Source: Gammaproteobacteria bacterium (GTDB lineage: Bacteria; Pseudomonadota; Gammaproteobacteria; Magnimaribacterales; AG-339-G14). From it: a DNA stretch of 64,000 nt. The notes under the pieces are model-generated. The model searched no databases and was not told where the DNA came from. It was given only the letters and a program-made list of their open reading frames with translations. Position numbers and translations under genes: made by a program. Below, in pieces: positions 1 through 64,000 of the stretch (the stretch's first letter is position 1; each line of letters opens with the position of its first letter). The DNA lies in NCBI GenBank assembly GCA_003331625.1, contig QOPF01000006.1, positions 1 through 64,000 on the forward strand, given 5' to 3'.

Positions 1-1
1 G

Positions 2-139
2 ACGCAACTACTGAGTATGCTTTTTACTTTTTTTAATTGGGTGCAGCCTGTGGTATTTATCCTGACTTTGATTGTATTTATAATTTTATGGAAAGCACAC
101 AATAAAAGAAAAAATGAGATATTTGGCAATTCACTTTAA
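2..139 (+). CDS. C-terminal end of a membrane protein (5' partial)
   Basis: An open frame enters from the left edge and stops with TAA at 137-139, giving 45 residues. It contains a strongly hydrophobic stretch (about residues 17-30, starting PVVFILTLIVF) followed by a basic tail (KAHNKRKNE), the pattern of a last transmembrane helix with a positively charged cytoplasmic end. The family cannot be recognised from this fragment. It lies 11 bases before the next frame on the same strand. Confidence 0.5.
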   Translation, partial: TQLLSMLFTFFNWVQPVVFILTLIVFIILWKAHNKRKNEIFGNSL

Positions 140-150
140 TTTATTTTTAA

Positions 151-519
151 GTGACTTGTTTTTCTAGACAACAAAAACTAAAAACGCTTTTTGCGGCAAT
201 CATAATTTCTTTTACTTTAAGCTGTTCGTTTTCAGAAACCAGTGCTTTTGAGTGTAAGAGAATAGAGCAATCCAAAAGCACCATTCCTTTGATGATTGAT
301 TTACACCTAAATGAATCGCTAAATAAATTAAGCTTCAATTACCTATCCGAAGTTTTGTATAAAAATGACGAGAGTAATATCGCTCGAGCAGAAATTGAAA
401 CTTTTAGCACCATTTGGAATTTATACTTTGATAAACCAAATATGAGTCTATTTATATCGAAAAGATATCCTGCAAGCACCAATCAACCTGCTTATTCTTA
501 TAAATGCAAAACTCTCTAG
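151..519 (+). CDS. Small secreted hypothetical protein
   Basis: This 122-residue protein of unrecognised family starts at GTG (151) without an obvious Shine-Dalgarno. The N-terminus is basic (RQQKLK) then hydrophobic (LFAAIIISFTL) and ends at a Cys/Ser-rich cleavage region, so export is likely. A lipoprotein is possible, but the sequence before the first Cys (TLSC) is a poor lipobox. The mature part has further cysteines near residues 35 and 119 that could form a periplasmic disulfide. The gene follows the membrane-protein fragment by 11 bases and may share its transcript. Confidence 0.5.
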   Translation: MTCFSRQQKLKTLFAAIIISFTLSCSFSETSAFECKRIEQSKSTIPLMIDLHLNESLNKLSFNYLSEVLYKNDESNIARAEIETFSTIWNLYFDKPNMSLFISKRYPASTNQPAYSYKCKTL

Positions 520-541
520 CCATAATTTATTGAGATAAATT

Positions 542-573
542 TTGCATATAATAGAAGGGCAAAGATGTATAAT
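542..573 (+). promoter_or_regulatory. Possible promoter of tRNA-Gly
   Basis: A perfect TATAAT lies at 568-573, 20 bases before the tRNA 5' end, which is a sensible distance for a short leader. The best upstream partner, TTGCAT at 542-547, gives a 20-base spacer, longer than ideal. A second TATAAT at 547-552 is also present. The -10 is convincing and the -35 is weak. Confidence 0.3.
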
Positions 574-593
574 CTCCCTTCAATTTGAGATTT

Positions 594-668
<75 letters not shown>

Positions 669-671
669 GAA

Positions 672-1982
672 TTAATATTCCTGAAACAGAAAGCCCGAAG
701 TTAAATGCACAAATGCTTTGACTCCAGTATCTAAAGAGGCATCACTCACTTCAAAGTATGGGGAGTGGTTACCTGCAACTTTGGTCCAATCTTTTCCCTG
801 CTCGGTGACGCCTAAAAAGAAAAAGAAACCGGGTACTTCTTGCGCATAGTAAGAGAAATCTTCAGCACCTGTTGAGCGATCGGTGCGGACTAAATATTCT
901 TTACTAGCAACAACATTTTTTAATATAGGCAAGACGCGCGCAGTTAAATCAGGATCATTAATAGTTACCGGATAATTGCTTCCGTTCGGGATAATAACTT
1001 CCGCTGAACCACCATTCATCTCAGCAGTGCTTTTAGCTAAGGTTGTCATTTCAGTAATAATTTTTTCTCGCATTTTGGGATCGTAAGTTCTCACCGTACC
1101 TTCCATCACAACCTCATTAGGAATGATATTGCTTCTGACCCCTCCATGGACACTGCCAACTGATATCACGGCAGGTAAATTTCTGATGTCTAATTTTCGA
1201 GACACAATGGTATTGAAAGCACTTACAATCTGAGAACTTATCATGATGGGATCAACTCCAGCCCAAGGTGCAGAGCCATGAGCTTGTTTACCGGTGACTA
1301 TAATTTTCCAAGAGTCAGCTGCTGCCATAGTTGGTCCCTCTCGATAAGCAATCACACCATCGGGTGCAGGATTAACATGCAGGCCAAAAACTACGTCGGG
1401 TTTGTTTTCCTTGAAAATACCTTCTTTGAGCATGAGTTTTGCTCCACCTTCTTCCCCAACAGGCGGACCTTCTTCTGCTGGTTGAAAAATGAACATAATA
1501 CTGCCGGCAAGTTCAGTTTTATGTTTGGTAAAAAATTCTGCTACTCCCATTAAGATAGCCATGTGGGCATCGTGACCACAGGCATGCATGACGCCAACAT
1601 CCAAACCGTTGAAAGTAGTTTTTTCAGTAGAGGCAAAGGGTAGACCAGTTTGCTCTACCACTGGCAAAGCATCCATGTCAGCCCTAAGAGCAACTAAAGG
1701 ACCTGGCTTATCGCCTTTGAGCATAGCTACCAAACCCGTTTTAGCAATACCGGTTTTTACATCTAAGCCTAATGACCTTAAATGTTGTTCAATGTATTTT
1801 GCCGTTTTGAATTCCCGATTAGATAACTCAGGATATTTGTGAAGATGCTGACGCCAAGTTGTTATTTTCTTTAAAAGAGCATCGGATTCTTGATCAATAG
1901 CCTCAACAAAGTATTCAGATGATGCAAATACAGGAAGAGATGTGAATAAAATAAAGATTAAAAAACTATAAAGTGTTTTCAT
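672..1982 (-). CDS. Secreted M20 family amidohydrolase (peptidase M20D)
   Basis: A 436-residue metal-dependent amidohydrolase of the IAA-amino-acid / N-acyl-amino-acid hydrolase type. A Sec signal peptide (residues 1-20, ending PVFA) places it outside the cytoplasm. M20 landmarks are in order: ALRADMDALPV with the first metal Asp, HACGHDAH, the catalytic/bridging QPAEEG, a dimerisation domain around GKQAHGSAPW, and the C-terminal GAEDFSYY metal site. Length fits the family. Its start overlaps the stop of gloC by four bases, so the two are probably co-transcribed and translationally coupled. The acyl substrate cannot be predicted. Confidence 0.88.
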   Translation of the reverse strand: MKTLYSFLIFILFTSLPVFASSEYFVEAIDQESDALLKKITTWRQHLHKYPELSNREFKTAKYIEQHLRSLGLDVKTGIAKTGLVAMLKGDKPGPLVALRADMDALPVVEQTGLPFASTEKTTFNGLDVGVMHACGHDAHMAILMGVAEFFTKHKTELAGSIMFIFQPAEEGPPVGEEGGAKLMLKEGIFKENKPDVVFGLHVNPAPDGVIAYREGPTMAAADSWKIIVTGKQAHGSAPWAGVDPIMISSQIVSAFNTIVSRKLDIRNLPAVISVGSVHGGVRSNIIPNEVVMEGTVRTYDPKMREKIITEMTTLAKSTAEMNGGSAEVIIPNGSNYPVTINDPDLTARVLPILKNVVASKEYLVRTDRSTGAEDFSYYAQEVPGFFFFLGVTEQGKDWTKVAGNHSPYFEVSDASLDTGVKAFVHLTSGFLFQEY

Positions 1983-2632
1983 TTAAAGAGTTGGTCTGCA
2001 ACGTAGGCATTGGTGAGACGTTCTTGACCAAAGGTAGAAATTGGCCCATGACCAGGGACGAAAGTTATATCTTTTCCTAATGGCCAAAGTTTAGTTCTGA
2101 TAGCATCTAATAAATCTTGAGTATTACCTCTTGGTAAATCAGTTCTGCCTATCGAACCTTGAAAAAGTACATCACCGACAATAGCGAGTTTTGATTCTGG
2201 ATGGTGGAACACTATGTGACCAGGCGTATGGCCAGGACAATGATATACATCTAATTTTTCACCATCGAGTTCTATTTGATCACCATCATCTAACCAACGA
2301 TTGGGCAAAAAGTTTTTGGCGGTATCCATTCCATAACGTTTGCCTTGTTCCTCTAAGGCTTCAATAAGAAAAGTGTCATCCCGATGTGGACCTTCAATTT
2401 CGACGCTATATTTCTCTGCTAATTCGCTGGCACCACCAGCATGGTCCAAATGACCATGAGTAATAAAAATTTTTGAAAGTATTAATCCTTGTTCTTTAAT
2501 AAAACCTTCTATCGAGGGAAGATCTCCACCAGGGTCGGTGACGGCAGCAATTTTTGATGACTCTTTCCAAATAACACAGGAATTTTGCTGCAAAGGAGTC
2601 ACAGGAATGATTGCTGCTTTAAGTGTAGCCAT
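1979..2632 (-). CDS. gloC: GloC/YcbL-type metallo-beta-lactamase-fold hydrolase (type II glyoxalase)
   Basis: This 217-residue cytoplasmic enzyme matches E. coli GloC (YcbL) in length and motif order: an N-terminal VTPLQQNSCVIW, the dinuclear metal motif THGHLDH, HCPGHTPGH, GDVLFQGSIGRTDLPRG and the closing PGHGP. The family hydrolyses S-lactoylglutathione and related thioesters. It is first in a two-gene minus-strand unit with the M20 amidohydrolase, its stop overlapping that gene's ATG. A 30-base gap separates its start from the divergent epoxide-hydrolase-like gene. Confidence 0.88.
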   Translation of the reverse strand: MATLKAAIIPVTPLQQNSCVIWKESSKIAAVTDPGGDLPSIEGFIKEQGLILSKIFITHGHLDHAGGASELAEKYSVEIEGPHRDDTFLIEALEEQGKRYGMDTAKNFLPNRWLDDGDQIELDGEKLDVYHCPGHTPGHIVFHHPESKLAIVGDVLFQGSIGRTDLPRGNTQDLLDAIRTKLWPLGKDITFVPGHGPISTFGQERLTNAYVADQLFK

Positions 2633-2662
2633 TGATATAAAAACCTGACATTATTATAACCC

Positions 2663-3649
2663 ATGAATTTTGAACTTTTAGACGGGAATAACTTAAAAAT
2701 AAGATCAGTAGTCGAAGGCGAAGGACCATTGGTTGTTTTAGTTCATGGCTGGCCTGAAAGCTGGTATAGCTGGCGACATCAAATTAAACCCCTTACAAAA
2801 GCAGGTTTTAAAGTTGCTGCAATAGATGTCAGAGGTTATGGCGGTTCTGATAAACCCCATGAAATCTCCGCTTACTCTCTAAAAAGTATTGCAGCTGATA
2901 TTGCCGCCGTAATAGATTCTCTTGGCTACAAAGAGGCCTATCTCTTTGGCCACGATTGGGGCGGACCAATTGTTTGGACCACGGGCTTACTTTATCCTGA
3001 CACCATTAGAGCAGTTGGTGCCTTATCCGTTCCTTACACGCCCATTGGAGAAAAATCTCTTATTCAGTTATTTCGTGAGCTTTATAAAGATAAGTTTTTT
3101 TATCAGTTATACATTCAAGAAGAAGGCAAGGCTGAAGCTGAATTTGAAGCCGATGTAAAAACTGCTTTGGAGAAGACCTACTTCAGTGGTGATGGAAGAG
3201 GGATGCAGTTTATGATGGAAAACATTGGTAATCCTGCTTATCAAAAAAAACCAGACTCTACAATGCTCGAAAACTCACCTGTTTTTGACGCCTATCCTGC
3301 TTGGCTATCTCAAGACGAAATGAATTATTTTGTCAGCGAATTTGAGCAAAGTGGTTTTCGCGGACCTTTCAATAGGTACCGAGCTCAAGATATTGATTTT
3401 GAGGAATTACAGGAATTTAAAAATGTATCCTATCCGTTACCAGCTTGTTTCATCACCGGAACGTTAGACCCTGTTAATTTTTTTGCACGTGATGAAAAAG
3501 CATCTTCTGAAGATATTTTGACAGCTTTCACGAAAAACTATGATGATTTAAGAAAAGTAGAAGTTATTGATGGCATTGGTCATTGGACCCAACAAGAAAG
3601 TCCAGAATTAGTAACCAACTACATGACTGATTTTTTAACAAACCTCTAA
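2663..3649 (+). CDS. Alpha/beta hydrolase, epoxide hydrolase-like
   Basis: A 328-residue soluble alpha/beta-fold hydrolase. The oxyanion-hole motif HGWPESWYSWRHQ (about 28-40) and nucleophile motif GHDWGG with Asp98 are those of epoxide hydrolases and haloalkane dehalogenases. The acid lies in the GTLDPVNFF region and the catalytic His is near 307 in GIGHWTQQE. An aspartate rather than serine nucleophile argues against an esterase. The cap domain covers about 130-240. It has no signal peptide and is followed after 10 bases by the VOC gene. Epoxide hydrolase is favoured by the HGWPE(S)W motif; the substrate is unknown. Confidence 0.85.
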   Translation: MNFELLDGNNLKIRSVVEGEGPLVVLVHGWPESWYSWRHQIKPLTKAGFKVAAIDVRGYGGSDKPHEISAYSLKSIAADIAAVIDSLGYKEAYLFGHDWGGPIVWTTGLLYPDTIRAVGALSVPYTPIGEKSLIQLFRELYKDKFFYQLYIQEEGKAEAEFEADVKTALEKTYFSGDGRGMQFMMENIGNPAYQKKPDSTMLENSPVFDAYPAWLSQDEMNYFVSEFEQSGFRGPFNRYRAQDIDFEELQEFKNVSYPLPACFITGTLDPVNFFARDEKASSEDILTAFTKNYDDLRKVEVIDGIGHWTQQESPELVTNYMTDFLTNL

Positions 3650-3659
3650 GGAGAAAACT

Positions 3660-4043
3660 ATGACCGCAAAATTACTAGGTTATTCAACGATTGGAACAAA
3701 TAATAAAGAAGCCGCAGAAACATTTTACGATGGGCTGCTTGCACAAATGAATGCAATTAAGTTTCCAGCTAATGACCGTATTACTATGTGGATGTCTGAG
3801 GATGGAGGTTCGGTTATTTTAGCCATCGCAATTCCCTATGATGGTGGTACTGCAGCACATGGAAATGGCACCATGAAAGCCATTGCTTTAGGCTCTCATG
3901 AAGAAGTGAATCAAATGTATGCCAAAGCTATTGAGTTAGGTGCTACCGATGATGGTGAACCAGGTCCGCGTGCTGGAACTTTTTACGGAGCATACGTTTA
4001 CGATTTAGATGGCAATAAGCTTTGCTTTTTTAACTTTAGTTAA
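3660..4043 (+). CDS. VOC (glyoxalase/bleomycin-resistance) family protein
   Basis: A 127-residue single-domain vicinal-oxygen-chelate protein. The N-terminal GYSTIGTNNKEAAETFYDGLLA and the C-terminal YGAYVYDLDGNKLCFFN are the usual first and last strands of the two beta-alpha-beta-beta-beta units. An AAHGNGTMKAIALG strand in the middle carries the usual metal-site His region. A good AGGAG precedes the ATG. It follows the epoxide-hydrolase-like gene by 10 bases, and its stop overlaps that of the convergent cystathionine gamma-lyase-type gene by four bases. No specific reaction can be assigned. Confidence 0.8.
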   Translation: MTAKLLGYSTIGTNNKEAAETFYDGLLAQMNAIKFPANDRITMWMSEDGGSVILAIAIPYDGGTAAHGNGTMKAIALGSHEEVNQMYAKAIELGATDDGEPGPRAGTFYGAYVYDLDGNKLCFFNFS

Positions 4044-5203
4044 ACTAAAGCTTGCTCTATATCTTCTACTAGATCATCTAGGGATTCCAAACCAACAGAT
4101 AGCCTAACGAGACCATCGGTAATACCGATGGCTTCTCTACGTTCTTTAGGTAATGAGGCATGAGTCATAAGCGCAGGGTGCTCGATTAAGCTTTCGACAC
4201 CGCCCAAACTTTCAGCTAAAGCAAAGATTCTTGTTTTTTCTAGAAAGGTTGTTGATTTTTCAAGACCGCCTTTGATGTTCATAGATATGATTCCCCCGAA
4301 GCCATTCATTTGCTTTGAAGCCAATGCATGTTGTGGATGAGATTCTAAGCCAGGATAAATTATTGCTTCGATATCTTTGTGACCTTCAAAGTGCTTCGCT
4401 AAGGCTAAAGCATTAGCATTGTGTCGTTCCATACGAATAGCCAAAGTTTTCAAACTTCTCAATATTAAATAACTATCAAATGCCCCTGTAATAGGCCCTA
4501 GAGAATTAACAATGTTAGCCATTCGAGCAATTAAAGTTTCATCTTTCTTGCCAATTACCAAAGCGCCAGCAATTAAATCTGAATGACCGCCTAAATATTT
4601 AGTCGCGGAATGCAAAACGATATCAATTCCATGGTTTAACGGTTGTTGTACATAAGGAGAAGCAAAAGTGTTATCACAAACACTCAAGATATCTTCTGCC
4701 TTAGCAAAATCAGCAATGGCGGATAAATCTACAACTCTCAACAAAGGATTGGTAGGTGTTTCAACGAAAATCATTTTTGTCTTGTCAGTTTTTGCAGCAA
4801 CGACATTATCCATATTTGTCATATCGACGTATGTAACTTCAATTCCTTGAGAAATAGTTTTTATTTCATTAAACAATCGAACTGTCCCACCATAAAGATC
4901 ATTCATAGCAATTACATGATCGCCAGGAGAAAGTAACTCAACACAGGCCGAGATTGCCGCAACACCTGAAGAAAAGCCAAAGCCTGCAACGCCATTTTCT
5001 AGGCTAGCGATGCACTCTTCAAAAGCTTTACGAGTTGGATTAGCTGATCTGGAATAATCATAACCCTTATGCACTCCAGGACTTTCTTGCTCATAAGTAG
5101 AAGAGGTGTAAATGGGCATCATCACTGCACCTGTAGCTGGATCAGCTTTTTGTCCAGCGTGAATTGCTCTTGTTTCAAAGCCTTGTTTATTTTTTTTACT
5201 CAT
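4040..5203 (-). CDS. Trans-sulfuration PLP enzyme (cystathionine gamma-lyase/synthase type)
   Basis: A 387-residue Cys/Met-metabolism PLP enzyme. The family opening FETRAIHAGQ, the YSRSANPTR phosphate/substrate loop, VETPTNPLLRVVDL, and the cofactor lysine K202 in SATKYLGGHSD are visible. It directly follows a cystathionine beta-synthase-like gene (four-base overlap), the classical reverse-transsulfuration pair that converts homocysteine and serine to cysteine through cystathionine. That context favours gamma-lyase over MetB-type gamma-synthase, though sequence alone does not fully separate them. Confidence 0.85.
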   Translation of the reverse strand: MSKKNKQGFETRAIHAGQKADPATGAVMMPIYTSSTYEQESPGVHKGYDYSRSANPTRKAFEECIASLENGVAGFGFSSGVAAISACVELLSPGDHVIAMNDLYGGTVRLFNEIKTISQGIEVTYVDMTNMDNVVAAKTDKTKMIFVETPTNPLLRVVDLSAIADFAKAEDILSVCDNTFASPYVQQPLNHGIDIVLHSATKYLGGHSDLIAGALVIGKKDETLIARMANIVNSLGPITGAFDSYLILRSLKTLAIRMERHNANALALAKHFEGHKDIEAIIYPGLESHPQHALASKQMNGFGGIISMNIKGGLEKSTTFLEKTRIFALAESLGGVESLIEHPALMTHASLPKERREAIGITDGLVRLSVGLESLDDLVEDIEQALV

Positions 5204-6186
5204 GAATTTCTATCTATTAAATTATTTTCTTCCAACCAAGTTTTATTAAAAGCCTTGGATAAATATTTGTTTCCGGTATCACAAATTAATGTTACTACTT
5301 TTTTTGGTTCTGTTTGTTTCTGACACCAAGTTATTGCAGCATCAACCAATGTACCGCATGAGGATCCTGCCAAAATGCCTTCTTTCCTGAGAAGTTCATC
5401 CACTCTCGCAAAAGCAGCTTTATCTGAAACATAAATACCCTCATCAATGACACTCAAGTCAAGGTTGTCAGGAATGTAATCTTCGCCAATTCCCTCAACA
5501 AACCAAGAACCGCCATCATATTTAAAACTACCTGTATTTACAGCATCTGCAACTACAGAGCCAATAGGATCAGCAACTACGATTTGAATATCTTTATTCT
5601 TACTTTTTAAATAGCGACCGGTGCCGCTAATGGTTCCGCCAGTACCAACGCCTGCAACAAAAGCATCAATATCACCTGCCATTTGCGACCAAATTTCAGG
5701 ACCGGTGGTTGTTTCATGGATTAAAGGATTAGCCGGATTACTAAATTGATCAGCAAAAAAAGCTCCTGGAGTTTTCTTAACTATAGCTGCTGCCAGTTCT
5801 TGATAATGTTCAGGATGACCTTTTTCTACATCGGATCGAGTGAAAACAATTTCCACACCCATAGCTTCCAAATGCATCACTTTTTCTCGACTCATTTTGT
5901 CAGGAATGACTAAAATTAATTGATAGCCTTTTAATTTTGCTGCCAGCGCCAATCCCAGACCAGTATTACCGGCAGTGCATTCAACAATGACACCTCCCGA
6001 TTTCAATGCTCCAGATTTTTCAGCCTCATCAATTATTTTCAAACCAACACGATCTTTTATGGATCCGCCTGGATTGAGGTTTTCTAACTTAACGAAAAGC
6101 TCACAAGGACCAGTATCAATATTATTTATTTTTACAATTGGCGTGTTGCCAACCATTTCCAAAAGATTATTAAAACTAGTCTTCAT
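5200..6186 (-). CDS. Cystathionine beta-synthase / cysteine synthase family enzyme
   Basis: A 328-residue PLP enzyme of fold type II. Residues include GNTPIVKI at the N-terminus, cofactor lysine K44 in GGSIKDR, the phosphate loop GTGGTISGTG and the C-terminal AGSSCGT. The stretch EGIGEDYIPDNLDLS resembles cystathionine beta-synthases more than CysK. It has neither heme domain nor C-terminal CBS pair. The ATG at 6184-6186 was chosen because family homology begins there; an upstream in-frame ATG at 6229-6231 would add 15 lysine-rich residues overlapping another small gene. It pairs with the gamma-lyase-type gene downstream (four-base overlap). Confidence 0.82.
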   Translation of the reverse strand: MKTSFNNLLEMVGNTPIVKINNIDTGPCELFVKLENLNPGGSIKDRVGLKIIDEAEKSGALKSGGVIVECTAGNTGLGLALAAKLKGYQLILVIPDKMSREKVMHLEAMGVEIVFTRSDVEKGHPEHYQELAAAIVKKTPGAFFADQFSNPANPLIHETTTGPEIWSQMAGDIDAFVAGVGTGGTISGTGRYLKSKNKDIQIVVADPIGSVVADAVNTGSFKYDGGSWFVEGIGEDYIPDNLDLSVIDEGIYVSDKAAFARVDELLRKEGILAGSSCGTLVDAAITWCQKQTEPKKVVTLICDTGNKYLSKAFNKTWLEENNLIDRNS

Positions 6187-6310
6187 TTTTCTTTTTTTTT
6201 CTATCGTATTTAGTTTTATCCTTAAAAACACTTGCGCGATTAAACTTTCCTGCGTTCTTAGCTACAGGATTTAATTTACTTTTCTTTCGCTTATCTCTTT
6301 CTTTTGACAC
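6176..6310 (-). CDS. Small lysine-rich basic protein (44 aa)
   Basis: A 44-codon frame begins at GTG (6308-6310) and stops at TAG (6176-6178), overlapping the start of the beta-synthase gene by 11 bases. The product is extremely basic and contains SKLNPVAKNAGKFNRASVF. From memory this resembles small conserved proteins of Gammaproteobacteria with an NPVAK...FNRA core (DUF7230-like), but that recall is not verified. No Shine-Dalgarno is visible before the GTG, and the frame stays open upstream without ATG. It fills the otherwise empty gap between the DsbA/HCCA-like gene and the beta-synthase gene. Confidence 0.5.
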   Translation of the reverse strand: MSKERDKRKKSKLNPVAKNAGKFNRASVFKDKTKYDRKKKKNED

Positions 6311-6392
6311 TAAAAAATAGTTTTTATTCGATAAATCTAGAGATATTTTATCATCCGTAATCTTTGATAAGGTTTTTTATTTTTTTAATAAA

Positions 6393-7736
6393 TCATCCCA
6401 ATCTTAGGTTTATTTCTTCCTTGATTAACCACATTCGGTCTTGTCCCCATGCATAAAAGGGATCAGAGCCATCCATGTTTGTTATTTTAAAACTCGGCAC
6501 ACCCCAACAGTTTCCAGCATACATATCGTTAACGTTATCATTTAAAACTTTTTTCCATTTAGACGTGTTTAATTCTTTTTTTATCTCCGACCAATCTAAT
6601 CCTAATTGGTTAATTAAATTTTCTAGGTAAGCTTCGTCACCGATATTAATTCCATCTTGAAAAGATGCCTTTAAAAGCTCGTCAATATAATCAAAACCTT
6701 TGCCAAGCGAATCAATAATAGGAAACAATGAGTAAGCTTTTCTCGCAGGTTTTCCAATAGGCGAATAAATTTCTTTCATTTCGTAGTTGTGTTTGCGTCC
6801 TTCCCGAGCCGCATCGGAAATTATGTATTTAGCTTTGAAATCAGGAATAACCATCATTCGCATCAACATCGGTAATACCGGCCTTGTAATAAGATTAATT
6901 GGATAATTTTCTTCAAGCTCTCTAACTCTTTTTGCACTTACAAAAGTATAAGGACTATTTAAGGAAGGGTAATAAGTAAGATTAAGTTTATTTTCTGCAA
7001 CTAAAGAATCCGGAGCTTTGGTGTTGATTAAACAAACTGGCTCGTTACTGGAGGATTTATTTGCTCCCAATTCTGTCAAACGTTCCTCTAAATAGTGCAA
7101 TCGATCAACGCCCCAATATATTTCTTTTTCATAATAAAACGCTGAGCCAAAGTAATAGTCGCAATTATTTCTGATTTCATTTCCCGCTTGAAGTTTTTTT
7201 GTAATTTCTTCATTAGAAGATTTGTATTTATCAGCTAACTCATCAAGTCTCGAGACATTACCTTCCCATAATGCAGAACTTACTTCTTTGGCTATTTCTC
7301 CAAAATTTTCCTCATCTACGGAGCATAAAATACCATTTGCCTTGGTTATTAAATCTCCAGTAGGATAATTTTTTTCGGAAAAATTAATGTTGTAGAAGGG
7401 AGCAATTCTTTTTACATCTTCCAGACAGTAATCTGAATAAAGCGTTGGTTCATGCAAAGCAGCGGGATTTTCTTCGCCCACCAAGATAGGCTTGAAAACC
7501 ACATCGAAAGAATCTCTAAATTTATCAATGTATTGAATGGTTAGATGAGAGTAGGGATCATCTACTTTATGAAAATACAAAACCTCATGAGGCCTGTTCT
7601 CTGCTTGTCTTTTGACCTCAGCCTTTTCTCTAATTGATTTAAAATTATCAAAGCTAGAAAACATGTTCATCGCTTTGTTTCGGAGTTTGTAGGCGAAAGT
7701 TCTTCTTGCTAGAACACTCCTAATGAATTTAATCAT
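6393..7736 (-). CDS. Tandem DsbA/2-hydroxychromene-2-carboxylate isomerase-like protein
   Basis: A 447-residue protein with two thioredoxin-fold units of the DsbA/HCCA-isomerase type. The first begins at EVLYFHKVDDPYSHLT (about 52-67); the second begins near DYYFGSAFYYEKEIYWGVDRL. The C-terminal GNCWGVPSFKI...YAWGQDRMWL is the characteristic end of HCCA isomerases (cis-Pro loop, then a G-Q-D-R-hydrophobic motif). There is no CxxC pair, so thiol-disulfide oxidation is unlikely; glutathione-dependent isomerisation is the family model. The ATG overlaps the stop of the acyl-CoA synthetase gene by one base, so a role with a CoA-activated or aromatic substrate is plausible but inferred. Confidence 0.72.
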   Translation of the reverse strand: MIKFIRSVLARRTFAYKLRNKAMNMFSSFDNFKSIREKAEVKRQAENRPHEVLYFHKVDDPYSHLTIQYIDKFRDSFDVVFKPILVGEENPAALHEPTLYSDYCLEDVKRIAPFYNINFSEKNYPTGDLITKANGILCSVDEENFGEIAKEVSSALWEGNVSRLDELADKYKSSNEEITKKLQAGNEIRNNCDYYFGSAFYYEKEIYWGVDRLHYLEERLTELGANKSSSNEPVCLINTKAPDSLVAENKLNLTYYPSLNSPYTFVSAKRVRELEENYPINLITRPVLPMLMRMMVIPDFKAKYIISDAAREGRKHNYEMKEIYSPIGKPARKAYSLFPIIDSLGKGFDYIDELLKASFQDGINIGDEAYLENLINQLGLDWSEIKKELNTSKWKKVLNDNVNDMYAGNCWGVPSFKITNMDGSDPFYAWGQDRMWLIKEEINLRLG

Positions 7737-9499
7737 TAAAAACGTTCCTCTCCTGATTGAATGCGCTCATAAAGATCTTGATTGATTTCCACGTAATTAC
7801 CTTTTTGATAGAAATATAATTTATCTTCAATTAAAGCAGGGTCAAAACCTTGTTTTTTGAGATCTTCTTTTTGGTGTTTGAAAGTTCCAGTGGTTTTCAT
7901 AACTTCCGTCGTTCTTAAAAAGTAAGGCAATTGAAAAGCATTGAGGTTTTTACTGATGTGATCTGAAAAAACATCAAAGTCAAAATCATCCGTTACGTTT
8001 AAAAGAGCCATCCCAGCTTTTCCTTCAGCTGATTTAACCTCAACTCCATAGACATTAGAATCCAGAACTTCTGCATACTTGTTAATGATGGCAGCAACTT
8101 CCATAGTAGAGACGTTTTCACTTTTCCAGCGATAAGTGTCTCCGACACGATCGGCAAAAGATAACCAGTTATTTTCATGCCTTGTCAGCAAATCTCCTGA
8201 GTTAAACCAGCGATCTCCTTCTTCCATTACATCAGTCATTATTTTTTTATTCGATGCCTGTTTATCCAAATAACCCTCAAACGTAGCAAGTTTAGAAAGC
8301 TCTGATATGAATAATCCTGTTTCACCAACTTCGACAGACTCACAAAAGCCATCAGCATTTTTAATGGGTTCTCCCGATTCTTGATCGCACTTCACAACAA
8401 GTGAGCCACGCATATAATGACCAACCATGCCAGGTCTACCGTGAGTGTTAACCAATGCCCCAACTCCTTCGGTTGCACCATAAAGCTCTCTTATTTTAGG
8501 AATATTAAATCTCGATTGAAATTTTTCCCAAATATCAGGACGCAAACCATTTCCTGAAATAACTCTTAATTGATGATTCTTATCTTCTTCATTGGGAGGG
8601 ACATTCATGAGATATCTGCACAATTCACCTACGTATCCAAACATTGTAACTTTGTGTTTTCTGACATCTGGCCAAAACTCAGACGCGGAAAATCTTTCTT
8701 TAATTACAGTCGTTGCCCCAGCTCGTAAACATCCTGCCCAAGACCAAAGAAGACCGGTTGCGTGATAGAGCGGTAAAGTTAAATACAAGATATCTTTTTG
8801 TTTTGCTCTAAAGCCAAAAAACTGACCAGCAAAACTTGTCTTAACTGCTCTACCATTAGTGATAAGGGCAGCCTTTGGCAATCCCGTTGTACCCGAAGTA
8901 TAGATGTACATGCCAATGTCTTTTATTTGCAAAGGAAAAGCTTGGACATTTTTGGAATCTTTAGAAGCCTCATTAATATCAACGTAACCCTCAGGAACTT
9001 TTTGCGAGTCGTTTACCAAATAAAGTTTAAGAGCATCTAGTTCGGTTTCTGGCATTGAAGCCTTAAACTTTTCAAGATGCGAGGCACCTAAAATAGCAGC
9101 CTTGGCATCCACAATGGTGACTACGTGTTTGAGACCTTCACCTGTCACTGTAGTATTGATTAAAGCAGCAATGGCGCCTATTCGATGTGCAGCTAAAAGC
9201 AACATTAGAAAATCAGGGCAGTTATCCATTAGCAGGGCAAAACAATCACCTTTCTCGATTCCTTGAGCTTGCAGGAAAGCTCCATACTGGGAAACTTTTT
9301 TATCCGCTTCTAACCAAGTAATTGATTCGTCTTTAAAAATGAAAGCAAGTTCGTTGGGATACTTTTTAACATTGGTTTCAAAGAAATTTAAGATAGAAAG
9401 ATTGCTATCAGGTTTCCAGGTAAAGAGCGTTCGAGGAATCCCTACAGCATAAAAATATATATCATCCAAAACCCCATTAATTGCCCATTTTAAACTCAT
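7736..9499 (-). CDS. Long-chain/very-long-chain acyl-CoA synthetase (FATP-like)
   Basis: A 587-residue adenylate-forming ligase activating fatty or related carboxylic acids with ATP and CoA. The AMP-binding P-loop YTSGTTGLPKAA, the YGATEG motif, and the DRVGDTYRWKSENVS hinge are present. The hinge form GDTYRWKGENVS and the C-terminus ending in YVEINQDLYERIQSG are typical of the bacterial FATP/very-long-chain acyl-CoA synthetase branch rather than classical FadD. A clear GGGAGAG Shine-Dalgarno lies eight bases before the ATG. It sits between the DUF3604 gene (44-base gap) and the HCCA-like gene (one-base overlap). Confidence 0.88.
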   Translation of the reverse strand: MSLKWAINGVLDDIYFYAVGIPRTLFTWKPDSNLSILNFFETNVKKYPNELAFIFKDESITWLEADKKVSQYGAFLQAQGIEKGDCFALLMDNCPDFLMLLLAAHRIGAIAALINTTVTGEGLKHVVTIVDAKAAILGASHLEKFKASMPETELDALKLYLVNDSQKVPEGYVDINEASKDSKNVQAFPLQIKDIGMYIYTSGTTGLPKAALITNGRAVKTSFAGQFFGFRAKQKDILYLTLPLYHATGLLWSWAGCLRAGATTVIKERFSASEFWPDVRKHKVTMFGYVGELCRYLMNVPPNEEDKNHQLRVISGNGLRPDIWEKFQSRFNIPKIRELYGATEGVGALVNTHGRPGMVGHYMRGSLVVKCDQESGEPIKNADGFCESVEVGETGLFISELSKLATFEGYLDKQASNKKIMTDVMEEGDRWFNSGDLLTRHENNWLSFADRVGDTYRWKSENVSTMEVAAIINKYAEVLDSNVYGVEVKSAEGKAGMALLNVTDDFDFDVFSDHISKNLNAFQLPYFLRTTEVMKTTGTFKHQKEDLKKQGFDPALIEDKLYFYQKGNYVEINQDLYERIQSGEERF

Positions 9500-9543
9500 A
9501 GTTAATCTCTCCCAAAGATACTTTATTTTGTCAGTTTCTTAAT

Positions 9544-11811
9544 TTAATTTCTATCTTCTGTTAATAAATAAATTGGCGAGGACCAAGCTTTTGCATAATC
9601 TTTTGTTAAACAGTCATCATCTGGATTGGTACGATAATCTCCATAGCAAATGTTAACCGCAATGCAATTACCATCCTCATCGTACTCGCATCTTTCCCTG
9701 CCCGCGTTTATTCGCTCAATGGGTTCTTGCAGAACTCTAGCGTAATAAGTCGCATCTCTGCCATCTGTTTCATAATCATCATCAGAAAAATAAACAATGC
9801 AACCAGCCTCACTTTCAGGACACTCAAACGAGCGCCAAGGATCTTGAATTAAATCTTTGATGTTTTCATTAGGCTGAGTCTGTGGAGTGACTTTAATAAT
9901 CTCAATTTTTTCTATGAGATACCTTTCTTCAGAAGGGTTATAGCATTCACCTTTGCAAAGTTCTTTTACGTATTTTGGATCTAAGTTGGTGGTTACGTAA
10001 TCAGGACATCCTGGTTTTTGTTTCGGCGAACCAACGGCTTTTACTTTAAAGCTAGGTTTTTTTTGCGTAACAACTTCACTTCCCATAGCAAAGGTTTTCT
10101 GATCTTTAACCATATCAAACCACAGCAATATTTTTTCTCCCGAGGTGCCATAGACCTCTCTATTTTGAATGGCACCCCAAAGCTCATTTCTTTTTCGTGA
10201 TTTTGCATGTACGGCAACCAATCCACCAGTTTGTAAATAACTTCCAATACGTTCTGTTTCTGCTTGAAAGAAACCTGGCAAGTCATACATCTTTTCGGGA
10301 TCTGCTGGTTTAGTGGGATCTTGATTTTCTGGGTGATTAATTAAAGTATCACCAAGAATTGCCATTACGTCTTCATTTATTGGCCCTCTCGAGTCTGAGA
10401 AAACCTTACGCATCATTTGTTTGTAACCAGTTCCTGCTCTTGCATCATGAATATCGCTGGATCCAATAAAACCGAATCTAAATCTTTTTAGAGATAGAGG
10501 ATCATCAAAATTTGTCAAAGCCAAAGCGTATTGTGCAGACATTTTTGGACGATAATTGAAACTGCCAAAATAACAGTCTCTACACTGACCCGAATCAAGC
10601 CAGTCGGTGGCTTCTGAATTAGGAACTGTTAAAAAACCTCTCACACCATGATCGACATAAAATTGTTTGGCTTTATCTGATCTGGAAGAACATTCTGCTT
10701 TTGATAAACCTGCTTCTAAACAGCGATTGTAGATTAACTCACCAGCTTTCTGACAGCCTGGCATGTAGTTTTCTGATGTGGCAGGACAGGATTTACTACC
10801 ATCGGCATTGAAAGTGATGCCAGTAAAATCTCTAAATTCTTCCGAGTTACCGTGGCCAGAATAAACCTCCATGAGTATATTCAGATTTTCATCTTGATGA
10901 TTTGCTAGTTGTTTATCCCAGGAAGAGCCCATTGGGGTATAAATTCCCCAAGTAGTACCGTGTGGAATAACCATAGCTGGATAATTCCAATCGTTAAGCT
11001 TTTCAAATAATTCTTTAGGAGTTTTAGTTAATTCTTTGCAATCAGAAGGCAAATCTCTAACTGCTACACCATCTGGACAAACATTGTCCATTACTTTTGT
11101 AGATGCATAAAAAAATCTTGCTGCCATTCCGAAATCTACTTTTTCAGAAACAGGAGAAACAATTTGTGTACTAATACGTAGAGCTCTTGGCATCAAATTA
11201 GCTGTACCTATATTTGTACCTTCCTCACCAGCTGTTATAGCTCCAATAGGGCGAGTTGGAATTTCTGCATCCTTGATACTTTTAAAGATTACGTTTTTGT
11301 GACCAAAATGGTTAGCTGCATTTGAACCTTGCTGAGTCCATTCCCATCCTAAAAAGGGAGTTAAATCCGGATTTGATTCCGAATTGGTAGCATCGCAAGA
11401 TTGGATAGAATCAATAGTATCTATCCACTGACGTTTTGTTAGTAACTCAGCGTGATCGTTTATTGAAAAGAAATCTAGATTGGAACAATATCTTGCAAAA
11501 TCACAAGCATCGGCAACTGGATGAACGCCTTCTCCACCCATAATGGGTAAAGAAAATAACATGGCATCTGCAGAAAAAGTTGAATGCACATGAAAGTCAC
11601 CGAAGTAGATGACTTTTTCATTATCAATATTTAAATCATTTTTAGCCAGTTCAATAAGATTTTCTCTATCTAATACATCCTTTTCTGGAAAAGCAGTTCC
11701 TTTAATTTTGCCTGCATCTTGATACGGCCATAGATAACCTCTGTCTAAAACGGGAACAGCTAAAACTCCTAAAACAATAAGAGAAACTAATACAACAAAA
11801 ACTTTTTTCAT
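9544..11811 (-). CDS. DUF3604 family exported protein
   Basis: A 755-residue protein with an N-terminal hydrophobic segment (residues 2-20) indicating export or membrane anchoring. The motifs YFGDFHVHSTFSADA, FFSINDHAE, GWEWTQ, VIPHGTTWG and GSSDIHDARAG form the histidine/aspartate-rich, PHP-like metal centre of DUF3604. Members are common in marine Gammaproteobacteria; a metallohydrolase or phosphoesterase role is suggested by the PHP resemblance, with no substrate known to me. Numerous cysteines fit an oxidising periplasmic location. It lies 13 bases after the TIGR02206 gene and 44 before the acyl-CoA synthetase, probably in one operon. Confidence 0.85.
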   Translation of the reverse strand: MKKVFVVLVSLIVLGVLAVPVLDRGYLWPYQDAGKIKGTAFPEKDVLDRENLIELAKNDLNIDNEKVIYFGDFHVHSTFSADAMLFSLPIMGGEGVHPVADACDFARYCSNLDFFSINDHAELLTKRQWIDTIDSIQSCDATNSESNPDLTPFLGWEWTQQGSNAANHFGHKNVIFKSIKDAEIPTRPIGAITAGEEGTNIGTANLMPRALRISTQIVSPVSEKVDFGMAARFFYASTKVMDNVCPDGVAVRDLPSDCKELTKTPKELFEKLNDWNYPAMVIPHGTTWGIYTPMGSSWDKQLANHQDENLNILMEVYSGHGNSEEFRDFTGITFNADGSKSCPATSENYMPGCQKAGELIYNRCLEAGLSKAECSSRSDKAKQFYVDHGVRGFLTVPNSEATDWLDSGQCRDCYFGSFNYRPKMSAQYALALTNFDDPLSLKRFRFGFIGSSDIHDARAGTGYKQMMRKVFSDSRGPINEDVMAILGDTLINHPENQDPTKPADPEKMYDLPGFFQAETERIGSYLQTGGLVAVHAKSRKRNELWGAIQNREVYGTSGEKILLWFDMVKDQKTFAMGSEVVTQKKPSFKVKAVGSPKQKPGCPDYVTTNLDPKYVKELCKGECYNPSEERYLIEKIEIIKVTPQTQPNENIKDLIQDPWRSFECPESEAGCIVYFSDDDYETDGRDATYYARVLQEPIERINAGRERCEYDEDGNCIAVNICYGDYRTNPDDDCLTKDYAKAWSSPIYLLTEDRN

Positions 11812-11824
11812 GGGATTTTAAAAA

Positions 11825-12544
11825 TTACTTTAACTTATCTCTTATATAAAAGGGCAGATAAATAACATAGAACATTGTGACGCCTAATAAAATAAAGAAA
11901 ATATAATGAAAAGGCGGATCAGGCATGAGATCCACTATTGACTGTCCAGCAGGACGTTGCATCATGAACCAATAATTAGCTGGGCTACCTTCGGCAAAAT
12001 AGTTAATAATTAAATTAATCAAATAAACCAAAAAGAGCACCGGAAAAGTAACTTTTAAGACATCTGTAATAGATTTGAGTGTGGGGCGATTGTCCAAACC
12101 TATTGAAATATAACCTATGCCGAGCCACATCAACCCATGGCTGAAGAAAAATAATAGAAAATGTAAGTGTGGAAAATCAAATTTAACATCAGGCTGAGTG
12201 TTTGCCATTAGACCGCCGCCGATTCCCCAAAAAAAAGCTATTTCAAAAAAAATTCTTTTACGCGTTAACATGTAAAAGGCTGCTGAAAAACTAGCCAAGT
12301 GACAGAAATGCATAGGCAGCATTTTTAAAAAAGGAAAATCCTCCGGCCAGATACTGGAGTAAATAAAAGGTTTGGCTATTTCGTTTACAATTAATAAGAA
12401 AGCCAAGCCGTTACCAAACCTGCTTTTAATTTTCTCGGGTTGATGACGAAGTAAATAAGGAATTAAGATAGCCAAAGACAAAATGAAGACCAGAACTGAA
12501 AGATGATCGCTTCCAAATATTTGAAAAGGTTTTATCTCGAACAT
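11825..12544 (-). CDS. TIGR02206 (YwaF-like) integral membrane protein
   Basis: A 239-residue multi-pass membrane protein matching the TIGR02206/YwaF family: an N-terminal FGSDHLSVL, then about six or seven hydrophobic helices, a conserved MLPMHFCHLASF segment, and a loop GQSIVDLMPDPPFHYI before the last helix. The family is uncharacterised. It is the first gene of a minus-strand run ending in DUF3604, acyl-CoA synthetase and HCCA-like genes. No Shine-Dalgarno is obvious. Its first 42 bases overlap the 5' end of the divergent lipoprotein gene. Confidence 0.78.
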   Translation of the reverse strand: MFEIKPFQIFGSDHLSVLVFILSLAILIPYLLRHQPEKIKSRFGNGLAFLLIVNEIAKPFIYSSIWPEDFPFLKMLPMHFCHLASFSAAFYMLTRKRIFFEIAFFWGIGGGLMANTQPDVKFDFPHLHFLLFFFSHGLMWLGIGYISIGLDNRPTLKSITDVLKVTFPVLFLVYLINLIINYFAEGSPANYWFMMQRPAGQSIVDLMPDPPFHYIFFILLGVTMFYVIYLPFYIRDKLK

Positions 12545-12907
12545 AAATTATTCTTTAAAAATTTATTAATAGGCTTTATTTTAATTCAGATTTTGGCTTG
12601 TTCAAGTGACAACGAAATTAAAAAAGTTTCATGGGATTCTTCGCTTGATTATTTTGCTTTAGAAAAGAACGGTTACGCAGTAACTTATTTTGTAGATATA
12701 GGCAAAAGTGAGGCTTATGTTGGCGGAATAATAGAGATATACAAATTACCCAATATGAATGTTGTTGATAGAATTAAAGTAGAAAGAATCGAATTCTTTA
12801 ATCGAGTAGACGGATTGCAAATGTGTCGTATTTGGGGAAAGAGCGCTAAGTCTGATTTACAGAATCATCTGTTAGCAAGGAATTGCAAAGATCTTACTGA
12901 TCTTTAA
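12503..12907 (+). CDS. Putative lipoprotein, unknown function
   Basis: A 134-residue protein. Residues 18-33 are hydrophobic and end in the lipobox-like ILAC with Cys33, followed by SSDNEIKK, so outer-membrane lipidation is likely. Ser-Ser at +2/+3 fits outer-membrane sorting. The rest shows no family I recognise; it has cysteines in QMCRIWG and LARNCKD near the C-terminus. The only Met before the lipobox is at 12503, forcing a 42-base overlap with the divergent TIGR02206 gene. Its 3' end overlaps the convergent SDR gene by 14 bases. Confidence 0.6.
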   Translation: MIASKYLKRFYLEHKLFFKNLLIGFILIQILACSSDNEIKKVSWDSSLDYFALEKNGYAVTYFVDIGKSEAYVGGIIEIYKLPNMNVVDRIKVERIEFFNRVDGLQMCRIWGKSAKSDLQNHLLARNCKDLTDL

Positions 12908-13679
12908 AGCCCTCGTAAAATTCTTCGAAGCGACCTTGAAGCCTTTGCATGCCAAGGATCCAACGATCGTAATCACTGGTTTTTCTTTTGATATATTCTA
13001 AAACTTCTTGATGTGGAGTAACTAGGAAGCGTTCCTTCTTGATAGCATCAATAACATCTTTGGCACATTCATCCGCTTCAATCATGCCATCCACGCCAGC
13101 AACACCTGGACCTTGCGCTGTCATTGCCGTTTTAACAGCTTGTGGACAAAGACAGGAAACTCCAATGCCTTTTTCCCCGTATGTAATTTTTATCCATTCT
13201 GCCAAGCTGACTGCTGCTGCTTTAGTAACAGAATAAGGCGCAGCACCAAGTTGAGTTAGTAATCCTGCTGCAGAAGCAGTATTGACGAGATAGCCTGAGC
13301 CTTGTTCCAACATCTGAGGAATTAAATGTTTTGCTACGTGAGCATGGGCCATGAAATTTACATCCCAGATATTTTGCCAATCTTCAGTAGTGACATCGAG
13401 CAAACCAAAGGCACCACCAATTCCAGCATTCGAACAAAATATATCAATACCATTCATTTTTTCATTGGCAAATGCAATGAGTTTTTGAATTTCACCTTCT
13501 TTGGAAACGTTGAGAACAAAGCCAGCATAACCAAGTTCTTCGGCTACCTTTAAAACGTCTTCATTGAGATCAGCCAAAATGACGTCTTTAGCTTGCTCAT
13601 TTTTAAATTCTACCGCGAGCGCTTTTCCTATGCCGCTGGCAGCTCCAGTGACAACTACTCTTTTATTAAGTATTTCCAA
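12894..13679 (-). CDS. SDR family oxidoreductase
   Basis: A 261-residue classical short-chain dehydrogenase. It has cofactor loop TGAASGIG, an acidic residue (ADLNED) after the second strand suggesting NAD preference, NAGIGG, and catalytic YSVTK. It is last in a tightly packed minus-strand operon (crotonase, SDR, crotonase, acyl-CoA synthetase, this SDR), three bases after the synthetase gene. A step in oxidation or reduction of a CoA-activated compound is likely. The substrate is unknown. Confidence 0.85.
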   Translation of the reverse strand: MEILNKRVVVTGAASGIGKALAVEFKNEQAKDVILADLNEDVLKVAEELGYAGFVLNVSKEGEIQKLIAFANEKMNGIDIFCSNAGIGGAFGLLDVTTEDWQNIWDVNFMAHAHVAKHLIPQMLEQGSGYLVNTASAAGLLTQLGAAPYSVTKAAAVSLAEWIKITYGEKGIGVSCLCPQAVKTAMTAQGPGVAGVDGMIEADECAKDVIDAIKKERFLVTPHQEVLEYIKRKTSDYDRWILGMQRLQGRFEEFYEGFKDQ

Positions 13680-13681
13680 AA

Positions 13682-15394
13682 CTATCCTCCTAGTTTTACA
13701 ACAGCTTCTTCACGCATTTGTTTTTTAGCAATTTTACCGGAAGCTATTCTCGGCAATTGCTCAGTTTGAAACCACATGTGTTCAGGAATCTTAAATTTAG
13801 CTAATTTCTCTGCTAAAAATGAAGACAGTTCCACATCGTCAATAATATGATCTTCACGACAGGCAACCACCGTAGCTAATTTCTCACCCAAACGATCATC
13901 TGGCACTCCAAAAACAGAAGCTTCCAAGACAGAAGGGTGTTCGGTAATAGCTGCTTCTACTTCAAGGCACGCTATGTTTTCGCCACCTCGAATAACAATA
14001 TCTTTCTTACGATCTTTAATATATAAAAAATCGTCTTCATCAATTAGTCCTAAATCACCAGAGCGAAACCAGCCTTCAGAATCAAGCACTTCATCGGTAG
14101 CTTCTTGGTTTTTCCAATAGCATCTAAAAGTACAAGCGCCTCTAATACAAACTTCACCAATTTCTCCCAAAGGCAGCTCATTACCATCATCATCGACAAT
14201 TTTTAAATCAATTAACTTTGGAATTGCAAAACCTGTACTGTTTGGTTTTTGGACATATACATCGCCATGATTGTTAGCGGCCAAGGCATTGGTTTCGGTT
14301 AAACCATATCCGATTCCAGGATTGGTATCTTTCATGCTGGCCTTCATTTCTTTAACTTGTTCTGGAGGTCTTGCAGCTCCTCCTCCATTTAAGTCTTTGA
14401 GTGTAGAAATATCTCTGGGATTTTTTTTCTGCGCTTCAACCAGCTCATACGACATAGTTGGTACTCCAGTAAACAAAGAAACTTTTTCTTGTTCTATCAG
14501 ATCCAAAGCGACTTCAGGATCCCATTTGTACATCAATACAGTTTTTCTTCCGACAGGAATAGATAGTAAGAATATTGCATGGCAACCAGTAACATGAAAT
14601 AGCGGTACGCTGACAAGCGTTGCATTTTGATCTGCATCGGGTTGAACTTCAGCTGCCTCGCCGGTGGCTTGCCTGCCCATGAGATTTAAAGTTATCCAAT
14701 AGAGCGGAGCAAAAATAATAGATCGATGAGTAGCAACAACACCTTTAGGGTAACCAGTACTACCAGAGGTATACATAATGGAAGCATCGTCTTCGGGTAA
14801 AATTTCAACCGGATCATTAAGCTTTTCATCAGCTCCTTCGATGACTTTATAAAAATCAAATTCTTGATGTTCAGGTTTATTAGATCTTATAGAAATTTTT
14901 GCTACATCAGCGCATCTTTCTCCGAGCCTATCCAATCTCTCTTCATCGGCAATAAAAACTTTCGATTCACTATTGGCTATACCGTATTCTAATTCGTCGC
15001 CTTGCCACCAAGAATTCAAAGGCACAGCAATTGCTCCAATTGATGTTACAGCCATATAGCAATACATCCACTCAGGATAATTACGCATTGAAAAAGAAAT
15101 CTTGTCTCCTTTTTTGATGCCATAAGTGGTTTGCAAAGTGTTGGCTAATTGATTAGCTCTCGCGTAAGTTTCTGGATAGGTTATACGTTCATCTTGATAA
15201 ACAATGTGTTCCCAATCGCCGTGAGCCAAACCAAGATCAAAGTATTCTCTTAAGTTATTTGGCGCTTCAGCGAAAACAAAGTATTCGTTACCACGCACGG
15301 TTTCTTTTTTTAACGATAACATGCCTTCAGCTGTTACTTGTTCGAGCACAGCTAAACGATTAGCTGGACTAATTAAATCCATTTGTTCAGTCAT
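13682..15394 (-). CDS. Class I adenylate-forming acyl-CoA synthetase
   Basis: A 570-residue AMP-dependent acyl-CoA ligase. The P-loop MYTSGSTGYPKGV, the GYGLTETNA motif, SGDLG, the hinge DRKKDIVIRGGENI and the C-terminal catalytic lysine in LPRIASGKIAKKQM are all intact. The GGENI hinge and overall length are common in medium/long-chain or aromatic acyl-CoA ligases. Two bases separate it from the crotonase gene upstream and two from the SDR downstream, so the enzymes should work on the same CoA-activated substrate. Confidence 0.87.
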   Translation of the reverse strand: MTEQMDLISPANRLAVLEQVTAEGMLSLKKETVRGNEYFVFAEAPNNLREYFDLGLAHGDWEHIVYQDERITYPETYARANQLANTLQTTYGIKKGDKISFSMRNYPEWMYCYMAVTSIGAIAVPLNSWWQGDELEYGIANSESKVFIADEERLDRLGERCADVAKISIRSNKPEHQEFDFYKVIEGADEKLNDPVEILPEDDASIMYTSGSTGYPKGVVATHRSIIFAPLYWITLNLMGRQATGEAAEVQPDADQNATLVSVPLFHVTGCHAIFLLSIPVGRKTVLMYKWDPEVALDLIEQEKVSLFTGVPTMSYELVEAQKKNPRDISTLKDLNGGGAARPPEQVKEMKASMKDTNPGIGYGLTETNALAANNHGDVYVQKPNSTGFAIPKLIDLKIVDDDGNELPLGEIGEVCIRGACTFRCYWKNQEATDEVLDSEGWFRSGDLGLIDEDDFLYIKDRKKDIVIRGGENIACLEVEAAITEHPSVLEASVFGVPDDRLGEKLATVVACREDHIIDDVELSSFLAEKLAKFKIPEHMWFQTEQLPRIASGKIAKKQMREEAVVKLGG

Positions 15395-15396
15395 AT

Positions 15397-16221
15397 TTAT
15401 TTCCCGGTAAATTTAGCAGGTCGTTTTTCAATAAAGTGTTTAACACCTTCTTTAAAATCTTCTGAGCCAAAGCTTTGAAGCATCTCTTCCATTGAGGAAT
15501 CTAAATTGGTTTGAATGTCTTCACCAAGGGCAGTATAAATTTGACGTTTCATGATTTTTACCGATCTAGGTGAAACATTTTTAGCAATGTCTTCGGCATA
15601 AGCTAAAACGTGTTCAAGAAAATTTTCTGCGGCAAAACAACGATTGACTAGACCAATTCGCTCGGCTTCCGCGGCATCAAATTTTCGAGCAGTCATCATG
15701 ATGTCCATTGTATGAGCGACCCCAATTATTCTTGGAAGAATCCAGCCAACACCCCATTCTGCAATCAAACCTCTTTTTGAAAAAGCGGTCGAAAATACAG
15801 CATTTTCTGAAGCCACTCGCATATCACAGTACAAAGACATGATTAAGCCAACTCCAGCAGCCGGACCATTAATTGCGGCAATAATGGGTTTTGGTACCGA
15901 TGGAAAATAACTATATTGTCCTTCCCATTCAGACATACCATTGGTTTCGTAATCTCTTTCTTCTGGCTTATCATTTGACACTTCTTTGTTGTTCGCGGAA
16001 ATATCTGAAAGATTATCCATATCAGCTCCCGCACTGAAACCTCTTCCGGCTCCAGTCAAAACAATTACTTTTACGTCATCGTCTTTACAAGCATCATCAA
16101 TTTTTTCTTTCAATCGAGCGGTTAATTCACCTGTGATGGCGTTAAGACGATCTGGCCTATTAAGAGTAACCAGTGCGACACCAGTCTCTTTCTTTTCATA
16201 TAAAACTACTTCATTACTCAT
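15397..16221 (-). CDS. Enoyl-CoA hydratase/isomerase family protein
   Basis: A 274-residue crotonase. Landmarks: the N-terminal VTLNRPDRLNAI, CoA oxyanion segment GRGFSAGADM, GPAAGVGLIMSLYCDMRVAS and FSKRGLIAEWGVGWILPR, where the Glu of AEWG occupies the catalytic-acid position. It overlaps the preceding SDR stop by one base (TAATG) and precedes the acyl-CoA synthetase by two. A beta-oxidation-like hydration or isomerisation is expected; the exact substrate is unknown. The second crotonase of the operon differs clearly in sequence, suggesting two distinct steps. Confidence 0.86.
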   Translation of the reverse strand: MSNEVVLYEKKETGVALVTLNRPDRLNAITGELTARLKEKIDDACKDDDVKVIVLTGAGRGFSAGADMDNLSDISANNKEVSNDKPEERDYETNGMSEWEGQYSYFPSVPKPIIAAINGPAAGVGLIMSLYCDMRVASENAVFSTAFSKRGLIAEWGVGWILPRIIGVAHTMDIMMTARKFDAAEAERIGLVNRCFAAENFLEHVLAYAEDIAKNVSPRSVKIMKRQIYTALGEDIQTNLDSSMEEMLQSFGSEDFKEGVKHFIEKRPAKFTGK

Positions 16222-16979
16222 TACGCTACTGTGCCTCCATCTATTACTAAAGTATGACCGTTAACAAAACTACCTGCTTGCGATGCTAAAAAGACCGCGG
16301 CTCCTCCAATTTCATCTGGCTCACCAATTCTTTTCATCGGACACGAAGCAGTTGATTGTTTGAGAATTTCCGGATTCTCCCAAAGAGCTTTAGCAAAGTC
16401 TGTTTTGAATAATCCCGGCGCAATCGCATTGGTTCTGATGTTGTATTGTCCGAATTCCAGAGCATAATTTTTAACCAACATGATATCTGCTGCTTTGGAT
16501 ATGTTGTATGCACCAATCACGGGGCTAGCGCTGAGTCCACCAATCGAAGAGACGATGATAATACTTCCGTCTTTTCTTTCCATCATCTCAGGAATAACCA
16601 TTTGACAAAGATTGTGGTTACTCTTGATGTTGTTATTCATGATTTTTTCAAAGGCTTCATCGGGAATATCTTTTATGGATCCGAAATAAGGATTACTCGC
16701 TGCATTACAAACCATAATATCTATTTGCCCCAGTTGCGATCTAGTCTCTTCGACAAGCATTTCTAAGGCAGTTTTATCAGAAATATTACAAGGAATGACA
16801 ATGGCTTTACCTGCACCATCTAAAGAATTAATTTCCTCTGCAGTAGCTTCACAAACATCAGTTTTTCTACTAGAGATCACCACATTCGCACCTTGTTTCG
16901 CCATAGCAATGGCAATAGATTTACCAATACCTTTTGAAGAGCCAGTGATAACGGCGTTTTTTCCTGTTAAATCAAACAT
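16221..16979 (-). CDS. SDR family oxidoreductase
   Basis: A 252-residue classical SDR of the FabG-like type. It carries TGSSKGIG, an Arg in SSRK after the second strand suggesting possible NADP use, CNAASNPY, SSIGG, catalytic YNISK and the C-terminal GEPDEIGGAAVFLAS...GHTLVIDGG. It is second in the operon that begins with the crotonase at 16995-17786, and its stop overlaps the next crotonase's start. It could be a 3-hydroxyacyl-CoA or alcohol dehydrogenase. Confidence 0.86.
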   Translation of the reverse strand: MFDLTGKNAVITGSSKGIGKSIAIAMAKQGANVVISSRKTDVCEATAEEINSLDGAGKAIVIPCNISDKTALEMLVEETRSQLGQIDIMVCNAASNPYFGSIKDIPDEAFEKIMNNNIKSNHNLCQMVIPEMMERKDGSIIIVSSIGGLSASPVIGAYNISKAADIMLVKNYALEFGQYNIRTNAIAPGLFKTDFAKALWENPEILKQSTASCPMKRIGEPDEIGGAAVFLASQAGSFVNGHTLVIDGGTVA

Positions 16980-16994
16980 CGTATTCTCCTTTAA

Positions 16995-17786
16995 TTATTT
17001 ACCTTTCCAATTTGGCAATCTTTTTTCAGCAAAAGCCACTGGACCTTCAATAAAGTCTTCGCTCCCAAACAATTCTTTGACAGCAGAATAGTGGGCTTGC
17101 ATAGATTTTTCTAAATCGGGCTCGTTGAAATTTTCATAGGCAACTTGTTTAGTCGCTCTAATTGACATTGGTGAACATTCTTCAATTTGTTTTGCCCAGG
17201 CTTTTGCTGCGCTTAATAAATTTTCCGGTTCCACAACTTCATTTACAAAGCCTAAGCTTTTGCCTTCTTCAGCAGATACGTGTCTGCCAGTAAGCATCAT
17301 GCCCAGTGCATTTTTCATGCCAATTTGTCTTGGAAGTCTTTGCATGCCTCCGGCAAGTGCTGCCAAACCAACTTTAGGTTCAGGCAAAGCAAATTTTGCA
17401 TTAGTAGATGCGACAATCAAATCGCAAGCCAATGCTATTTCAAATCCGCCTCCCATCGATACACCATTCACAGCAGCGATCAAAGGCTTGGTTAAATTAA
17501 ATCTAGAAGTTAAACCAGCAAAACCTGAGGAAGCCATATTAATATCCATCTTGCCTCCTGCTTCAGCTTGAAACTTAAGATCGTTTCCTGCAGAAAAAGC
17601 ACGATCACCTTCACCAGTGACAATACCAACCCAAAGATTTTCGTCTTTATCAAATTCATTCCAAACTTCATCAAATTCTGCATGAGCAGGCGGATGCAAG
17701 GCATTCATCCTTTCAGGTCTATTTATTGTGACGGTCAAGATATGACCATCTATATCGGTTTTTAAAAATTCATAATCTGTTTTCAT
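16995..17786 (-). CDS. Enoyl-CoA hydratase/isomerase family protein
   Basis: A 263-residue crotonase. It has VTINRPERMNALHPPAH, the oxyanion motif AFSAGNDLKF, GVSMGGGFEIALACDL and ALPEPKVGLAALAGGMQRLPR. The Glu at FALPEP fits one catalytic position; the second Glu position of true hydratases appears to be Ala/Gly (GLAALAGG), so isomerase, hydrolase or lyase chemistry is possible. The start at 17786 was chosen because GGGAGA lies six bases upstream; an upstream ATG (17834) would add 16 residues without homology. It is the first gene of the minus-strand operon. Confidence 0.85.
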   Translation of the reverse strand: MKTDYEFLKTDIDGHILTVTINRPERMNALHPPAHAEFDEVWNEFDKDENLWVGIVTGEGDRAFSAGNDLKFQAEAGGKMDINMASSGFAGLTSRFNLTKPLIAAVNGVSMGGGFEIALACDLIVASTNAKFALPEPKVGLAALAGGMQRLPRQIGMKNALGMMLTGRHVSAEEGKSLGFVNEVVEPENLLSAAKAWAKQIEECSPMSIRATKQVAYENFNEPDLEKSMQAHYSAVKELFGSEDFIEGPVAFAEKRLPNWKGK

Positions 17787-17797
17787 ATTTTCTCCCA

Positions 17798-17899
17798 AAA
17801 AAGTGGACGTTAATATTAATGAAGGAATTCGCATGAGTCTAGAGGGAACTCATTACTTTATTTTTTTTTCAGAACTGCAATAATGCTATTCCACTTTTT
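17798..17899. promoter_or_regulatory. Divergent control region with inverted repeats
   Basis: Between the divergent crotonase and SDR genes, AAAAAGTGGA (17798-17807) and TCCACTTTTT (17890-17899) form a perfect 10-base inverted pair. Read in each gene's own direction, both leaders are TCCACTTTTT followed by a purine-rich GGAGA Shine-Dalgarno. Inside lies an imperfect-free dyad ATGAGT...ACTCAT (17833-17853, nine-base spacer) and the palindrome TTAATATTAA (17810-17819). The dyad is a good operator candidate. No regulator gene is adjacent. Confidence 0.45.
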
Positions 17900-17909
17900 A
17901 GGAGAGCTT

Positions 17910-18677
17910 ATGAACATACAAGATAAAGTTGCAGTCATTACTGGCGGCGCATCCGGCTTAGGTTTGGCTACGGCAAAACTACTTGCCGAAAAAGGAGCGA
18001 AGTTAATGCTTCTTGATTTAAACGAAGATAACGCAAAAGCTGCGGTCAAAGATCTTGGTGAAAGTTCAGATTACTGCATTACGAATGTTATCGAAGAAGA
18101 TAGCGTCAAAGCTGCTATGGACAAAACGGTTGAAAAATTTGGCGCCATACATATTTTAGTTAATTGCGCGGGTATTGGTAGCGCTTCTAAAACAGTTGGC
18201 AAGCAAGGGCCTCATCCTTTAGATTATTTCAAATTAGTTTTAGACATTAATTTAACCGGTACTTTCAATGCTATTAGATTAGCCGCTGAGGCAATGGGTA
18301 AAAATGAACCAGAGCAAGATAACGAGTGCGGAGTCATAGTGAATACAGCTTCAGTAGCTGCTTTTGATGGCCAAGTTGGACAAGCAGCATACAGTGCCAG
18401 TAAAGGCGGGGTAGTTGGAATGACGTTGCCAATTGCCAGAGATTTGGCTCGAATGGGAATTAGAAACAATACCATTGCTCCTGGAATTTTCGACACGCCA
18501 ATGATGGCCATGGCTAGTGATGAAGTAAGAAATCCACTGATTGAAATGACTCAATTTCCAAAACGTTTGGGTAACCCCGATGAATTTGCGATGTTGACAA
18601 CACAAATAATTGAAAATCCATTCCTCAACGGTGAGACGATCCGTCTCGATGGCGGAATCAGGATGCAACCGAAATAA
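17910..18677 (+). CDS. SDR, 3-hydroxyacyl-CoA dehydrogenase type-2-like
   Basis: A 255-residue SDR close to the HSD17B10/type-2 3-hydroxyacyl-CoA dehydrogenase group. It shows TGGASGLG, LDLNEDN (acidic residue, NAD), NCAGIG, an insertion around TVGKQGPHPLDYFK that is typical of this group, catalytic YSASK, and the ending GETIRLDGGIRMQPK. The start was placed at the ATG with TTAGGAGAG just upstream; an in-frame ATG at 17883 would add nine residues. It diverges from the crotonase operon and is followed after two bases by the FAH-family gene. Confidence 0.87.
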   Translation: MNIQDKVAVITGGASGLGLATAKLLAEKGAKLMLLDLNEDNAKAAVKDLGESSDYCITNVIEEDSVKAAMDKTVEKFGAIHILVNCAGIGSASKTVGKQGPHPLDYFKLVLDINLTGTFNAIRLAAEAMGKNEPEQDNECGVIVNTASVAAFDGQVGQAAYSASKGGVVGMTLPIARDLARMGIRNNTIAPGIFDTPMMAMASDEVRNPLIEMTQFPKRLGNPDEFAMLTTQIIENPFLNGETIRLDGGIRMQPK

Positions 18678-18679
18678 CT

Positions 18680-19564
18680 ATGAAACTAGTAACCTACTCC
18701 AACAGCGATATGCCGGCTATTGGCGCTTTGATCGAGGACAGTATTTGTCCATTTACCAATGATTCTTCTTTACCAACCGAAATGAAAGCATTTCTTGAAG
18801 GTGGGGAAGTGAACATGAACAAAGCGACAGACTTACTTGCAAAAGCTGAAAATTTAATCCCTGTTGATTCAGTTAGTTTGTTGTCTCCAATCCTTAATCC
18901 ACAAAAGATTCTGGCTATCGGTCTCAATTACGCTGACCACGTAAAAGAATCCGGGATGGAAACTCCTAAGATTCCCATGGTTTTTAATAAGCAGTCTTCG
19001 TCAGTGACCGGTCACAATGATGTTATCCACTTGCCAAGGGCTTCAGAAGCTTTGGACTATGAGGCAGAAATGGCGTTTGTGATTGGTAAGCAATGTCGTC
19101 ACGTTTCTAAAGATGAAGCAGCGTCTGTGATTGCAGGTATTACCATTTGCAACGATGTCAGTGTCAGAGATTGGCAATTAGCAGTACCTACTTTTACCAT
19201 GGGTAAAAGTTTCGATACGCATTGTCCTTTGGGACCTTGTTTAGTAACCATGGATGAAATTGGCGATCCGCATAACCTGGATATCAAACTTTTCTTAAAT
19301 GGCGAAGAAAAACAAAATTCCAATACCAAGGAACTCGTTTTTAACTGTTACGATTTAATCGAACATTTATCTACAGCCTTTACGCTTATGCCGGGCGATG
19401 TTGTGCCTACTGGAACTCCTGGCGGTGTATTGGGTGTAGAAGTCATGGCAGGAAGAGCAAGTTGGCTCCAAGAGGGCGATGAAATCAAAATTGAATTGGA
19501 AAAAGTAGGAACTCTTAGCAATAAAGTTGTTAAAGAACCGGACTCAACCAAATTCATTGCTTAG
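18680..19564 (+). CDS. Fumarylacetoacetate hydrolase (FAH) family protein
   Basis: A 294-residue FAH-superfamily enzyme. The C-terminal catalytic fold shows AIGLNYADHVKESG, the metal-binding ALDYEAEMAFVIGK (two Glu), ICNDVSVRDWQ (metal Asp) and VPTGTPGGV. The N-terminal 70 residues form the smaller family domain. Members hydrolyse or decarboxylate 2,4-dioxo acids in aromatic and sugar catabolism. It lies two bases after the SDR and four bases before the SixA-like gene. A role at the end of the CoA-ester catabolic cluster is inferred. Confidence 0.87.
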   Translation: MKLVTYSNSDMPAIGALIEDSICPFTNDSSLPTEMKAFLEGGEVNMNKATDLLAKAENLIPVDSVSLLSPILNPQKILAIGLNYADHVKESGMETPKIPMVFNKQSSSVTGHNDVIHLPRASEALDYEAEMAFVIGKQCRHVSKDEAASVIAGITICNDVSVRDWQLAVPTFTMGKSFDTHCPLGPCLVTMDEIGDPHNLDIKLFLNGEEKQNSNTKELVFNCYDLIEHLSTAFTLMPGDVVPTGTPGGVLGVEVMAGRASWLQEGDEIKIELEKVGTLSNKVVKEPDSTKFIA

Positions 19565-19567
19565 TGT

Positions 19568-20047
19568 TTGAAACTTTTCTTTTTAAGGCACGCTAAGTCC
19601 GATTGGGGTAATCCCTCATTGAAAGACTTTGACCGACCTCTTAATAAAAGAGGCTTGAGAGATGCCCCTCTAATGGGAAAGAAATTACATAATTATCTTC
19701 CAGATATTCTAAAAGTAATTTCCAGTCCTGCTAAAAGAACCAAAGAAACTTTGGAATTATTTTTTTCTGACTATGACCGAAATTTTTCCATTGAATTTGA
19801 TGACTCTCTTTATCATGGAGTTCCTTCTGATTACTTAAAAAATATTATTTCTTTAAGCAATGAGGATGCCATTATTTTTATAGGTCACAATCCTGGAATT
19901 TCTGAAGCTGCGTCAATGTTTTCAAGCCGTGATATCTTTTTTCCAACCTGTGGCTGCATGGGTTTTTCTGTTGAAAAGTCATCAATTGATTCTAATAATT
20001 TTCATGATGCGATAGAGACTTTTTACGAATACCCAAAGAAAGCGTGA
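19568..20047 (+). CDS. SixA-like histidine phosphatase
   Basis: A 159-residue histidine-phosphatase-superfamily protein resembling SixA. The phosphohistidine motif RHAKSDW (His8) opens the protein, followed by DFDRPLNKRGLRDAP, SSPAKRTKET and GHNPGISEAA with the second catalytic His. The start codon is TTG at 19568. It is three bases after the FAH gene and may be read through from that unit. SixA removes phosphate from histidine-phosphotransfer proteins; the partner here is unknown. Confidence 0.8.
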   Translation: MKLFFLRHAKSDWGNPSLKDFDRPLNKRGLRDAPLMGKKLHNYLPDILKVISSPAKRTKETLELFFSDYDRNFSIEFDDSLYHGVPSDYLKNIISLSNEDAIIFIGHNPGISEAASMFSSRDIFFPTCGCMGFSVEKSSIDSNNFHDAIETFYEYPKKA

Positions 20048-20061
20048 ACTTTTTATAAGGT

Positions 20062-20083
20062 CTGTTACAGAATTGAAAATTTA
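20062..20083 (+). promoter_or_regulatory. Weak candidate Pho box before plcP
   Basis: CTGTTAC (20062-20068) matches a half-site of the Pho box consensus (CTGTCAT) at six or fewer positions. The 11-base-phased partner, TTGAAAA at 20073-20079, is poor. The 105-base gap before plcP is the only sizeable upstream region for the plcP-agt-ugd-phoBR run, so a promoter must lie here. The sequence alone supports PhoB control only weakly. Confidence 0.25.
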
Positions 20084-20155
20084 ACGAAAAATCAGACTAT
20101 TTGAAATGAAATAGTATTGAATTAAAAATTTTAAAAGTTCTTAATTGCCCTGTTG

Positions 20156-20932
20156 ATGGAGCAAAAAAAATTTAAATCTATTTGGTTGTCAGATATTCAT
20201 TTAGGCACTAAAGGCTGCCAAGCCGAAAGACTTCTTGATTTTCTCTACAACCATTCTTGCGAAGAATTATATTTAGTTGGAGATATTATTGACGGCTGGC
20301 GATTGGAACAAACCCTTTTTTGGCCTCAAGCACATACCAATGTTCTAAGACGTTTTCTGTCTTATGCAAAAGATGACACAAATGTAAATTACATCACAGG
20401 AAATCACGATGAGTTTCTTAGATCGTATTCACCTATATTATTAGGAAACGTAAAGGTTAGTGATCGAGATACTTATACATCTATAAGCGGAAAAAAATAC
20501 TTAGTCATCCATGGCGACCAATTTGATCTGGTTACTAAATACAATAAATGGATTTCTAAACTAGGCAGCTGGGCTTATGAACTCTTGATGGCAATCAACA
20601 GGGTAATAAATTTTTTCAGAAAAAATTTCAATCTCGGATACTGGTCCTTCTCAGCATATGTAAAACACAAAGTTAAATCAGCAGTAAACTTCATAAGCGA
20701 CTTTGAGAGTTCTCTAGCCTTTGCATGCAAAAAGGAAGGATTTGATGGAGTAATTTGCGGTCATATTCATTCAGCTGCAAATGAAATGATAGATGAAATA
20801 CATTATCTGAACTGTGGTGATTGGGTTGAGTCTTGTACTGCATTGGTAGAAGATTATGAGGGTCGTTTTCACATAATTGATTACTCCAAAGAAACATACA
20901 ATCAAAATTCTCCAGAAGAAAAGGTTGCATGA
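20156..20932 (+). CDS. plcP: PlcP-type metallophosphoesterase (phospholipase C, lipid remodelling)
   Basis: A 258-residue calcineurin-like phosphoesterase with all five metal motifs: SDIH (12-15), GDIIDGW (42-48), GNHDE (82-86), H119-GDQFD and GHIH (202-205). Such proteins are often labelled UDP-2,3-diacylglucosamine diphosphatase (LpxH). However, the adjoining Agt-type glycosyltransferase and the phoBR genes match the PlcP-Agt pathway of marine bacteria, in which PlcP cleaves phospholipids to diacylglycerol under phosphate starvation. The ATG at 20156 follows a TTG in frame. Its stop overlaps the next ATG (ATGA), showing tight coupling. LpxH-like activity is the alternative. Confidence 0.78.
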   Translation: MEQKKFKSIWLSDIHLGTKGCQAERLLDFLYNHSCEELYLVGDIIDGWRLEQTLFWPQAHTNVLRRFLSYAKDDTNVNYITGNHDEFLRSYSPILLGNVKVSDRDTYTSISGKKYLVIHGDQFDLVTKYNKWISKLGSWAYELLMAINRVINFFRKNFNLGYWSFSAYVKHKVKSAVNFISDFESSLAFACKKEGFDGVICGHIHSAANEMIDEIHYLNCGDWVESCTALVEDYEGRFHIIDYSKETYNQNSPEEKVA

Positions 20933-21915
20933 AAATTCTGTTGGTCACTGATGCTTGGAAACCTCAGGTTAATGGCGTAGTAACTACTCTTGAAAATTTA
21001 GTAAAGAAATTATCATTAAACAATGAAGTAAAAATCATTGAGCCAAATAGTTTTGTTTCTGTTCCTATACCTTTTTATAAAGAAATAAAACTTTCGCTGA
21101 ATGTTTTTAAAATAAAAAAAATAATTAAAGAATTTCATCCAGAATTGATTCATATTGCGACAGAGGGACCACTTGGACTTTATACAAGAAAAGTATGTTT
21201 GGTAAAAAAACTTAATTTTTCAACTTCCTATCATACAAATTTTCCCTTATACCTAAAAAAAATGTTGGGTATACCAGTTCATTTAACAAATAGATTTGAA
21301 AGATGGTTTCACAATGCAGCTAGCATTACTTTTGTTAATACACCGTCTCACAAAAAGGAACTAGAAGAGATTGGAATTAAGAAATTAGCCTTATGGTCAA
21401 GGGGGATTGATGAAAGCATTTTTTTCCCCACGCCAAGTAATAATAATAATAGCTACTATCTCTATGTTGGCAGAGTGTCTAAGGAAAAAAATTTAGAGTC
21501 TTTCCTAAGTTTAGAACTGGATAAGAAAAAAGTTGTAGTAGGTGATGGTCCGAGCTTAAAAAGCCTCAAAAAAAAATATCCAGAGGTAGAATTTCTTGGC
21601 TATAAATTTGGTAGAGAGCTAGCTGAAATTTACTCAAATGCGTGTGTTAAGGTTTTTCCTTCTAAGACTGATACCTTTGGAATTGTCATGATAGAGGCAA
21701 ATGCCTGTGGAACACCTGTAGCAGGATATCCAGTAACTGGACCAATTGATGTTGTTAGAAATGGCGTAAATGGCTTCTTGGATAACGATTTAAAACAAGC
21801 AATAGAACAAGCAAAAAAAATCGATCCTAAATCATGTATTGCATATTCAAAAAAATATTCTTGGGACGAAGTTGCAAGCAATTTTATTTCTACTATAACA
21901 ACAGCAAATCCATGA
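20929..21915 (+). CDS. agt: Agt-type glycosyltransferase (diacylglycerol glycosylation)
   Basis: A 328-residue GT4-family glycosyltransferase. The N-terminal donor-domain signature TDAWKPQVNGVVTTLENL and the C-terminal SKTDTFGIVMIEANACGTPV, with the EX7E-type loop, resemble the SqdX/mannosyltransferase group to which Agt belongs. Known Agt enzymes use UDP-glucose or UDP-glucuronate to make monoglucosyl- or glucuronosyl-diacylglycerol that replaces phospholipid. It is coupled by ATGA overlaps to plcP before it and to a UDP-glucose dehydrogenase after it, which argues that UDP-glucuronate is a donor. No transmembrane helix is seen, so a peripheral inner-membrane location is likely. Confidence 0.8.
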   Translation: MKILLVTDAWKPQVNGVVTTLENLVKKLSLNNEVKIIEPNSFVSVPIPFYKEIKLSLNVFKIKKIIKEFHPELIHIATEGPLGLYTRKVCLVKKLNFSTSYHTNFPLYLKKMLGIPVHLTNRFERWFHNAASITFVNTPSHKKELEEIGIKKLALWSRGIDESIFFPTPSNNNNSYYLYVGRVSKEKNLESFLSLELDKKKVVVGDGPSLKSLKKKYPEVEFLGYKFGRELAEIYSNACVKVFPSKTDTFGIVMIEANACGTPVAGYPVTGPIDVVRNGVNGFLDNDLKQAIEQAKKIDPKSCIAYSKKYSWDEVASNFISTITTANP

Positions 21916-23261
21916 ATATAAATATCATTGGCGCAGGATATGTTGGCTTGGTAACTGCCTCATGTTTTGCGCATTCAGGACACAAAGTTAAATGTTATGA
22001 CATAGATAAGGATAAGATCGATTTGCTTAAAAAAGGCAAAACTAATATTTATGAACCTCAGCTTGAATCTTTGCTAAAGGAAAATTTAGAAAATAAACGA
22101 TTAAATTTTTCAGATAATTTGCATGATATTTGCACCTTTTCAAATATTTTTTTTATTTGTGTCGGCACACCACCCAGAGGCTCGGGTGAGGCTAATTTAT
22201 TAGCTCTCTACAAATCTATTTTTTCTATTTCTGAAAATACTAAAAATGCCTTTCTCATAGTTAAATCTACTGTTCCCCCAGGGACATGTGAAGAATTGTC
22301 AGCAATGATTGACTCGTCGAAAAATATCAGTATTTCAATGTGTCCAGAATTTTTAAGAGAAGGCTCTGCGGTAAAAGATTTCTTAAAACCTGACAGAATA
22401 GTTATTGGCAAAAATCCTGATACCTCAGAAGATCTTTTTCTTACTATTTTTTCTCCTTTTATAAGGGAAAATAAATCCATCATTTTTATGGATACACTTT
22501 CAGCAGAGTTGACTAAGTATGCTTCAAATTCTTTTTTGGCTACTAAAATCAGTTTTATGAATGAGCTTTCAATTTATGCTGATCTGAAGGGCGCTGATAT
22601 TGAGAAAGTAAGAATGGGCATAGGACTTGATAAAAGAATAGGTTATGAATATCTATATCCCGGATTGGGATTTGGCGGTTCCTGTTTTCCAAAAGATATT
22701 AGAGCATTGATTGATAATGCTGATGATGCAAATCTTGATTTGAAACTCTTAAAGTCTGTAATAGAGATTAATGATCATCAGGTAGATATTTTTACGAAAA
22801 AGATTACAGGATATTTTGAATCAGATGATTTATCCGGTCTTACACTTTCTTTTTGGGGCGTATCTTTCAAACCTAATACAGATGATATTCGTTTTGCTCC
22901 TTCAATTAAATTGATTAAAAATCTTCTTAACAAAGGAGCACTAGTTAAAGCTTATGACCCTAAAGCTTTGGATAATTTAAAAGAAACAATTCAGCATAAA
23001 AATTTATCTTTTCATCATAATGCTTTTGATGCCGCCAAGGATTCAAACTCATTGATTATTGCTACAGAATGGAAGGAATTTTTTAATATAGACTTTGAAG
23101 ATTTGAAAACTGTTTTAAAAAATCCAGTCATCTTTGATGGAAGAAATATCTATGATCCTAATCTTCTATCCCAGAAAGGATTTGATTACATATGTATTGG
23201 TAGGCCCACTAAAATAAACAACATACATGAGTTCTCTAATTCTTTAAATGTTGTAAAATAA
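21912..23261 (+). CDS. ugd: UDP-glucose 6-dehydrogenase
   Basis: A 449-residue nucleotide-sugar dehydrogenase. It has the N-terminal NAD fold INIIGAGYVGLVTASCFA, VGTPPRGSGEANL, VKSTVPPGT, CPEFLREG, and the catalytic cysteine C258 in GFGGSCFPKD, with the C-terminal sugar-binding SFWGVSFKPNTDDIRFAPS. It oxidises UDP-glucose to UDP-glucuronate with two NAD. The ATG at 21912 overlaps the agt stop (ATGA); an earlier in-frame ATG at 21834 inside agt lacks homology. The coupling to agt suggests it feeds glucuronosyl-lipid synthesis. A GDP-mannose dehydrogenase is the less likely alternative. Confidence 0.88.
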   Translation: MNINIIGAGYVGLVTASCFAHSGHKVKCYDIDKDKIDLLKKGKTNIYEPQLESLLKENLENKRLNFSDNLHDICTFSNIFFICVGTPPRGSGEANLLALYKSIFSISENTKNAFLIVKSTVPPGTCEELSAMIDSSKNISISMCPEFLREGSAVKDFLKPDRIVIGKNPDTSEDLFLTIFSPFIRENKSIIFMDTLSAELTKYASNSFLATKISFMNELSIYADLKGADIEKVRMGIGLDKRIGYEYLYPGLGFGGSCFPKDIRALIDNADDANLDLKLLKSVIEINDHQVDIFTKKITGYFESDDLSGLTLSFWGVSFKPNTDDIRFAPSIKLIKNLLNKGALVKAYDPKALDNLKETIQHKNLSFHHNAFDAAKDSNSLIIATEWKEFFNIDFEDLKTVLKNPVIFDGRNIYDPNLLSQKGFDYICIGRPTKINNIHEFSNSLNVVK

Positions 23262-23268
23262 ATTCGTA

Positions 23269-23970
23269 ATGAAAAAGATTCTAGTTATTGAGGATGAAGA
23301 AGACTTAAATCAAACTTTGAGTTTTAATTTGGAAAACGAAGGCTATAAAGTTACGTCTGCTTTGAAAGGTTCAGAGGCCTTAAAAATTCTAAAAGATTCC
23401 GATACTCCAGATTTAGTCATTCTTGATTTGATGTTACCTGACATATCCGGTTTGGATATTTGTCGACACATTCGTTCTGAAAAAGAGTTGAAAAATATAA
23501 GTGTAATTATGGTGACTGCAAAAGGAGAAGAAGTAGATAGGGTAGTTGGATTTGAGCTGGGTGCAGATGATTACATAGTTAAGCCTTATAGCATTAGAGA
23601 ACTCATGTTGAGAGTTCAAGCCCAGTTAAGGAGAAACAGCAGCGATTCAGATAAAAATAAAGCTACTGATGATGAAGACAATATTACTTTTAAAGAGCTA
23701 TTGATTGATATCAATAGACATAAAGTATTTCTTGGAGATGAAAAAATTGATCTTACCGCAAAGGAATTTACTCTCTTGAAACATCTTTTAACAAGGATAG
23801 ATAAGGTGCAAACCAGAGACAACTTACTCGATAAAGTTTGGGGATACGATAGTTCTGTCACCACAAGGACTGTTGATACGCATGTCAAGAGATTGAGATC
23901 TAAGTTAGGAAAATACGGAGCCAACATAGAAACCATTAGAGGTGTTGGATATATTTTCAACAAAGCTTAA
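23269..23970 (+). CDS. phoB: Phosphate regulon response regulator PhoB
   Basis: A 233-residue OmpR/PhoB-family regulator. The receiver domain (1-120) has the acidic pocket EDEED, phosphoacceptor D53 in ILDLMLPD, and the Lys in VKPYSIREL. The C-terminal winged helix (about 135-232) carries LTAKEFTLLKHL and TRTVDTHVKRLRSKLG...IRGVGYIF. KPYS and the RGVGY ending are typical of PhoB. It starts seven bases after ugd and is followed nine bases later by the histidine kinase, so it appears to be a distal gene of the plcP operon. Confidence 0.92.
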   Translation: MKKILVIEDEEDLNQTLSFNLENEGYKVTSALKGSEALKILKDSDTPDLVILDLMLPDISGLDICRHIRSEKELKNISVIMVTAKGEEVDRVVGFELGADDYIVKPYSIRELMLRVQAQLRRNSSDSDKNKATDDEDNITFKELLIDINRHKVFLGDEKIDLTAKEFTLLKHLLTRIDKVQTRDNLLDKVWGYDSSVTTRTVDTHVKRLRSKLGKYGANIETIRGVGYIFNKA

Positions 23971-23979
23971 TATAGCTTA

Positions 23980-25326
23980 GTGAAACTTTCTTTAAAAATT
24001 AGGATTTTTCTTTTGACCGTCTTCACGGTCATGGTTTCTTTTTTAATTAGCGCAGTTATTTTAAAAGGCGATGCATTCTTTAACGAGAATATTGTTATTG
24101 GAATTATTATGTTTGTGATTCTTATTTTCGCTTCAGGTACCACGCTTTACAGATTTTTACGAGACGTTGTAATCAAAGCTGCAAGAATTATTTCAGGTCC
24201 TAATAATACTGAAGAAATGGATTCTGAATCAGCCTTCGAATCATTGAGGACCTCTTCGGCTGAGGTTCAAAATGAACTATTAAATTATTCAAAACAATTA
24301 TCCTTTGTTAGTAACTTACTTTCTAGAATGGGACAGGGTGTTATTTTAGTAAATAAAAATTTGAATGTTATTTATTTCAATCAAACTATTTCTAAAGATT
24401 TTTTTCCTGAATTAAAAGTTGGTGATGACTTATTCAAAAATATTTCTTATCCCGCATTTAAAAAATTTATAAGAAAAGCTTGGGAAAAAGATGAATATAC
24501 AAAAGAAATCTCAGGTCCTAGAACAATCAAGACTGTATATTTAGTGAGCTCACAAAAATTTTCTACCGACGATCAACTCCTGATTGTTTTCAATGATATT
24601 TCAAAATTAAAAAACCTTGAAAAGATGCGTGGAGACTTTATTGGTAACGTCTCACATGAACTAAGAACGCCAATAAGCGTTATAAAGGCCAATTCAGAAA
24701 CTTTACTTACAAGCAAGTTAATTAAAGATAAGAATGCAATTGAGTTTACCAAGGCAATTCAATCTCAAAGCGAGAGAATGGCGACTATAGTTAATGAATT
24801 GCTTTCTATTTCTAGCATGGAATCTGGTGATTATCCTATCTCTTTAGATAAACTAAACATAAAAAATATTGTTGATTCCGCTTTGCAAGAATTAAAGCCT
24901 ATGACCAATAAAAACAGTATCACTTTAGTGAACAATCTTGATCAGTGCACTAATATCATTGGCGATGAATCTGCAATGAAAATAATCATTTCCAATTATA
25001 TTAATAACGCGATAAAACACAGCCCTAAGAAATCTTCAATAGTTATTGATTGTAAAAAAGTAGATAAAGACTTTTGTAGAATAATGGTAAAAGATAATGG
25101 TTCAGGAATTGCTAAAAAATATAGAGAAAGAGTTTTTGAAAGATTCTTTAGAGTAGATAAGGGCAGATCTAAAAAAGTTGGTGGTACTGGACTAGGATTG
25201 TCGATATCAAAAAACCTTGCATTAATGATGGGTTATTCTGTTGGGGTAGATTCAAATACTCCAAAGGGATCGATATTTTACATAGATGTCAAAACGGATC
25301 ACGAAGCTTCCCAGGAAGTTGCTTGA
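23980..25326 (+). CDS. phoR: Phosphate regulon sensor histidine kinase PhoR
   Basis: A 448-residue kinase starting at GTG. Two N-terminal membrane helices (about 8-28 and 37-57) with almost no periplasmic loop match PhoR, which senses the PstSCAB state rather than an external ligand. A PAS-like region (about 110-205) precedes the HisKA domain with phosphoacceptor H226 in GNVSHELRTPIS. The ATPase domain has the N box SNYINNAIKH, DNGSGI and GGTGLGLSIS. Its last 28 bases overlap the convergent ppx gene. phoU, which usually couples Pst to PhoR, is not in this window. Confidence 0.9.
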   Translation: MKLSLKIRIFLLTVFTVMVSFLISAVILKGDAFFNENIVIGIIMFVILIFASGTTLYRFLRDVVIKAARIISGPNNTEEMDSESAFESLRTSSAEVQNELLNYSKQLSFVSNLLSRMGQGVILVNKNLNVIYFNQTISKDFFPELKVGDDLFKNISYPAFKKFIRKAWEKDEYTKEISGPRTIKTVYLVSSQKFSTDDQLLIVFNDISKLKNLEKMRGDFIGNVSHELRTPISVIKANSETLLTSKLIKDKNAIEFTKAIQSQSERMATIVNELLSISSMESGDYPISLDKLNIKNIVDSALQELKPMTNKNSITLVNNLDQCTNIIGDESAMKIIISNYINNAIKHSPKKSSIVIDCKKVDKDFCRIMVKDNGSGIAKKYRERVFERFFRVDKGRSKKVGGTGLGLSISKNLALMMGYSVGVDSNTPKGSIFYIDVKTDHEASQEVA

Positions 25327-26192
25327 GCACTTGAAATTTTTTTTTGTACGAAACCATCGCTTATATTCCAGCTTGATGCATAAAAATTCGCTGTTTTAAA
25401 TTTGTTTTGAATAAATTCAAAGATAGATGCAGCATGCTCAATTATATCCGCTCGATCCTCAGGAAAATCGTATTCTTTAATTTTTTTTTCTACCGAAGTG
25501 TTCTTTAGAATTTCTCTTATTTCTTTCATTTCTTTATAAGATAAAAAGTCTGCTTCTTTTTTTGAAACTTGAATAATTAGCTTTGCGTTACCCCCAACTC
25601 CAATAATGTTTTGAATTTTACTTGGGCAAATATCTTTTAAAAACTTTTCAAGTTCAATCCAATTTTTTTTCTTATCTATTTTTTTTAATATTCTTACTCC
25701 TCCAAGTTGAAAAGATTTTATTTTTTCTTCTTTATCATCGGCTAAATATATTTCAGTACTTCCTCCACCAACATCCACAACCATGCTTTGATATTTTGAA
25801 TGATTTCTGTAATCAAAGTATTTGAGTAATGTAGCTTCTTCTATGCCGCTTAATATTTCTATTTTTAAACCTAAATCCTTTTTTATTTTTTTAACAATTT
25901 GCTCTTTGTTGGAAAAAGTTCTCATTGCTGATGTAGCAAACAAACCAATTAATTTGGCTTCTTTTTTTTTAGCATGCTTTTTTAGTTTCTTTAAAACCGA
26001 TAAAAATTCTTCATAAGTATTTTCAAGCATTTTCCCTTCATTAAAAGCGTTCGTACCCAATCTTAAGGGGGTTCTTTTAAAAGTATCTAGCTCAAGAAGT
26101 TTTTTATTAATAAGACGATATTGACGATACTTAATAGCATTGGAACCTATGTCAATGCAGGATATTTTTTCTGTAGATTTAGTCATCAGCAA
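25299..26192 (-). CDS. Ppx/GppA family exopolyphosphatase (short form)
   Basis: A 297-residue member of the Ppx/GppA ASKHA fold. CIDIGSNAIKYRQYRL at the N-terminus and VVDVGGGSTEIYLADD in the second half are the two phosphate-binding motifs. It has only the catalytic region of about 300 residues, lacking the extra C-terminal domains of E. coli Ppx (about 510). It directly follows ppk2 (14-base overlap), so release of phosphate from polyphosphate is the likely role, though pppGpp hydrolysis is possible. The exact start among ATGs at 26192 and 26186 is uncertain. Confidence 0.85.
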   Translation of the reverse strand: MLMTKSTEKISCIDIGSNAIKYRQYRLINKKLLELDTFKRTPLRLGTNAFNEGKMLENTYEEFLSVLKKLKKHAKKKEAKLIGLFATSAMRTFSNKEQIVKKIKKDLGLKIEILSGIEEATLLKYFDYRNHSKYQSMVVDVGGGSTEIYLADDKEEKIKSFQLGGVRILKKIDKKKNWIELEKFLKDICPSKIQNIIGVGGNAKLIIQVSKKEADFLSYKEMKEIREILKNTSVEKKIKEYDFPEDRADIIEHAASIFEFIQNKFKTANFYASSWNISDGFVQKKISSAQATSWEAS

Positions 26193-27027
26193 AAACTCTT
26201 AAAGTTTTGTACTGTTGATAAGATAAATTTTCAAATAGAACTTTATTGATTTTGACTTTGTAGTTATTCAAGCCTTCAGACCATATCTTGGGTTTCGGCA
26301 AATTTTTGTCTGGATAATCGAATGAATTAAGGATAAATCTCAAAGCGCTTAATATCGCAACTTTTTTATTGTTGGCGTTCAACACTATCCAAGGTGCTTC
26401 TTCATAGGAAGTTCTTTTAAACATTTGCTCTTTATAAAGAGTGAAGGCGTCCCATTTATCAAGCATCTTGAAATCATTTTCACTGATTTTCCAGTAAACC
26501 AAAGGGCTAGTCGCTCTTTTATCTATTCTTCTTTGTTGGGTATTTTTTTCAATTGACAAATAAAATTTAAAAAACTCAACTCCGTCTTCAATCTGCTTTT
26601 GTTCCCAAGGAATAACATTTTTCATGAAGTAGGTATATTGACGTTTGGAACAATATCCCATGGTTGCCTCTACTAATGCTCTGGTGTACCAAGATCTATC
26701 AAAAAAAACGAGTTCACCAGTTTTTGGTAAATGCTTTTCATACCTTTTAAACCATTTTTTTGACTCTTTTTCAGTTGGCTTGCCTAAAGCAACAAGTTTA
26801 CAGTGATTGGGAATCAGGTATTTAGATAAAACAGAAATACTTCCGGTTTTTCCAGCCGTATCTCTGCCTTCAAAAACAAGGGCAACTTTTCTTTTCGATT
26901 TAATAATCCAATTTTGCAGTTTTAACAATTCAATCAAGAGTTTTCTTTTTTCTTTCTCATACAACTCTTCATTGATTCTTTTGTAATCAGGAATATCAAA
27001 CTCAATCATTAAATGATTGTAATTCAA
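26179..27027 (-). CDS. ppk2: Polyphosphate kinase 2 (PPK2)
   Basis: A 282-residue PPK2-family kinase. Walker A is EGRDTAGKTG (about 53-62, Thr and Thr replacing the more usual Ala and Gly), Walker B is FFDRSWYTRALVE with D110, and the lid has RRIDKRATSPLVYWKISENDF. The family transfers phosphate between polyphosphate and nucleoside di- or monophosphates. It is the first gene of a minus-strand pair with ppx and diverges from the porin, sharing a 130-base control region with Pho-box-like repeats. An ATG six codons in (27009) is an alternative start; neither has a clear Shine-Dalgarno. Confidence 0.9.
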   Translation of the reverse strand: MNYNHLMIEFDIPDYKRINEELYEKEKRKLLIELLKLQNWIIKSKRKVALVFEGRDTAGKTGSISVLSKYLIPNHCKLVALGKPTEKESKKWFKRYEKHLPKTGELVFFDRSWYTRALVEATMGYCSKRQYTYFMKNVIPWEQKQIEDGVEFFKFYLSIEKNTQQRRIDKRATSPLVYWKISENDFKMLDKWDAFTLYKEQMFKRTSYEEAPWIVLNANNKKVAILSALRFILNSFDYPDKNLPKPKIWSEGLNNYKVKINKVLFENLSYQQYKTLRVFADD

Positions 27028-27046
27028 CTAAAAATAAATAATCAAA

Positions 27047-27068
27047 TTGTCACTAAGTTGTCACAAAA
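27047..27068 (+). promoter_or_regulatory. Pho-box-like direct repeat before the porin
   Basis: Two adjacent 11-base units, TTGTCACTAAG and TTGTCACAAAA, repeat TTGTCAC with the exact 11-base period and AT-rich spacers of the PhoB binding consensus (CTGTCAT-4-CTGTCAT). A TAATTT at 27078-27083 sits about ten bases downstream, where a PhoB-activated -10 is expected. It lies between ppk2 and the porin and could serve both. PhoB and PhoR are encoded 2-4 kb away. Confidence 0.75.
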
Positions 27069-27157
27069 ATAATCGAATAATTTACTTTATCTGTATCTAA
27101 ATTGTAATTTTCCTAGTCTAAAGTTCTCTAATTAATAATTCATAAGGAGAACATTTC

Positions 27158-28108
27158 ATGAATAAATTTAAAGCAATATTTGTATCAGCCCTAGTTCTGA
27201 TATCAATGAGTGCAATTTCAGCTCCAAAAGTTTACGGTAAATTAAATCTTGCTGTTAACAATGATGGATCTGACGGTATTAACGAAAAAGAAATAGATCT
27301 TGTGAGTAATGCCTCAAGAATTGGTTTTAAAGGTAAAGTTGACATGAAAAATGGTCTGACTGGAATCTATAAAATTGAATACGAAGTTGACATTACCACT
27401 GACAATACTAAAGGTAAGGCTTTTAACCAAAGAAACTCTTATGTTGGTTTGAAAGGTAACTTTGGTACCTTAAAGTTAGGTACTCACGATACACCTCTTA
27501 AGTTAGCACAGCTTAAAGCGGATCTATTTAACGACCTAAAAGGTGATATTAAAAATATTACTGATGGTGAAAATAGAATAGGTTCTTTCTTCGGATATGA
27601 TTCTCCTGTCTTCGGCGGCGGAGTCAGCATTTCTATTGGTGTTGGTAAAGGTAAAGACGATGAAGTAGCTGGAACTGATTTGGACGGTGAGTTTGGTTCT
27701 AATTTATCAGTATCATTAAAATACGATATCGATGTCATCAAATTTGTGATTGCTACAGAGCAAGGATCTATAAAAGGCTATGACCATAACAGATTAGGTA
27801 TGATGATACCTGCAGGTCCAGTAACTATCGGTCTAATTCATACGACTACTGAATCCACTGTTGGTAATTCAAAAGATTACGATGCAACAACTTTCAGTAT
27901 TGCAGGGAAAGTAGCTGATGGTAAGGGTAAAGTTAAATTTCAGTATGGCACTTCAGACAAGTCAGCTGGCTTAACTCAAACTCAAATTGGTTATGACCAC
28001 AAACTCTTCAAGAAGTTTAAAATCTTTGCATATCACACAATTCGCTCACAAGATGCTGCGAATAGTGATGATGCTCACACTGGTGTAGGTGTAGAGTATA
28101 AATTTTAA
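27158..28108 (+). CDS. Outer-membrane porin (Gram-negative porin family)
   Basis: A 316-residue porin with a 22-residue signal peptide ending SAISA. The mature protein begins KVYGKLNLAVN, has alternating beta-strands throughout, GLTGIYKIEYEVD, NQRNSYVGLKGNFGTLKLGTHDTPL and ends in aromatic Phe (VGVEYKF), the outer-membrane insertion signal. These match the 16-strand trimeric porin family. A strong AAGGAGA precedes the ATG. The Pho-box-like repeat upstream and the neighbouring Pho genes suggest a phosphate-starvation-induced porin analogous to PhoE or OprP, but sequence alone does not establish anion selectivity. Confidence 0.88.
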   Translation: MNKFKAIFVSALVLISMSAISAPKVYGKLNLAVNNDGSDGINEKEIDLVSNASRIGFKGKVDMKNGLTGIYKIEYEVDITTDNTKGKAFNQRNSYVGLKGNFGTLKLGTHDTPLKLAQLKADLFNDLKGDIKNITDGENRIGSFFGYDSPVFGGGVSISIGVGKGKDDEVAGTDLDGEFGSNLSVSLKYDIDVIKFVIATEQGSIKGYDHNRLGMMIPAGPVTIGLIHTTTESTVGNSKDYDATTFSIAGKVADGKGKVKFQYGTSDKSAGLTQTQIGYDHKLFKKFKIFAYHTIRSQDAANSDDAHTGVGVEYKF

Positions 28109-28140
28109 TCATCTCTCTTTATAAGGTTAAAATAAAGAGT

Positions 28141-28174
28141 AGGGCCTGATCAGAAGTGGTTGGGCCCTTTTTTT
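28141..28174 (+). terminator. Rho-independent terminator after the porin
   Basis: AGGGCC (28141-28146) pairs with GGCCCT (28163-28168) around a 16-base loop, and the downstream arm runs into seven T residues. It lies 32 bases after the porin stop and separates porin transcription from the aquaporin unit. Confidence 0.75.
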
Positions 28175-28275
28175 AAATGAAAAGGCTATAAGTAGCTATC
28201 AGAATTAAGAAATTACTCCAGGCTAGAAATGACCCAAAGAAAATTGTTGAAAATACTTTTTTTACTCTTAATTCC

Positions 28276-28308
28276 ATGTGTCAATTATGTGACATATATG
28301 TGTCATAA
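28276..28308 (+). promoter_or_regulatory. Triple Pho-box-like repeat before the aquaporin-arsC pair
   Basis: Three consecutive 11-base units, ATGTGTCAATT, ATGTGACATAT and ATGTGTCATAA, share TGTGNCA in the same phase, the hallmark of tandem PhoB half-sites. AATAAT at 28315-28320 is a possible -10. The last two units also form TGACA/TGTCA dyad symmetry, so an ArsR-like operator cannot be excluded, but no arsR is present. The rest of the 261-base gap from 28109 holds the porin terminator and AT-rich sequence with nothing else recognised. Confidence 0.65.
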
Positions 28309-28369
28309 ACAAGGAATAATTGTGAATTTTTATATTAAATTCTAATAAAAAGAATATTTATAAGACTTA

Positions 28370-29014
28370 ATGGAAATAAAAAAATACATTGCTGAATTCT
28401 TAGGAACCTTTTTTTTAGTGGCTACAGTAATAGGTTCTGGGATTATGGGTGAGAATTTATCAGCTGGTAATACAGCTATTGCTTTATTAGGCAATACTAT
28501 AGCTACAGGAGCAATTTTGTATGTAATTATCAAATCTTTTGAGGGTGTATCTGGAGCTCATTTCAACCCAATAGTCTCAATCGTTTTTTATTTCTTAGAT
28601 GAAATCAGTTTAAAAGATTTGATTTCATATTTAATTATTCAGTTTATTGCCGGAATATTGGCAGTTTTTTTAATACATTTTATATTTGAATTAAGTTTGC
28701 TTCAGACTGCATCTAATTCCAGGATTGGTATCTCCAAACTTGTAAGTGAAATAATTGCTTCCTATGGATTGATATTAACTATTTTAATGGTTAGAGAAAG
28801 TAATAAGTCGAATGTTGCTATTGCCGTTGCTTTATTCATTACTGCCGGATATTGGTTTACGTCCTCTACATCATTTGCAAATCCAGCAGTAACTTTAGCA
28901 AGAACATTTACCGATACTTTTACTGGGATTTCTCCAGATTCGCTTGTTTATTTTTTTACAGGTCAGTTGATTGGACTATTTTTAGCTTTATTTACCTATA
29001 AATTATTAAAGTGA
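28370..29014 (+). CDS. MIP family channel (aquaporin/AqpS-like)
   Basis: A 214-residue major-intrinsic-protein channel with six hydrophobic helices. The two half-helix loops are seen as GAHFNPIVS (NPI instead of NPA) and FANPAVTLARTFTD. The opening YIAEFLGTFFLVATVIGSGIM is close to MIP proteins found in arsenic operons. Its stop overlaps the GTG start of an arsenate reductase, the arrangement of Sinorhizobium AqpS, where the channel releases arsenite produced by ArsC. No Shine-Dalgarno is evident. Glycerol or other neutral solute passage is an alternative, but the coupling to arsC favours arsenite. Confidence 0.85.
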   Translation: MEIKKYIAEFLGTFFLVATVIGSGIMGENLSAGNTAIALLGNTIATGAILYVIIKSFEGVSGAHFNPIVSIVFYFLDEISLKDLISYLIIQFIAGILAVFLIHFIFELSLLQTASNSRIGISKLVSEIIASYGLILTILMVRESNKSNVAIAVALFITAGYWFTSSTSFANPAVTLARTFTDTFTGISPDSLVYFFTGQLIGLFLALFTYKLLK

Positions 29015-29430
29015 GAGATTCAGAAAAAATATTGTTTTTGTGTACAGGCAATTCTTGTCGATCTCAAATGGCAGAAGGTATTGCCAATAAATTTACTTGT
29101 TTTAAAGCTTTTTCAGCCGGTACCAGAAAATCTAGTCTAAATCCATATGCTGTAAAAGTTATGTCAGAAATAAAAATTGATATTACTAATCAATTTTCTA
29201 AAACAATTGCTGAATTAGAGGAACAAGATTTTAAATACGTCTTTACTTTGTGCTCAGATGCTGAGGAGAATTGTCCAGTTTTTTTGCAAGGAAAGACCAT
29301 TCACATTGCTTTTGAAGATCCTCCAAAACTTGCAGAAAATATTGAGGATGAAATACAAATTTTAAATATATACAGAAAAGTTCGAGATGAAATTCTTGAC
29401 TGCATCCTTAACATTAGTAATTACATTTAA
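29011..29430 (+). CDS. arsC: Arsenate reductase, thioredoxin-coupled LMW-phosphatase type
   Basis: A 139-residue protein starting at GTG, overlapping the aquaporin stop (GTGA). The P-loop FLCTGNSCRSQMAEG carries nucleophile C11, and TLCSDAEENCP supplies C81 and C88, the redox triad of thioredoxin-coupled ArsC. Those extra cysteines distinguish it from ordinary low-molecular-weight tyrosine phosphatases. It reduces arsenate to arsenite, which the adjacent channel could release. Its placement between a Pho-box-like element and pstS suggests arsenate detoxification is expressed when phosphate uptake is induced; this is inference. Confidence 0.88.
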   Translation: MRDSEKILFLCTGNSCRSQMAEGIANKFTCFKAFSAGTRKSSLNPYAVKVMSEIKIDITNQFSKTIAELEEQDFKYVFTLCSDAEENCPVFLQGKTIHIAFEDPPKLAENIEDEIQILNIYRKVRDEILDCILNISNYI

Positions 29431-29526
29431 TTTTTTTCTAGAAGTTGCTAATGATTTTTCAGCAACGTAACAGATATGCCACAAACAAACACTATTATTA
29501 TTTAGTATTTTTTTGGAGTAAATATA

Positions 29527-30576
29527 ATGAATAAATCTATATCAATAATTGCAGCTTTAATTGTGATGGCATCTATGTCTTTCACTGCAAGCGCTGCAAG
29601 GGATACTATTAAAATTGTTGGATCCTCAACAGTTTATCCTTTCGCTACTGTAGTAGCTGAAAGATTCGGTAAATCCACTAAATTCAATACGCCTGTTATT
29701 GAATCTACTGGTTCTGGCGGTGGTTTGAAACTATTTTGCAAAGGTATTGGGGTTCAACATCCTGATATTACAAATGCATCAAGAAGAATCAAACAAAAAG
29801 AAATTGATCTTTGTGCGAAAGCAGGAATCAAGGACATCATTGAAATTAAAATTGGTTATGATGGAATTGTAGTTGCTAACTCAAAACGAGGTGACACTTT
29901 AAGCTTAACTAAGAGACAAATTTTCTTAGCTTTAGCTCCTGAGATTCCTCACCCTAACGGTGCTAAACAATTGATTAAAAATCCTAACAAAACTTGGCGT
30001 GATGTTGATAAATCTTTACCAAACATTGCAATTGAAGTGTTAGGCCCACCACCAACTTCTGGTACAAGAGATGCTTTTGGAGAACTTGCAATGGAAGGTG
30101 GATGCAAAACTTTCAAATGGCTTAAAGACATCAAAAAAGAAAACAAAAAGCGTTACAAAGCAATTTGTCGCTCTGTTAGAGAAGATGGTCCTTACATTGA
30201 GGCTGGTGAAAACGATAACTTGATTGTGCAAAAATTAAATGCCAATCCAAAAGCAGTAGGAGTATTCGGTTACAGTTTCTTGGTAGAGAATTCGGATTCG
30301 ATTCAAGGTTCTTTTGTTGATGGCGTATTGCCGACTTTTCAAAACATTGCTAATGGTGATTATGGAGTTTCCAGATCTTTATACTTTTATGTGAAAAAAG
30401 ATCACATTGGAACAATTCCAGGAATGAAAGAATATCTGAGAGAATTTACTGCTGACAAAACTATTGGTCAAGATGGATATTTAACTGAAAAGGGACTTAT
30501 TCCAATGCCTAGTAGCGAATACAAACAATTCAGATCAGCAGCTAGAAAACTCACTAATTTTAAAGGACTTAATTAA
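29527..30576 (+). CDS. pstS: Phosphate-binding protein PstS
   Basis: A 349-residue periplasmic solute-binding protein with a signal peptide ending SFTASA. The phosphate-site motifs are IVGSSTVYPFATVVAERF and STGSGGGLKLFCKG; later PPPTSGTRDAFGELA supplies the second phosphate-binding loop. It is the high-affinity receptor for PstCAB. A TTGGAG precedes the ATG. It opens the pst cluster, with a hairpin terminator after it, so it is probably made in excess over the membrane genes. No strong forward Pho box was found in the 96-base upstream gap. Confidence 0.93.
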   Translation: MNKSISIIAALIVMASMSFTASAARDTIKIVGSSTVYPFATVVAERFGKSTKFNTPVIESTGSGGGLKLFCKGIGVQHPDITNASRRIKQKEIDLCAKAGIKDIIEIKIGYDGIVVANSKRGDTLSLTKRQIFLALAPEIPHPNGAKQLIKNPNKTWRDVDKSLPNIAIEVLGPPPTSGTRDAFGELAMEGGCKTFKWLKDIKKENKKRYKAICRSVREDGPYIEAGENDNLIVQKLNANPKAVGVFGYSFLVENSDSIQGSFVDGVLPTFQNIANGDYGVSRSLYFYVKKDHIGTIPGMKEYLREFTADKTIGQDGYLTEKGLIPMPSSEYKQFRSAARKLTNFKGLN

Positions 30577-30620
30577 GCTGCAATTTTATCCCCCCCCTGG
30601 ATAACAGTAGTTTAAAATGG

Positions 30621-30659
30621 ACGAGGGTAATTTGAAAAAATTATCCTCGTTTTCTTTTT
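30621..30659 (+). terminator. Terminator/attenuator between pstS and pstC
   Basis: ACGAGGGTAATT (30621-30632) pairs with AATTATCCTCGT (30639-30650; one G-T pair) around a short A-rich loop, followed by TTTCTTTTT. It lies only eight bases before pstC, so partial read-through would give high pstS and lower pstCAB expression. Confidence 0.75.
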
Positions 30660-30666
30660 AATTGAA

Positions 30667-32043
30667 ATGTCATTTTATTTTTTTCTTTTAGTAATAATTA
30701 TTCTTGGCTTAGGATCTTATTACTTTGGAAGATCTAAAGCTTTAGCATTAAAACAAAACGATGTCATACATTCTTTACCAAAATATTATGGTTACTATGC
30801 ACTAGTATGGTTTGCAACTCCCGCCTTAATTATAGTTTCATTATGGCTAATTTTTTCTGAAGGAATTGTAACCAATCAAGTTATCAACACTTTGCCAGAT
30901 AATATTAAAACTCTGCCTACCAATGAACTTACACTAATCCTAAACGATATAAAGAACAAAGCTGCTGGAAATTTGGTAGCTGGAGAATCTTTTGCAGGGT
31001 TTGAATTGGTTGCGGAAAGATATAATTCTTATTCAGAAATAGCTAAGAATATAATAATTTACTCAAGTATTGTACTTGGCCTTATTTCTTTTGTTTATGC
31101 TTATATATCTATTTCTGGAAAGCTACGTGCGAGAAATAGGATTGAAAGCATAGTAAGCAGGATTCTTTTGGTTTCTGCTTCAATTGCGATATTTGCTACT
31201 GCTGGAATATTACTATCTGTTCTATTTGAGGCAATTAGATTTTTTCAAATTATTAGTTTTGACGATTTTATATTTGGACTTACCTGGAGTCCTCAAATGG
31301 CCATTAGAGAAGATCAAGTTGGATCATCTGGTCTCTTTGGAGCAATACCGTTATTCTTGGGAACTGGCTTAATTTCGCTTATCTCTCTTACTGTTGCAGT
31401 GCCTGTTGGATTAATGACGGCCATATATTTATCTGAGTACGCCCCATCAAGAGTGCGTGCAGTCACCAAGCCCATGCTAGAAGTATTATCTGGAATACCA
31501 ACTGTGGTTTATGGCTTTTTTGCTGCAATTACCCTTGCCCCCTTCATTAGAGATTTTGGAGAAACGTTAGGGCTGAACATTGCCTCTGAAAGTGCACTCG
31601 GCGTAGGACTAGTGATGGGTATCATGATCATACCGCTCGTCTCTTCTTTATCAGATGATGTAATTTCGGCAGTACCTCAAGCAATGCGAGAAGGCTCTTA
31701 TGGTTTAGGCGCAACTAAATCAGAGACTATTAAAAGAGTTATTATACCTGCTGCCTTACCTGGGATTGTGGGTGGAATTCTTCTTGCTGCATCAAGGGCA
31801 ATAGGAGAGACCATGATTGTAGTTATGGCAGCGGGTCTTTCAGCAAGGCTATCAATAAACCCGTTAGATGCAGTTACTACTGTAACAGTTCAAATTGTCA
31901 CACTCTTAGTTGGCGATCAAGAATTTGATAGTCCGAAAACTCTCGCAGCCTTTGCATTGGGATTAACCCTTTTTGTTGTTACGCTAATACTTAATTTTTA
32001 TGCTTTAAGGATTGTTAGAAAATATAGGGAACAATATGAATAA
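30667..32043 (+). CDS. pstC: Phosphate ABC transporter permease PstC (long form)
   Basis: A 458-residue permease, about 140 residues longer than E. coli PstC. The C-terminal half is the transporter core: LFGAIPLFLGTGLISLISL, YLSEYAPSRVRAVTKPMLEVLSGIPTVVYGFF, and the EAA-type loop SYGLGATKSETIKRVIIPAALPGIVGG. The N-terminal extension has two or three extra helices and a hydrophilic segment (about 70-120) probably in the periplasm. Such long PstC forms occur in marine Proteobacteria. It partners with PstA and PstB; its stop overlaps pstA by eight bases. Confidence 0.92.
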   Translation: MSFYFFLLVIIILGLGSYYFGRSKALALKQNDVIHSLPKYYGYYALVWFATPALIIVSLWLIFSEGIVTNQVINTLPDNIKTLPTNELTLILNDIKNKAAGNLVAGESFAGFELVAERYNSYSEIAKNIIIYSSIVLGLISFVYAYISISGKLRARNRIESIVSRILLVSASIAIFATAGILLSVLFEAIRFFQIISFDDFIFGLTWSPQMAIREDQVGSSGLFGAIPLFLGTGLISLISLTVAVPVGLMTAIYLSEYAPSRVRAVTKPMLEVLSGIPTVVYGFFAAITLAPFIRDFGETLGLNIASESALGVGLVMGIMIIPLVSSLSDDVISAVPQAMREGSYGLGATKSETIKRVIIPAALPGIVGGILLAASRAIGETMIVVMAAGLSARLSINPLDAVTTVTVQIVTLLVGDQEFDSPKTLAAFALGLTLFVVTLILNFYALRIVRKYREQYE

Positions 32044-33334
32044 CTCACTATCTAACTCGAGTAGTATTACTGAAATAGTAAATAAAGGACTAAAAAAACG
32101 TTACAGATCCGAATTTATGTTTAGACTTTATGGGATCACTTCAATTCTTTTTGCTGCTGCTTTTTTAATTGTATTTTTTAGCAGTATTATTGATAAAGGA
32201 TACAGTGCGTTTACTCAAGGTGAATTAAATATTTCAATTTATCTAGATCCAGAAATAATTGATCCCGATAACACTCGTGATGAAGAAGAAATTAGGTACG
32301 CAAATTACGATAAATTAGTCTTTGAATCGCTTAAAAATTTCTTTCCCAGTGTCTCCTCAAGAAAGGAAAGAAAAGAGCTAAAAGCTTTGGTAAGTAATGG
32401 AACTTCATTAAGAATTCAATCTTTGGTATTAGATGATATGAGTTTAATTGGTAAGACCTTAGATCTTTCAGTCAAGCTAGATAGCGACATAGATATGTTT
32501 TTAAAAGGAAACATAGATATTTCCTTAGATGAATCTCAAAGGAAGATTTCAGATAATCAAGTTAAATGGACAAATGAACTAAAAACAAAAGGGTTGATTA
32601 GTCAAAAATTTAATTCGACCTTATTTTCAGCCGGCGATTCAAGAGAGCCGGAACAAGCTGGAGTCCTAGGTGCTTTGATTGGTTCTTTCTTTATGCTTTT
32701 AATTACCTTTATTGTTGCTTTCCCTTTAGGAGTTGCTGCAGCAATCTATCTAGAAGAGTTTGCTCCAAAAAACAGGTTTACAGATTTTGTTGAAGTGAAT
32801 ATTAATAATTTAGCAGCTGTTCCATCAATTATTTATGGTCTTTTAGGTTTAGCAGTATTTATTAATTTTTTTGGCATGCCAAGATCAGCTCCATTGGTAG
32901 GAGGATTAGTTTTAGCTTTAATGACTTTTCCTGTGATCATCATAGCTTCTAGAGCAGCATTACAATCTGTTCCACCAAGTATTACCGATGCGGCACTTGG
33001 TGTTGGGGCGTCAAAAATTCAAACAATATTTGATCATGTCTTTCCTTTAGCTTTGCCAGGTATGCTTACTGGGTCCATTATTGGCATGGCAAGGGCTTTA
33101 GGCGAATCCGCACCATTATTGATGATTGGTATGGTTGCTTTTGTGGTGGATATTCCAGGCACACCCTTGGATGCATCTGCTGCCTTACCCGTTCAAGTTT
33201 ATCTTTGGGCTGATGCCCCTGAAAGAGGTTTTGTAGAAAGAACTTCAGCGGCAATTTTAGTTTTGCTATTCTTTTTGTTAGTTATGAATTCGACCGCGAT
33301 ATGGTTAAGAAATAAATTTGAAATAAAATGGTAG
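32036..33334 (+). CDS. pstA: Phosphate ABC transporter permease PstA (DUF3333 form)
   Basis: A 432-residue permease. The N-terminal [17 protein letters not shown]... region through about residue 200 corresponds to the DUF3333 extension: a membrane helix then a large periplasmic segment. The core follows with [45 protein letters not shown] and [29 protein letters not shown]. The ATG at 32036 was chosen because AGGGAA sits just upstream and it overlaps pstC by only eight bases. PstB follows seven bases after the stop. Confidence 0.92.
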
Positions 33335-33341
33335 GTTTTTA

Positions 33342-34166
33342 ATGAAAAATAATGAGTTGATTACTCTTCCCGATGATTTTTTAACTATCGGAGACACTAC
33401 AACCCCTAATGAAAAAATAATGGAGTCTCAAGATTGCTGTGTTTTTTACGACGAAGCACAAGCATTGAGAAACATAAATCTTGAAGTCGGCAAGAAAGAA
33501 GTTCTATCGTTAATAGGTCCTTCAGGTTGCGGGAAATCAACTTTCATTAGATGTCTTAATAGACTAAATGACACAATCGATTCAGCAAAAGTAACTGGAA
33601 AGATTACTCTAGAAGGTCAGGACATTTATAACAGCGATATGGATGTTGTTCTATTGAGAGCAAGAGTAGGAATGGTTTTTCAAAAGCCGAATCCTTTTCC
33701 TAAATCCGTTTATGAAAATGTAGCTTACGGACCAAGAATTCATGGTATCAGCGAATCAAAAGCAGATATGGATGAGATAGTTGAAACTTCTTTATCAAGA
33801 GCAGGTTTGTGGGATGAGGTCAAAGATAGATTAAATACTTCAGGTACAGCTTTATCCGGAGGTCAACAACAAAGACTCTGTATTGCAAGAGCAATAGCAG
33901 TTCGACCCGATGTTATCTTAATGGATGAGCCATGTTCAGCTTTAGACCCAATTGCTACAGATAGAATTGAAGACTTGATAAGCGAATTAAAAGAAAACTA
34001 TGCAATTGTAATAGTTACGCATTCTATGAGCCAAGCTTCAAGAGTTTCGCAAAGAGCAGCTTATTTTCATTTAGGTCACTTGGTTGAGACTGATACAACC
34101 GAAAAAATATTTGGCGACCCAGATCACGAACTTACTCAAAACTATATCAAAGGCAGGATAGGATAA
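33342..34166 (+). CDS. pstB: Phosphate ABC transporter ATP-binding protein PstB
   Basis: A 274-residue ABC ATPase. It has Walker [10 protein letters not shown] (59-67), [10 protein letters not shown], the Q-loop [16 protein letters not shown] (the NPFP is diagnostic for PstB), signature [16 protein letters not shown], Walker [14 protein letters not shown], and switch His in VTHSMSQA. The first 27 residues are an unusual acidic lead. It energises phosphate import with PstC and PstA. The expected phoU does not follow; instead its last 25 bases overlap the convergent prepilin peptidase gene. Confidence 0.95.
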
Positions 34167-34906
34167 AAATTTACCAATCCTAAGTAACTTGCAATTGCTA
34201 AGTGAAAGCCAAAAGCAATCTCAGAATCTCTCTTTAGTTTGGAGCTAAGAAAAAACTCCACTATTCCAAGAAGTGATGCAGTAAGCAATAGAATAGGGAC
34301 TAAAGTCATTGGGATCATTAAAGTTAAAATTGGAAAAAGGATTACATCTCCTAAACCCAAGCCCTCTTTTCCTTTGAGTTTGAAAAATAACCACCTCGTT
34401 GCCAAAAGGAGAAAACCTGAAATAATTGTCACAAATACTTCGGGTAGTATCAAAAGACCCTCCGTTGCTGAAAGTATCAAAGCCAAAATAAATAATATTA
34501 AAAGCGAGTTCAAAGGAATGATTTTGTATTGATAATCTATCAAGGCAATAAATATCAAAGTTAGAGAAATAAAGCTTTTTAAAAGTATTAAAGCCCATGA
34601 GTCATTTGTAATGAAAATCAATGAAAACGAAGAAATGACCAATATTTCCGTCAAGAAGTATCTTGATGAGATTGTTGCACCACAGCATTTAGCTTTTCCT
34701 CTTAAGAATAAGTAACTCAATACAGGAATGAGGTGATACCAATCTATTTTAGTTTTACAGTGTGAGCAAAAAGAGGGTTCAGTAAAAATATTTATCTTAG
34801 ATACATAGGATTCTTTCAGAATATTTTTATTTGTAAATCGATAGATAAAACTAGCCAAGAAACTGCCTAAAATAGCCGCAAATATAATGAATAAAACTAA
34901 AGTCAT
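34142..34906 (-). CDS. gspO: Prepilin peptidase (GspO/PilD, A24 family)
   Basis: A 254-residue polytopic aspartic protease that cleaves and usually N-methylates type IV prepilins and pseudopilins. The N-terminal cytosolic loop has [31 protein letters not shown], with a zinc-type CxxC; the second pair is shifted to CC. The catalytic aspartates are in [12 protein letters not shown] and GLGLGDV. It diverges from the gspC-N operon across a 52-base promoter region and would process its GspG, I, J and K. Its 3' end overlaps pstB. Confidence 0.88.
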
Positions 34907-34918
34907 CTGTATAAATCT

Positions 34919-34948
34919 TTGTCAATTTGTCTCAATATGACATAAAAT
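34919..34948 (+). promoter_or_regulatory. Sigma-70-like promoter of the gsp operon
   Basis: TTGTCA (34919-34924) and TAAAAT (34943-34948) are separated by 18 bases. The predicted start of transcription falls only a few bases before the gspC ATG at 34959, and no Shine-Dalgarno is seen there, so the gspC message may be nearly leaderless. Confidence 0.42.
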
Positions 34949-34958
34949 CATTTTACAT

Positions 34959-35816
34959 ATGGTATTTAACTACTTAAAAGGTATCAATTTAGAAAGATAC
35001 AAAAGTTACTTGAATGAGAAAAACCTAAAGTTTTCTATTTCAGGAGCACTTTTGCTTATTTTTTCATTGGAATTTTCTTCCGTTTTACTTGGATTGATCT
35101 TTAATAATCAGTTAAGCACCAATAACTTTAATAACTCTTTTGCATCGAACGAATTGCCAAGAGTTATTGACAATCCATTTTCATCAGACATAGAAATAGA
35201 TGGTTTGTCCATTTATGAAAGTTTGGTGAAAGCGCCGGAAACTTCATTGTCTTTGAAGCTTTACGGCATTACTTCTTCTGATGAAGTGAAATCTGCCATT
35301 ATTGGTTTTAATCAAAACGATCAAAAAACATATCTCGTTGGCGACATGATTTCTGATAGCGTTTACTTAGATTCCATTAACAAAGATTTTATTACCATCA
35401 AAAGATCCGGAATAACTGAAAGCCTTTCTTTTTTTAAAGGTTCAGTAATTACTGGCATGGAAAGAGTTGTTCAAGGCAATACTTCTATAAATATTGCAGC
35501 AAACGAAAAGAAATCAACTATTGATAAAGAGTGGATTGAAAAACAAGAGATTGCAAAACTAATTACTTTTGCTCCCGTCTTTGACGATGGTACTTTTTCT
35601 GGACTTGAGATTAGTCCGGGAGAAAATACAGCTCTCTTTGACTCATCAGAGCTTAGACCGGGAGACATTGTTAAATCAATCAATGGTCTGTCTGTCGCAG
35701 AAATAGACCTCTCTGATCAAGATTCAATCAATTCTTTTTTCTCTGATCTTGCTTCGCTAAATCTTGATTTAATTCGAGACGATCAAGTTGTATCTGTCGA
35801 TATAAACATTAACTAA
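34959..35816 (+). CDS. gspC: Type II secretion system protein GspC
   Basis: A 285-residue inner-membrane clamp protein linking the secretin to the inner-membrane platform. It has a short cytoplasmic N-terminus, one membrane helix (about 28-50), and a homology region (about 85-150) with SLKLYGITSS...SAIIGFNQND...YLVGDMI. A C-terminal PDZ-like domain (about 200-285) has GLEISPG, LRPGDIVKSINGLSV. It opens an eleven-gene gsp operon; gspD follows after 13 bases. The N-terminal order C-D-E-F-G matches classical systems. Confidence 0.85.
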   Translation: MVFNYLKGINLERYKSYLNEKNLKFSISGALLLIFSLEFSSVLLGLIFNNQLSTNNFNNSFASNELPRVIDNPFSSDIEIDGLSIYESLVKAPETSLSLKLYGITSSDEVKSAIIGFNQNDQKTYLVGDMISDSVYLDSINKDFITIKRSGITESLSFFKGSVITGMERVVQGNTSINIAANEKKSTIDKEWIEKQEIAKLITFAPVFDDGTFSGLEISPGENTALFDSSELRPGDIVKSINGLSVAEIDLSDQDSINSFFSDLASLNLDLIRDDQVVSVDININ

Positions 35817-35829
35817 ACCTTAAAAAAAT

Positions 35830-37743
35830 ATGATTTATTCAATTTATAAGAATTGTTGCGCCTATGCGCTTATTTTGGGACTCTCATCAAGTTTGTGGTC
35901 GGTAACCATAAACATGCGCGATGCGGATATAAAATCCTTTGTCTCTGATATTTCCTCTTTGACAGGAAAGACCTTTGTTGTTGACCCCAGAGTGAAAGCA
36001 AATGTCACTGTAATATCTAGAGATGATTTGTCGATAGAGGAAGCCTATGAAGTTTTTCTTTCCGTTTTAAGCGTGCATGGTTTTACAGCTGTTGAACAAG
36101 ACAACGCGGTAAAAATAGTTCCGGCATCAATGGGCAGACAAAGCTTTACGCAAGTGGCCAAACCTTCTTCGCCTGAAGATGCTTTGGTTTCAACCATTGT
36201 CAGACCAAAACAAACTTCTGCCAATGCCTTGATTCCACTAATCCGACCGTTGATTAATTCTCAAGGACATATTGCGGTTTACACGCCTAGTAATAGTCTG
36301 ATTTTGACCGATCGAAGTGCCAACATAAAAAGAATTAAACAGCTAGTTGAAGAGTTGGATAAAAATCCAGCCGACGTGTATGAAATCGTTAAATTAAAAA
36401 ACTCTTCTTCTTCACAAATAGCAAAATTGATTGATAAAGTTTTTGCAGAGAATAGTGGTGGTATGGCTCCTAACGACTTCAATGCCTATGCAATAGAGCG
36501 AAGTAACAGTATTTTGCTTTTTGGAGACAATAAAATTGTCGAGCGTATGAAAGCAGTTGTTATAAAGCTTGATGTTAAAGATCAAGGATCGAGTTCTCTA
36601 AAAGTTGTGTACTTAAAATATGCAGACGCTAAAGAACTCGTGGAGCTTCTAAATAAAATGACGCCTAACATTGACGAGAAAAGCTCAAACAAAGGTAAAA
36701 CTTCCATCAGCGCCCATGAGGAAACCAACTCCTTAATAATTTCTGCCGAACCCGATGTCATGACATCAATAACTGGAATAATTTCCCAACTGGACATCAG
36801 AAGAGCTCAGGTATTAGTAGAAGCAATCATTGTAGAAATATCCGACAAACTTTCTAAAGATTTAGGCTTTCAACTTTTATTTTCAGGAGAAGGTTCAAAC
36901 ACTCCAATAGCTTCTCAACGTTTTGGAAATCCCACGCCAGATTTATCAGCAATTGTTGGTGGACTGGTACCTGGCGGTGGAGCTACTGCAGTGCTTTCTA
37001 CCTTATTGAGTTTAGATGGGTTTGCTGCGGGAGTAGGAAAATTTAAAAAAGGAGAAGATAGTTTCGCCGCAATTTTGAATGTCCTAGCGAAAAATAGTGA
37101 TTCAAATGTGTTGTCTACACCATCAATTCTGACAATGGATAATGAACAATCTTCTATTATTGTTGGTCAAGAAATACCTATCACCACGGGTGAATCCTTG
37201 GGAACCAATAATTCCAATCCTTTTAGAACAATTAACAGACAAGAAATTGGAATCAAATTAAGCGTCAAACCTCAAATCAATGAAGGTAATTCAATTAAAT
37301 TAGACATTCAGCAAGAAGTATCTTCTTTGTCAGGTCCTATAACAGCTGGTTCAGCTGAGATAGTCACTAATAAGAGGGCAATTGAGACAGTTGTAATGGT
37401 CGAAGACAACCAAACCATTGTCTTAGGCGGATTGATTGATGATGATATTCAAGAATCTGTTAGAAAAATTCCACTACTAGGCGATATTCCGTTACTAGGA
37501 AAAGCTTTTAGGCAGGAACAGACAACTATCAGCAAGAAAAACTTGGTTGTATTTTTAAAGCCCACCATTATTAGAAATTCCGAAGATATGCAGGCTTTAA
37601 CCAATACTAAGTATGAATATCTTCGTGCTCAGGAAATGCTAAGAGATAAAAAAGGCAAAACCTCTCCCGATTTAGATTTACTCGAAAAGATTATTTTTGA
37701 TGCCGAAGAAGAAAAAAATGCAGATGCAGAAGAAGAAGCTTAA
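35830..37743 (+). CDS. gspD: Type II secretion system secretin GspD
   Basis: A 637-residue outer-membrane channel. After a signal sequence (about 1-24) come the N0 domain (VTINMRDADIKSFVSDIS...FVVDPRVKANVTV), N1-N3 repeats with VYTPSNSLILTDRSANIKRIKQLVEELD and HEETNSLIISAEPDVM, and the secretin core with VEAIIVEIS, SNVLSTPSILTMDNEQSSIIVGQEIP, and VLGGLIDDDIQESVRKIPLLGDIPLLGKAF. No pilotin gene is adjacent; the acidic C-terminal tail (EEEKNADAEEEA) may or may not bind one. Spacing to gspE is five bases. Confidence 0.94.
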   Translation: MIYSIYKNCCAYALILGLSSSLWSVTINMRDADIKSFVSDISSLTGKTFVVDPRVKANVTVISRDDLSIEEAYEVFLSVLSVHGFTAVEQDNAVKIVPASMGRQSFTQVAKPSSPEDALVSTIVRPKQTSANALIPLIRPLINSQGHIAVYTPSNSLILTDRSANIKRIKQLVEELDKNPADVYEIVKLKNSSSSQIAKLIDKVFAENSGGMAPNDFNAYAIERSNSILLFGDNKIVERMKAVVIKLDVKDQGSSSLKVVYLKYADAKELVELLNKMTPNIDEKSSNKGKTSISAHEETNSLIISAEPDVMTSITGIISQLDIRRAQVLVEAIIVEISDKLSKDLGFQLLFSGEGSNTPIASQRFGNPTPDLSAIVGGLVPGGGATAVLSTLLSLDGFAAGVGKFKKGEDSFAAILNVLAKNSDSNVLSTPSILTMDNEQSSIIVGQEIPITTGESLGTNNSNPFRTINRQEIGIKLSVKPQINEGNSIKLDIQQEVSSLSGPITAGSAEIVTNKRAIETVVMVEDNQTIVLGGLIDDDIQESVRKIPLLGDIPLLGKAFRQEQTTISKKNLVVFLKPTIIRNSEDMQALTNTKYEYLRAQEMLRDKKGKTSPDLDLLEKIIFDAEEEKNADAEEEA

Positions 37744-37748
37744 AAAAT

Positions 37749-39116
37749 ATGTCAGCCAAAGATTTTAGTTACAAATTTTGCAAGGATAACCAACTTCTTC
37801 CTGAAGTCGGTTCCGATTCTATTAAAATTTTTCACACCGACGATGGCGATATAAATGCAATTGCTCACATTCAATCAAAATATAAATTACCTATAGAAAC
37901 TAAAAAAATTGAATTTTCTGAATTTAATAGAAAACTCTCGGAATCTTATTCAGACAATGCACAATCCTCAGAATCACTTGCTGAAAATATTCATGAAGAC
38001 GTTGATTTAGATTCCTTAGTTTTAGATTTGCCTAAAACAGAAGATTTGTTAGACGATAGTACCGATTCACCCGTAATCAGATTAATCAATGCAATTCTCT
38101 CTGAAGCTATTAAAGATGGAGCATCCGATATTCATATAGAACCTTATGAAGAAACTCTAATGATTAGATTTAGAACGGATGGCATATTGAAAGAGAAAAT
38201 TAGACCTAGTTCAAGAATTGCGCCTTTACTAAATGCTCGAATTAAAATCATGTCTAATTTAGATATAGCTGAAAGAAGAATTCCTCAAGACGGCAGGATG
38301 TCTTTAAAACTCGGAGAAAGATGGGTAGATATCAGAGTTTCAACTTTGCCATCAAGCTATGGAGAAAGAATAGTTCTTAGGCTTTTAGATAAAGCTGATT
38401 CAAGTTTAAATTTAAAAGAACTTGGTATGGGAGAAGACCTGCTAGAGAACTATAAAAGAGAATTAAAAAATAATAGTGGAATAATATTAGTTACAGGACC
38501 AACAGGTTCCGGAAAAACCACTACTTTATATTCTGGTCTTAATCATTTAAACGATCAAACAAGGAATATTTTAACGGTTGAAGACCCCATAGAATATGCA
38601 ATAGAAGGAGTAGGCCAGACGCAAGTCAATAATCGAGTTGGACTAACTTTTGAAAAAGGTTTGAGAGCTATCCTTAGACAAGATCCTGATGTTGTAATGG
38701 TTGGAGAGATCAGAGATAAGGAAACAGCCGACATTGCCATCCAAGCTAGTCTTACTGGTCACTTAGTTCTATCGACTGTCCATACAAATGATTCAATTGG
38801 CGCTATAACAAGATTAATAGACATGGGCGTTGAACCTTATTTAATCGCAAGCTCCTTAAGAATGGTTGTTGCCCAAAGATTAGTCAGAAAAGTTGATAAA
38901 GAAAGCAAAGAATTGTCGGGAAGAATTGGAATATTTGAATCCATTACTATTGACGATCAAATCAAAGAACAAATTCATAAAAGTGCTACGGAAAACGAAA
39001 TTAAGAAAACCGCTTTTTCTAATAACAAAACTTTAGAAATAGATGGTCAGGAGAAAGTAAAGGCTGGAATAACTACTGAAGATGAAATTAAAAGAGTTCT
39101 TCAAGAAAAAGATTAA
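37749..39116 (+). CDS. gspE: Type II secretion system ATPase GspE (lacks zinc element)
   Basis: A 455-residue assembly ATPase. Walker A GPTGSGKT is at 250-257, the Asp box ILTVEDPIEY, Walker B QDPDVVMVGEIRD at 311-323 and the His box LVLSTVHTNDS are intact. The N-terminal domain (1-95) that binds GspL is present but diverged. After AQRLVRKV the sequence goes straight to SGRIGIFE: the tetracysteine zinc-binding element, usually about 40 residues here, is missing, which explains the short length. It powers pseudopilus assembly. gspF follows after two bases. Confidence 0.93.
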   Translation: MSAKDFSYKFCKDNQLLPEVGSDSIKIFHTDDGDINAIAHIQSKYKLPIETKKIEFSEFNRKLSESYSDNAQSSESLAENIHEDVDLDSLVLDLPKTEDLLDDSTDSPVIRLINAILSEAIKDGASDIHIEPYEETLMIRFRTDGILKEKIRPSSRIAPLLNARIKIMSNLDIAERRIPQDGRMSLKLGERWVDIRVSTLPSSYGERIVLRLLDKADSSLNLKELGMGEDLLENYKRELKNNSGIILVTGPTGSGKTTTLYSGLNHLNDQTRNILTVEDPIEYAIEGVGQTQVNNRVGLTFEKGLRAILRQDPDVVMVGEIRDKETADIAIQASLTGHLVLSTVHTNDSIGAITRLIDMGVEPYLIASSLRMVVAQRLVRKVDKESKELSGRIGIFESITIDDQIKEQIHKSATENEIKKTAFSNNKTLEIDGQEKVKAGITTEDEIKRVLQEKD

Positions 39117-39118
39117 AA

Positions 39119-40324
39119 ATGCCAAATTTTTCATACAAAGCCCTAGATAATTTTGGAGCAACAGAAACGGGAGTTTTAATTGCAGATAATTTAAATGAAG
39201 CTCAAGAAGAATTAAAAAATAGACGTCTGATACCAATCTCAGTAAGAGAGGCTAGAAATAATTTTAATATTTCACTATTTAAAAAGATTTCTTCTTCAAA
39301 GCTCAGTTTAATTACGCGTCAACTTTCTACCCTTATTAATGGAGGCATTCCAGTTGATCAGGCTCTAGATTCTGTTTCTAAACAAATGGATTCACCATTC
39401 ATTAAAGGCAAACTTTTAAATATTTCTAATAAAGTTAAATCAGGTTTCAAACTTTCAGAGTCATTAGAAGATCATCCAGAAAGTTTCGATCGCCTTTATT
39501 GTTCGTTAGTTAGAGCTGGAGAAACGTCGGGGGACTTGGGAGCAGTATTAGAAAAAACTTCAGATTTTCTAGAGAGAAAATCAAAGATTACTCAAGATAT
39601 CATTGGCGCTCTTGTCTATCCCTTTGTCTTATTCTCTATAGCGATTGTTGTAATCGTTTTGCTTCTATCATTTGTTGTTCCAGAGGTTGTAAGTCAATTT
39701 TCATCATTAAATAGGGACTTACCATTTATAACTAAGGCTCTCTTATTTTTATCATCGGTATTTACTAGCTATATTTTTTATTCAGTTCTCTTACTAAGTG
39801 GAATTGCAGCTTTTGTTTCAATAAGAATTATCGGCTATGAAAAATTTAAATCTAAACTGGATAGATTTTTATTATCAACTCCGATTATAAAAAACTCTTT
39901 AATTGATTCGGATTTATCAAGATTTACAAATTCTTTGAGTATCCTTAGGACAAGTAATATCTCCATCATAAATGCCTTGGAAATTTCAGCGGAAACAATC
40001 TCCAATAGTTATCTGCGCCAACAAATAAAGTCTATTACAAACAAAGTGGCTGAAGGAGAAACTCTTGCAGCTAGTTTGAGTAAAATTAATGCTATCCCCG
40101 CTTTAGTGACACAAATGATAGAAAATGGCGAAAGATCTGGACGACTAGAAGAAATGTTGGAAAAAGTTTCAACATATTTAGAAAATAAATTTCAAAACTC
40201 TACAAAAATAACTATGAATTTACTCGAACCTTTAATTGTTGTTTTTTTAGGACTTTTTGTAGCGCTTATCGTGTTGGCAATACTGTTACCATTGATACAA
40301 CTAAACACATTAACTATTAACTAA
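39119..40324 (+). CDS. gspF: Type II secretion system inner-membrane protein GspF
   Basis: A 401-residue polytopic platform protein. It has N-terminal FSYKALDNFGATETGVL, LITRQLSTLINGGIPVDQALDSVSKQ, and two related cytoplasmic helical domains separated by a membrane pair (about 165-225). The second repeat has LSRFTNSLSILRTSNISIINALEIS and VTQMIENGERSGRLEEML, and the last helix closes the protein. It connects GspE to the pseudopilus. Four bases separate it from gspG. Confidence 0.93.
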   Translation: MPNFSYKALDNFGATETGVLIADNLNEAQEELKNRRLIPISVREARNNFNISLFKKISSSKLSLITRQLSTLINGGIPVDQALDSVSKQMDSPFIKGKLLNISNKVKSGFKLSESLEDHPESFDRLYCSLVRAGETSGDLGAVLEKTSDFLERKSKITQDIIGALVYPFVLFSIAIVVIVLLLSFVVPEVVSQFSSLNRDLPFITKALLFLSSVFTSYIFYSVLLLSGIAAFVSIRIIGYEKFKSKLDRFLLSTPIIKNSLIDSDLSRFTNSLSILRTSNISIINALEISAETISNSYLRQQIKSITNKVAEGETLAASLSKINAIPALVTQMIENGERSGRLEEMLEKVSTYLENKFQNSTKITMNLLEPLIVVFLGLFVALIVLAILLPLIQLNTLTIN

Positions 40325-40328
40325 GATT

Positions 40329-40763
40329 ATGAAAAAAAACTTAACAAAAAAATTAAAAGGTTTCAGCTTGATTGAAATCCTTGTGGTGCTAATGATAATT
40401 GGTTTGCTTACAGCAGTTGTGGCTATCAATGTTTTGCCTAGTCAGGACAGAGCAAGAGCCGATAAAGCGTTAGCTGATATTAGAATTTACGAACAAGCTT
40501 TAGAACTTTATCGTCTTGATATGTTCTCTTATCCAACCAATGATGAGGGTTTAAAAGCTTTAATTGAAGCACCTTCTAATCATCGATTTAAAAATAGATA
40601 CAGACAGGGCGGTTATATAAGAAAACTAGAAAAAGACCCTTGGGGAAATGATTACCAATACAAAAGACCTGGAGATAATGGCCAAGTAGATTTATTTTCT
40701 TTTGGAGCAGATGGTCAGCAAGGTGGTGAAGGAATGGATCAAGATATAGGAAATTGGAACTAA
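40329..40763 (+). CDS. gspG: Major pseudopilin GspG
   Basis: A 144-residue type II secretion major pseudopilin. A basic leader (KKNLTKKLKG) is cut before FSLIEILVVLMIIGLL, with the essential Glu5. The globular part has ALELYRLDMFSYPTNDEGLKALIEAP and DPWGNDYQYKRPGDNGQVDLFSFGADGQQGGEG, the calcium-binding C-terminal loop of GspG. It is processed by the divergently encoded prepilin peptidase. Its TAA shares its last base with the gspI ATG. Confidence 0.94.
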   Translation: MKKNLTKKLKGFSLIEILVVLMIIGLLTAVVAINVLPSQDRARADKALADIRIYEQALELYRLDMFSYPTNDEGLKALIEAPSNHRFKNRYRQGGYIRKLEKDPWGNDYQYKRPGDNGQVDLFSFGADGQQGGEGMDQDIGNWN

Positions 40764-41116
40764 TGAAAGGCTTTACATTGGTTGAAGTATTGGTTTCGTT
40801 ATTCATCCTATCGTTGGTAGCAGTAACTGGAATTACTTCAATCTCATACAGCACAAAGACTATTTCTTCTTTAAGCGATGATTTTTATCGAGCAACTTTA
40901 GCTGAAAATATAATTATCAAATCATATTTTGATGAAAACTTTTTGACTAATAATCTTTTATCTCAGAGAGAGACATTCATGGGATATCCATATATTTGGA
41001 ACAGAAAAATCTCTGTAGATCCAAATCAAAACTCTTTAAATATCGAGGTTGAAGTTATTTCCGAGGTAACTTCTAAAACTTCAAAATTAGAAATTTATAA
41101 AGCAATCAATGACTAA
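40763..41116 (+). CDS. gspI: Minor pseudopilin GspI
   Basis: A 117-residue minor pseudopilin. The very short leader MKG precedes FTLVEVLVSLFILSLVAVTGI with Glu5 after cleavage, the hallmark of GspI, and the start at 40763 overlaps the gspG stop by one base. The globular part (SDDFYRATLAENIIIKSYFDE) fits the AxNxxx-like GspI core. It would form the pseudopilus tip with GspJ and GspK. gspH, which usually lies between gspG and gspI, is absent. Confidence 0.83.
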   Translation: MKGFTLVEVLVSLFILSLVAVTGITSISYSTKTISSLSDDFYRATLAENIIIKSYFDENFLTNNLLSQRETFMGYPYIWNRKISVDPNQNSLNIEVEVISEVTSKTSKLEIYKAIND

Positions 41117-41717
41117 TTTAAAAGGTTACACCTTAGTTGAGGTTTTAATAGTAATGTCGTTATTTTCTTTGATAAGTTTACTTTCACTATCTTTTTTAAA
41201 TACCTCAGTCTCATCTTCAATAGGAATTACCTCAAAATCAAAACTTTTGAATCAACTTTCTGTTTTTAGCGAAGTATTAGAAGATGATTTATTCCATGTT
41301 GCCAAGCAATTTCCTCGATCCGACGAAACCAATCAGTTTCCAAGTTTTTTTAAATTAAATAATAATTTTCAAGAAGGTGAGGCTATTCTTGAATTTGTGA
41401 GAAGCTCTTCTTCAGATGGCATAGATGAACTAGGAGCCATAAACAAGGTTATGTATAAGGTGGAAGATAATATTTTATACAGAAATTTTTCACCGTATTT
41501 AAATGCACCCTATGAAAAGCAAGCATTAGCATTAATATCCGATCTTGAAGAATTGGAAATCAAAGTTTTATTTGATAGAAATGAATATCTTACTTGGCCA
41601 CCATTTAATGAAGCAGATTTAAAAATTTACCCAACATTGATGGAAATAAACATTAAATTTAGCGACGGAAACTTCGAAAAAATATTGTTCATAAGTGGAG
41701 ATGATTTTGTTGGATAA
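41109..41717 (+). CDS. gspJ: Minor pseudopilin GspJ
   Basis: A 202-residue minor pseudopilin with leader MTNLKG followed by YTLVEVLIVMSLFSLISLLSL. Downstream LNQLSVFSEVLEDDLFHVAKQFPRSDE resembles the GspJ arginine/aspartate-rich region, and RSSSSDGI...VMYKVEDNILYRNFSPYLNAP the beta-rich core. It starts eight bases before the gspI stop. It belongs to the I-J-K tip complex that starts pseudopilus assembly. Confidence 0.84.
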   Translation: MTNLKGYTLVEVLIVMSLFSLISLLSLSFLNTSVSSSIGITSKSKLLNQLSVFSEVLEDDLFHVAKQFPRSDETNQFPSFFKLNNNFQEGEAILEFVRSSSSDGIDELGAINKVMYKVEDNILYRNFSPYLNAPYEKQALALISDLEELEIKVLFDRNEYLTWPPFNEADLKIYPTLMEINIKFSDGNFEKILFISGDDFVG

Positions 41718-42687
41718 AAAATTCAAGGGCGCTGCTTTAATAATGGCTCTCTTTGTAACAGCGATTATTGCTTCCATTAGTGCGGGACTTTTTTCAATGG
41801 TTTCAATGAATATTGAGAATGAAAAAAATATGCTCAGTGAACAGCAGGCAATTGTTACAACCTTAAGTTTAGAGTCATTTACAAAAAAATATTTAACTCA
41901 GAAAGAAAACAGAACTAATTTAGTCCTAACCGCAAATAACTTTAATCAAAAAAGCCCAATTAATTTACCCTTGGAAAGAGGAAATTTAGAAGCAAATATC
42001 GTCGATATGGGCCAATGCTTTAATTTAAATTCTTTAATTCTAATTTCTGCTACTGGTGAAGAAATTGCTAATACAGATAATTTAGATTTCTTTAAAAATC
42101 TCATGAAAAGTTTATTTATAGAAGAACAAAAAATTGAAGAGATTACTCCTGCGATAGTTGATTGGTTAGATAAAGATTCCTTTCCTGATACTTATTTGGG
42201 TGTTGAAGATGATTTTTACAAAAACGAAAAAATTTCAAGACTTTCTTCAAATCAATTCTTCTATGACATAACTGAATTACGAGATATTAAGGGAGTCACA
42301 GAAGAAATTTTTCAGAAGCTTAAACCTTATGTTTGCGTAATTAATTCTTTAAATACCAAGATTAATATTAATTCTCTCAATCCTTTTTATCCAAACATTT
42401 TAGTTGCTTTAAGTTCAAATACTCTTAGTGATCTAGAAGCAAGAAATATTCTCAATAACAAGCCTTTAGCAGGATATTCATCTGTAACTAATTTTCTTAA
42501 TTTGCCTGAAATTAAGACTTCTTTTTCAAGTAAGTTTTCAAAAGCAAATTTGGTTTTAGAAACTAATTACTTTATTTTGAATACAAATATAAAAATAGAC
42601 GATAAAGATTTTCATATAAAAAGTCATATTTATTATTCTAATGAGTCTCCAAAAGTCATTCGAAGAAAGTTAGGAGAATACTTGTGA
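41695..42687 (+). CDS. gspK: Minor pseudopilin GspK
   Basis: A 330-residue minor pseudopilin, the large tip subunit. A short leader with DKKFKG precedes AALIMALFVTAIIASISAGLFS; the usual Glu5 is absent, as in other GspK proteins. The alpha domain contains DMGQCFNLNSL, ITPAIVDWLDKDSFPDTYLGVEDDFY and FYDITELRDIKGVTEEIFQKLKPYVCV, the conserved GspK landmarks. The start overlaps gspJ by 23 bases; ATGs at 41695 and 41701 and TTGs following are possible starts. Confidence 0.86.
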   Translation: MEMILLDKKFKGAALIMALFVTAIIASISAGLFSMVSMNIENEKNMLSEQQAIVTTLSLESFTKKYLTQKENRTNLVLTANNFNQKSPINLPLERGNLEANIVDMGQCFNLNSLILISATGEEIANTDNLDFFKNLMKSLFIEEQKIEEITPAIVDWLDKDSFPDTYLGVEDDFYKNEKISRLSSNQFFYDITELRDIKGVTEEIFQKLKPYVCVINSLNTKININSLNPFYPNILVALSSNTLSDLEARNILNNKPLAGYSSVTNFLNLPEIKTSFSSKFSKANLVLETNYFILNTNIKIDDKDFHIKSHIYYSNESPKVIRRKLGEYL

Positions 42688-43811
42688 GTAGTAAAAAGAT
42701 AAATTTTTACGATGAAAATTTTAAAATAATTCATTCAACGGAAGTCGAATTAGGAAAAAAATCTACAGAATTGCTTGGAGACAAAGACGATATAGCTATA
42801 CTTCTTTCAACCGACTTTTCTTTCTATAAGTTTGATCTCCCAAAAACATCTCAAAGAAATTTAAATAAGGCCATCCCTTTTATGTTGGGGGAAGAACTTT
42901 TAGGTGATATTAAAGATTATTTTTGGATTCACGATTCTAGCAATGGAATAGTAGGAACAATTGAGCATGAGAATATTAAATCTATAAAAAATAGTTTAAA
43001 GCATGATGAAAGCATATTAATTCCTATTCAAGCATTATCTAGTTCGAAACAAAACTTGTTAGTTATTTTTCAAGATAAAGCTTTTATTTCTTTAAAAGAT
43101 AATTGGTTCTGGCTAGCGGATAGTAAATCCATCACTAACACTTTGGATTTAATTATTTCAAGATATGAAATAAACAATCTTGAAATTTGGTCTGTAAAAA
43201 AAGATATTCAATTACCTCAACTTACAATTGATTTGGAAACAAAGACATTTTCTTCAGAGTTAGAATTGCTGAAGAGTTTTGCTGAAATACTAAACCTTCA
43301 CAAGCCTTTTAATTTTTTTGTTAAAGAATATGAAAAAAAAATAGATTGGTTCTCTTTATTTTCTAGATATAAATTTTATGTTTATTCTGCTTTAGGTCTT
43401 TTTGCTATTTTTTTTGCTTCAGCAGTTATTCAATTTTCTTATTTAAGTATTTCAAATAATCTTCTCAAAGATAAAATAATGGATACCTTTAAAGAAAAAT
43501 TTCCATCTGAAACACTTGAGTCAGATCTCATCAGCCAGGTAAACGGTTTAATCAATCAGGGCCAAATAGACTATTCAGCTTTAAATGCTATTAGTATTAT
43601 TTCGGATGCAGTTAGCAGCAGTGAAAATATAATTTTAGTATCAATTGGCTATGAACAAACAAGATTTATAATTGAAGTCCAGACGAATTCTTATGATCAG
43701 CTGCAAGACTACGTAGATTTAGTAAATTCATTAGGTCTGGAAGTAAATTTAGGGGCTTCAAGAAGAGTGAATAATTTTATTCAAGGAGAAATAAGCATCA
43801 ATGGTTTTTAA
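42684..43811 (+). CDS. gspL: Type II secretion system protein GspL
   Basis: A 375-residue bitopic protein beginning at GTG (TTGTGAG, overlapping the gspK stop by four bases). The N-terminal 225 residues form the cytoplasmic actin-like domain that binds GspE (LPKTSQRNLNKAIPFMLGEELLGD). A single membrane helix (about 228-252) and a ferredoxin-like periplasmic end follow. It recruits GspE to the membrane with GspM. Sequence conservation is low, so the call rests on architecture and operon position. Confidence 0.82.
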   Translation: MSSKKINFYDENFKIIHSTEVELGKKSTELLGDKDDIAILLSTDFSFYKFDLPKTSQRNLNKAIPFMLGEELLGDIKDYFWIHDSSNGIVGTIEHENIKSIKNSLKHDESILIPIQALSSSKQNLLVIFQDKAFISLKDNWFWLADSKSITNTLDLIISRYEINNLEIWSVKKDIQLPQLTIDLETKTFSSELELLKSFAEILNLHKPFNFFVKEYEKKIDWFSLFSRYKFYVYSALGLFAIFFASAVIQFSYLSISNNLLKDKIMDTFKEKFPSETLESDLISQVNGLINQGQIDYSALNAISIISDAVSSSENIILVSIGYEQTRFIIEVQTNSYDQLQDYVDLVNSLGLEVNLGASRRVNNFIQGEISINGF

Positions 43812-44253
43812 AATAAATAATTTATCAAATCGCGAACAAGGTTTGTTGTTAATCTTAGTGGCCCTTATTTTTTTAGGTTCTTTGAGTTATTTTATTAATT
43901 ATTTAAATAATGAAAATAAATCTTTAGAAAAAGAAAATCAAAATATAATTAGTCGTCTAAATTATATCGAATCTATTCCAGCTACTGTTGCTGCTAATCG
44001 AAAACTCTACTCTGACAATATCTCTATTTTGGTAAATTCCACTTCCAAGGAAAAAAATATTTTGATTGATAGAACACAACCCCTTAATGATAATTCCATG
44101 ATGATTTGGGTTAATGAAGTCAACTTTATTGATTTGTATAACTGGATGATTGACATGGGAGAGCAAGGAGGGCAAATAGAAAAAATGAACATTAGAAAAA
44201 CTAAGCAGAATAAGGTTAACGCCCAGCTTTCAATAGTTTTAAAAATAAATTGA
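43801..44253 (+). CDS. gspM: Type II secretion system protein GspM
   Basis: A 150-residue bitopic protein. A short cytoplasmic N-terminus (NNLSNREQGLL) precedes one membrane helix (about 15-34), a coiled segment rich in Asn, Glu and Lys, and a periplasmic ferredoxin-like domain ending LYNWMIDMGEQGGQIEKMNI, which is typical of GspM. It overlaps gspL by 11 bases and gspN by four (TTGA). Confidence 0.82.
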   Translation: MVFKINNLSNREQGLLLILVALIFLGSLSYFINYLNNENKSLEKENQNIISRLNYIESIPATVAANRKLYSDNISILVNSTSKEKNILIDRTQPLNDNSMMIWVNEVNFIDLYNWMIDMGEQGGQIEKMNIRKTKQNKVNAQLSIVLKIN

Positions 44254-44963
44254 AAAAATTCATTCTAATTTCATTTACATTAATTGTATTAATCGTAAGC
44301 GTAACCTTAATTCGACTACCATTAAATCTAATAGCTCCGACAATTAATAATTTATTTCCTCAAGTTACTTACACAAGTATCGAAGGAACTATATGGTCAG
44401 GGAAAATTAAAAATCTTTCTTTTGCTGATGAGTTCATAGGGAGTTTTAATACTCAATTTAATTTAAGAAATTTATCTTTTTTAATTGATGAGAGAGGCCT
44501 TTTCGTTGAAGGCAATATTAATTTAATCTCAACGTTTATTAAAAACCAAGCTTCATTAGAAGCTATAAACTTTAATCTAAATTCAAAAAGATTTTTAAGA
44601 AAAGTACCTGTTTTATCTTCTATTTCAGGAAAAGATATTTCAATCTCTTTCGATATTAATGGTTGTTATTTCTCCCAAGGAGAAGTTTCAGCAGCTCTAA
44701 GAAAAACCAATAAATTAGATCAATTGTCCGAAGCAAAACTTGTTGGAACCATATCGTGTGAAAACCAAAAAATGCTTGGTTCTTTTTATGCGGTTCCCAA
44801 AGACGATGTCTTAAAAGGTACTTTTGAGTTAGATAAAGAATTAAATTACGTTGTTATAGCAAATTCAAAAAGATTATTTGCTAAGATCTCTTCTTTTTTT
44901 GAAAGTGGTTTTACATCCAGTCCAGATGTTAAACTCAGAGGAAATTTATTCGATTTTTTTTAG
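44250..44963 (+). CDS. gspN: Type II secretion system protein GspN
   Basis: A 237-residue protein starting at TTG. It has an N-terminal membrane helix (about 4-24) and a periplasmic beta-rich region including PQVTYTSIEGTIWSGKIKNLSF, the GspN-typical segment shared with AsmA-like proteins. GspN is optional in type II systems and its role is unclear. It is the last recognised gsp gene; an alpha/beta-hydrolase gene follows after five bases, so transcription may continue. Confidence 0.78.
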   Translation: MKKFILISFTLIVLIVSVTLIRLPLNLIAPTINNLFPQVTYTSIEGTIWSGKIKNLSFADEFIGSFNTQFNLRNLSFLIDERGLFVEGNINLISTFIKNQASLEAINFNLNSKRFLRKVPVLSSISGKDISISFDINGCYFSQGEVSAALRKTNKLDQLSEAKLVGTISCENQKMLGSFYAVPKDDVLKGTFELDKELNYVVIANSKRLFAKISSFFESGFTSSPDVKLRGNLFDFF

Positions 44964-44968
44964 ATTAT

Positions 44969-45847
44969 ATGTTGATAGGTAAAAATCCTCTTAATGAGGC
45001 TCCTGAATGGTTTTTAAAAAATATTTCTGACTTGCCAGAAGTTCATTCTGTGTCAGTCAACAATTCAGAAGTTAAATATTTCCAATGGGGCGACAAAAAC
45101 AAAAAACCCTTGTTATTGCTGCATGGCTACAATGCCCATTCGCATTGGTGGGACCACATTGCACCATCTTTAACAGAAAATCATTGTGTTGTTGCGCTAG
45201 ATTTTTCAGGCATGGGGGACAGTGATAGAAGAGGAGAGTATTCTCAAGAAGTGTATGCCGATGATATTAAAGGAGTAATTGATGATATGTCTTGGGAAAG
45301 TTGTACTTGCATAGCTCATAGCATGGGAGGCTCTGTTGCAACTCTAGCCTCTTCGATTTATCCAACTATTTTTAATCATCTAATTCTATTAGATTCTATG
45401 GTTGTAATTCCTCCAACCGTTGCTGAAAGAATGTCTTCAAATAGACCTTCTGCTAGATTGGCAGTAGCAAGTCCTGACTTAGAAACAGCGATAGCTAGAT
45501 TTAGGTTAATGCCTTCCCAACCTTGTAAAGATTATGTTCTTCGTCATGTAGCTGAAACATCTTATAAAGAAACTTCAGAAGGTTGGTATTTAAAATCTGA
45601 TCCCCTAATTCCTAACAGTTACAAATATAATGATCTTCATGATGCTTTCACAAAAATTTCGTGTTCGCTTGACTTAATCTATGGACAAGCAAGTCAATTA
45701 GTAACCCCTGAGGTTTTGGAATATATGAGTTATGTAGGAAATTTAGAGGAAAAAAATATTCACTGCCTTGCGGGAGCAATGCATCATCTTTTTTTAGATA
45801 TGCCAGAAGAGTTTGTTAATTTAATTATTAATGTATTGAAACGATGA
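44969..45847 (+). CDS. Alpha/beta hydrolase
   Basis: A 292-residue serine hydrolase with oxyanion motif LHGYNAHSHWWD, nucleophile S118 in AHSMGGS, and a C-terminal AMHHLFLDMPEEF supplying the His. No signal peptide is seen, so it is unlikely to be a type II secretion substrate despite lying five bases after gspN. Its stop overlaps the beta-lactamase-family gene start (ATGA). Esterase, lipase-like or meta-cleavage-product hydrolase activity is possible. Confidence 0.84.
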   Translation: MLIGKNPLNEAPEWFLKNISDLPEVHSVSVNNSEVKYFQWGDKNKKPLLLLHGYNAHSHWWDHIAPSLTENHCVVALDFSGMGDSDRRGEYSQEVYADDIKGVIDDMSWESCTCIAHSMGGSVATLASSIYPTIFNHLILLDSMVVIPPTVAERMSSNRPSARLAVASPDLETAIARFRLMPSQPCKDYVLRHVAETSYKETSEGWYLKSDPLIPNSYKYNDLHDAFTKISCSLDLIYGQASQLVTPEVLEYMSYVGNLEEKNIHCLAGAMHHLFLDMPEEFVNLIINVLKR

Positions 45848-47064
45848 CTAAGCCAATCATAGAGGGATTTTGTAATCCTGAATTTGCCGAGTTAGAAAAA
45901 ATTTTTTCTAAAGCGATACAGTCTGGCTTTGATGATGGAGCAGGCTTTTCTTTAGAAGTAGAAGGCAAAGAAGTCTTGAACCTTTGGGGAGGTTATTCCG
46001 ACTCAGCTCATCAAAAGATTTGGAAACAAGATACCTTAGTCAATGTCTTTTCTGTAACGAAAGCAATGACATCTACTTGTGCTTTACAACTAATTGAATC
46101 TGGAAAGTTAAATCCAGATGCTTTAGTTTCAGATTATTGGCCGGAATATGCTTGTGAAGGAAAAGAAGCTACTAAAGTTATTGACTTTTTAACTCATAGA
46201 GCAGGAATGTTTGGTTTCCAAAAACCTCTGCCACAGGATTCATGGGAAGATTGGGATATGATTGTGAATCGTTTAGCCTCGCAAAAACCAATTAGAGAGC
46301 CTGGATCAACTCAAGGTTATCATGCAGTAACTTTCGGCTATCTTGTTGGAGAATTAGTAAGACGCATAGATGGAAGAACTTTAGGAAACTATTTCAAAGA
46401 AGAAATAGCAGATAAGTTTGATATAGATTTTATTATTGGTTTAAACGAAGAAGACATAATTAGATGTGCTGATTTACTCCTATTATCCGGTAAACCAAAC
46501 CTACTAATTCAATTAATATTAGCCTTACCAAATTGGCTTCTTCCTGAACAAATTAAAATAGTTAAGCAGACTTTGAAAAGCAAAGAGTACGCAAAAGCTT
46601 TTTTAGAAATAATGGACAACGATGAAAGTGAAAAACTTCCAATGGATTATCCCAACTCTAATTCTTGGCGTAAGGCAGAAATACCCGCAGCTAATGGACA
46701 TGGCACAGCGTCTGGAATATCTAAATTCTTCGGCATATTAGCCAATGGGGGCTCAAGAGATGGAAAATCTATGCTCTCAGATGAAACAATCTCTCAGGCA
46801 ACAACTGTAAAAACCTCAGGACCAGATGTAGTTCTTTTTCAAGCTCCTTATAAATTTGGGCTTGGGTATCAACTAGACGCACCTTTTTCTCCTATAGGAA
46901 TGAAAGAGGGTATGTTTGGACACACTGGTATTGCTGGAGCTACAGGTTTTGCTGATTTAAATAAAAAAGTTGGCTTTGGGTTTATAAATAATAGACAACA
47001 TTCATTGGGCAAGCTTTATAAAACCTCTAATAGTCTCGCAAAAAAGCTTTACGAAATTCTGTAA
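45844..47064 (+). CDS. Beta-lactamase family (class C) serine hydrolase
   Basis: A 406-residue penicillin-binding-protein-like hydrolase. Nucleophile S70 and K73 lie in SVTK, the Tyr motif in GYHAVTFGYLVGEL, and the third motif is HTG in FGHTGIAGATGF. Many such proteins (EstB-like) are esterases rather than beta-lactamases. There is no signal peptide, so it is probably cytoplasmic, arguing against antibiotic defence. It is coupled to the alpha/beta hydrolase by an ATGA overlap; a TauE-like transporter follows after nine bases. Confidence 0.86.
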   Translation: MTKPIIEGFCNPEFAELEKIFSKAIQSGFDDGAGFSLEVEGKEVLNLWGGYSDSAHQKIWKQDTLVNVFSVTKAMTSTCALQLIESGKLNPDALVSDYWPEYACEGKEATKVIDFLTHRAGMFGFQKPLPQDSWEDWDMIVNRLASQKPIREPGSTQGYHAVTFGYLVGELVRRIDGRTLGNYFKEEIADKFDIDFIIGLNEEDIIRCADLLLLSGKPNLLIQLILALPNWLLPEQIKIVKQTLKSKEYAKAFLEIMDNDESEKLPMDYPNSNSWRKAEIPAANGHGTASGISKFFGILANGGSRDGKSMLSDETISQATTVKTSGPDVVLFQAPYKFGLGYQLDAPFSPIGMKEGMFGHTGIAGATGFADLNKKVGFGFINNRQHSLGKLYKTSNSLAKKLYEIL

Positions 47065-47073
47065 ACAGTTTTA

Positions 47074-47838
47074 ATGATCGTAGAACCTTACTTTTACTTA
47101 ATTGCTATTTTTTCTGTTTTTCTTCACGGGATGGGTAAGGGCGGATTTATTGGAGCAGGGTCTTTTGGATCTTTGTTAGCAATTCCTATGCTTTCTATCT
47201 TCATCCCACCTTTTCAAGCCATAGCAATTTTGCTTTTACCATTGATTTTCATGGATATTGTTACTGTATGGAAGTATCGATGGATGTGGGATTTAAAAAT
47301 ATTAAAATTCATTATTCCTTTAGCCTTTGTTGGAATTATCTTAGGAACTCTTTCCTTTAGTTATCTGACAGAAAACAGTATAAGAGTAATCATCGGCTTA
47401 ATGGCTGTCATTTTTTGTTTAGATTATTACTTAAGAAATAATTCTTCTGAACCAAAAAAACCATCTGTTTTAGGATCTTATTTTTGGCCATCTTTATCTG
47501 GCTTCACGAGCTTTTCAATTCATGCAGGCGGCATACCTCTGAGTTTTTATTTACTCCCTATGAGATTAGATAGAAGAATTTATGTTGCTACTGCAGGTCT
47601 TTTTTATCTATCTATAAATATTTTTAAAATTTTTCCATATGCCTACTTAGGCCAAATGAATTTTACCAATATTTATACATCTCTATTGTTATTGCCTTTA
47701 GCACCATTGGGAGTTTTCGCCGGAGCTTTCTTAGTAAATAAAATAAATCAAGATTGGTTCTATCGAATAGGTTATTTTTGTACGCTTATCGCTGGATTAA
47801 AGTTAGTTTATGATGGTATCCAAGGATATCTATCATGA
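47074..47838 (+). CDS. Sulfite exporter TauE/SafE family transporter
   Basis: A 254-residue integral membrane protein with about eight helices. GMGKGGFIGAGSFGSLLAIPML near the N-terminus and the second-half GFTSFSIHAGGIPLSFYLLPMRLDRRIYVATAGLFY are the duplicated TauE/SafE family motifs. The family moves organosulfonates, sulfite or other small anions. It overlaps the pdxJ start (ATGA). The transported anion is unknown. Confidence 0.86.
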   Translation: MIVEPYFYLIAIFSVFLHGMGKGGFIGAGSFGSLLAIPMLSIFIPPFQAIAILLLPLIFMDIVTVWKYRWMWDLKILKFIIPLAFVGIILGTLSFSYLTENSIRVIIGLMAVIFCLDYYLRNNSSEPKKPSVLGSYFWPSLSGFTSFSIHAGGIPLSFYLLPMRLDRRIYVATAGLFYLSINIFKIFPYAYLGQMNFTNIYTSLLLLPLAPLGVFAGAFLVNKINQDWFYRIGYFCTLIAGLKLVYDGIQGYLS

Positions 47839-48575
47839 CTAAATTAAGTGTAAATATTAATAAAATAGCTTTGATAAGAAATTCTAGAAAGGGTAACAAT
47901 CCTTCTCTTGAAGATTTTTCTCTTAAAATTATAGAAGCCGGAGCTCATGGTATTACAGTTCATCCCAGACCAGATCAGAGGCATATTAGACCTGAAGACT
48001 TATCTGATTTATCAGAGATAACAAAAAAACATAAAGTAGAATTTAATATCGAGGGTAATCCGTATGAAGAAAGATTGGATGATTATCCTGGTTTTTTAAA
48101 CTTAATTGATTCAATTAATCCTGATCAATGTACTTTAGTTCCAGATGATTCTTCTCAATTAACATCGGATCATGGATGGAACATAAATTCTGAACATAAT
48201 AAATTATCGACGGTTTTAGGCTTTTTAAGGCAAAGTAAAATTAGAAGCAGCATTTTTGTTGATCCTGATAAATCTCAACTGGATGCTGCAAAAGATATTG
48301 GGGTAGATAGAGTAGAACTCTATACAGGACCTTTTGCAGAAGCTTTTATAAAAAATGATGAAAAAACTTTATCAACATATCAAGAAGCAATAAGTTATGC
48401 CAATGATATATCTTTGGAGTTGAATGCAGGTCATGACTTAAATTTAGATAATCTGGCTCTATTACTAAGTTATGGAGATATAAAGGAAGTATCCATTGGT
48501 CATGGTTTAATAACAGAAGCTTTAATATACGGAATAGAGAATACTATTGAAAAATATATTAAAATAATCCCATGA
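47835..48575 (+). CDS. pdxJ: Pyridoxine 5'-phosphate synthase PdxJ (Bacteroidetes-like type)
   Basis: A 246-residue TIM barrel that condenses 1-deoxyxylulose-5-phosphate with 3-amino-2-oxopropyl phosphate in vitamin B6 synthesis. The motifs are VNINKIALIRNSR, GITVHPRPDQRHI, FNIEGNPYEERL, DQCTLVPD and LNAGHDLNLDNLALL. The opening LSVNINKIA and HPRPDQRHIR follow the PdxJ form I associate with Bacteroidetes, where enterobacterial PdxJ has VNIDHIATLRNARGT and HLREDRRHI. It is coupled by ATGA overlaps to both neighbours. Confidence 0.9.
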   Translation: MTKLSVNINKIALIRNSRKGNNPSLEDFSLKIIEAGAHGITVHPRPDQRHIRPEDLSDLSEITKKHKVEFNIEGNPYEERLDDYPGFLNLIDSINPDQCTLVPDDSSQLTSDHGWNINSEHNKLSTVLGFLRQSKIRSSIFVDPDKSQLDAAKDIGVDRVELYTGPFAEAFIKNDEKTLSTYQEAISYANDISLELNAGHDLNLDNLALLLSYGDIKEVSIGHGLITEALIYGIENTIEKYIKIIP

Positions 48576-48886
48576 ATGTAGAAGAAAAAATAAAATCTCA
48601 AATTTCAGATAATAAAATACTTTTGTATATGAAAGGCTCTCCTGATCAGCCTCAATGTGGTTTTTCCCAAAGAGCTACTCAAGTACTTATGGCATGCGGA
48701 AAAGAATTTGCTTTTGTCGATATTTTAACTAATCCTGAGATTAGAGAAACTTTACCCATAGTTTCAAATTGGCCTACTTTTCCTCAGCTATATGTAAAAG
48801 GAGAATTAATTGGTGGCAGTGATATTATTTTTGAAATGTATCAAAACGGTGAAATGCAAGAATTAATCGATTCTGTAGAAGATTAA
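48572..48886 (+). CDS. grxD: Monothiol glutaredoxin (Grx4/GrxD type)
   Basis: A 104-residue CGFS glutaredoxin. Motifs are VLLYMKGSPDQPQCGFSQRA, WPTFPQLYVKGELIGGSDI and the C-terminal EMYQNGEM. The CGFS class binds a glutathione-ligated [2Fe-2S] cluster and helps deliver iron-sulfur clusters. It ends the co-directional run that begins with gspC and is convergent with the DUF3187 gene, nine bases away. Confidence 0.94.
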   Translation: MNVEEKIKSQISDNKILLYMKGSPDQPQCGFSQRATQVLMACGKEFAFVDILTNPEIRETLPIVSNWPTFPQLYVKGELIGGSDIIFEMYQNGEMQELIDSVED

Positions 48887-48895
48887 TTGTTTCAT

Positions 48896-49882
48896 TTATA
48901 ATTTAAAATCGAACCCAAATACGAAAGAAAAGTCTGCTGAAGAATTAACCTTTAAGTCTTCGGAAAATCCAAAACTAAAATATTTATTTTCTGCATATTC
49001 ATAAGAAGCACCTAGTCCAATTAAATAATATATATCTCCTAAAGCTTCTAGATTTGATTTATAAAATGGCTCAAATATTTCTAGATTAAATTTATAAACC
49101 AGAGGATTTGATATTTTTTCTGACAAAAAATATTCAGGTTTCCATGAGACTAAAAGTTTTGTAAAGAGAGTTAGATTCTCTTCTTTTAAAAAAGAATTAT
49201 TTTTTTCATTAAATAATGATATTCCAAGTAAGGAATTTATAACCACATTATCAATTTTATTATTTTTCAAATTAAAAGTAATTCGTCCGTCAATTATGTT
49301 ATTTCCAAATTTTTTGTTTTTACTTCCTGATGGCAAGTCAATTGTAGATATTAAATAGAATCTATTATCCTGTAGATTAAAAAAATTATACTTTGAGGAT
49401 ATTTGTATATCTCCAATTCCGGAATAACTATCCTTTATTAAAGAAATGTGTGCTTCATCCTCTAAAGAAAATTGTAATTGATTGTTTTCAAAATATATTC
49501 TTGAGCCATCTGAAAGGCCTAATAAGTCATGCCATTGATTTATAGAATTATCTAAAAAACCTTTATTGAGACTATAAAAAGGGACTTTTATTTCAAACCC
49601 AAGTACGTCGGATACTTTTCTATAATAATTAACAGATAACTGAACAATTTCTCCGTCTAAAATTAATTTTTGACTACTTCCTATCTCTTTTACCGCGTAA
49701 GAACTATTTTGAATATTTATGCTCAAATTATTTTGATTTTGGTGAGATGCCAAAATTTTATTATCAAAATTTGAAAATTGAATCGTAAAAGGATTGAGCG
49801 TTGGAAATTCAATAGGTGCATACAAATCAGCTAAAAGAGATAAGCTAAAAAGTAAGAAAAATGTAAAATGTAATTTGTTAAT
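48896..49882 (-). CDS. DUF3187 family outer-membrane-like protein, ATT start proposed
   Basis: A beta-rich protein recognised as DUF3187 by PTLNPFTIQF, the many alternating strands, INQWHDLLGLSDGSR and the C-terminal GLGASYEYAENKYFSFGF...FGFDFKL with terminal hydrophobic/aromatic residues. The first standard start (TTG at 49825) removes the export signal. Upstream codons in the same frame read NKLHFTFFLLFSLSLLA, a typical signal peptide, beginning at an ATT at 49880-49882; that start is therefore proposed. The gene diverges from argG. Function is unknown. Confidence 0.68.
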   Translation of the reverse strand: MNKLHFTFFLLFSLSLLADLYAPIEFPTLNPFTIQFSNFDNKILASHQNQNNLSINIQNSSYAVKEIGSSQKLILDGEIVQLSVNYYRKVSDVLGFEIKVPFYSLNKGFLDNSINQWHDLLGLSDGSRIYFENNQLQFSLEDEAHISLIKDSYSGIGDIQISSKYNFFNLQDNRFYLISTIDLPSGSKNKKFGNNIIDGRITFNLKNNKIDNVVINSLLGISLFNEKNNSFLKEENLTLFTKLLVSWKPEYFLSEKISNPLVYKFNLEIFEPFYKSNLEALGDIYYLIGLGASYEYAENKYFSFGFSEDLKVNSSADFSFVFGFDFKL

Positions 49883-49925
49883 AAAAACTATTTTATTCTT
49901 TAATTAAATTTATTAAAAATTGTAA

Positions 49926-51104
49926 ATGAAAAAAGTTATTCTGGCTTATTCTGGTGGATTAGATACTTCTGTTATTTTGAAATGGCTTCAAGAAGAAAAA
50001 AATCTTGAGGTTGTTACTTATACAGCTGATCTTGGCCAAGGCGACATATCAGACGATCTTGAAGAAAAAGCTAAAAATCTTGGCGCTGATAAGGTTGTTG
50101 TTGAGGATTTATCAGAAGAATTTATATCGGAGTATGTTTTTCCCATGTTTCGATGCAACACTATTTTTGAAGGCGAGTATCTTCTTGGAACTGCAATAGC
50201 TAGACCTTTAATTGCCAAGAAGTTAGTTGAAATCGGTAAGCAAGAAGGAACCAATATTATTTGTCATGGCGCAACAGGCAAAGGAAATGATCAAATAAGA
50301 TTTGAAATTGGCGCTCATGCACTAAATTCAAATATAGAGGTAATTGCTCCTTGGAGAGAATGGGATATGACTTCAAGGACTGATTTAATGTCTTATTGTA
50401 AAAAAAACCAAATTCCTATGGCGGCTTCAAAAGCTGAAGAGCCTCCTTTTTCTATGGATGAAAATTTATTACATATATCTTATGAAGGCGGTGTTTTAGA
50501 AGATCTTAAAAATCCACCTCCTGAAGATATGTGGCTTAATGTTAAGTCATTAGAGGATGCATCTGAAAAACCAGATGAAGTGACTATTGAATTTTATGAA
50601 GGAAATCCAATTTCACTCAATAGTAAAAAATTATCTCCTGCCAATTTATTTAGAGGATTAAATGATTTAGGGAGTAAGCATGGTATTGGCAGAATAGATA
50701 TTGTTGAGTCTAGAGTAACAGGAATGAAATCAAGAGGGTGTTATGAAACTCCTGGGGGAACTATTTTACTCAAGGCTAGAAGAGCAATGGAATCATTATG
50801 TTTATCAGGATCAGAAATTAAAGAGAAAGATAATTTAGTTCCTGACTATGCAGCATTAATTTATGAAGGTTTATGGTGGAGCAATAAAAGATTAGAACTT
50901 CAAAAAAATATAGATGAAATTTCAAAAAAAGTGACGGGGCAGGTTTCCTTGAAACTTTATAAAGGAAATGTAATTTCTCTTGGCAAAGAGAGTACTAATT
51001 CTCTATATGATGAGAATAAAGCAAGTTTTGAAGAACAGGGCGGATTTTCTAATGAGGATATGAAAAATCATATTGAAAGAAATATTTTAGACTTTGATGC
51101 TTGA
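49926..51104 (+). CDS. argG: Argininosuccinate synthase
   Basis: A 392-residue enzyme ligating citrulline and aspartate with ATP. The N-terminal ATP pyrophosphatase loop LAYSGGLDTSVILKWL, the C-terminal GSKHGIGRIDIVESRVTGMKSRGCYETPGG, and CHGATGKGNDQIRFE are diagnostic. Length is close to the usual 400. No Shine-Dalgarno stands out. argH is not adjacent. It ends five bases before the convergent FabD-like gene. Confidence 0.95.
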   Translation: MKKVILAYSGGLDTSVILKWLQEEKNLEVVTYTADLGQGDISDDLEEKAKNLGADKVVVEDLSEEFISEYVFPMFRCNTIFEGEYLLGTAIARPLIAKKLVEIGKQEGTNIICHGATGKGNDQIRFEIGAHALNSNIEVIAPWREWDMTSRTDLMSYCKKNQIPMAASKAEEPPFSMDENLLHISYEGGVLEDLKNPPPEDMWLNVKSLEDASEKPDEVTIEFYEGNPISLNSKKLSPANLFRGLNDLGSKHGIGRIDIVESRVTGMKSRGCYETPGGTILLKARRAMESLCLSGSEIKEKDNLVPDYAALIYEGLWWSNKRLELQKNIDEISKKVTGQVSLKLYKGNVISLGKESTNSLYDENKASFEEQGGFSNEDMKNHIERNILDFDA

Positions 51105-51108
51105 TAGG

Positions 51109-52002
51109 CTATTCAAACAAGCTTAATTTTTCAATATCTTTAATCTTTCTAGCCATATTTATTATGGTCTTACCAGGACCGGCATCAATCATCAATGACA
51201 ATCCATTAGTTACTAAATAATTTATAGATTCTCGCCACCTCACAGTATTTGTTAACTGATTAACTAAACTTTCTTTTATTACTTCTACATTAGTTGTTGG
51301 TTTAGCAAGAACATTTGGAATCACAGGAATAGAAGGCTCTTTAAATTCTACTTCGTTAAGTAGAGTTGCTAATTTATCTTGAGCTTCTTTAAGCAGATAA
51401 CAATGAGATGGTACTGACATTTGTACCATTTGTGTTTTAACTCTTTTATAGTCATTAACTTCAATGTAATTTTTACAAGCTTCTATTGCGACATTTTTAC
51501 CTGCTAAAACAGATACACCATCAGCATTATCTGTTGAAAAATTTATTCTTTCTTCATCATTATTAATTACATCAATCATTTTATGAACATCAGAAATTGG
51601 CATATTCAATACAACCAACATTCCTGCTGTTCCTTCAGGCACAGCGCTTTGCATCAATTTTCCTCGATGATTGACTAACGTCACTGCATCAGAGAGTTGC
51701 AAGCAGCCTGTGTAAACAAGTGCAGAATATTCACCAAGAGATAAACCTGCAGTTATTTCAATTTTTTGATCAATTTTAATAAATTTTGAAACCAGTATGC
51801 TGCTAACCAAGATTGATGGCTGAGCAAACTCAGTAAGATTTATTTTATTTTCTGGATCCTCTACTAATAATTCTAGTAAATCAAAGTTCAAGGAACTAGA
51901 GATTTCATTAACTATATCTTTTGCAGAAGAATTATTTTCAAATAAGTCATTTAGCATGCCGACTTTTTGGACGCCCTGACCAGGAAATAATAGGGCGTTC
52001 AT
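51109..52002 (-). CDS. fabD: FabD-like malonyl-CoA:ACP acyltransferase
   Basis: A 297-residue acyltransferase. It begins LFPGQGVQKVGM, has nucleophile Ser in GLSLGEYSAL, an Arg-containing segment NHRGKLMQSAVPEGTAGM, and the His in VPSHCYLL. It is not in the usual fabH-fabD-fabG-acpP cluster but is coupled (ATGA) to an aromatic-ring monooxygenase gene. It may be the housekeeping FabD relocated or a specialised acyltransferase; sequence cannot decide. Confidence 0.82.
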   Translation of the reverse strand: MNALLFPGQGVQKVGMLNDLFENNSSAKDIVNEISSSLNFDLLELLVEDPENKINLTEFAQPSILVSSILVSKFIKIDQKIEITAGLSLGEYSALVYTGCLQLSDAVTLVNHRGKLMQSAVPEGTAGMLVVLNMPISDVHKMIDVINNDEERINFSTDNADGVSVLAGKNVAIEACKNYIEVNDYKRVKTQMVQMSVPSHCYLLKEAQDKLATLLNEVEFKEPSIPVIPNVLAKPTTNVEVIKESLVNQLTNTVRWRESINYLVTNGLSLMIDAGPGKTIINMARKIKDIEKLSLFE

Positions 52003-53495
52003 ACTTTTAATGAGAAATTGTCTTCTAAAGACTCAATCATATTAGAAACCTCGGAGTTATCACTTACTCCACCGTAGGTATATTTATCCGGCCTTACAAG
52101 AATAGTTGAATATTTATTAAATATTCCATCAAGCCTTCCTTCTACATCATCTTCTGAGACTATAAATATTGTTTTTATATCAAGAGAATTAGAAATTAAT
52201 TTAGCCTTTTCCGAAAGGTTCAAATCTTGGTCTTTAGTAATTAATGCAAAGTTTGATTCGATTACATTATCCATTAGTACTTTCTTATTTTCTCTCATCA
52301 ATAAAGGCTGAGGAACAGGAATTCCTGAAATCATATCTTGGGGGTCGCTATAAATTCCTGAAGGGATATGTGGGAAATTAACATCATAACTGGGACCCTT
52401 GGGTTCATATTCTTTTCCTTCAGCAGCTGCACAAAATCCTTCAATAACCTGACCAATTGTTACAGTTTGTGCCACAGTCCATTTTGCATGTGAATGCCTT
52501 TCTTTTTGGTAAGTATCTAAAATATTTTTACTTGCTTTGCCATTAAGCAAAAGGTCAATTTTCCAGGCAATATTTGCGATATCTTTAATTCCTGTTCCCA
52601 TTCCAGCACCCATAAATGGCGGCATTTGATGAGCTGCATCTCCTGCAATCAAAACATTTCTTTCTCTCCAGCTTTTAGCAATACAAGCATGAAAAGAATA
52701 AACTTGAGCTCTTTCTAAGACGGCATTATTTTCATTTATCCAAGGAGAAAGAAGTTCCCAGACTTTTTCATCCTTTTCTAAATCTTCTGATGTTTCCCCT
52801 GGCATCATCTTAAATTCAAATCTCAGATGTCCTCTTCTTCCAGGAACATAAGTTCCAGGTCTTTTAGGATTGCATATTTGCATTGCTTCATTTGTTGGAA
52901 TGTTTACCTTTTGGGTAAGGTGAGCATCAATTACCAACCATTCTTGGTTGTATTCAAGATCATCTAAATTCACTTGTAATTTTTTTCTAACAGAGCTACT
53001 TGCCCCATCACAGCCTATAAGAAACTTTGTTCTATACTCTTCAGTCCCACTCGAAGATTTACACTGAAGAGTTACACCATTCTCATCGTCTTTAAAATCT
53101 AAAAGTTCAGTTCCTTCTTTAATAGCTACATTTTCTATTGCTTCAACAGAAGAGCGAATGAATCCTTCTAATTCAGGTTGATAAAACAAAATTTGATTTG
53201 GCCATCCCATAGCTGAAACACCAATTGGTTGGTCTATTGTTTGTATCGGTTTTAACTCAGCATCACTAAAGTGAACCCTATGAATCTCATTAGAATTTTC
53301 AACAACTCTTTCAGCTATTCCCAGTCTATCAAAGGTACGCAATTGTTCACCATCAGTATTTATTGCTCTAGCAGTAGGCGAAGGTCCGGAATTTTTTTCA
53401 ATTACTAATACTTTATGACCTAACTTACCCATTAATCCCGCAAAGGTTGAGCCAACGGGACCGTATCCACAAATTGCTATATCAAATTGTTCCAT
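51999..53495 (-). CDS. FAD-dependent aromatic-ring monooxygenase (MhpA-like)
   Basis: A 498-residue group-A flavoprotein hydroxylase. It has the FAD fold DIAICGYGPVGSTFAGLMGKLGHKV, LIGCDGASSSVRKKL (DG fingerprint) and VLIAGDAAHQMPPFMGAGMGTGIKDIANIAWKI, close to 3-(3-hydroxyphenyl)propionate hydroxylase MhpA. The ATG at 53495 was preferred over TTG at 53501. It is divergent from an extradiol-dioxygenase-like VOC gene, consistent with hydroxylating a phenol that the dioxygenase then cleaves. The substrate is unknown. Confidence 0.87.
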   Translation of the reverse strand: MEQFDIAICGYGPVGSTFAGLMGKLGHKVLVIEKNSGPSPTARAINTDGEQLRTFDRLGIAERVVENSNEIHRVHFSDAELKPIQTIDQPIGVSAMGWPNQILFYQPELEGFIRSSVEAIENVAIKEGTELLDFKDDENGVTLQCKSSSGTEEYRTKFLIGCDGASSSVRKKLQVNLDDLEYNQEWLVIDAHLTQKVNIPTNEAMQICNPKRPGTYVPGRRGHLRFEFKMMPGETSEDLEKDEKVWELLSPWINENNAVLERAQVYSFHACIAKSWRERNVLIAGDAAHQMPPFMGAGMGTGIKDIANIAWKIDLLLNGKASKNILDTYQKERHSHAKWTVAQTVTIGQVIEGFCAAAEGKEYEPKGPSYDVNFPHIPSGIYSDPQDMISGIPVPQPLLMRENKKVLMDNVIESNFALITKDQDLNLSEKAKLISNSLDIKTIFIVSEDDVEGRLDGIFNKYSTILVRPDKYTYGGVSDNSEVSNMIESLEDNFSLKV

Positions 53496-53524
53496 AATCA
53501 AGCATAAAAAAAATAAAAAATCAT

Positions 53525-53551
53525 TATAATAGTTTTTACGAATTTAAGGAG
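53525..53551 (+). promoter_or_regulatory. -10 element and Shine-Dalgarno of the VOC gene
   Basis: TATAAT at 53525-53530 and AAGGAG at 53546-53551 lie before the GTG start at 53558. No good -35 was found 16-18 bases upstream, so an activator may be needed. The 62-base divergent gap is short. Confidence 0.4.
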
Positions 53552-53557
53552 ATAACA

Positions 53558-54568
53558 GTGGAACCAATTATTAAAGTTAAAGATGTTCAATATTGCACGT
53601 TGCAATGTCCTGATTTAGATATTCAAGAACAGTTTCTTATTCACTTTGGAATGCATACAGTAGAAAAAACTGATGAAATGTTATTGATGAAAGGGGATGG
53701 TACTCAGCCTTTTCTTGAAAAAATTATAAAAGGTGAAAAAAAATTCATCAGCAATGCATTTGTAGCATCTTCAATGGATGATCTAGAGAAAATTAGTCAG
53801 GCAGATTCTTTTGGTGACATTGAAGAACTCTCTACTCCAGGAGGAGGATATGTTTCAAAAGGAAAGGATTTAGATGGTTTTGGGGTTGAAGTTGTTTTTG
53901 GTATTCAAGAACTTGAAAAAGAATCCGCTGAGACGATCCCTACAAATGAAGGAAGAAAGGTTAACCGAATGAATCAAATGAAAAGATTTTTAAAGGGTTC
54001 TTACCCAAGAATATTGAGATTTGCCCACTGTGGATTAAATGCGGTTGATCCTCAAGCTTCTTTTGATTGGTATCAAAACCATTTAGGCTTAATTGCTTCA
54101 GATAAGCTATTTTTGGGCGACCCCAAAGATCCAAACTCTCCTCTACAGGGAATTTTTTCCAGATTAGACAAGGGTTCTGAGCCTGCAGATCATCATACAA
54201 TTTTCTTTTTATCTGCTCCCATGCTCTCCGAAGGAAAGCCTGTTATGAATCATGTTTCTTTTGAAATGTTCAATATAGATGATGTATTTACAGGAAACGA
54301 AATGCTTGAGTCCAAAAAAGAAGAATTTAATTACTTCCAAGAATGGGGTATTGGTAGACATTACCAAGGAAGCCAGCTTTTTGATTATTGGAGAAATCCT
54401 TTTGGCCAAACCCATGAACATCAAACTGATGGAGATATGTTCGATAATACTTTCCCTACTAGAGAATTGAATGTAATTACTGATGAAGCTGGATTAGGTC
54501 AGGAGCCTGCTGAGTCTCAATGGGGACCATCCATTAGCAATACTTTTGGTGATGCTAACAACGGATAA
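53558..54568 (+). CDS. VOC family protein, extradiol dioxygenase-like
   Basis: A 336-residue two-domain VOC protein starting at GTG, with AAGGAG upstream. The C-terminal domain has RFAHCGLNAVDPQASFDWYQNHLGL (first metal His) and VMNHVSFEMFNID (second His), then GRHYQGSQLFDYWRNPFGQTHEHQTDGD, where a catalytic Tyr/Glu region is expected in BphC/catechol 2,3-dioxygenases. Ring cleavage of a catechol-like compound is plausible. It is followed two bases later by an SDR gene and diverges from an aromatic monooxygenase. Confidence 0.82.
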   Translation: MEPIIKVKDVQYCTLQCPDLDIQEQFLIHFGMHTVEKTDEMLLMKGDGTQPFLEKIIKGEKKFISNAFVASSMDDLEKISQADSFGDIEELSTPGGGYVSKGKDLDGFGVEVVFGIQELEKESAETIPTNEGRKVNRMNQMKRFLKGSYPRILRFAHCGLNAVDPQASFDWYQNHLGLIASDKLFLGDPKDPNSPLQGIFSRLDKGSEPADHHTIFFLSAPMLSEGKPVMNHVSFEMFNIDDVFTGNEMLESKKEEFNYFQEWGIGRHYQGSQLFDYWRNPFGQTHEHQTDGDMFDNTFPTRELNVITDEAGLGQEPAESQWGPSISNTFGDANNG

Positions 54569-54570
54569 AA

Positions 54571-55347
54571 ATGGATCTTGGTATTTCTGATAAAAAAGCA
54601 ATAATCTGTGCTTCTAGCAGAGGCTTAGGCAAAGCTTGTGCATATGACCTCGCAAAAGAGGGCGTAGAAATATTTATCAACGGAACTAACCAAGAAAATT
54701 TAGATAAAACAGAATTAGAATTTAAGAATAACGGTTTTAAAGTTAAGTCTGTTCTTGGGCCTATGGAAGATTCTTCAACTAGAGAAGCTCTACTCGACTT
54801 ATGTCCGGACCCTGATATTTTAATAAATAATAGTGGTGGACCTCCACCAGGAAATTTCTTTGATTGGAGTGAAGAAGATTTCTTATCAGCAATAAAATCA
54901 AATTTCACTCAATCAGCTCTTTTAATGCAGGCTGTTATTCCAAAAATGAAAGAGAAAAATTTTGGCAGAATTGTGAATATAACTTCTGCGATGGTAAAAA
55001 ATCCTCATTTAATTATGGGACTTTCTACTTCAGCTCGATCAGGGTTACATGGATTATCTAAAGCATTATCAAGAGAGGTAGCTCAATTTAATATAACCAT
55101 CAATAATTTATTACCTGAAAGAATTGATACCGACAGGCAAACTCAGATTTTAAATTTTCAAGCAAAGTTATCTGATATATCTTTCGAAGAATCTAGAAAA
55201 GAGCTTGAAGATTCTTTAACAGCGAAAAGGATGGGAACCGTAGAAGAATTTTCAGGCATTTGTACTTTTTTATGTTCAAAACAAGCAGCTTATATTTCAG
55301 GTCAAAATATTTCTGTTGATGGCGGGAACTCTACTAATCTTATTTAA
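54571..55347 (+). CDS. Atypical SDR family protein lacking YxxxK
   Basis: A 258-residue SDR fold protein. The cofactor loop is ICASSRGLGKACA, followed by NNSGGPPPG and a C-terminal SGQNISVDGG. In place of catalytic Tyr-x3-Lys the sequence reads STSAR in MGLSTSARSGLHGLSKAL, a Ser-x3-Arg arrangement seen in one SDR subgroup with NNLLPxRxDTDR, which is also present (NNLLPERIDTDR). Its reaction is unknown and dehydrogenase activity is doubtful. It follows the VOC gene by two bases and overlaps the convergent FNR gene by eight. Confidence 0.82.
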   Translation: MDLGISDKKAIICASSRGLGKACAYDLAKEGVEIFINGTNQENLDKTELEFKNNGFKVKSVLGPMEDSSTREALLDLCPDPDILINNSGGPPPGNFFDWSEEDFLSAIKSNFTQSALLMQAVIPKMKEKNFGRIVNITSAMVKNPHLIMGLSTSARSGLHGLSKALSREVAQFNITINNLLPERIDTDRQTQILNFQAKLSDISFEESRKELEDSLTAKRMGTVEEFSGICTFLCSKQAAYISGQNISVDGGNSTNLI

Positions 55348-56371
55348 CACCTAATTTTTCTTGTAAACCTTTGTTTGAAGTTGTGTATCCAAAAGGTACT
55401 CTCTTTCCAGGATTTATCCTTTTATATGCTTCTTGTACAGCAATCGTTGTTTCATGAAAACCGCATAAAATTAAATCTAATTTTCCTGGATAAGTATTTA
55501 TATCACCAACAGCAAAAATACCTTCTTTATTAGTTTGGTAATTTTCTGTATCTACCGATATTTTTTTTCCTTCTAAATCTATGCCCCATTCTAGAATAGG
55601 TCCTAATTGTTTATTTAATCCAAAAAAGAATAAAGACTCATCGCACTTAAGAATTTCATCTTCTTTTGTTTCAAAATGCATTAACTCCAGACCTTCAAAA
55701 GAGGAATCCCCAACGATAGATTTAATAACGTATGGAATTTTTAGTTCAATTGCCCCTGTGTTTACTAAACTCCTCATCTGTTTCTCAGTATGTTCAGCTC
55801 CTCTAAAATCATCTCTTCGATGAACAAGATATATTTTCTTGGCAATTTTTGATAATTCTACAGACCAATCTAGGGCACTATCTCCTCCACCAAAAATTGC
55901 TATTTCTTTGTCTGCATATTTGCTTTTGTCCTTAATAGAGTAATCAACTCCATTAGCGAGAAATTTATCTGGTTCTTCTACAGGAGGTTTTCTTGGCTCA
56001 AAGGCTCCAGCTCCCGCGGCTATAAAAACATTTTTAGCTTTAAATTCTATTTTTTCACTTGTTATCACCTTCCAATAATTATCTGGAAGCTCTTCTAGCA
56101 AGTCTACTCTTTGATTTAAATGAGTCTGATAATCAAAAGGTTTGATCTGTTCTAATAAGGCATCTACGTGTTCTTTTCCAGTTTGATTTGCAACACCAGG
56201 AATATCGTAGATAGGTTTTTCAGGATAGAGTTCAATACATTGGCCTCCAACTTTATCTAGATTATCAATTAAATGACAATTTAAGCCCAGCAAGCCAGCC
56301 TCAAATACTGTAAATAAACCTACAGGACCTGCACCAATAATCACTATGTCTGTTTCTATAATTTTTGACAT
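55340..56371 (-). CDS. Thioredoxin-reductase-like ferredoxin/flavodoxin-NADP reductase
   Basis: A 343-residue flavoprotein with FAD fold VIIGAGPVGLFTVFEAG, GGQCIELYPEKPIYDIPG, NADP fold IAIFGGGDSALDWSVEL and GIFAVGDINTYPGKLDLILCG. It lacks the CxxC of thioredoxin reductases, and RRDDFRGAEHT matches the TrxR-like FNR (YumC-type) group. It passes electrons between NADPH and ferredoxin or flavodoxin. Its start overlaps the stop of the tRNA-binding-domain gene by one base. Confidence 0.88.
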   Translation of the reverse strand: MSKIIETDIVIIGAGPVGLFTVFEAGLLGLNCHLIDNLDKVGGQCIELYPEKPIYDIPGVANQTGKEHVDALLEQIKPFDYQTHLNQRVDLLEELPDNYWKVITSEKIEFKAKNVFIAAGAGAFEPRKPPVEEPDKFLANGVDYSIKDKSKYADKEIAIFGGGDSALDWSVELSKIAKKIYLVHRRDDFRGAEHTEKQMRSLVNTGAIELKIPYVIKSIVGDSSFEGLELMHFETKEDEILKCDESLFFFGLNKQLGPILEWGIDLEGKKISVDTENYQTNKEGIFAVGDINTYPGKLDLILCGFHETTIAVQEAYKRINPGKRVPFGYTTSNKGLQEKLGVK

Positions 56372-56703
56372 TAACTTACTCTCATACCTGGGGTAGCATT
56401 CATATCAGGACTAATTAAATAAACGCCACTTTCTTCATCACTTGCCGCCAAAATCATTCCTTCAGACGTGCCAAATCTCATTTCTCTAGGTTTTAAATTA
56501 TTTACACAGACTACCATTTTGTTTAATAGGTTTTCTGAATCATAGTATTTTTTAATACCTGCAAAAACAGTTTTAGTACCAAGATTTCCTATATCTAATT
56601 TTAGCCTAACGAGCTTATCTGCTTCTTCAAGATCACTAACCTCAACAATTTTTGCCACTCTTAGATCAATTTTAAAGAAATCATCTATTGTTATTTCATC
56701 CAT
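56371..56703 (-). CDS. Methionyl-tRNA synthetase C-terminal/beta subunit (tRNA-binding domain)
   Basis: A 110-residue OB-fold protein of the EMAPII/Trbp111 type. ITIDDFFKIDLRVAKIVEVSDLEEADKLVRLKLDIG and VNNLKPREMRFGTSEGMILAASD are typical of the C-terminal dimerisation/tRNA-binding domain fused to E. coli MetG. Here it is a separate gene whose ATG lies inside the end of the catalytic metG gene (eight-base overlap), like the two-subunit enzyme of Aquifex. It probably binds MetG and tRNA. Confidence 0.86.
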   Translation of the reverse strand: MDEITIDDFFKIDLRVAKIVEVSDLEEADKLVRLKLDIGNLGTKTVFAGIKKYYDSENLLNKMVVCVNNLKPREMRFGTSEGMILAASDEESGVYLISPDMNATPGMRVS

Positions 56704-58345
56704 TAGTACTTGCCTCTTTTAAAAATTTTATTTTTTCATCCTCTATTCTCATCATCAAAGGTTTAAACTCTCGTATTTCATGATTCGTTAATTTTATCTC
56801 GATATTTTCTAAACTATCTTTAGGAATGTTTAAATATTGTTTAATTTTAAATGCAGTATTGGGAATAATAGGTTCTAAGCAAATATTTAAAATTCTAAAT
56901 AAATTTAATGCAGTAGAAGCAATTTTTATAACTTCTTTTTCATTTACATTTTCTTTTGCTAGTACCCAGGGTTCATTATGATCTACATACTGATTTGCGA
57001 TATCCGCTAGCTTCATAATTCTTTTGCAAGCATTTGAATAATTCAAATCTTTAAAATCTTCATAAATATCTTTCGCTTCCGATATACATTTATCAACCAA
57101 TTCATCTTCTAGATTATTGCCTAATTTATTTCCTTTTATCTTTAAAAACTTTTGAACCCTGCTAGCTATATTTATAAATTTCCCCACTAGATCTGTATTA
57201 ACCTTTTTTTGAAGGTCATCTAAATTTAAATCAATATCATCAATTTTATTTGTCAGTTTAGATGCTAAATAATATCTTAAGAAATCAGATTCTAAAATCT
57301 CAGTATATTGATCTGCAAGGAGAAAATTTCCTTTGGATTTAGACATTTTATTTCCATTTAAAGTAAGGAAACCATGAACAAATACATTTGACGGTTTTTT
57401 AAAATTTGCTGCGTGGAGAAGAGCAGGCCAAAAAAGAGCATGAAAATTTAATATATCCTTGCCAATAAAATGATAAATTTCAAAATTAGAATCTTCACCC
57501 CATAGTGTTTCAGCAGTATCCCTACTACCTATTTCCTTTAAATATTTTTCTAAAGTACCAATATAACCAATGGGCGCATCAAGCCAAACATAAAAAAATT
57601 TATCTTCAAATCCGGGAATTTTAAATCCAAAGTAAGGCGCATCTCTTGAAATATCCCAATCCATAAGGCCATCCTTAAACCATTCCTGTAGTTTATTGAT
57701 TACGTTTTCATGTAAAGAAGATTTATCAATCCATGTTTTTATTTCTTCTTCCAACTTGGTCAATGAAAAGAATAGATGTTCGCTTTCTTTTATTATTGGA
57801 GTTTTCTCTGAAAATACAGAAACAGGATTGATTAAATCAGTTGCCTCGTACTTAGCTCCACAAGCATCACAATTGTCTCCATATTGATTTTCTGCGTTAC
57901 ATTTTGGACATGTTCCCCGAACATATCGATCTGCTAAAAATAGTTTTTTTTCTTCATCAAAAAGTTGTTTTATATTCTTCTTTTGAATATAACCATTTTC
58001 AAAGGCTCTGTTATAAATAAGTTCACTGTATTTTCTATTCTCTTCACTATGCGTCTGATAGTAACAATCATGTAATACCTGAAAATTTTTCAATGTATTT
58101 TTGTGTTCAATCATATATTTTGAAACGAGTTCTTCTGGAGAAGTTTTTTCTTCTTCAGCTTTCATCATTATTGGAGTACCGTGTGCATCTGATGCACAGA
58201 GATAAATAACTTTATTTCCTAAGATTCTTTGAGATCTAACCCATATGTCAGTTTGAATGTGTTCAAGTAAATGACCAAAATGAAGTGGACCGTTTGCGTA
58301 AGGCAACGCGCTAGTAACAATTAATTCTTTTTTTTTCTTTGTCAT
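56696..58345 (-). CDS. metG: Methionyl-tRNA synthetase, catalytic subunit
   Basis: A 549-residue class I synthetase. It begins ITSALPYANGPLHFGHLLEH (HFGH in place of HIGH), has a zinc knuckle CPKCNAENQYGDNCDACG, the KMSKS loop NGNKMSKSKGNFLL, and an anticodon-binding helical domain. Length fits the core without the C-terminal tRNA-binding domain, which is encoded next. It is divergent from mlaA by 17 bases. It charges both initiator and elongator tRNA-Met. Confidence 0.95.
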   Translation of the reverse strand: MTKKKKELIVTSALPYANGPLHFGHLLEHIQTDIWVRSQRILGNKVIYLCASDAHGTPIMMKAEEEKTSPEELVSKYMIEHKNTLKNFQVLHDCYYQTHSEENRKYSELIYNRAFENGYIQKKNIKQLFDEEKKLFLADRYVRGTCPKCNAENQYGDNCDACGAKYEATDLINPVSVFSEKTPIIKESEHLFFSLTKLEEEIKTWIDKSSLHENVINKLQEWFKDGLMDWDISRDAPYFGFKIPGFEDKFFYVWLDAPIGYIGTLEKYLKEIGSRDTAETLWGEDSNFEIYHFIGKDILNFHALFWPALLHAANFKKPSNVFVHGFLTLNGNKMSKSKGNFLLADQYTEILESDFLRYYLASKLTNKIDDIDLNLDDLQKKVNTDLVGKFINIASRVQKFLKIKGNKLGNNLEDELVDKCISEAKDIYEDFKDLNYSNACKRIMKLADIANQYVDHNEPWVLAKENVNEKEVIKIASTALNLFRILNICLEPIIPNTAFKIKQYLNIPKDSLENIEIKLTNHEIREFKPLMMRIEDEKIKFLKEASTNG

Positions 58346-58362
58346 AGGAATAAGCTATCACC

Positions 58363-59103
58363 ATGGAGAGAACTCATTTTAGCTTAAATGTAAAAAGTAT
58401 TCTTTTGATTTTGTTTTTATCCATTAATGGATGCGCTACGACAAATAATTTTTCTGAAAATTATAATCCTGAAGACCCTTATGAAAAGAGCAATCGAAAG
58501 GTTTTCGAATTTAATAAAAAAGTAGATAAGATTTTTTTAAGACCGCTAACTGACTTTTATGATAAGGCTACACCGGAATTTGCTCAAACGTCCATCACAA
58601 ATTTTTTTGCTAATCTTGACGATATAAGAATTTCCATAAATAGTCTTCTCCAAGGAAATGTAGTTAACGCAATGAGCGATATTACTCGCTTTTTTATTAA
58701 TTCTATTTTTGGATTAGGTGGTTTTTTTGATGTTGCATCTGAAATTGGATTAGAAAAACATAGCGAAGATTTTGGACAAACGCTAGGTAAGTGGGGAGCG
58801 AAACCTGGACCATATTTAATGCTTCCTTTTCTTGGCCCAAGTAATGCGAGAGATGCTTTCACTTTTGTCGGAGACACGGCTTTAGCGCCAGCTATTTCTT
58901 TAGATGATAATGCAGCTAGGCTTGGGTTAATTTCTCTAGATTTAATCAATACCTATTCAGCTTTTACAGGGATTGCAGACATTGAAAGCAAAGACGAATA
59001 TGCCTTCTTAAGAGACGCGTATTTAGAAAGAAGAAAATATGAAATCAATAATGGACTTTCTGAAGAAGAGCTTTCAAATGACGAAGATTTTGAAGATTTT
59101 TAA
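58363..59103 (+). CDS. mlaA: MlaA/VacJ outer-membrane lipoprotein
   Basis: A 246-residue lipoprotein with lipobox-like INGC (Cys24). The conserved MlaA core is visible: DPYEKSNRKVFEFNKKVDKIFLRP, NFFANLDDIRISINSLLQGN, RFFINSIFGLGGFFDVASEIGL, DFGQTLGKWG and GPYLMLPFLGPSNARD. MlaA removes mislocalised phospholipid from the outer leaflet and hands it to MlaC. Other mla genes are not nearby. The stop abuts the convergent serine-hydrolase stop. Its acidic tail (about 228-246) is long. Confidence 0.93.
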   Translation: MERTHFSLNVKSILLILFLSINGCATTNNFSENYNPEDPYEKSNRKVFEFNKKVDKIFLRPLTDFYDKATPEFAQTSITNFFANLDDIRISINSLLQGNVVNAMSDITRFFINSIFGLGGFFDVASEIGLEKHSEDFGQTLGKWGAKPGPYLMLPFLGPSNARDAFTFVGDTALAPAISLDDNAARLGLISLDLINTYSAFTGIADIESKDEYAFLRDAYLERRKYEINNGLSEEELSNDEDFEDF

Positions 59104-60354
59104 TTAGTCTTCAAAAGCACTATAGACCATTGATTGCATTTGCATCCTTATTGGGTAATAACCAGATGGCATAAGTTGGGTCATTAAAATACAAATTAAA
59201 TCCTCTTTCGGGTCAATCCAAAAAAAAGTACTCGCAGCACCACCCCAATTATAAGTTCCAATGGAGCCAGAATTTTGGGTATCAGCTAAATCAATATTTA
59301 CACCAAAGCCAAGCCCAAAACCGACCCCTTTGTATCTTATTTCGCTAAAACTTCCTTCAGAGCCCATTGTGACCATATCTTGGTTTTCCGGCAGATGATT
59401 GGAAGTCATCAATTCAATGGTTTTTCTAGATAAAATTCGCTTACCATTTAATGTCCCACCATTTAAAAGCATCTGACAAAAATTATAGTAGTCTTCTGTA
59501 GTAGAAACTAATCCGCCACCCCCAGATAGATGCAATGGTAGGCTTGAATATCCACTTTTACTACTTCCAGTATCCTGGAGTTTTAAGTATTCCTTAGGCG
59601 TTCTTTCATAACAAGCTGCAAACCTCTTGATTTTATTTTTTTGAACAAAGAAACCAGTATCTTTCATTTTTAGTGGTTTAAAAATATTTTCAGAAAAATA
59701 TTCATCAAGATTTTTACCGCTAAGAACTTCTATTAAGCGTCCACAGATATCCGTAGCTACACTATAATTCCATTTGTCTCCCGGACTAAATTCTAATGGA
59801 AGACTTGCGATAGATTTAGAAAAATCATCAAGATTGAGAGGTGGAAAACTAAAGTCAGTGTTGTCACCTTTTGGACCAGTCCAAACTTTCCTATAAGCGT
59901 GATCAATATTTGTTCGATAGTGAAACCCATATGTTAAGCCAGCAGTATGAGTTAATAAATCTCTTACGGTAATATCTCTATCTGCAGGTCGCGTCATAAA
60001 GTGAGGAAAGCTTCCTGAAACAAATACTCTAGGATTTTTAAATTCTGGTAGAAACTTGCTTACAGGATCAGCTAATTGAAACAAACCTTTTTCAAATAAT
60101 TGCATTAATGCAACACTGGTTATTGGTTTAGTCATTGAATAAATTCTGAAAATAGTATCTTTTTCTATTTTCTTTTTATTTTCTACGTCCCTTAGGCCGG
60201 TAGATTTAAAATGGACTATTTTTCCTTTTCTTGCCACCAAGGTCTGGATACCAGCTAATTTTCCATTTTGGATATATTTCTCTTCAAAGAATTTTTCCAT
60301 CGTCAACAATTTTGATTTAGAAATTCCACTTTTTTCTGGATTAGATATTTTCAT
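59104..60354 (-). CDS. Beta-lactamase family (class C) serine hydrolase
   Basis: A 416-residue PBP-like hydrolase. It has nucleophile S73 and K76 in YSMTK, Tyr in WNYSVATD, and the ending LICILMTQLMPSGYYPIRMQMQSMVY. The ATG at 60352-60354 was chosen for its GGGAGAG just upstream; an earlier in-frame ATG (60405) inside the terB gene would add 17 residues. It lacks a signal peptide, so an esterase role is likelier than antibiotic resistance. Its 5' end overlaps terB by 14 bases, making it the last gene of the nhaB-dusA-terB run. Confidence 0.85.
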   Translation of the reverse strand: MKISNPEKSGISKSKLLTMEKFFEEKYIQNGKLAGIQTLVARKGKIVHFKSTGLRDVENKKKIEKDTIFRIYSMTKPITSVALMQLFEKGLFQLADPVSKFLPEFKNPRVFVSGSFPHFMTRPADRDITVRDLLTHTAGLTYGFHYRTNIDHAYRKVWTGPKGDNTDFSFPPLNLDDFSKSIASLPLEFSPGDKWNYSVATDICGRLIEVLSGKNLDEYFSENIFKPLKMKDTGFFVQKNKIKRFAACYERTPKEYLKLQDTGSSKSGYSSLPLHLSGGGGLVSTTEDYYNFCQMLLNGGTLNGKRILSRKTIELMTSNHLPENQDMVTMGSEGSFSEIRYKGVGFGLGFGVNIDLADTQNSGSIGTYNWGGAASTFFWIDPKEDLICILMTQLMPSGYYPIRMQMQSMVYSAFED

Positions 60355-60793
60355 TACTCTCCCTTGCGTTAATTTTTGCTTTGATAAAATCAGAATGTGC
60401 AACATAGATTAGATTCGAAACTTTTCTGATTATATGTTCTTCGTATTTATCAATGTTTCCATCCGCGTAAGCTATTTTCCACATCGATTCAATTAATTTT
60501 ATTCTTTCTTCGGAATCAAGATTGTCATTAATATCTCTTGTAAAATCATACAAAGAGTTTGAGTCGTCAATATTTTTTTTTGATATTTCTATCAGTTCAT
60601 CTATTTCATCCTCATCTATACTAAAATCTTTAATTAATGAATCTTTGAGAGTTACTAATTCACTTTCATCTAAGACTTCGTCTGCCATGCTAGTTTCTAA
60701 CAACAAAGCAATACATGCTTTAATTGACGTTTTGTCATCTAATTCAGTTTCGTTAGATTCAGTTTCTTTAAAAATTTTCTTAAAAAAGTTCAT
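60341..60793 (-). CDS. TerB-like protein
   Basis: A 150-residue helical, acidic protein of the TerB family. Two similar EF-hand-like segments, SMADEVLDESELVTLKDSL and AYADGNIDKYEEHIIRKV, carry the paired acidic residues that bind metal in TerB. The family is linked to tellurite resistance and envelope stress, but isolated copies have unknown roles. It overlaps dusA by four bases (ATGA) and the serine hydrolase by 14. Confidence 0.82.
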   Translation of the reverse strand: MNFFKKIFKETESNETELDDKTSIKACIALLLETSMADEVLDESELVTLKDSLIKDFSIDEDEIDELIEISKKNIDDSNSLYDFTRDINDNLDSEERIKLIESMWKIAYADGNIDKYEEHIIRKVSNLIYVAHSDFIKAKINARESNENI

Positions 60794-61755
60794 GCTGCCC
60801 TTATTAAATTCTCATTAAGAATTCCCATTAAATTCTTTTTTAATATTTGATTGTTTTTTTCGTTTAAAAGCAAAATGCGAGCCTTTTTTGCATTTACTAA
60901 GCCTTTGAATAAATTGATCATATGGTGTTTTGATGTTTCTTGATCTTTTTTGTTATCTAGAGAACTAATGTAATGAAACATCTCATCAACTATTTGGAAT
61001 AAATCTTTTGGCATTTTTCTCGAATTATAATAAATCTTATCAACATCCATTAATTTGATTGGGTTTTCATATACTTCTCTTCCAACCATAATTCCTTTTA
61101 AATCTTTAAAATGCTTCTTAACATTATGAAAATTGCTGATTCCACCGTTTACAATGAAATCTAAATTTTTAAAATCACTATTTAATCTTAAAACTCTTTC
61201 ATAATTTAAAGGAGGAATAGTTCTATTGTCTTTTGGCCCCAAACCCTTGAGAAGGGCTATTCTGGCATGCACGTAGAATGTTTTCACACCAACTTTTGAA
61301 AGTTCATATATAAAATTATCTAAATAGTTTTCAGTATCATAATCATCTACTCCCAATCTTATTTTGACAGTAACCTCTTTGTTTGTAGAAACCATCATTT
61401 CTTGCAAACAATTTTTAACGGTCAAAACATCTTTCATTAGGATTGCTCCAAAATTTCCTGATTGAACTTTTGGACTAGGACATCCCAGATTTAAATTAAT
61501 CTCTGAATAATCATAAGCATTTGATGCAAGCGTAGCTTTTCCAAGTTCTTCAGGATTACTCCCTCCGAGTTGTAAAACAGTTGGATTAGAAACTTTTATA
61601 TTAGATAGGAATCTATCAGGACTATTCCTATTTATTGCATTTGCATGAACCATTTCTGTAAATAAAATTGCTTCTTTTGAAAATAGGCTGCACAAAAATC
61701 TAAAGTGTCTATCTGTTCTTCGCATCATCGGGGCAACACAAAAAGATCTATTCAT
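60790..61755 (-). CDS. dusA: tRNA-dihydrouridine synthase A
   Basis: A 321-residue FMN enzyme that reduces uridines 20/20a in tRNA. DusA-specific motifs are FCVAPMMRRTDRHFRF, TEMVHANAI, VLQLGGSNPEEL, INLNLGCPSPKVQSGNFGAILM with the catalytic Cys, VKIRLGVDDYD, FYVHARIALLKGLGPKDNRTIPPL and FIVNGGI. The ATG at 61755 is one base past the nhaB stop; an earlier ATG (61785) would overlap nhaB. The substitution APMMRRTDRH for the common APMMDWTDRH is a small deviation. Confidence 0.93.
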   Translation of the reverse strand: MNRSFCVAPMMRRTDRHFRFLCSLFSKEAILFTEMVHANAINRNSPDRFLSNIKVSNPTVLQLGGSNPEELGKATLASNAYDYSEINLNLGCPSPKVQSGNFGAILMKDVLTVKNCLQEMMVSTNKEVTVKIRLGVDDYDTENYLDNFIYELSKVGVKTFYVHARIALLKGLGPKDNRTIPPLNYERVLRLNSDFKNLDFIVNGGISNFHNVKKHFKDLKGIMVGREVYENPIKLMDVDKIYYNSRKMPKDLFQIVDEMFHYISSLDNKKDQETSKHHMINLFKGLVNAKKARILLLNEKNNQILKKNLMGILNENLIRAA

Positions 61756-61756
61756 T

Positions 61757-63229
61757 TTATAGAAAATAAATAACTGAAAGAACACCTACAACAGATAAAA
61801 CTATCGTATAGGGGAGAGCCATTAAAACCATTCTCAAATATGAAAGTCCCAATAAAGGTGCAACCGAAGAAGTTAATAAAAATAGAAATGCTGCTTGACC
61901 ATTCGGTGTAGCAACACTAGGAAGATTCGTTCCACTATTTATTGCAATTGCTAGTAAATCAAATTGATTTCTATTAATAGTACCGCTATCCAAAGCCTCT
62001 TTTACTTCACTTATATATATTGTTGCGACAAATACGTTGTCACTTATCATCGATAAAACTCCATTCACCATAAAAAATACTGGTATTTGTATTTCTTCTC
62101 TCAAGCTCAAAACATATGTTATTACTGGGGTAAATAAATGCTGATCATGTATTACAGCCACTACAGCGAAAAAAACCACTAACAAAGCTGTAAACGGTAA
62201 AGCTTCCTCAAACGCTTTTCCTATCTTTGGCTCTTCGATGACGCCGTTAAATGCTGTTAGCAAAACGATAATCATAAGACCTATTAAACCAACAGCAGCC
62301 AATCCAAAAGCTAAGGAAAAGACAAGTACAATTGCTATCAAAGCTTGGGTAACTATTTTCATATTTTGAGAATCTGATCTATTTAAAGATTCTTCTTTAT
62401 CAAAATCATAAAGAATTTTTCTTATATGATCTGGTAATTGAGTGCCATAGGAGAATAGCGATAACCTCTCAATAAAGTAACATGTAATCAAGCCAGCGAT
62501 GAAGACTGGCAGAGATATTGGAAGCATCTTGATAAAGAACTCTATAAAAGACCACTCCGCAACACTTGCAATTAATAGATTTTGAGGCTCTCCAACAGTT
62601 GTTGCAACTCCTCCGAGCGCAGTACCAACAGCACCATGCATAAGAAGATTCCTTAAAAAACCCTTAAAAGTTTGAAATTCAGCTGATGTCTCAGAAAAAG
62701 AATCTTCTTTAGAAGCAACATTTTTATAAACGTGATAAAAACCCGCAGCAACAGCAATTAAAACAGCCATTACTGTAAGTGCATCTAAAAAAGCTGAAAG
62801 AAAAGCAGCTGAAAAAACAAATAGAAGTGAAAGGGCTCTTTTATTTTTTATATTTATTAAAAGTTTAGTAAAAATAAACAAAAGAAAATCTTTCATAAAG
62901 TAAATACCTGCAACCATAAAGACTAAAAGTAAAATAACTTTTAAATTGGCCTCTACTTCATAATAAATTTGCCCCGTATTTGTTAAGCCCATCAAAATAG
63001 ACTCAAGAGCAATTAGTCCTCCAGGTTGAAGGGGATAACATTTAATCGCCATGGCTAAGGTGAAAATAAATTCACCAAGAATAACCCAGCCCAGAATAAA
63101 TCCAGCAGGAAGACCTATGGCGTTAAATAAAATGTATATAATCGGATTAGCGATCAAAAACAAAATAATGGTATTTTTATACCATTTTGGAGCTGCACCA
63201 AGAAAGTTGTTGTAAATAGAATTAATCAT
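61757..63229 (-). CDS. nhaB: Na+/H+ antiporter NhaB
   Basis: A 490-residue polytopic antiporter. N-terminal [48 protein letters not shown] and [20 protein letters not shown] align with E. coli Nha[29 protein letters not shown] and [18 protein letters not shown] follow. It exports sodium in exchange for protons, important in seawater. It heads a minus-strand operon and diverges from nudC; dusA follows after one base. Confidence 0.93.
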
Positions 63230-63240
63230 GGAGATATCAT

Positions 63241-64000
63241 TTGTTTAACTTCGAACCTGCAAATTATATAGAAAACACGCCTAAAGATTCAGAATTTTTT
63301 ATTTTATTTGAACAAAGCATACTTACCTTTTCTAATGAAAATTTTATTAGACCTATCAGCAGTGATGAACTAACTTGGTCTTATATTGAAGAAGAAGAAA
63401 GACATTTTTTAGGCTTTTTAGATAAAAAGCCATGTTTTGTAATTTTGTCTAAAAATTCTAATTGTGAATTAGAGAATTCAATGTTCGTAGACTTCAGATC
63501 AGCCTTGGGAAGAATGCCAGATCAGCTTTTTGATGTAATTGCTCGGTCAATCCAAATTATAAATTGGTCAAAAGACCATAAATATTGTGGTTCTTGCGGA
63601 AATAAAATGGATCGTCATCTTTTGGAAAGGGCGATGGAGTGTAGTATTTGTAAAGGGCAGCTAGTTTATCCGAGAATATCTCCTTGTGTTATTGCGCTTA
63701 TATATAGAGAAAGCGAATTCTTATTGGCTCACAATAAAAATTTTCCACCAGGATTTTACAGTACTCTGGCAGGTTTTATTGAACCAGGAGAATCAGTAGA
63801 AAATGCACTCAAAAGAGAAGTTGATGAAGAGGTAGGTATAAAGATTAAAAATTTAGAATATTTTGCTAGCCAAGCTTGGCCGTTTCCAAGCCAATTAATG
63901 ATAGGTTTCTATGCCGAATATGAATCAGGAGAGTTAAAACCAGACGGAGTTGAAATCGATGACGCGCAGTGGTTCTCCGCAGAAAATATGCCCACTAATG
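63241..64000 (+). CDS. nudC: NAD+ diphosphatase NudC (3' partial)
   Basis: A Nudix enzyme hydrolysing NAD(H) and possibly de-capping NAD-RNA, cut by the window edge after about 253 codons. The start is TTG at 63241 with GGAG seven bases upstream; no ATG precedes it in frame. The zinc ribbon YCGSCGNK...ECSICKG, Nudix box [22 protein letters not shown] and the NudC signature [11 protein letters not shown] are present (family form SQPWPFPxS). Only a short C-terminal piece should be missing. Confidence 0.9.

Follow-up and report, generated by a model that had tools for sequence, protein, structure and literature searches.

Gene content of the phosphate locus

The window, by which we mean the whole stretch of 64,000 nucleotides analysed, comes from a genome of the SAR86 clade (1.09 Mb, 11 contigs, 92.5% complete), whose closest relatives are named SAR86 records. 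The locus runs in the order phoB, phoR, ppx/gppA and ppk2 (minus strand), porin, terminator, array, MIP channel, arsC, pstS, pstC, pstA and pstB. Its features are as follows.

23269..23970, plus strand: phoB-like response regulator; NCBIfam PhoB models are among the best matches (E=8e-73 and 2.6e-72, both below cut-offs)
23980..25326, plus strand: phoR-like sensor kinase; PnpS/PhoR models, E=3.7e-80 and 3.6e-72, below cut-offs
25299..26192, minus strand: ppx/gppA-like phosphatase; PF02541, E=1.4e-26
26179..27027, minus strand: polyphosphate kinase 2 (ppk2); PF03976, E=1.9e-69
27048..27063, plus strand: two-unit Pho box TGTCACTAAGTTGTCA in the promoter of the porin gene, kept upstream of that gene in relatives too
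27158..28108, plus strand: Gram-negative porin; PF13609, E=7.4e-30
28141..28168, plus strand: intrinsic terminator downstream of the porin gene, with a 12-bp stem and a T run, -19.5 kcal/mol; hairpin sequence identical in two related loci (L195 and L194)
28279..28305, plus strand: three-unit 11-bp Pho-box-like array TGTCAATTATGTGACATATATGTGTCA, the top three-unit site genome-wide, with homologous arrays before MIP or Pit in further genomes of the family
28331..28336, plus strand: predicted candidate -10 element TATATT; TATATT or TATACT stands here in the aligned genus type A sequences
28370..29014, plus strand: AqpS-like MIP channel; PF00230 (Pfam MIP), E=9.7e-23, and alignment; best PDB match NIP2-1
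29011..29430, plus strand: arsC, a putative LMW-PTP-fold thioredoxin-type arsenate reductase; PF01451, E=1.1e-14; TIGR02691, 114.8 bits, below cut-off; C11/C16/C81/C88
29467-29483, plus strand: degenerate Pho-like box GTAACAGATATGCCACA before pstS, with TATTAT at 29493-29498
29527..30576, plus strand: pstS; TIGR02136, E=8.7e-43, below cut-off; PF12849
30667..32043, plus strand: pstC; TIGR02138, 276 bits, over cut-off
32012..33334, plus strand: pstA; TIGR00974, 219.6 bits, over cut-off
33342..34166, plus strand: pstB; TIGR00972, 388 bits, over cut-off

The original prediction had described a MIP channel gene overlapping arsC in GTGA, with pstS downstream. The ORF coordinates bear out the overlap, and the profile matches place not only pstS but the whole pstSCAB set behind arsC.

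The arsenate reductase and the channel

The cysteine triad C11/C81/C88 first proposed for ArsC is confirmed by alignment, which places Cys at positions 11, 16, 30, 81, 88 and 131. The P-loop reads CTGNSCRS, at C11, and the best solved relative is the B. subtilis enzyme (1jl3, E=1.4e-23). When aligned to 1jl3 and pI258 ArsC, the protein displays the LMW-PTP fold, the CX5R P-loop and the redox cysteine pair about 70 residues further on that mark the thioredoxin-type reductases. The top NCBIfam model is likewise that of the thioredoxin-coupled enzymes, at a score short of its cut-off of 174.3 bits; since the equivalog cut-offs are not reached, its naming relies on cysteines, alignment and gene context. 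On these grounds the arsC product is a putative thioredoxin-type (pI258/B. subtilis) arsenate reductase.

The channel carries the two NP motifs of the MIP fold, NPI at 66 in loop B and NPA at 171 in loop E (SSTSFANPAVT). The loop-E Arg that is usual in MIPs is replaced by Val throughout the AqpS-like subfamily, as demonstrated by the alignment. Outside SAR86, the same MIP family occurs in ArsR-ArsC-MIP operons, which supports an arsenic role for the channel; the channels of four such operons (L060, L058, L062, L071) share with it the loop E SSTSFANPAVT or its variants ASTSFANPAVT/SSTAFANPAVT, and are about 50-54% identical to it. Additionally, the MIP is the sole transporter of its arsenic locus, ACR3 and ArsB not having been found in the genome. 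From these features of the sequence we infer an AqpS-type channel with arsenite as its substrate.

Pho-like boxes, promoter and terminator

Three 11-base Pho-box-like units had been proposed upstream of the MIP gene, and they are present as TGTCA-n6-TGACA-n6-TGTCA, with a middle unit TGACA that makes the array palindromic as well. The 11-bp repeat units with a TGTCA core expected upstream of a Pho regulon member are thus found here, in agreement with the unit period of the PhoB box definition (PMC4415409). In a pattern search of the 1.09-Mb genome, the array is the best match to three TGTCA units: it has 1 mismatch, whereas the runner-up has 3. A chance origin is rejected on this genome-wide uniqueness, on an expectation of 0.02 per window for the TGWCA form, and on a reversed-pattern control that gave 0 matches in all 37 genomes.

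The strong terminator between the porin and MIP genes implies that MIP needs its own promoter, and read-through from the porin gene into MIP-arsC is rejected for the window on this account. E. coli Pho promoters have about 16 nt between box and -10. Here the distance from the last array unit is 30 nt to TATATT and 14 nt to a non-conserved AATAAT.

Besides the porin box, the genome has just one other exact TGTCAN6TGTCA site. In the degenerate box before pstS, the second unit starts 14 nt before TATTAT. Box and ribosome-binding site are kept in the otherwise diverged arsC-pstS gaps of four relatives (L195, L196, L035, L249), and a further gap (L248) has two TAACA units with TATAAT. The conservation of this box weakens the idea that pstS depends on the MIP promoter alone.

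Search for an arsenic sensor and efflux pumps

The absence of arsR and arsB that had been read from the window extends to the genome, as PF01022, ACR3 and ArsB were all undetected across the 92.5%-complete assembly. The ArsR family (PF01022) was found in 0 of 37 genomes of the SAR86 order, with 14/14 control genomes positive; ACR3 is absent from the SAR86 genomes searched, including the source genome, and ArsB gave no match over the cut-off in SAR86 family f1, the source genome included. The locus hence lacks the ArsR repressor of a classical ars operon, and an ArsR acting from a distant locus is rejected as far as PF01022 and an assembly of this completeness permit. ArsB-like matches are present in another SAR86 family (f2).

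Linkage to phosphate transporters across SAR86

Within SAR86 family f1, MIP and ArsC occur together in 21 of 37 genomes and are both missing from the other 16, never one alone. The two genes are adjacent in all 21 carriers, and in each of these a phosphate transporter is encoded no more than about 6 kb away, Pst in 9 genomes and Pit in 12. PstS was detected in 9/61 genomes and Pit in 47/61, both together never; Pit was not found in the source genome. All nine Pst genomes carry MIP-arsC, for which the chance would be 0.002 if genomes were independent, which they are not.

Gene order follows several types. In type A (the window, G001, G003, G004, G008, G010, G011) the array is followed by MIP-arsC-pstSCAB; one genome has a similar arrangement with two-unit boxes (G036), and another a similar arrangement in which the intact MIP copy has no array in front (G025). 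Type B (G007) has the order porin-MIP-arsC-[array]-small ORF-Pit, and in type B genomes, where the gap of 53-73 nt holds no strong hairpin, read-through from the porin into MIP-arsC is likely. In type C (G016, G021, G022) MIP-arsC lies in an island with a TonB receptor and a phytase, and the array stands before Pit; both these genomes and the g3 genomes have MIP-arsC without an array directly upstream. Seven genomes without MIP and arsC (G002, G006, G009, G012, G014, G015, G018) carry the array between porin and Pit. Specificity of the array for arsenic genes is therefore rejected: because relatives without arsC keep it before Pit, the array is a feature of the transporter slot, behind which MIP-arsC came to stand.

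The channel family beyond SAR86

A survey of aqpS-arsC beside pst genes had been suggested as a check, and it revealed recurrent linkage to phosphate transporters in SAR86 and in other marine phyla. Among 102 MIP loci sorted by their neighbours, 66 have phosphate genes (many of these being near-copies), 15 have ArsR, 21 have neither and 0 have both. The tree of 58 dereplicated MIPs separates, with SH-aLRT 100, a 24-row group (13 ArsR, 1 phosphate) from a 34-row group (24 phosphate, 0 ArsR), and two label changes suffice when unlabelled rows are left out. The phosphate group is comprised of SAR86, Neomarinimicrobia and pelagic Alphaproteobacteria; the neighbours are a Na/Pi cotransporter, PhoU, arsC and MIP in Neomarinimicrobia, and phoR, pst, ppk1, phoU and Pit in the pelagic Alphaproteobacteria.

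Tentatively, and with somewhat less confidence than an even chance would allow, we propose that this phosphate-linked AqpS clade left ArsR control and joined Pho loci, and that in SAR86 recombination carries the [MIP-arsC-pstSCAB] block from genus to genus and puts it in the place of Pit at a conserved PhoB-array slot, which would leave arsenic defence switched by phosphate status alone.

In one Kiloniellales locus (L083, about 247-7630), pstSCAB, arsC, MIP and a phoB-like gene form a single run, with no ArsR detected beside them. It is a probable independent case and the sole phosphate-linked row within the ArsR group of the tree.

A proposed mechanism and its alternatives

The reading that we consider probable, by a fair margin over an even chance, is that MIP and arsC form a minimal module for arsenate detoxification, built into a phosphate-acquisition locus, set by PhoB and without an arsenic sensor. 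Arsenate would enter via the Pst phosphate transporter, ArsC would reduce it to arsenite, and arsenite would exit down its gradient through the AqpS-like channel. PhoB would set transcription at the array before MIP, and the weaker box before pstS is probably a second PhoB site. Such a module would be made whenever the transporter is, and would need no arsenic sensor. PhoB binding of the array and co-expression with the transporter are what its motif and its place lead us to infer.

Arsenate detoxification under Pho control, as the original prediction had it, is therefore upheld in part: it is favoured by an AqpS-like MIP paired with ArsC, by the lack of arsR, arsB and acr3, by a Pho-like array unique in the genome and by the transporter linkage, and it is weakened by the 30 nt between array and TATATT, by the failure to find PhoU, and by other SAR86 lineages that have no array directly before the pair. 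The accompanying idea, that the cell anticipates arsenate influx at low phosphate, is not new, having a precedent in SAR11 (PMC6426599).

An unlikely alternative is that MIP-arsC is expressed constitutively, with PhoR-PhoB permanently active or the array idle, the clustering then reflecting shared function and joint inheritance. PhoU (PF01895) was found in none of the 37 SAR86-order genomes, including that of the window (G000), despite phoB, phoR and Pst or Pit, and 13/14 controls were positive; PhoBR may thus not sense phosphate as in E. coli, and expression could be constitutive. The genomes are moreover streamlined, at about 1.1 Mb, and some lineages carry the pair with no array in front. 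Against this, wherever the sequence of the locus extends to that end, PhoB and PhoR are still present and clustered, the arrays are conserved far above chance, and the arsC of SAR11 responds to phosphate starvation (PMC6426599).

Somewhat less credible still is that some other, symmetric regulator binds the palindromic TGTCA-n6-TGACA-n6-TGTCA, and that Pho control is apparent only. In the aligned arrays of family f1 the middle unit is invariably TGACA and the third TGTC(A/T), the candidate -10 lies at a distance unlike that in E. coli, and the Pit-type array ends about 17-20 nt before the ATG of a small ORF. The 11-bp unit period, however, fits the PhoB box (PMC4415409), other SAR86 families (G043, G040, G039) have up to three TGTCA direct repeats, several of them near phoB, and the porin box is a plain direct repeat.

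We regard it as quite improbable that channel and ArsC serve the uptake or use of methylated arsenicals, as proposed for SAR11, or that the channel carries another small solute: SAR11 HTCC7211, which has an LMWPc_ArsC gene, does gain ATP from DMA/MMA (PMC6426599), the loop-E Val for Arg suggests a selectivity unlike that of classical aquaporins, and some SAR86 families (L239-L241) have MIP by Pit with no ArsC alongside, but the strict MIP-ArsC pairing in family f1 and the ArsR-ArsC-MIP operons elsewhere point to arsenite.

With no arsenic sensor detected in the genome, the arsenic defence of these open-ocean SAR86 bacteria appears to be coupled to the uptake of phosphate and not to arsenic itself.

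Relation to known systems

The Sinorhizobium meliloti ars operon has the order arsR-aqpS-arsC-arsH. As in SAR86, a MIP channel takes the place of ArsB beside arsC, whereas control there is by ArsR and no ArsR-family gene was found in the SAR86 genome. The channel AqpS of S. meliloti is named in PMC4435449.

The closest likeness in content is SAR11 (Pelagibacter 1a.3), in which LMWPc_ArsC and AqpS are the same two genes and again the sole arsenic genes of a streamlined pelagic bacterium; this arsC-aqpS pair makes up all of the arsenic genes, is most frequent in low-phosphate water, and its arsC rises 2.3-fold under phosphate starvation (PMC6426599). SAR11 differs in class and in gene order, with arsC before the aquaporin, whereas in SAR86 the two genes are embedded in a phoBR-pst cluster and preceded by a Pho-like array of their own. 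Agrobacterium 5A, GW4 and others are known to carry islands in which arsenic genes are joined by pst/pho/phn (PMC3834237, PMC7965956), and in Agrobacterium ArsR1 controls pst1/phoB1 and pst1 answers to arsenite (PMC7965956). Arsenic and phosphate genes adjoin there as in SAR86, and are co-regulated in the islands, but the islands centre on aioBA with arsR and ACR3/ArsB, while in SAR86 the direction is reversed and there is no ArsR. In Prochlorococcus, ACR3 is enriched in low-P seas (PMC3686209), which likewise sets arsenic detoxification within low-phosphate adaptation, with a different efflux protein (ACR3). No description of the SAR86 arrangement was found in the literature searched, which was mostly without subscription journals.

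In the ocean, arsenate stress depends on the As/P ratio. Should several abundant uncultured lineages have coupled their defence to the uptake of phosphate, arsenite production in surface water would be expected to vary with phosphate starvation instead of with arsenic, and phosphate stress could be read from arsC-MIP transcripts. The locus would also offer a testable case of a detoxification module that has given up a sensor of its own and adopted the regulator of the very nutrient with which the poison is taken up.

Variants of the locus in other SAR86 genomes

A conserved hydrophobic ORF of 41 aa (MTNIKKTLKNKGLMPGSSKAQEMHFVGFLSACVVLAAVILS and relatives) occurs in L182-L188 and L190-L193 (for example L183:8470-8595); it begins about 17-20 nt past the array, precedes Pit, and is missing where Pst has replaced Pit. 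In two type C loci (L036:8230-11884 and L190:8414-12044), a TonB receptor beside a phytase (PF02333, E=6e-54) lies between arsC and the array-Pit unit, and the two genes form a phytate-scavenging island. The locus L249 (G025:C9, 5400-13963) reads PorinB-MIP-arsC-pstSCAB, and behind it stands a truncated second copy of porin-[array]-MIP, as a single-crossover insertion of the block would leave it, though it may be an assembly join. Finally, in other SAR86 families (L197, L199, L200, L201), long arrays of up to five 11-bp units lie very near the start codon of genes for a TonB receptor or for small proteins (141-169 aa) that look secreted.
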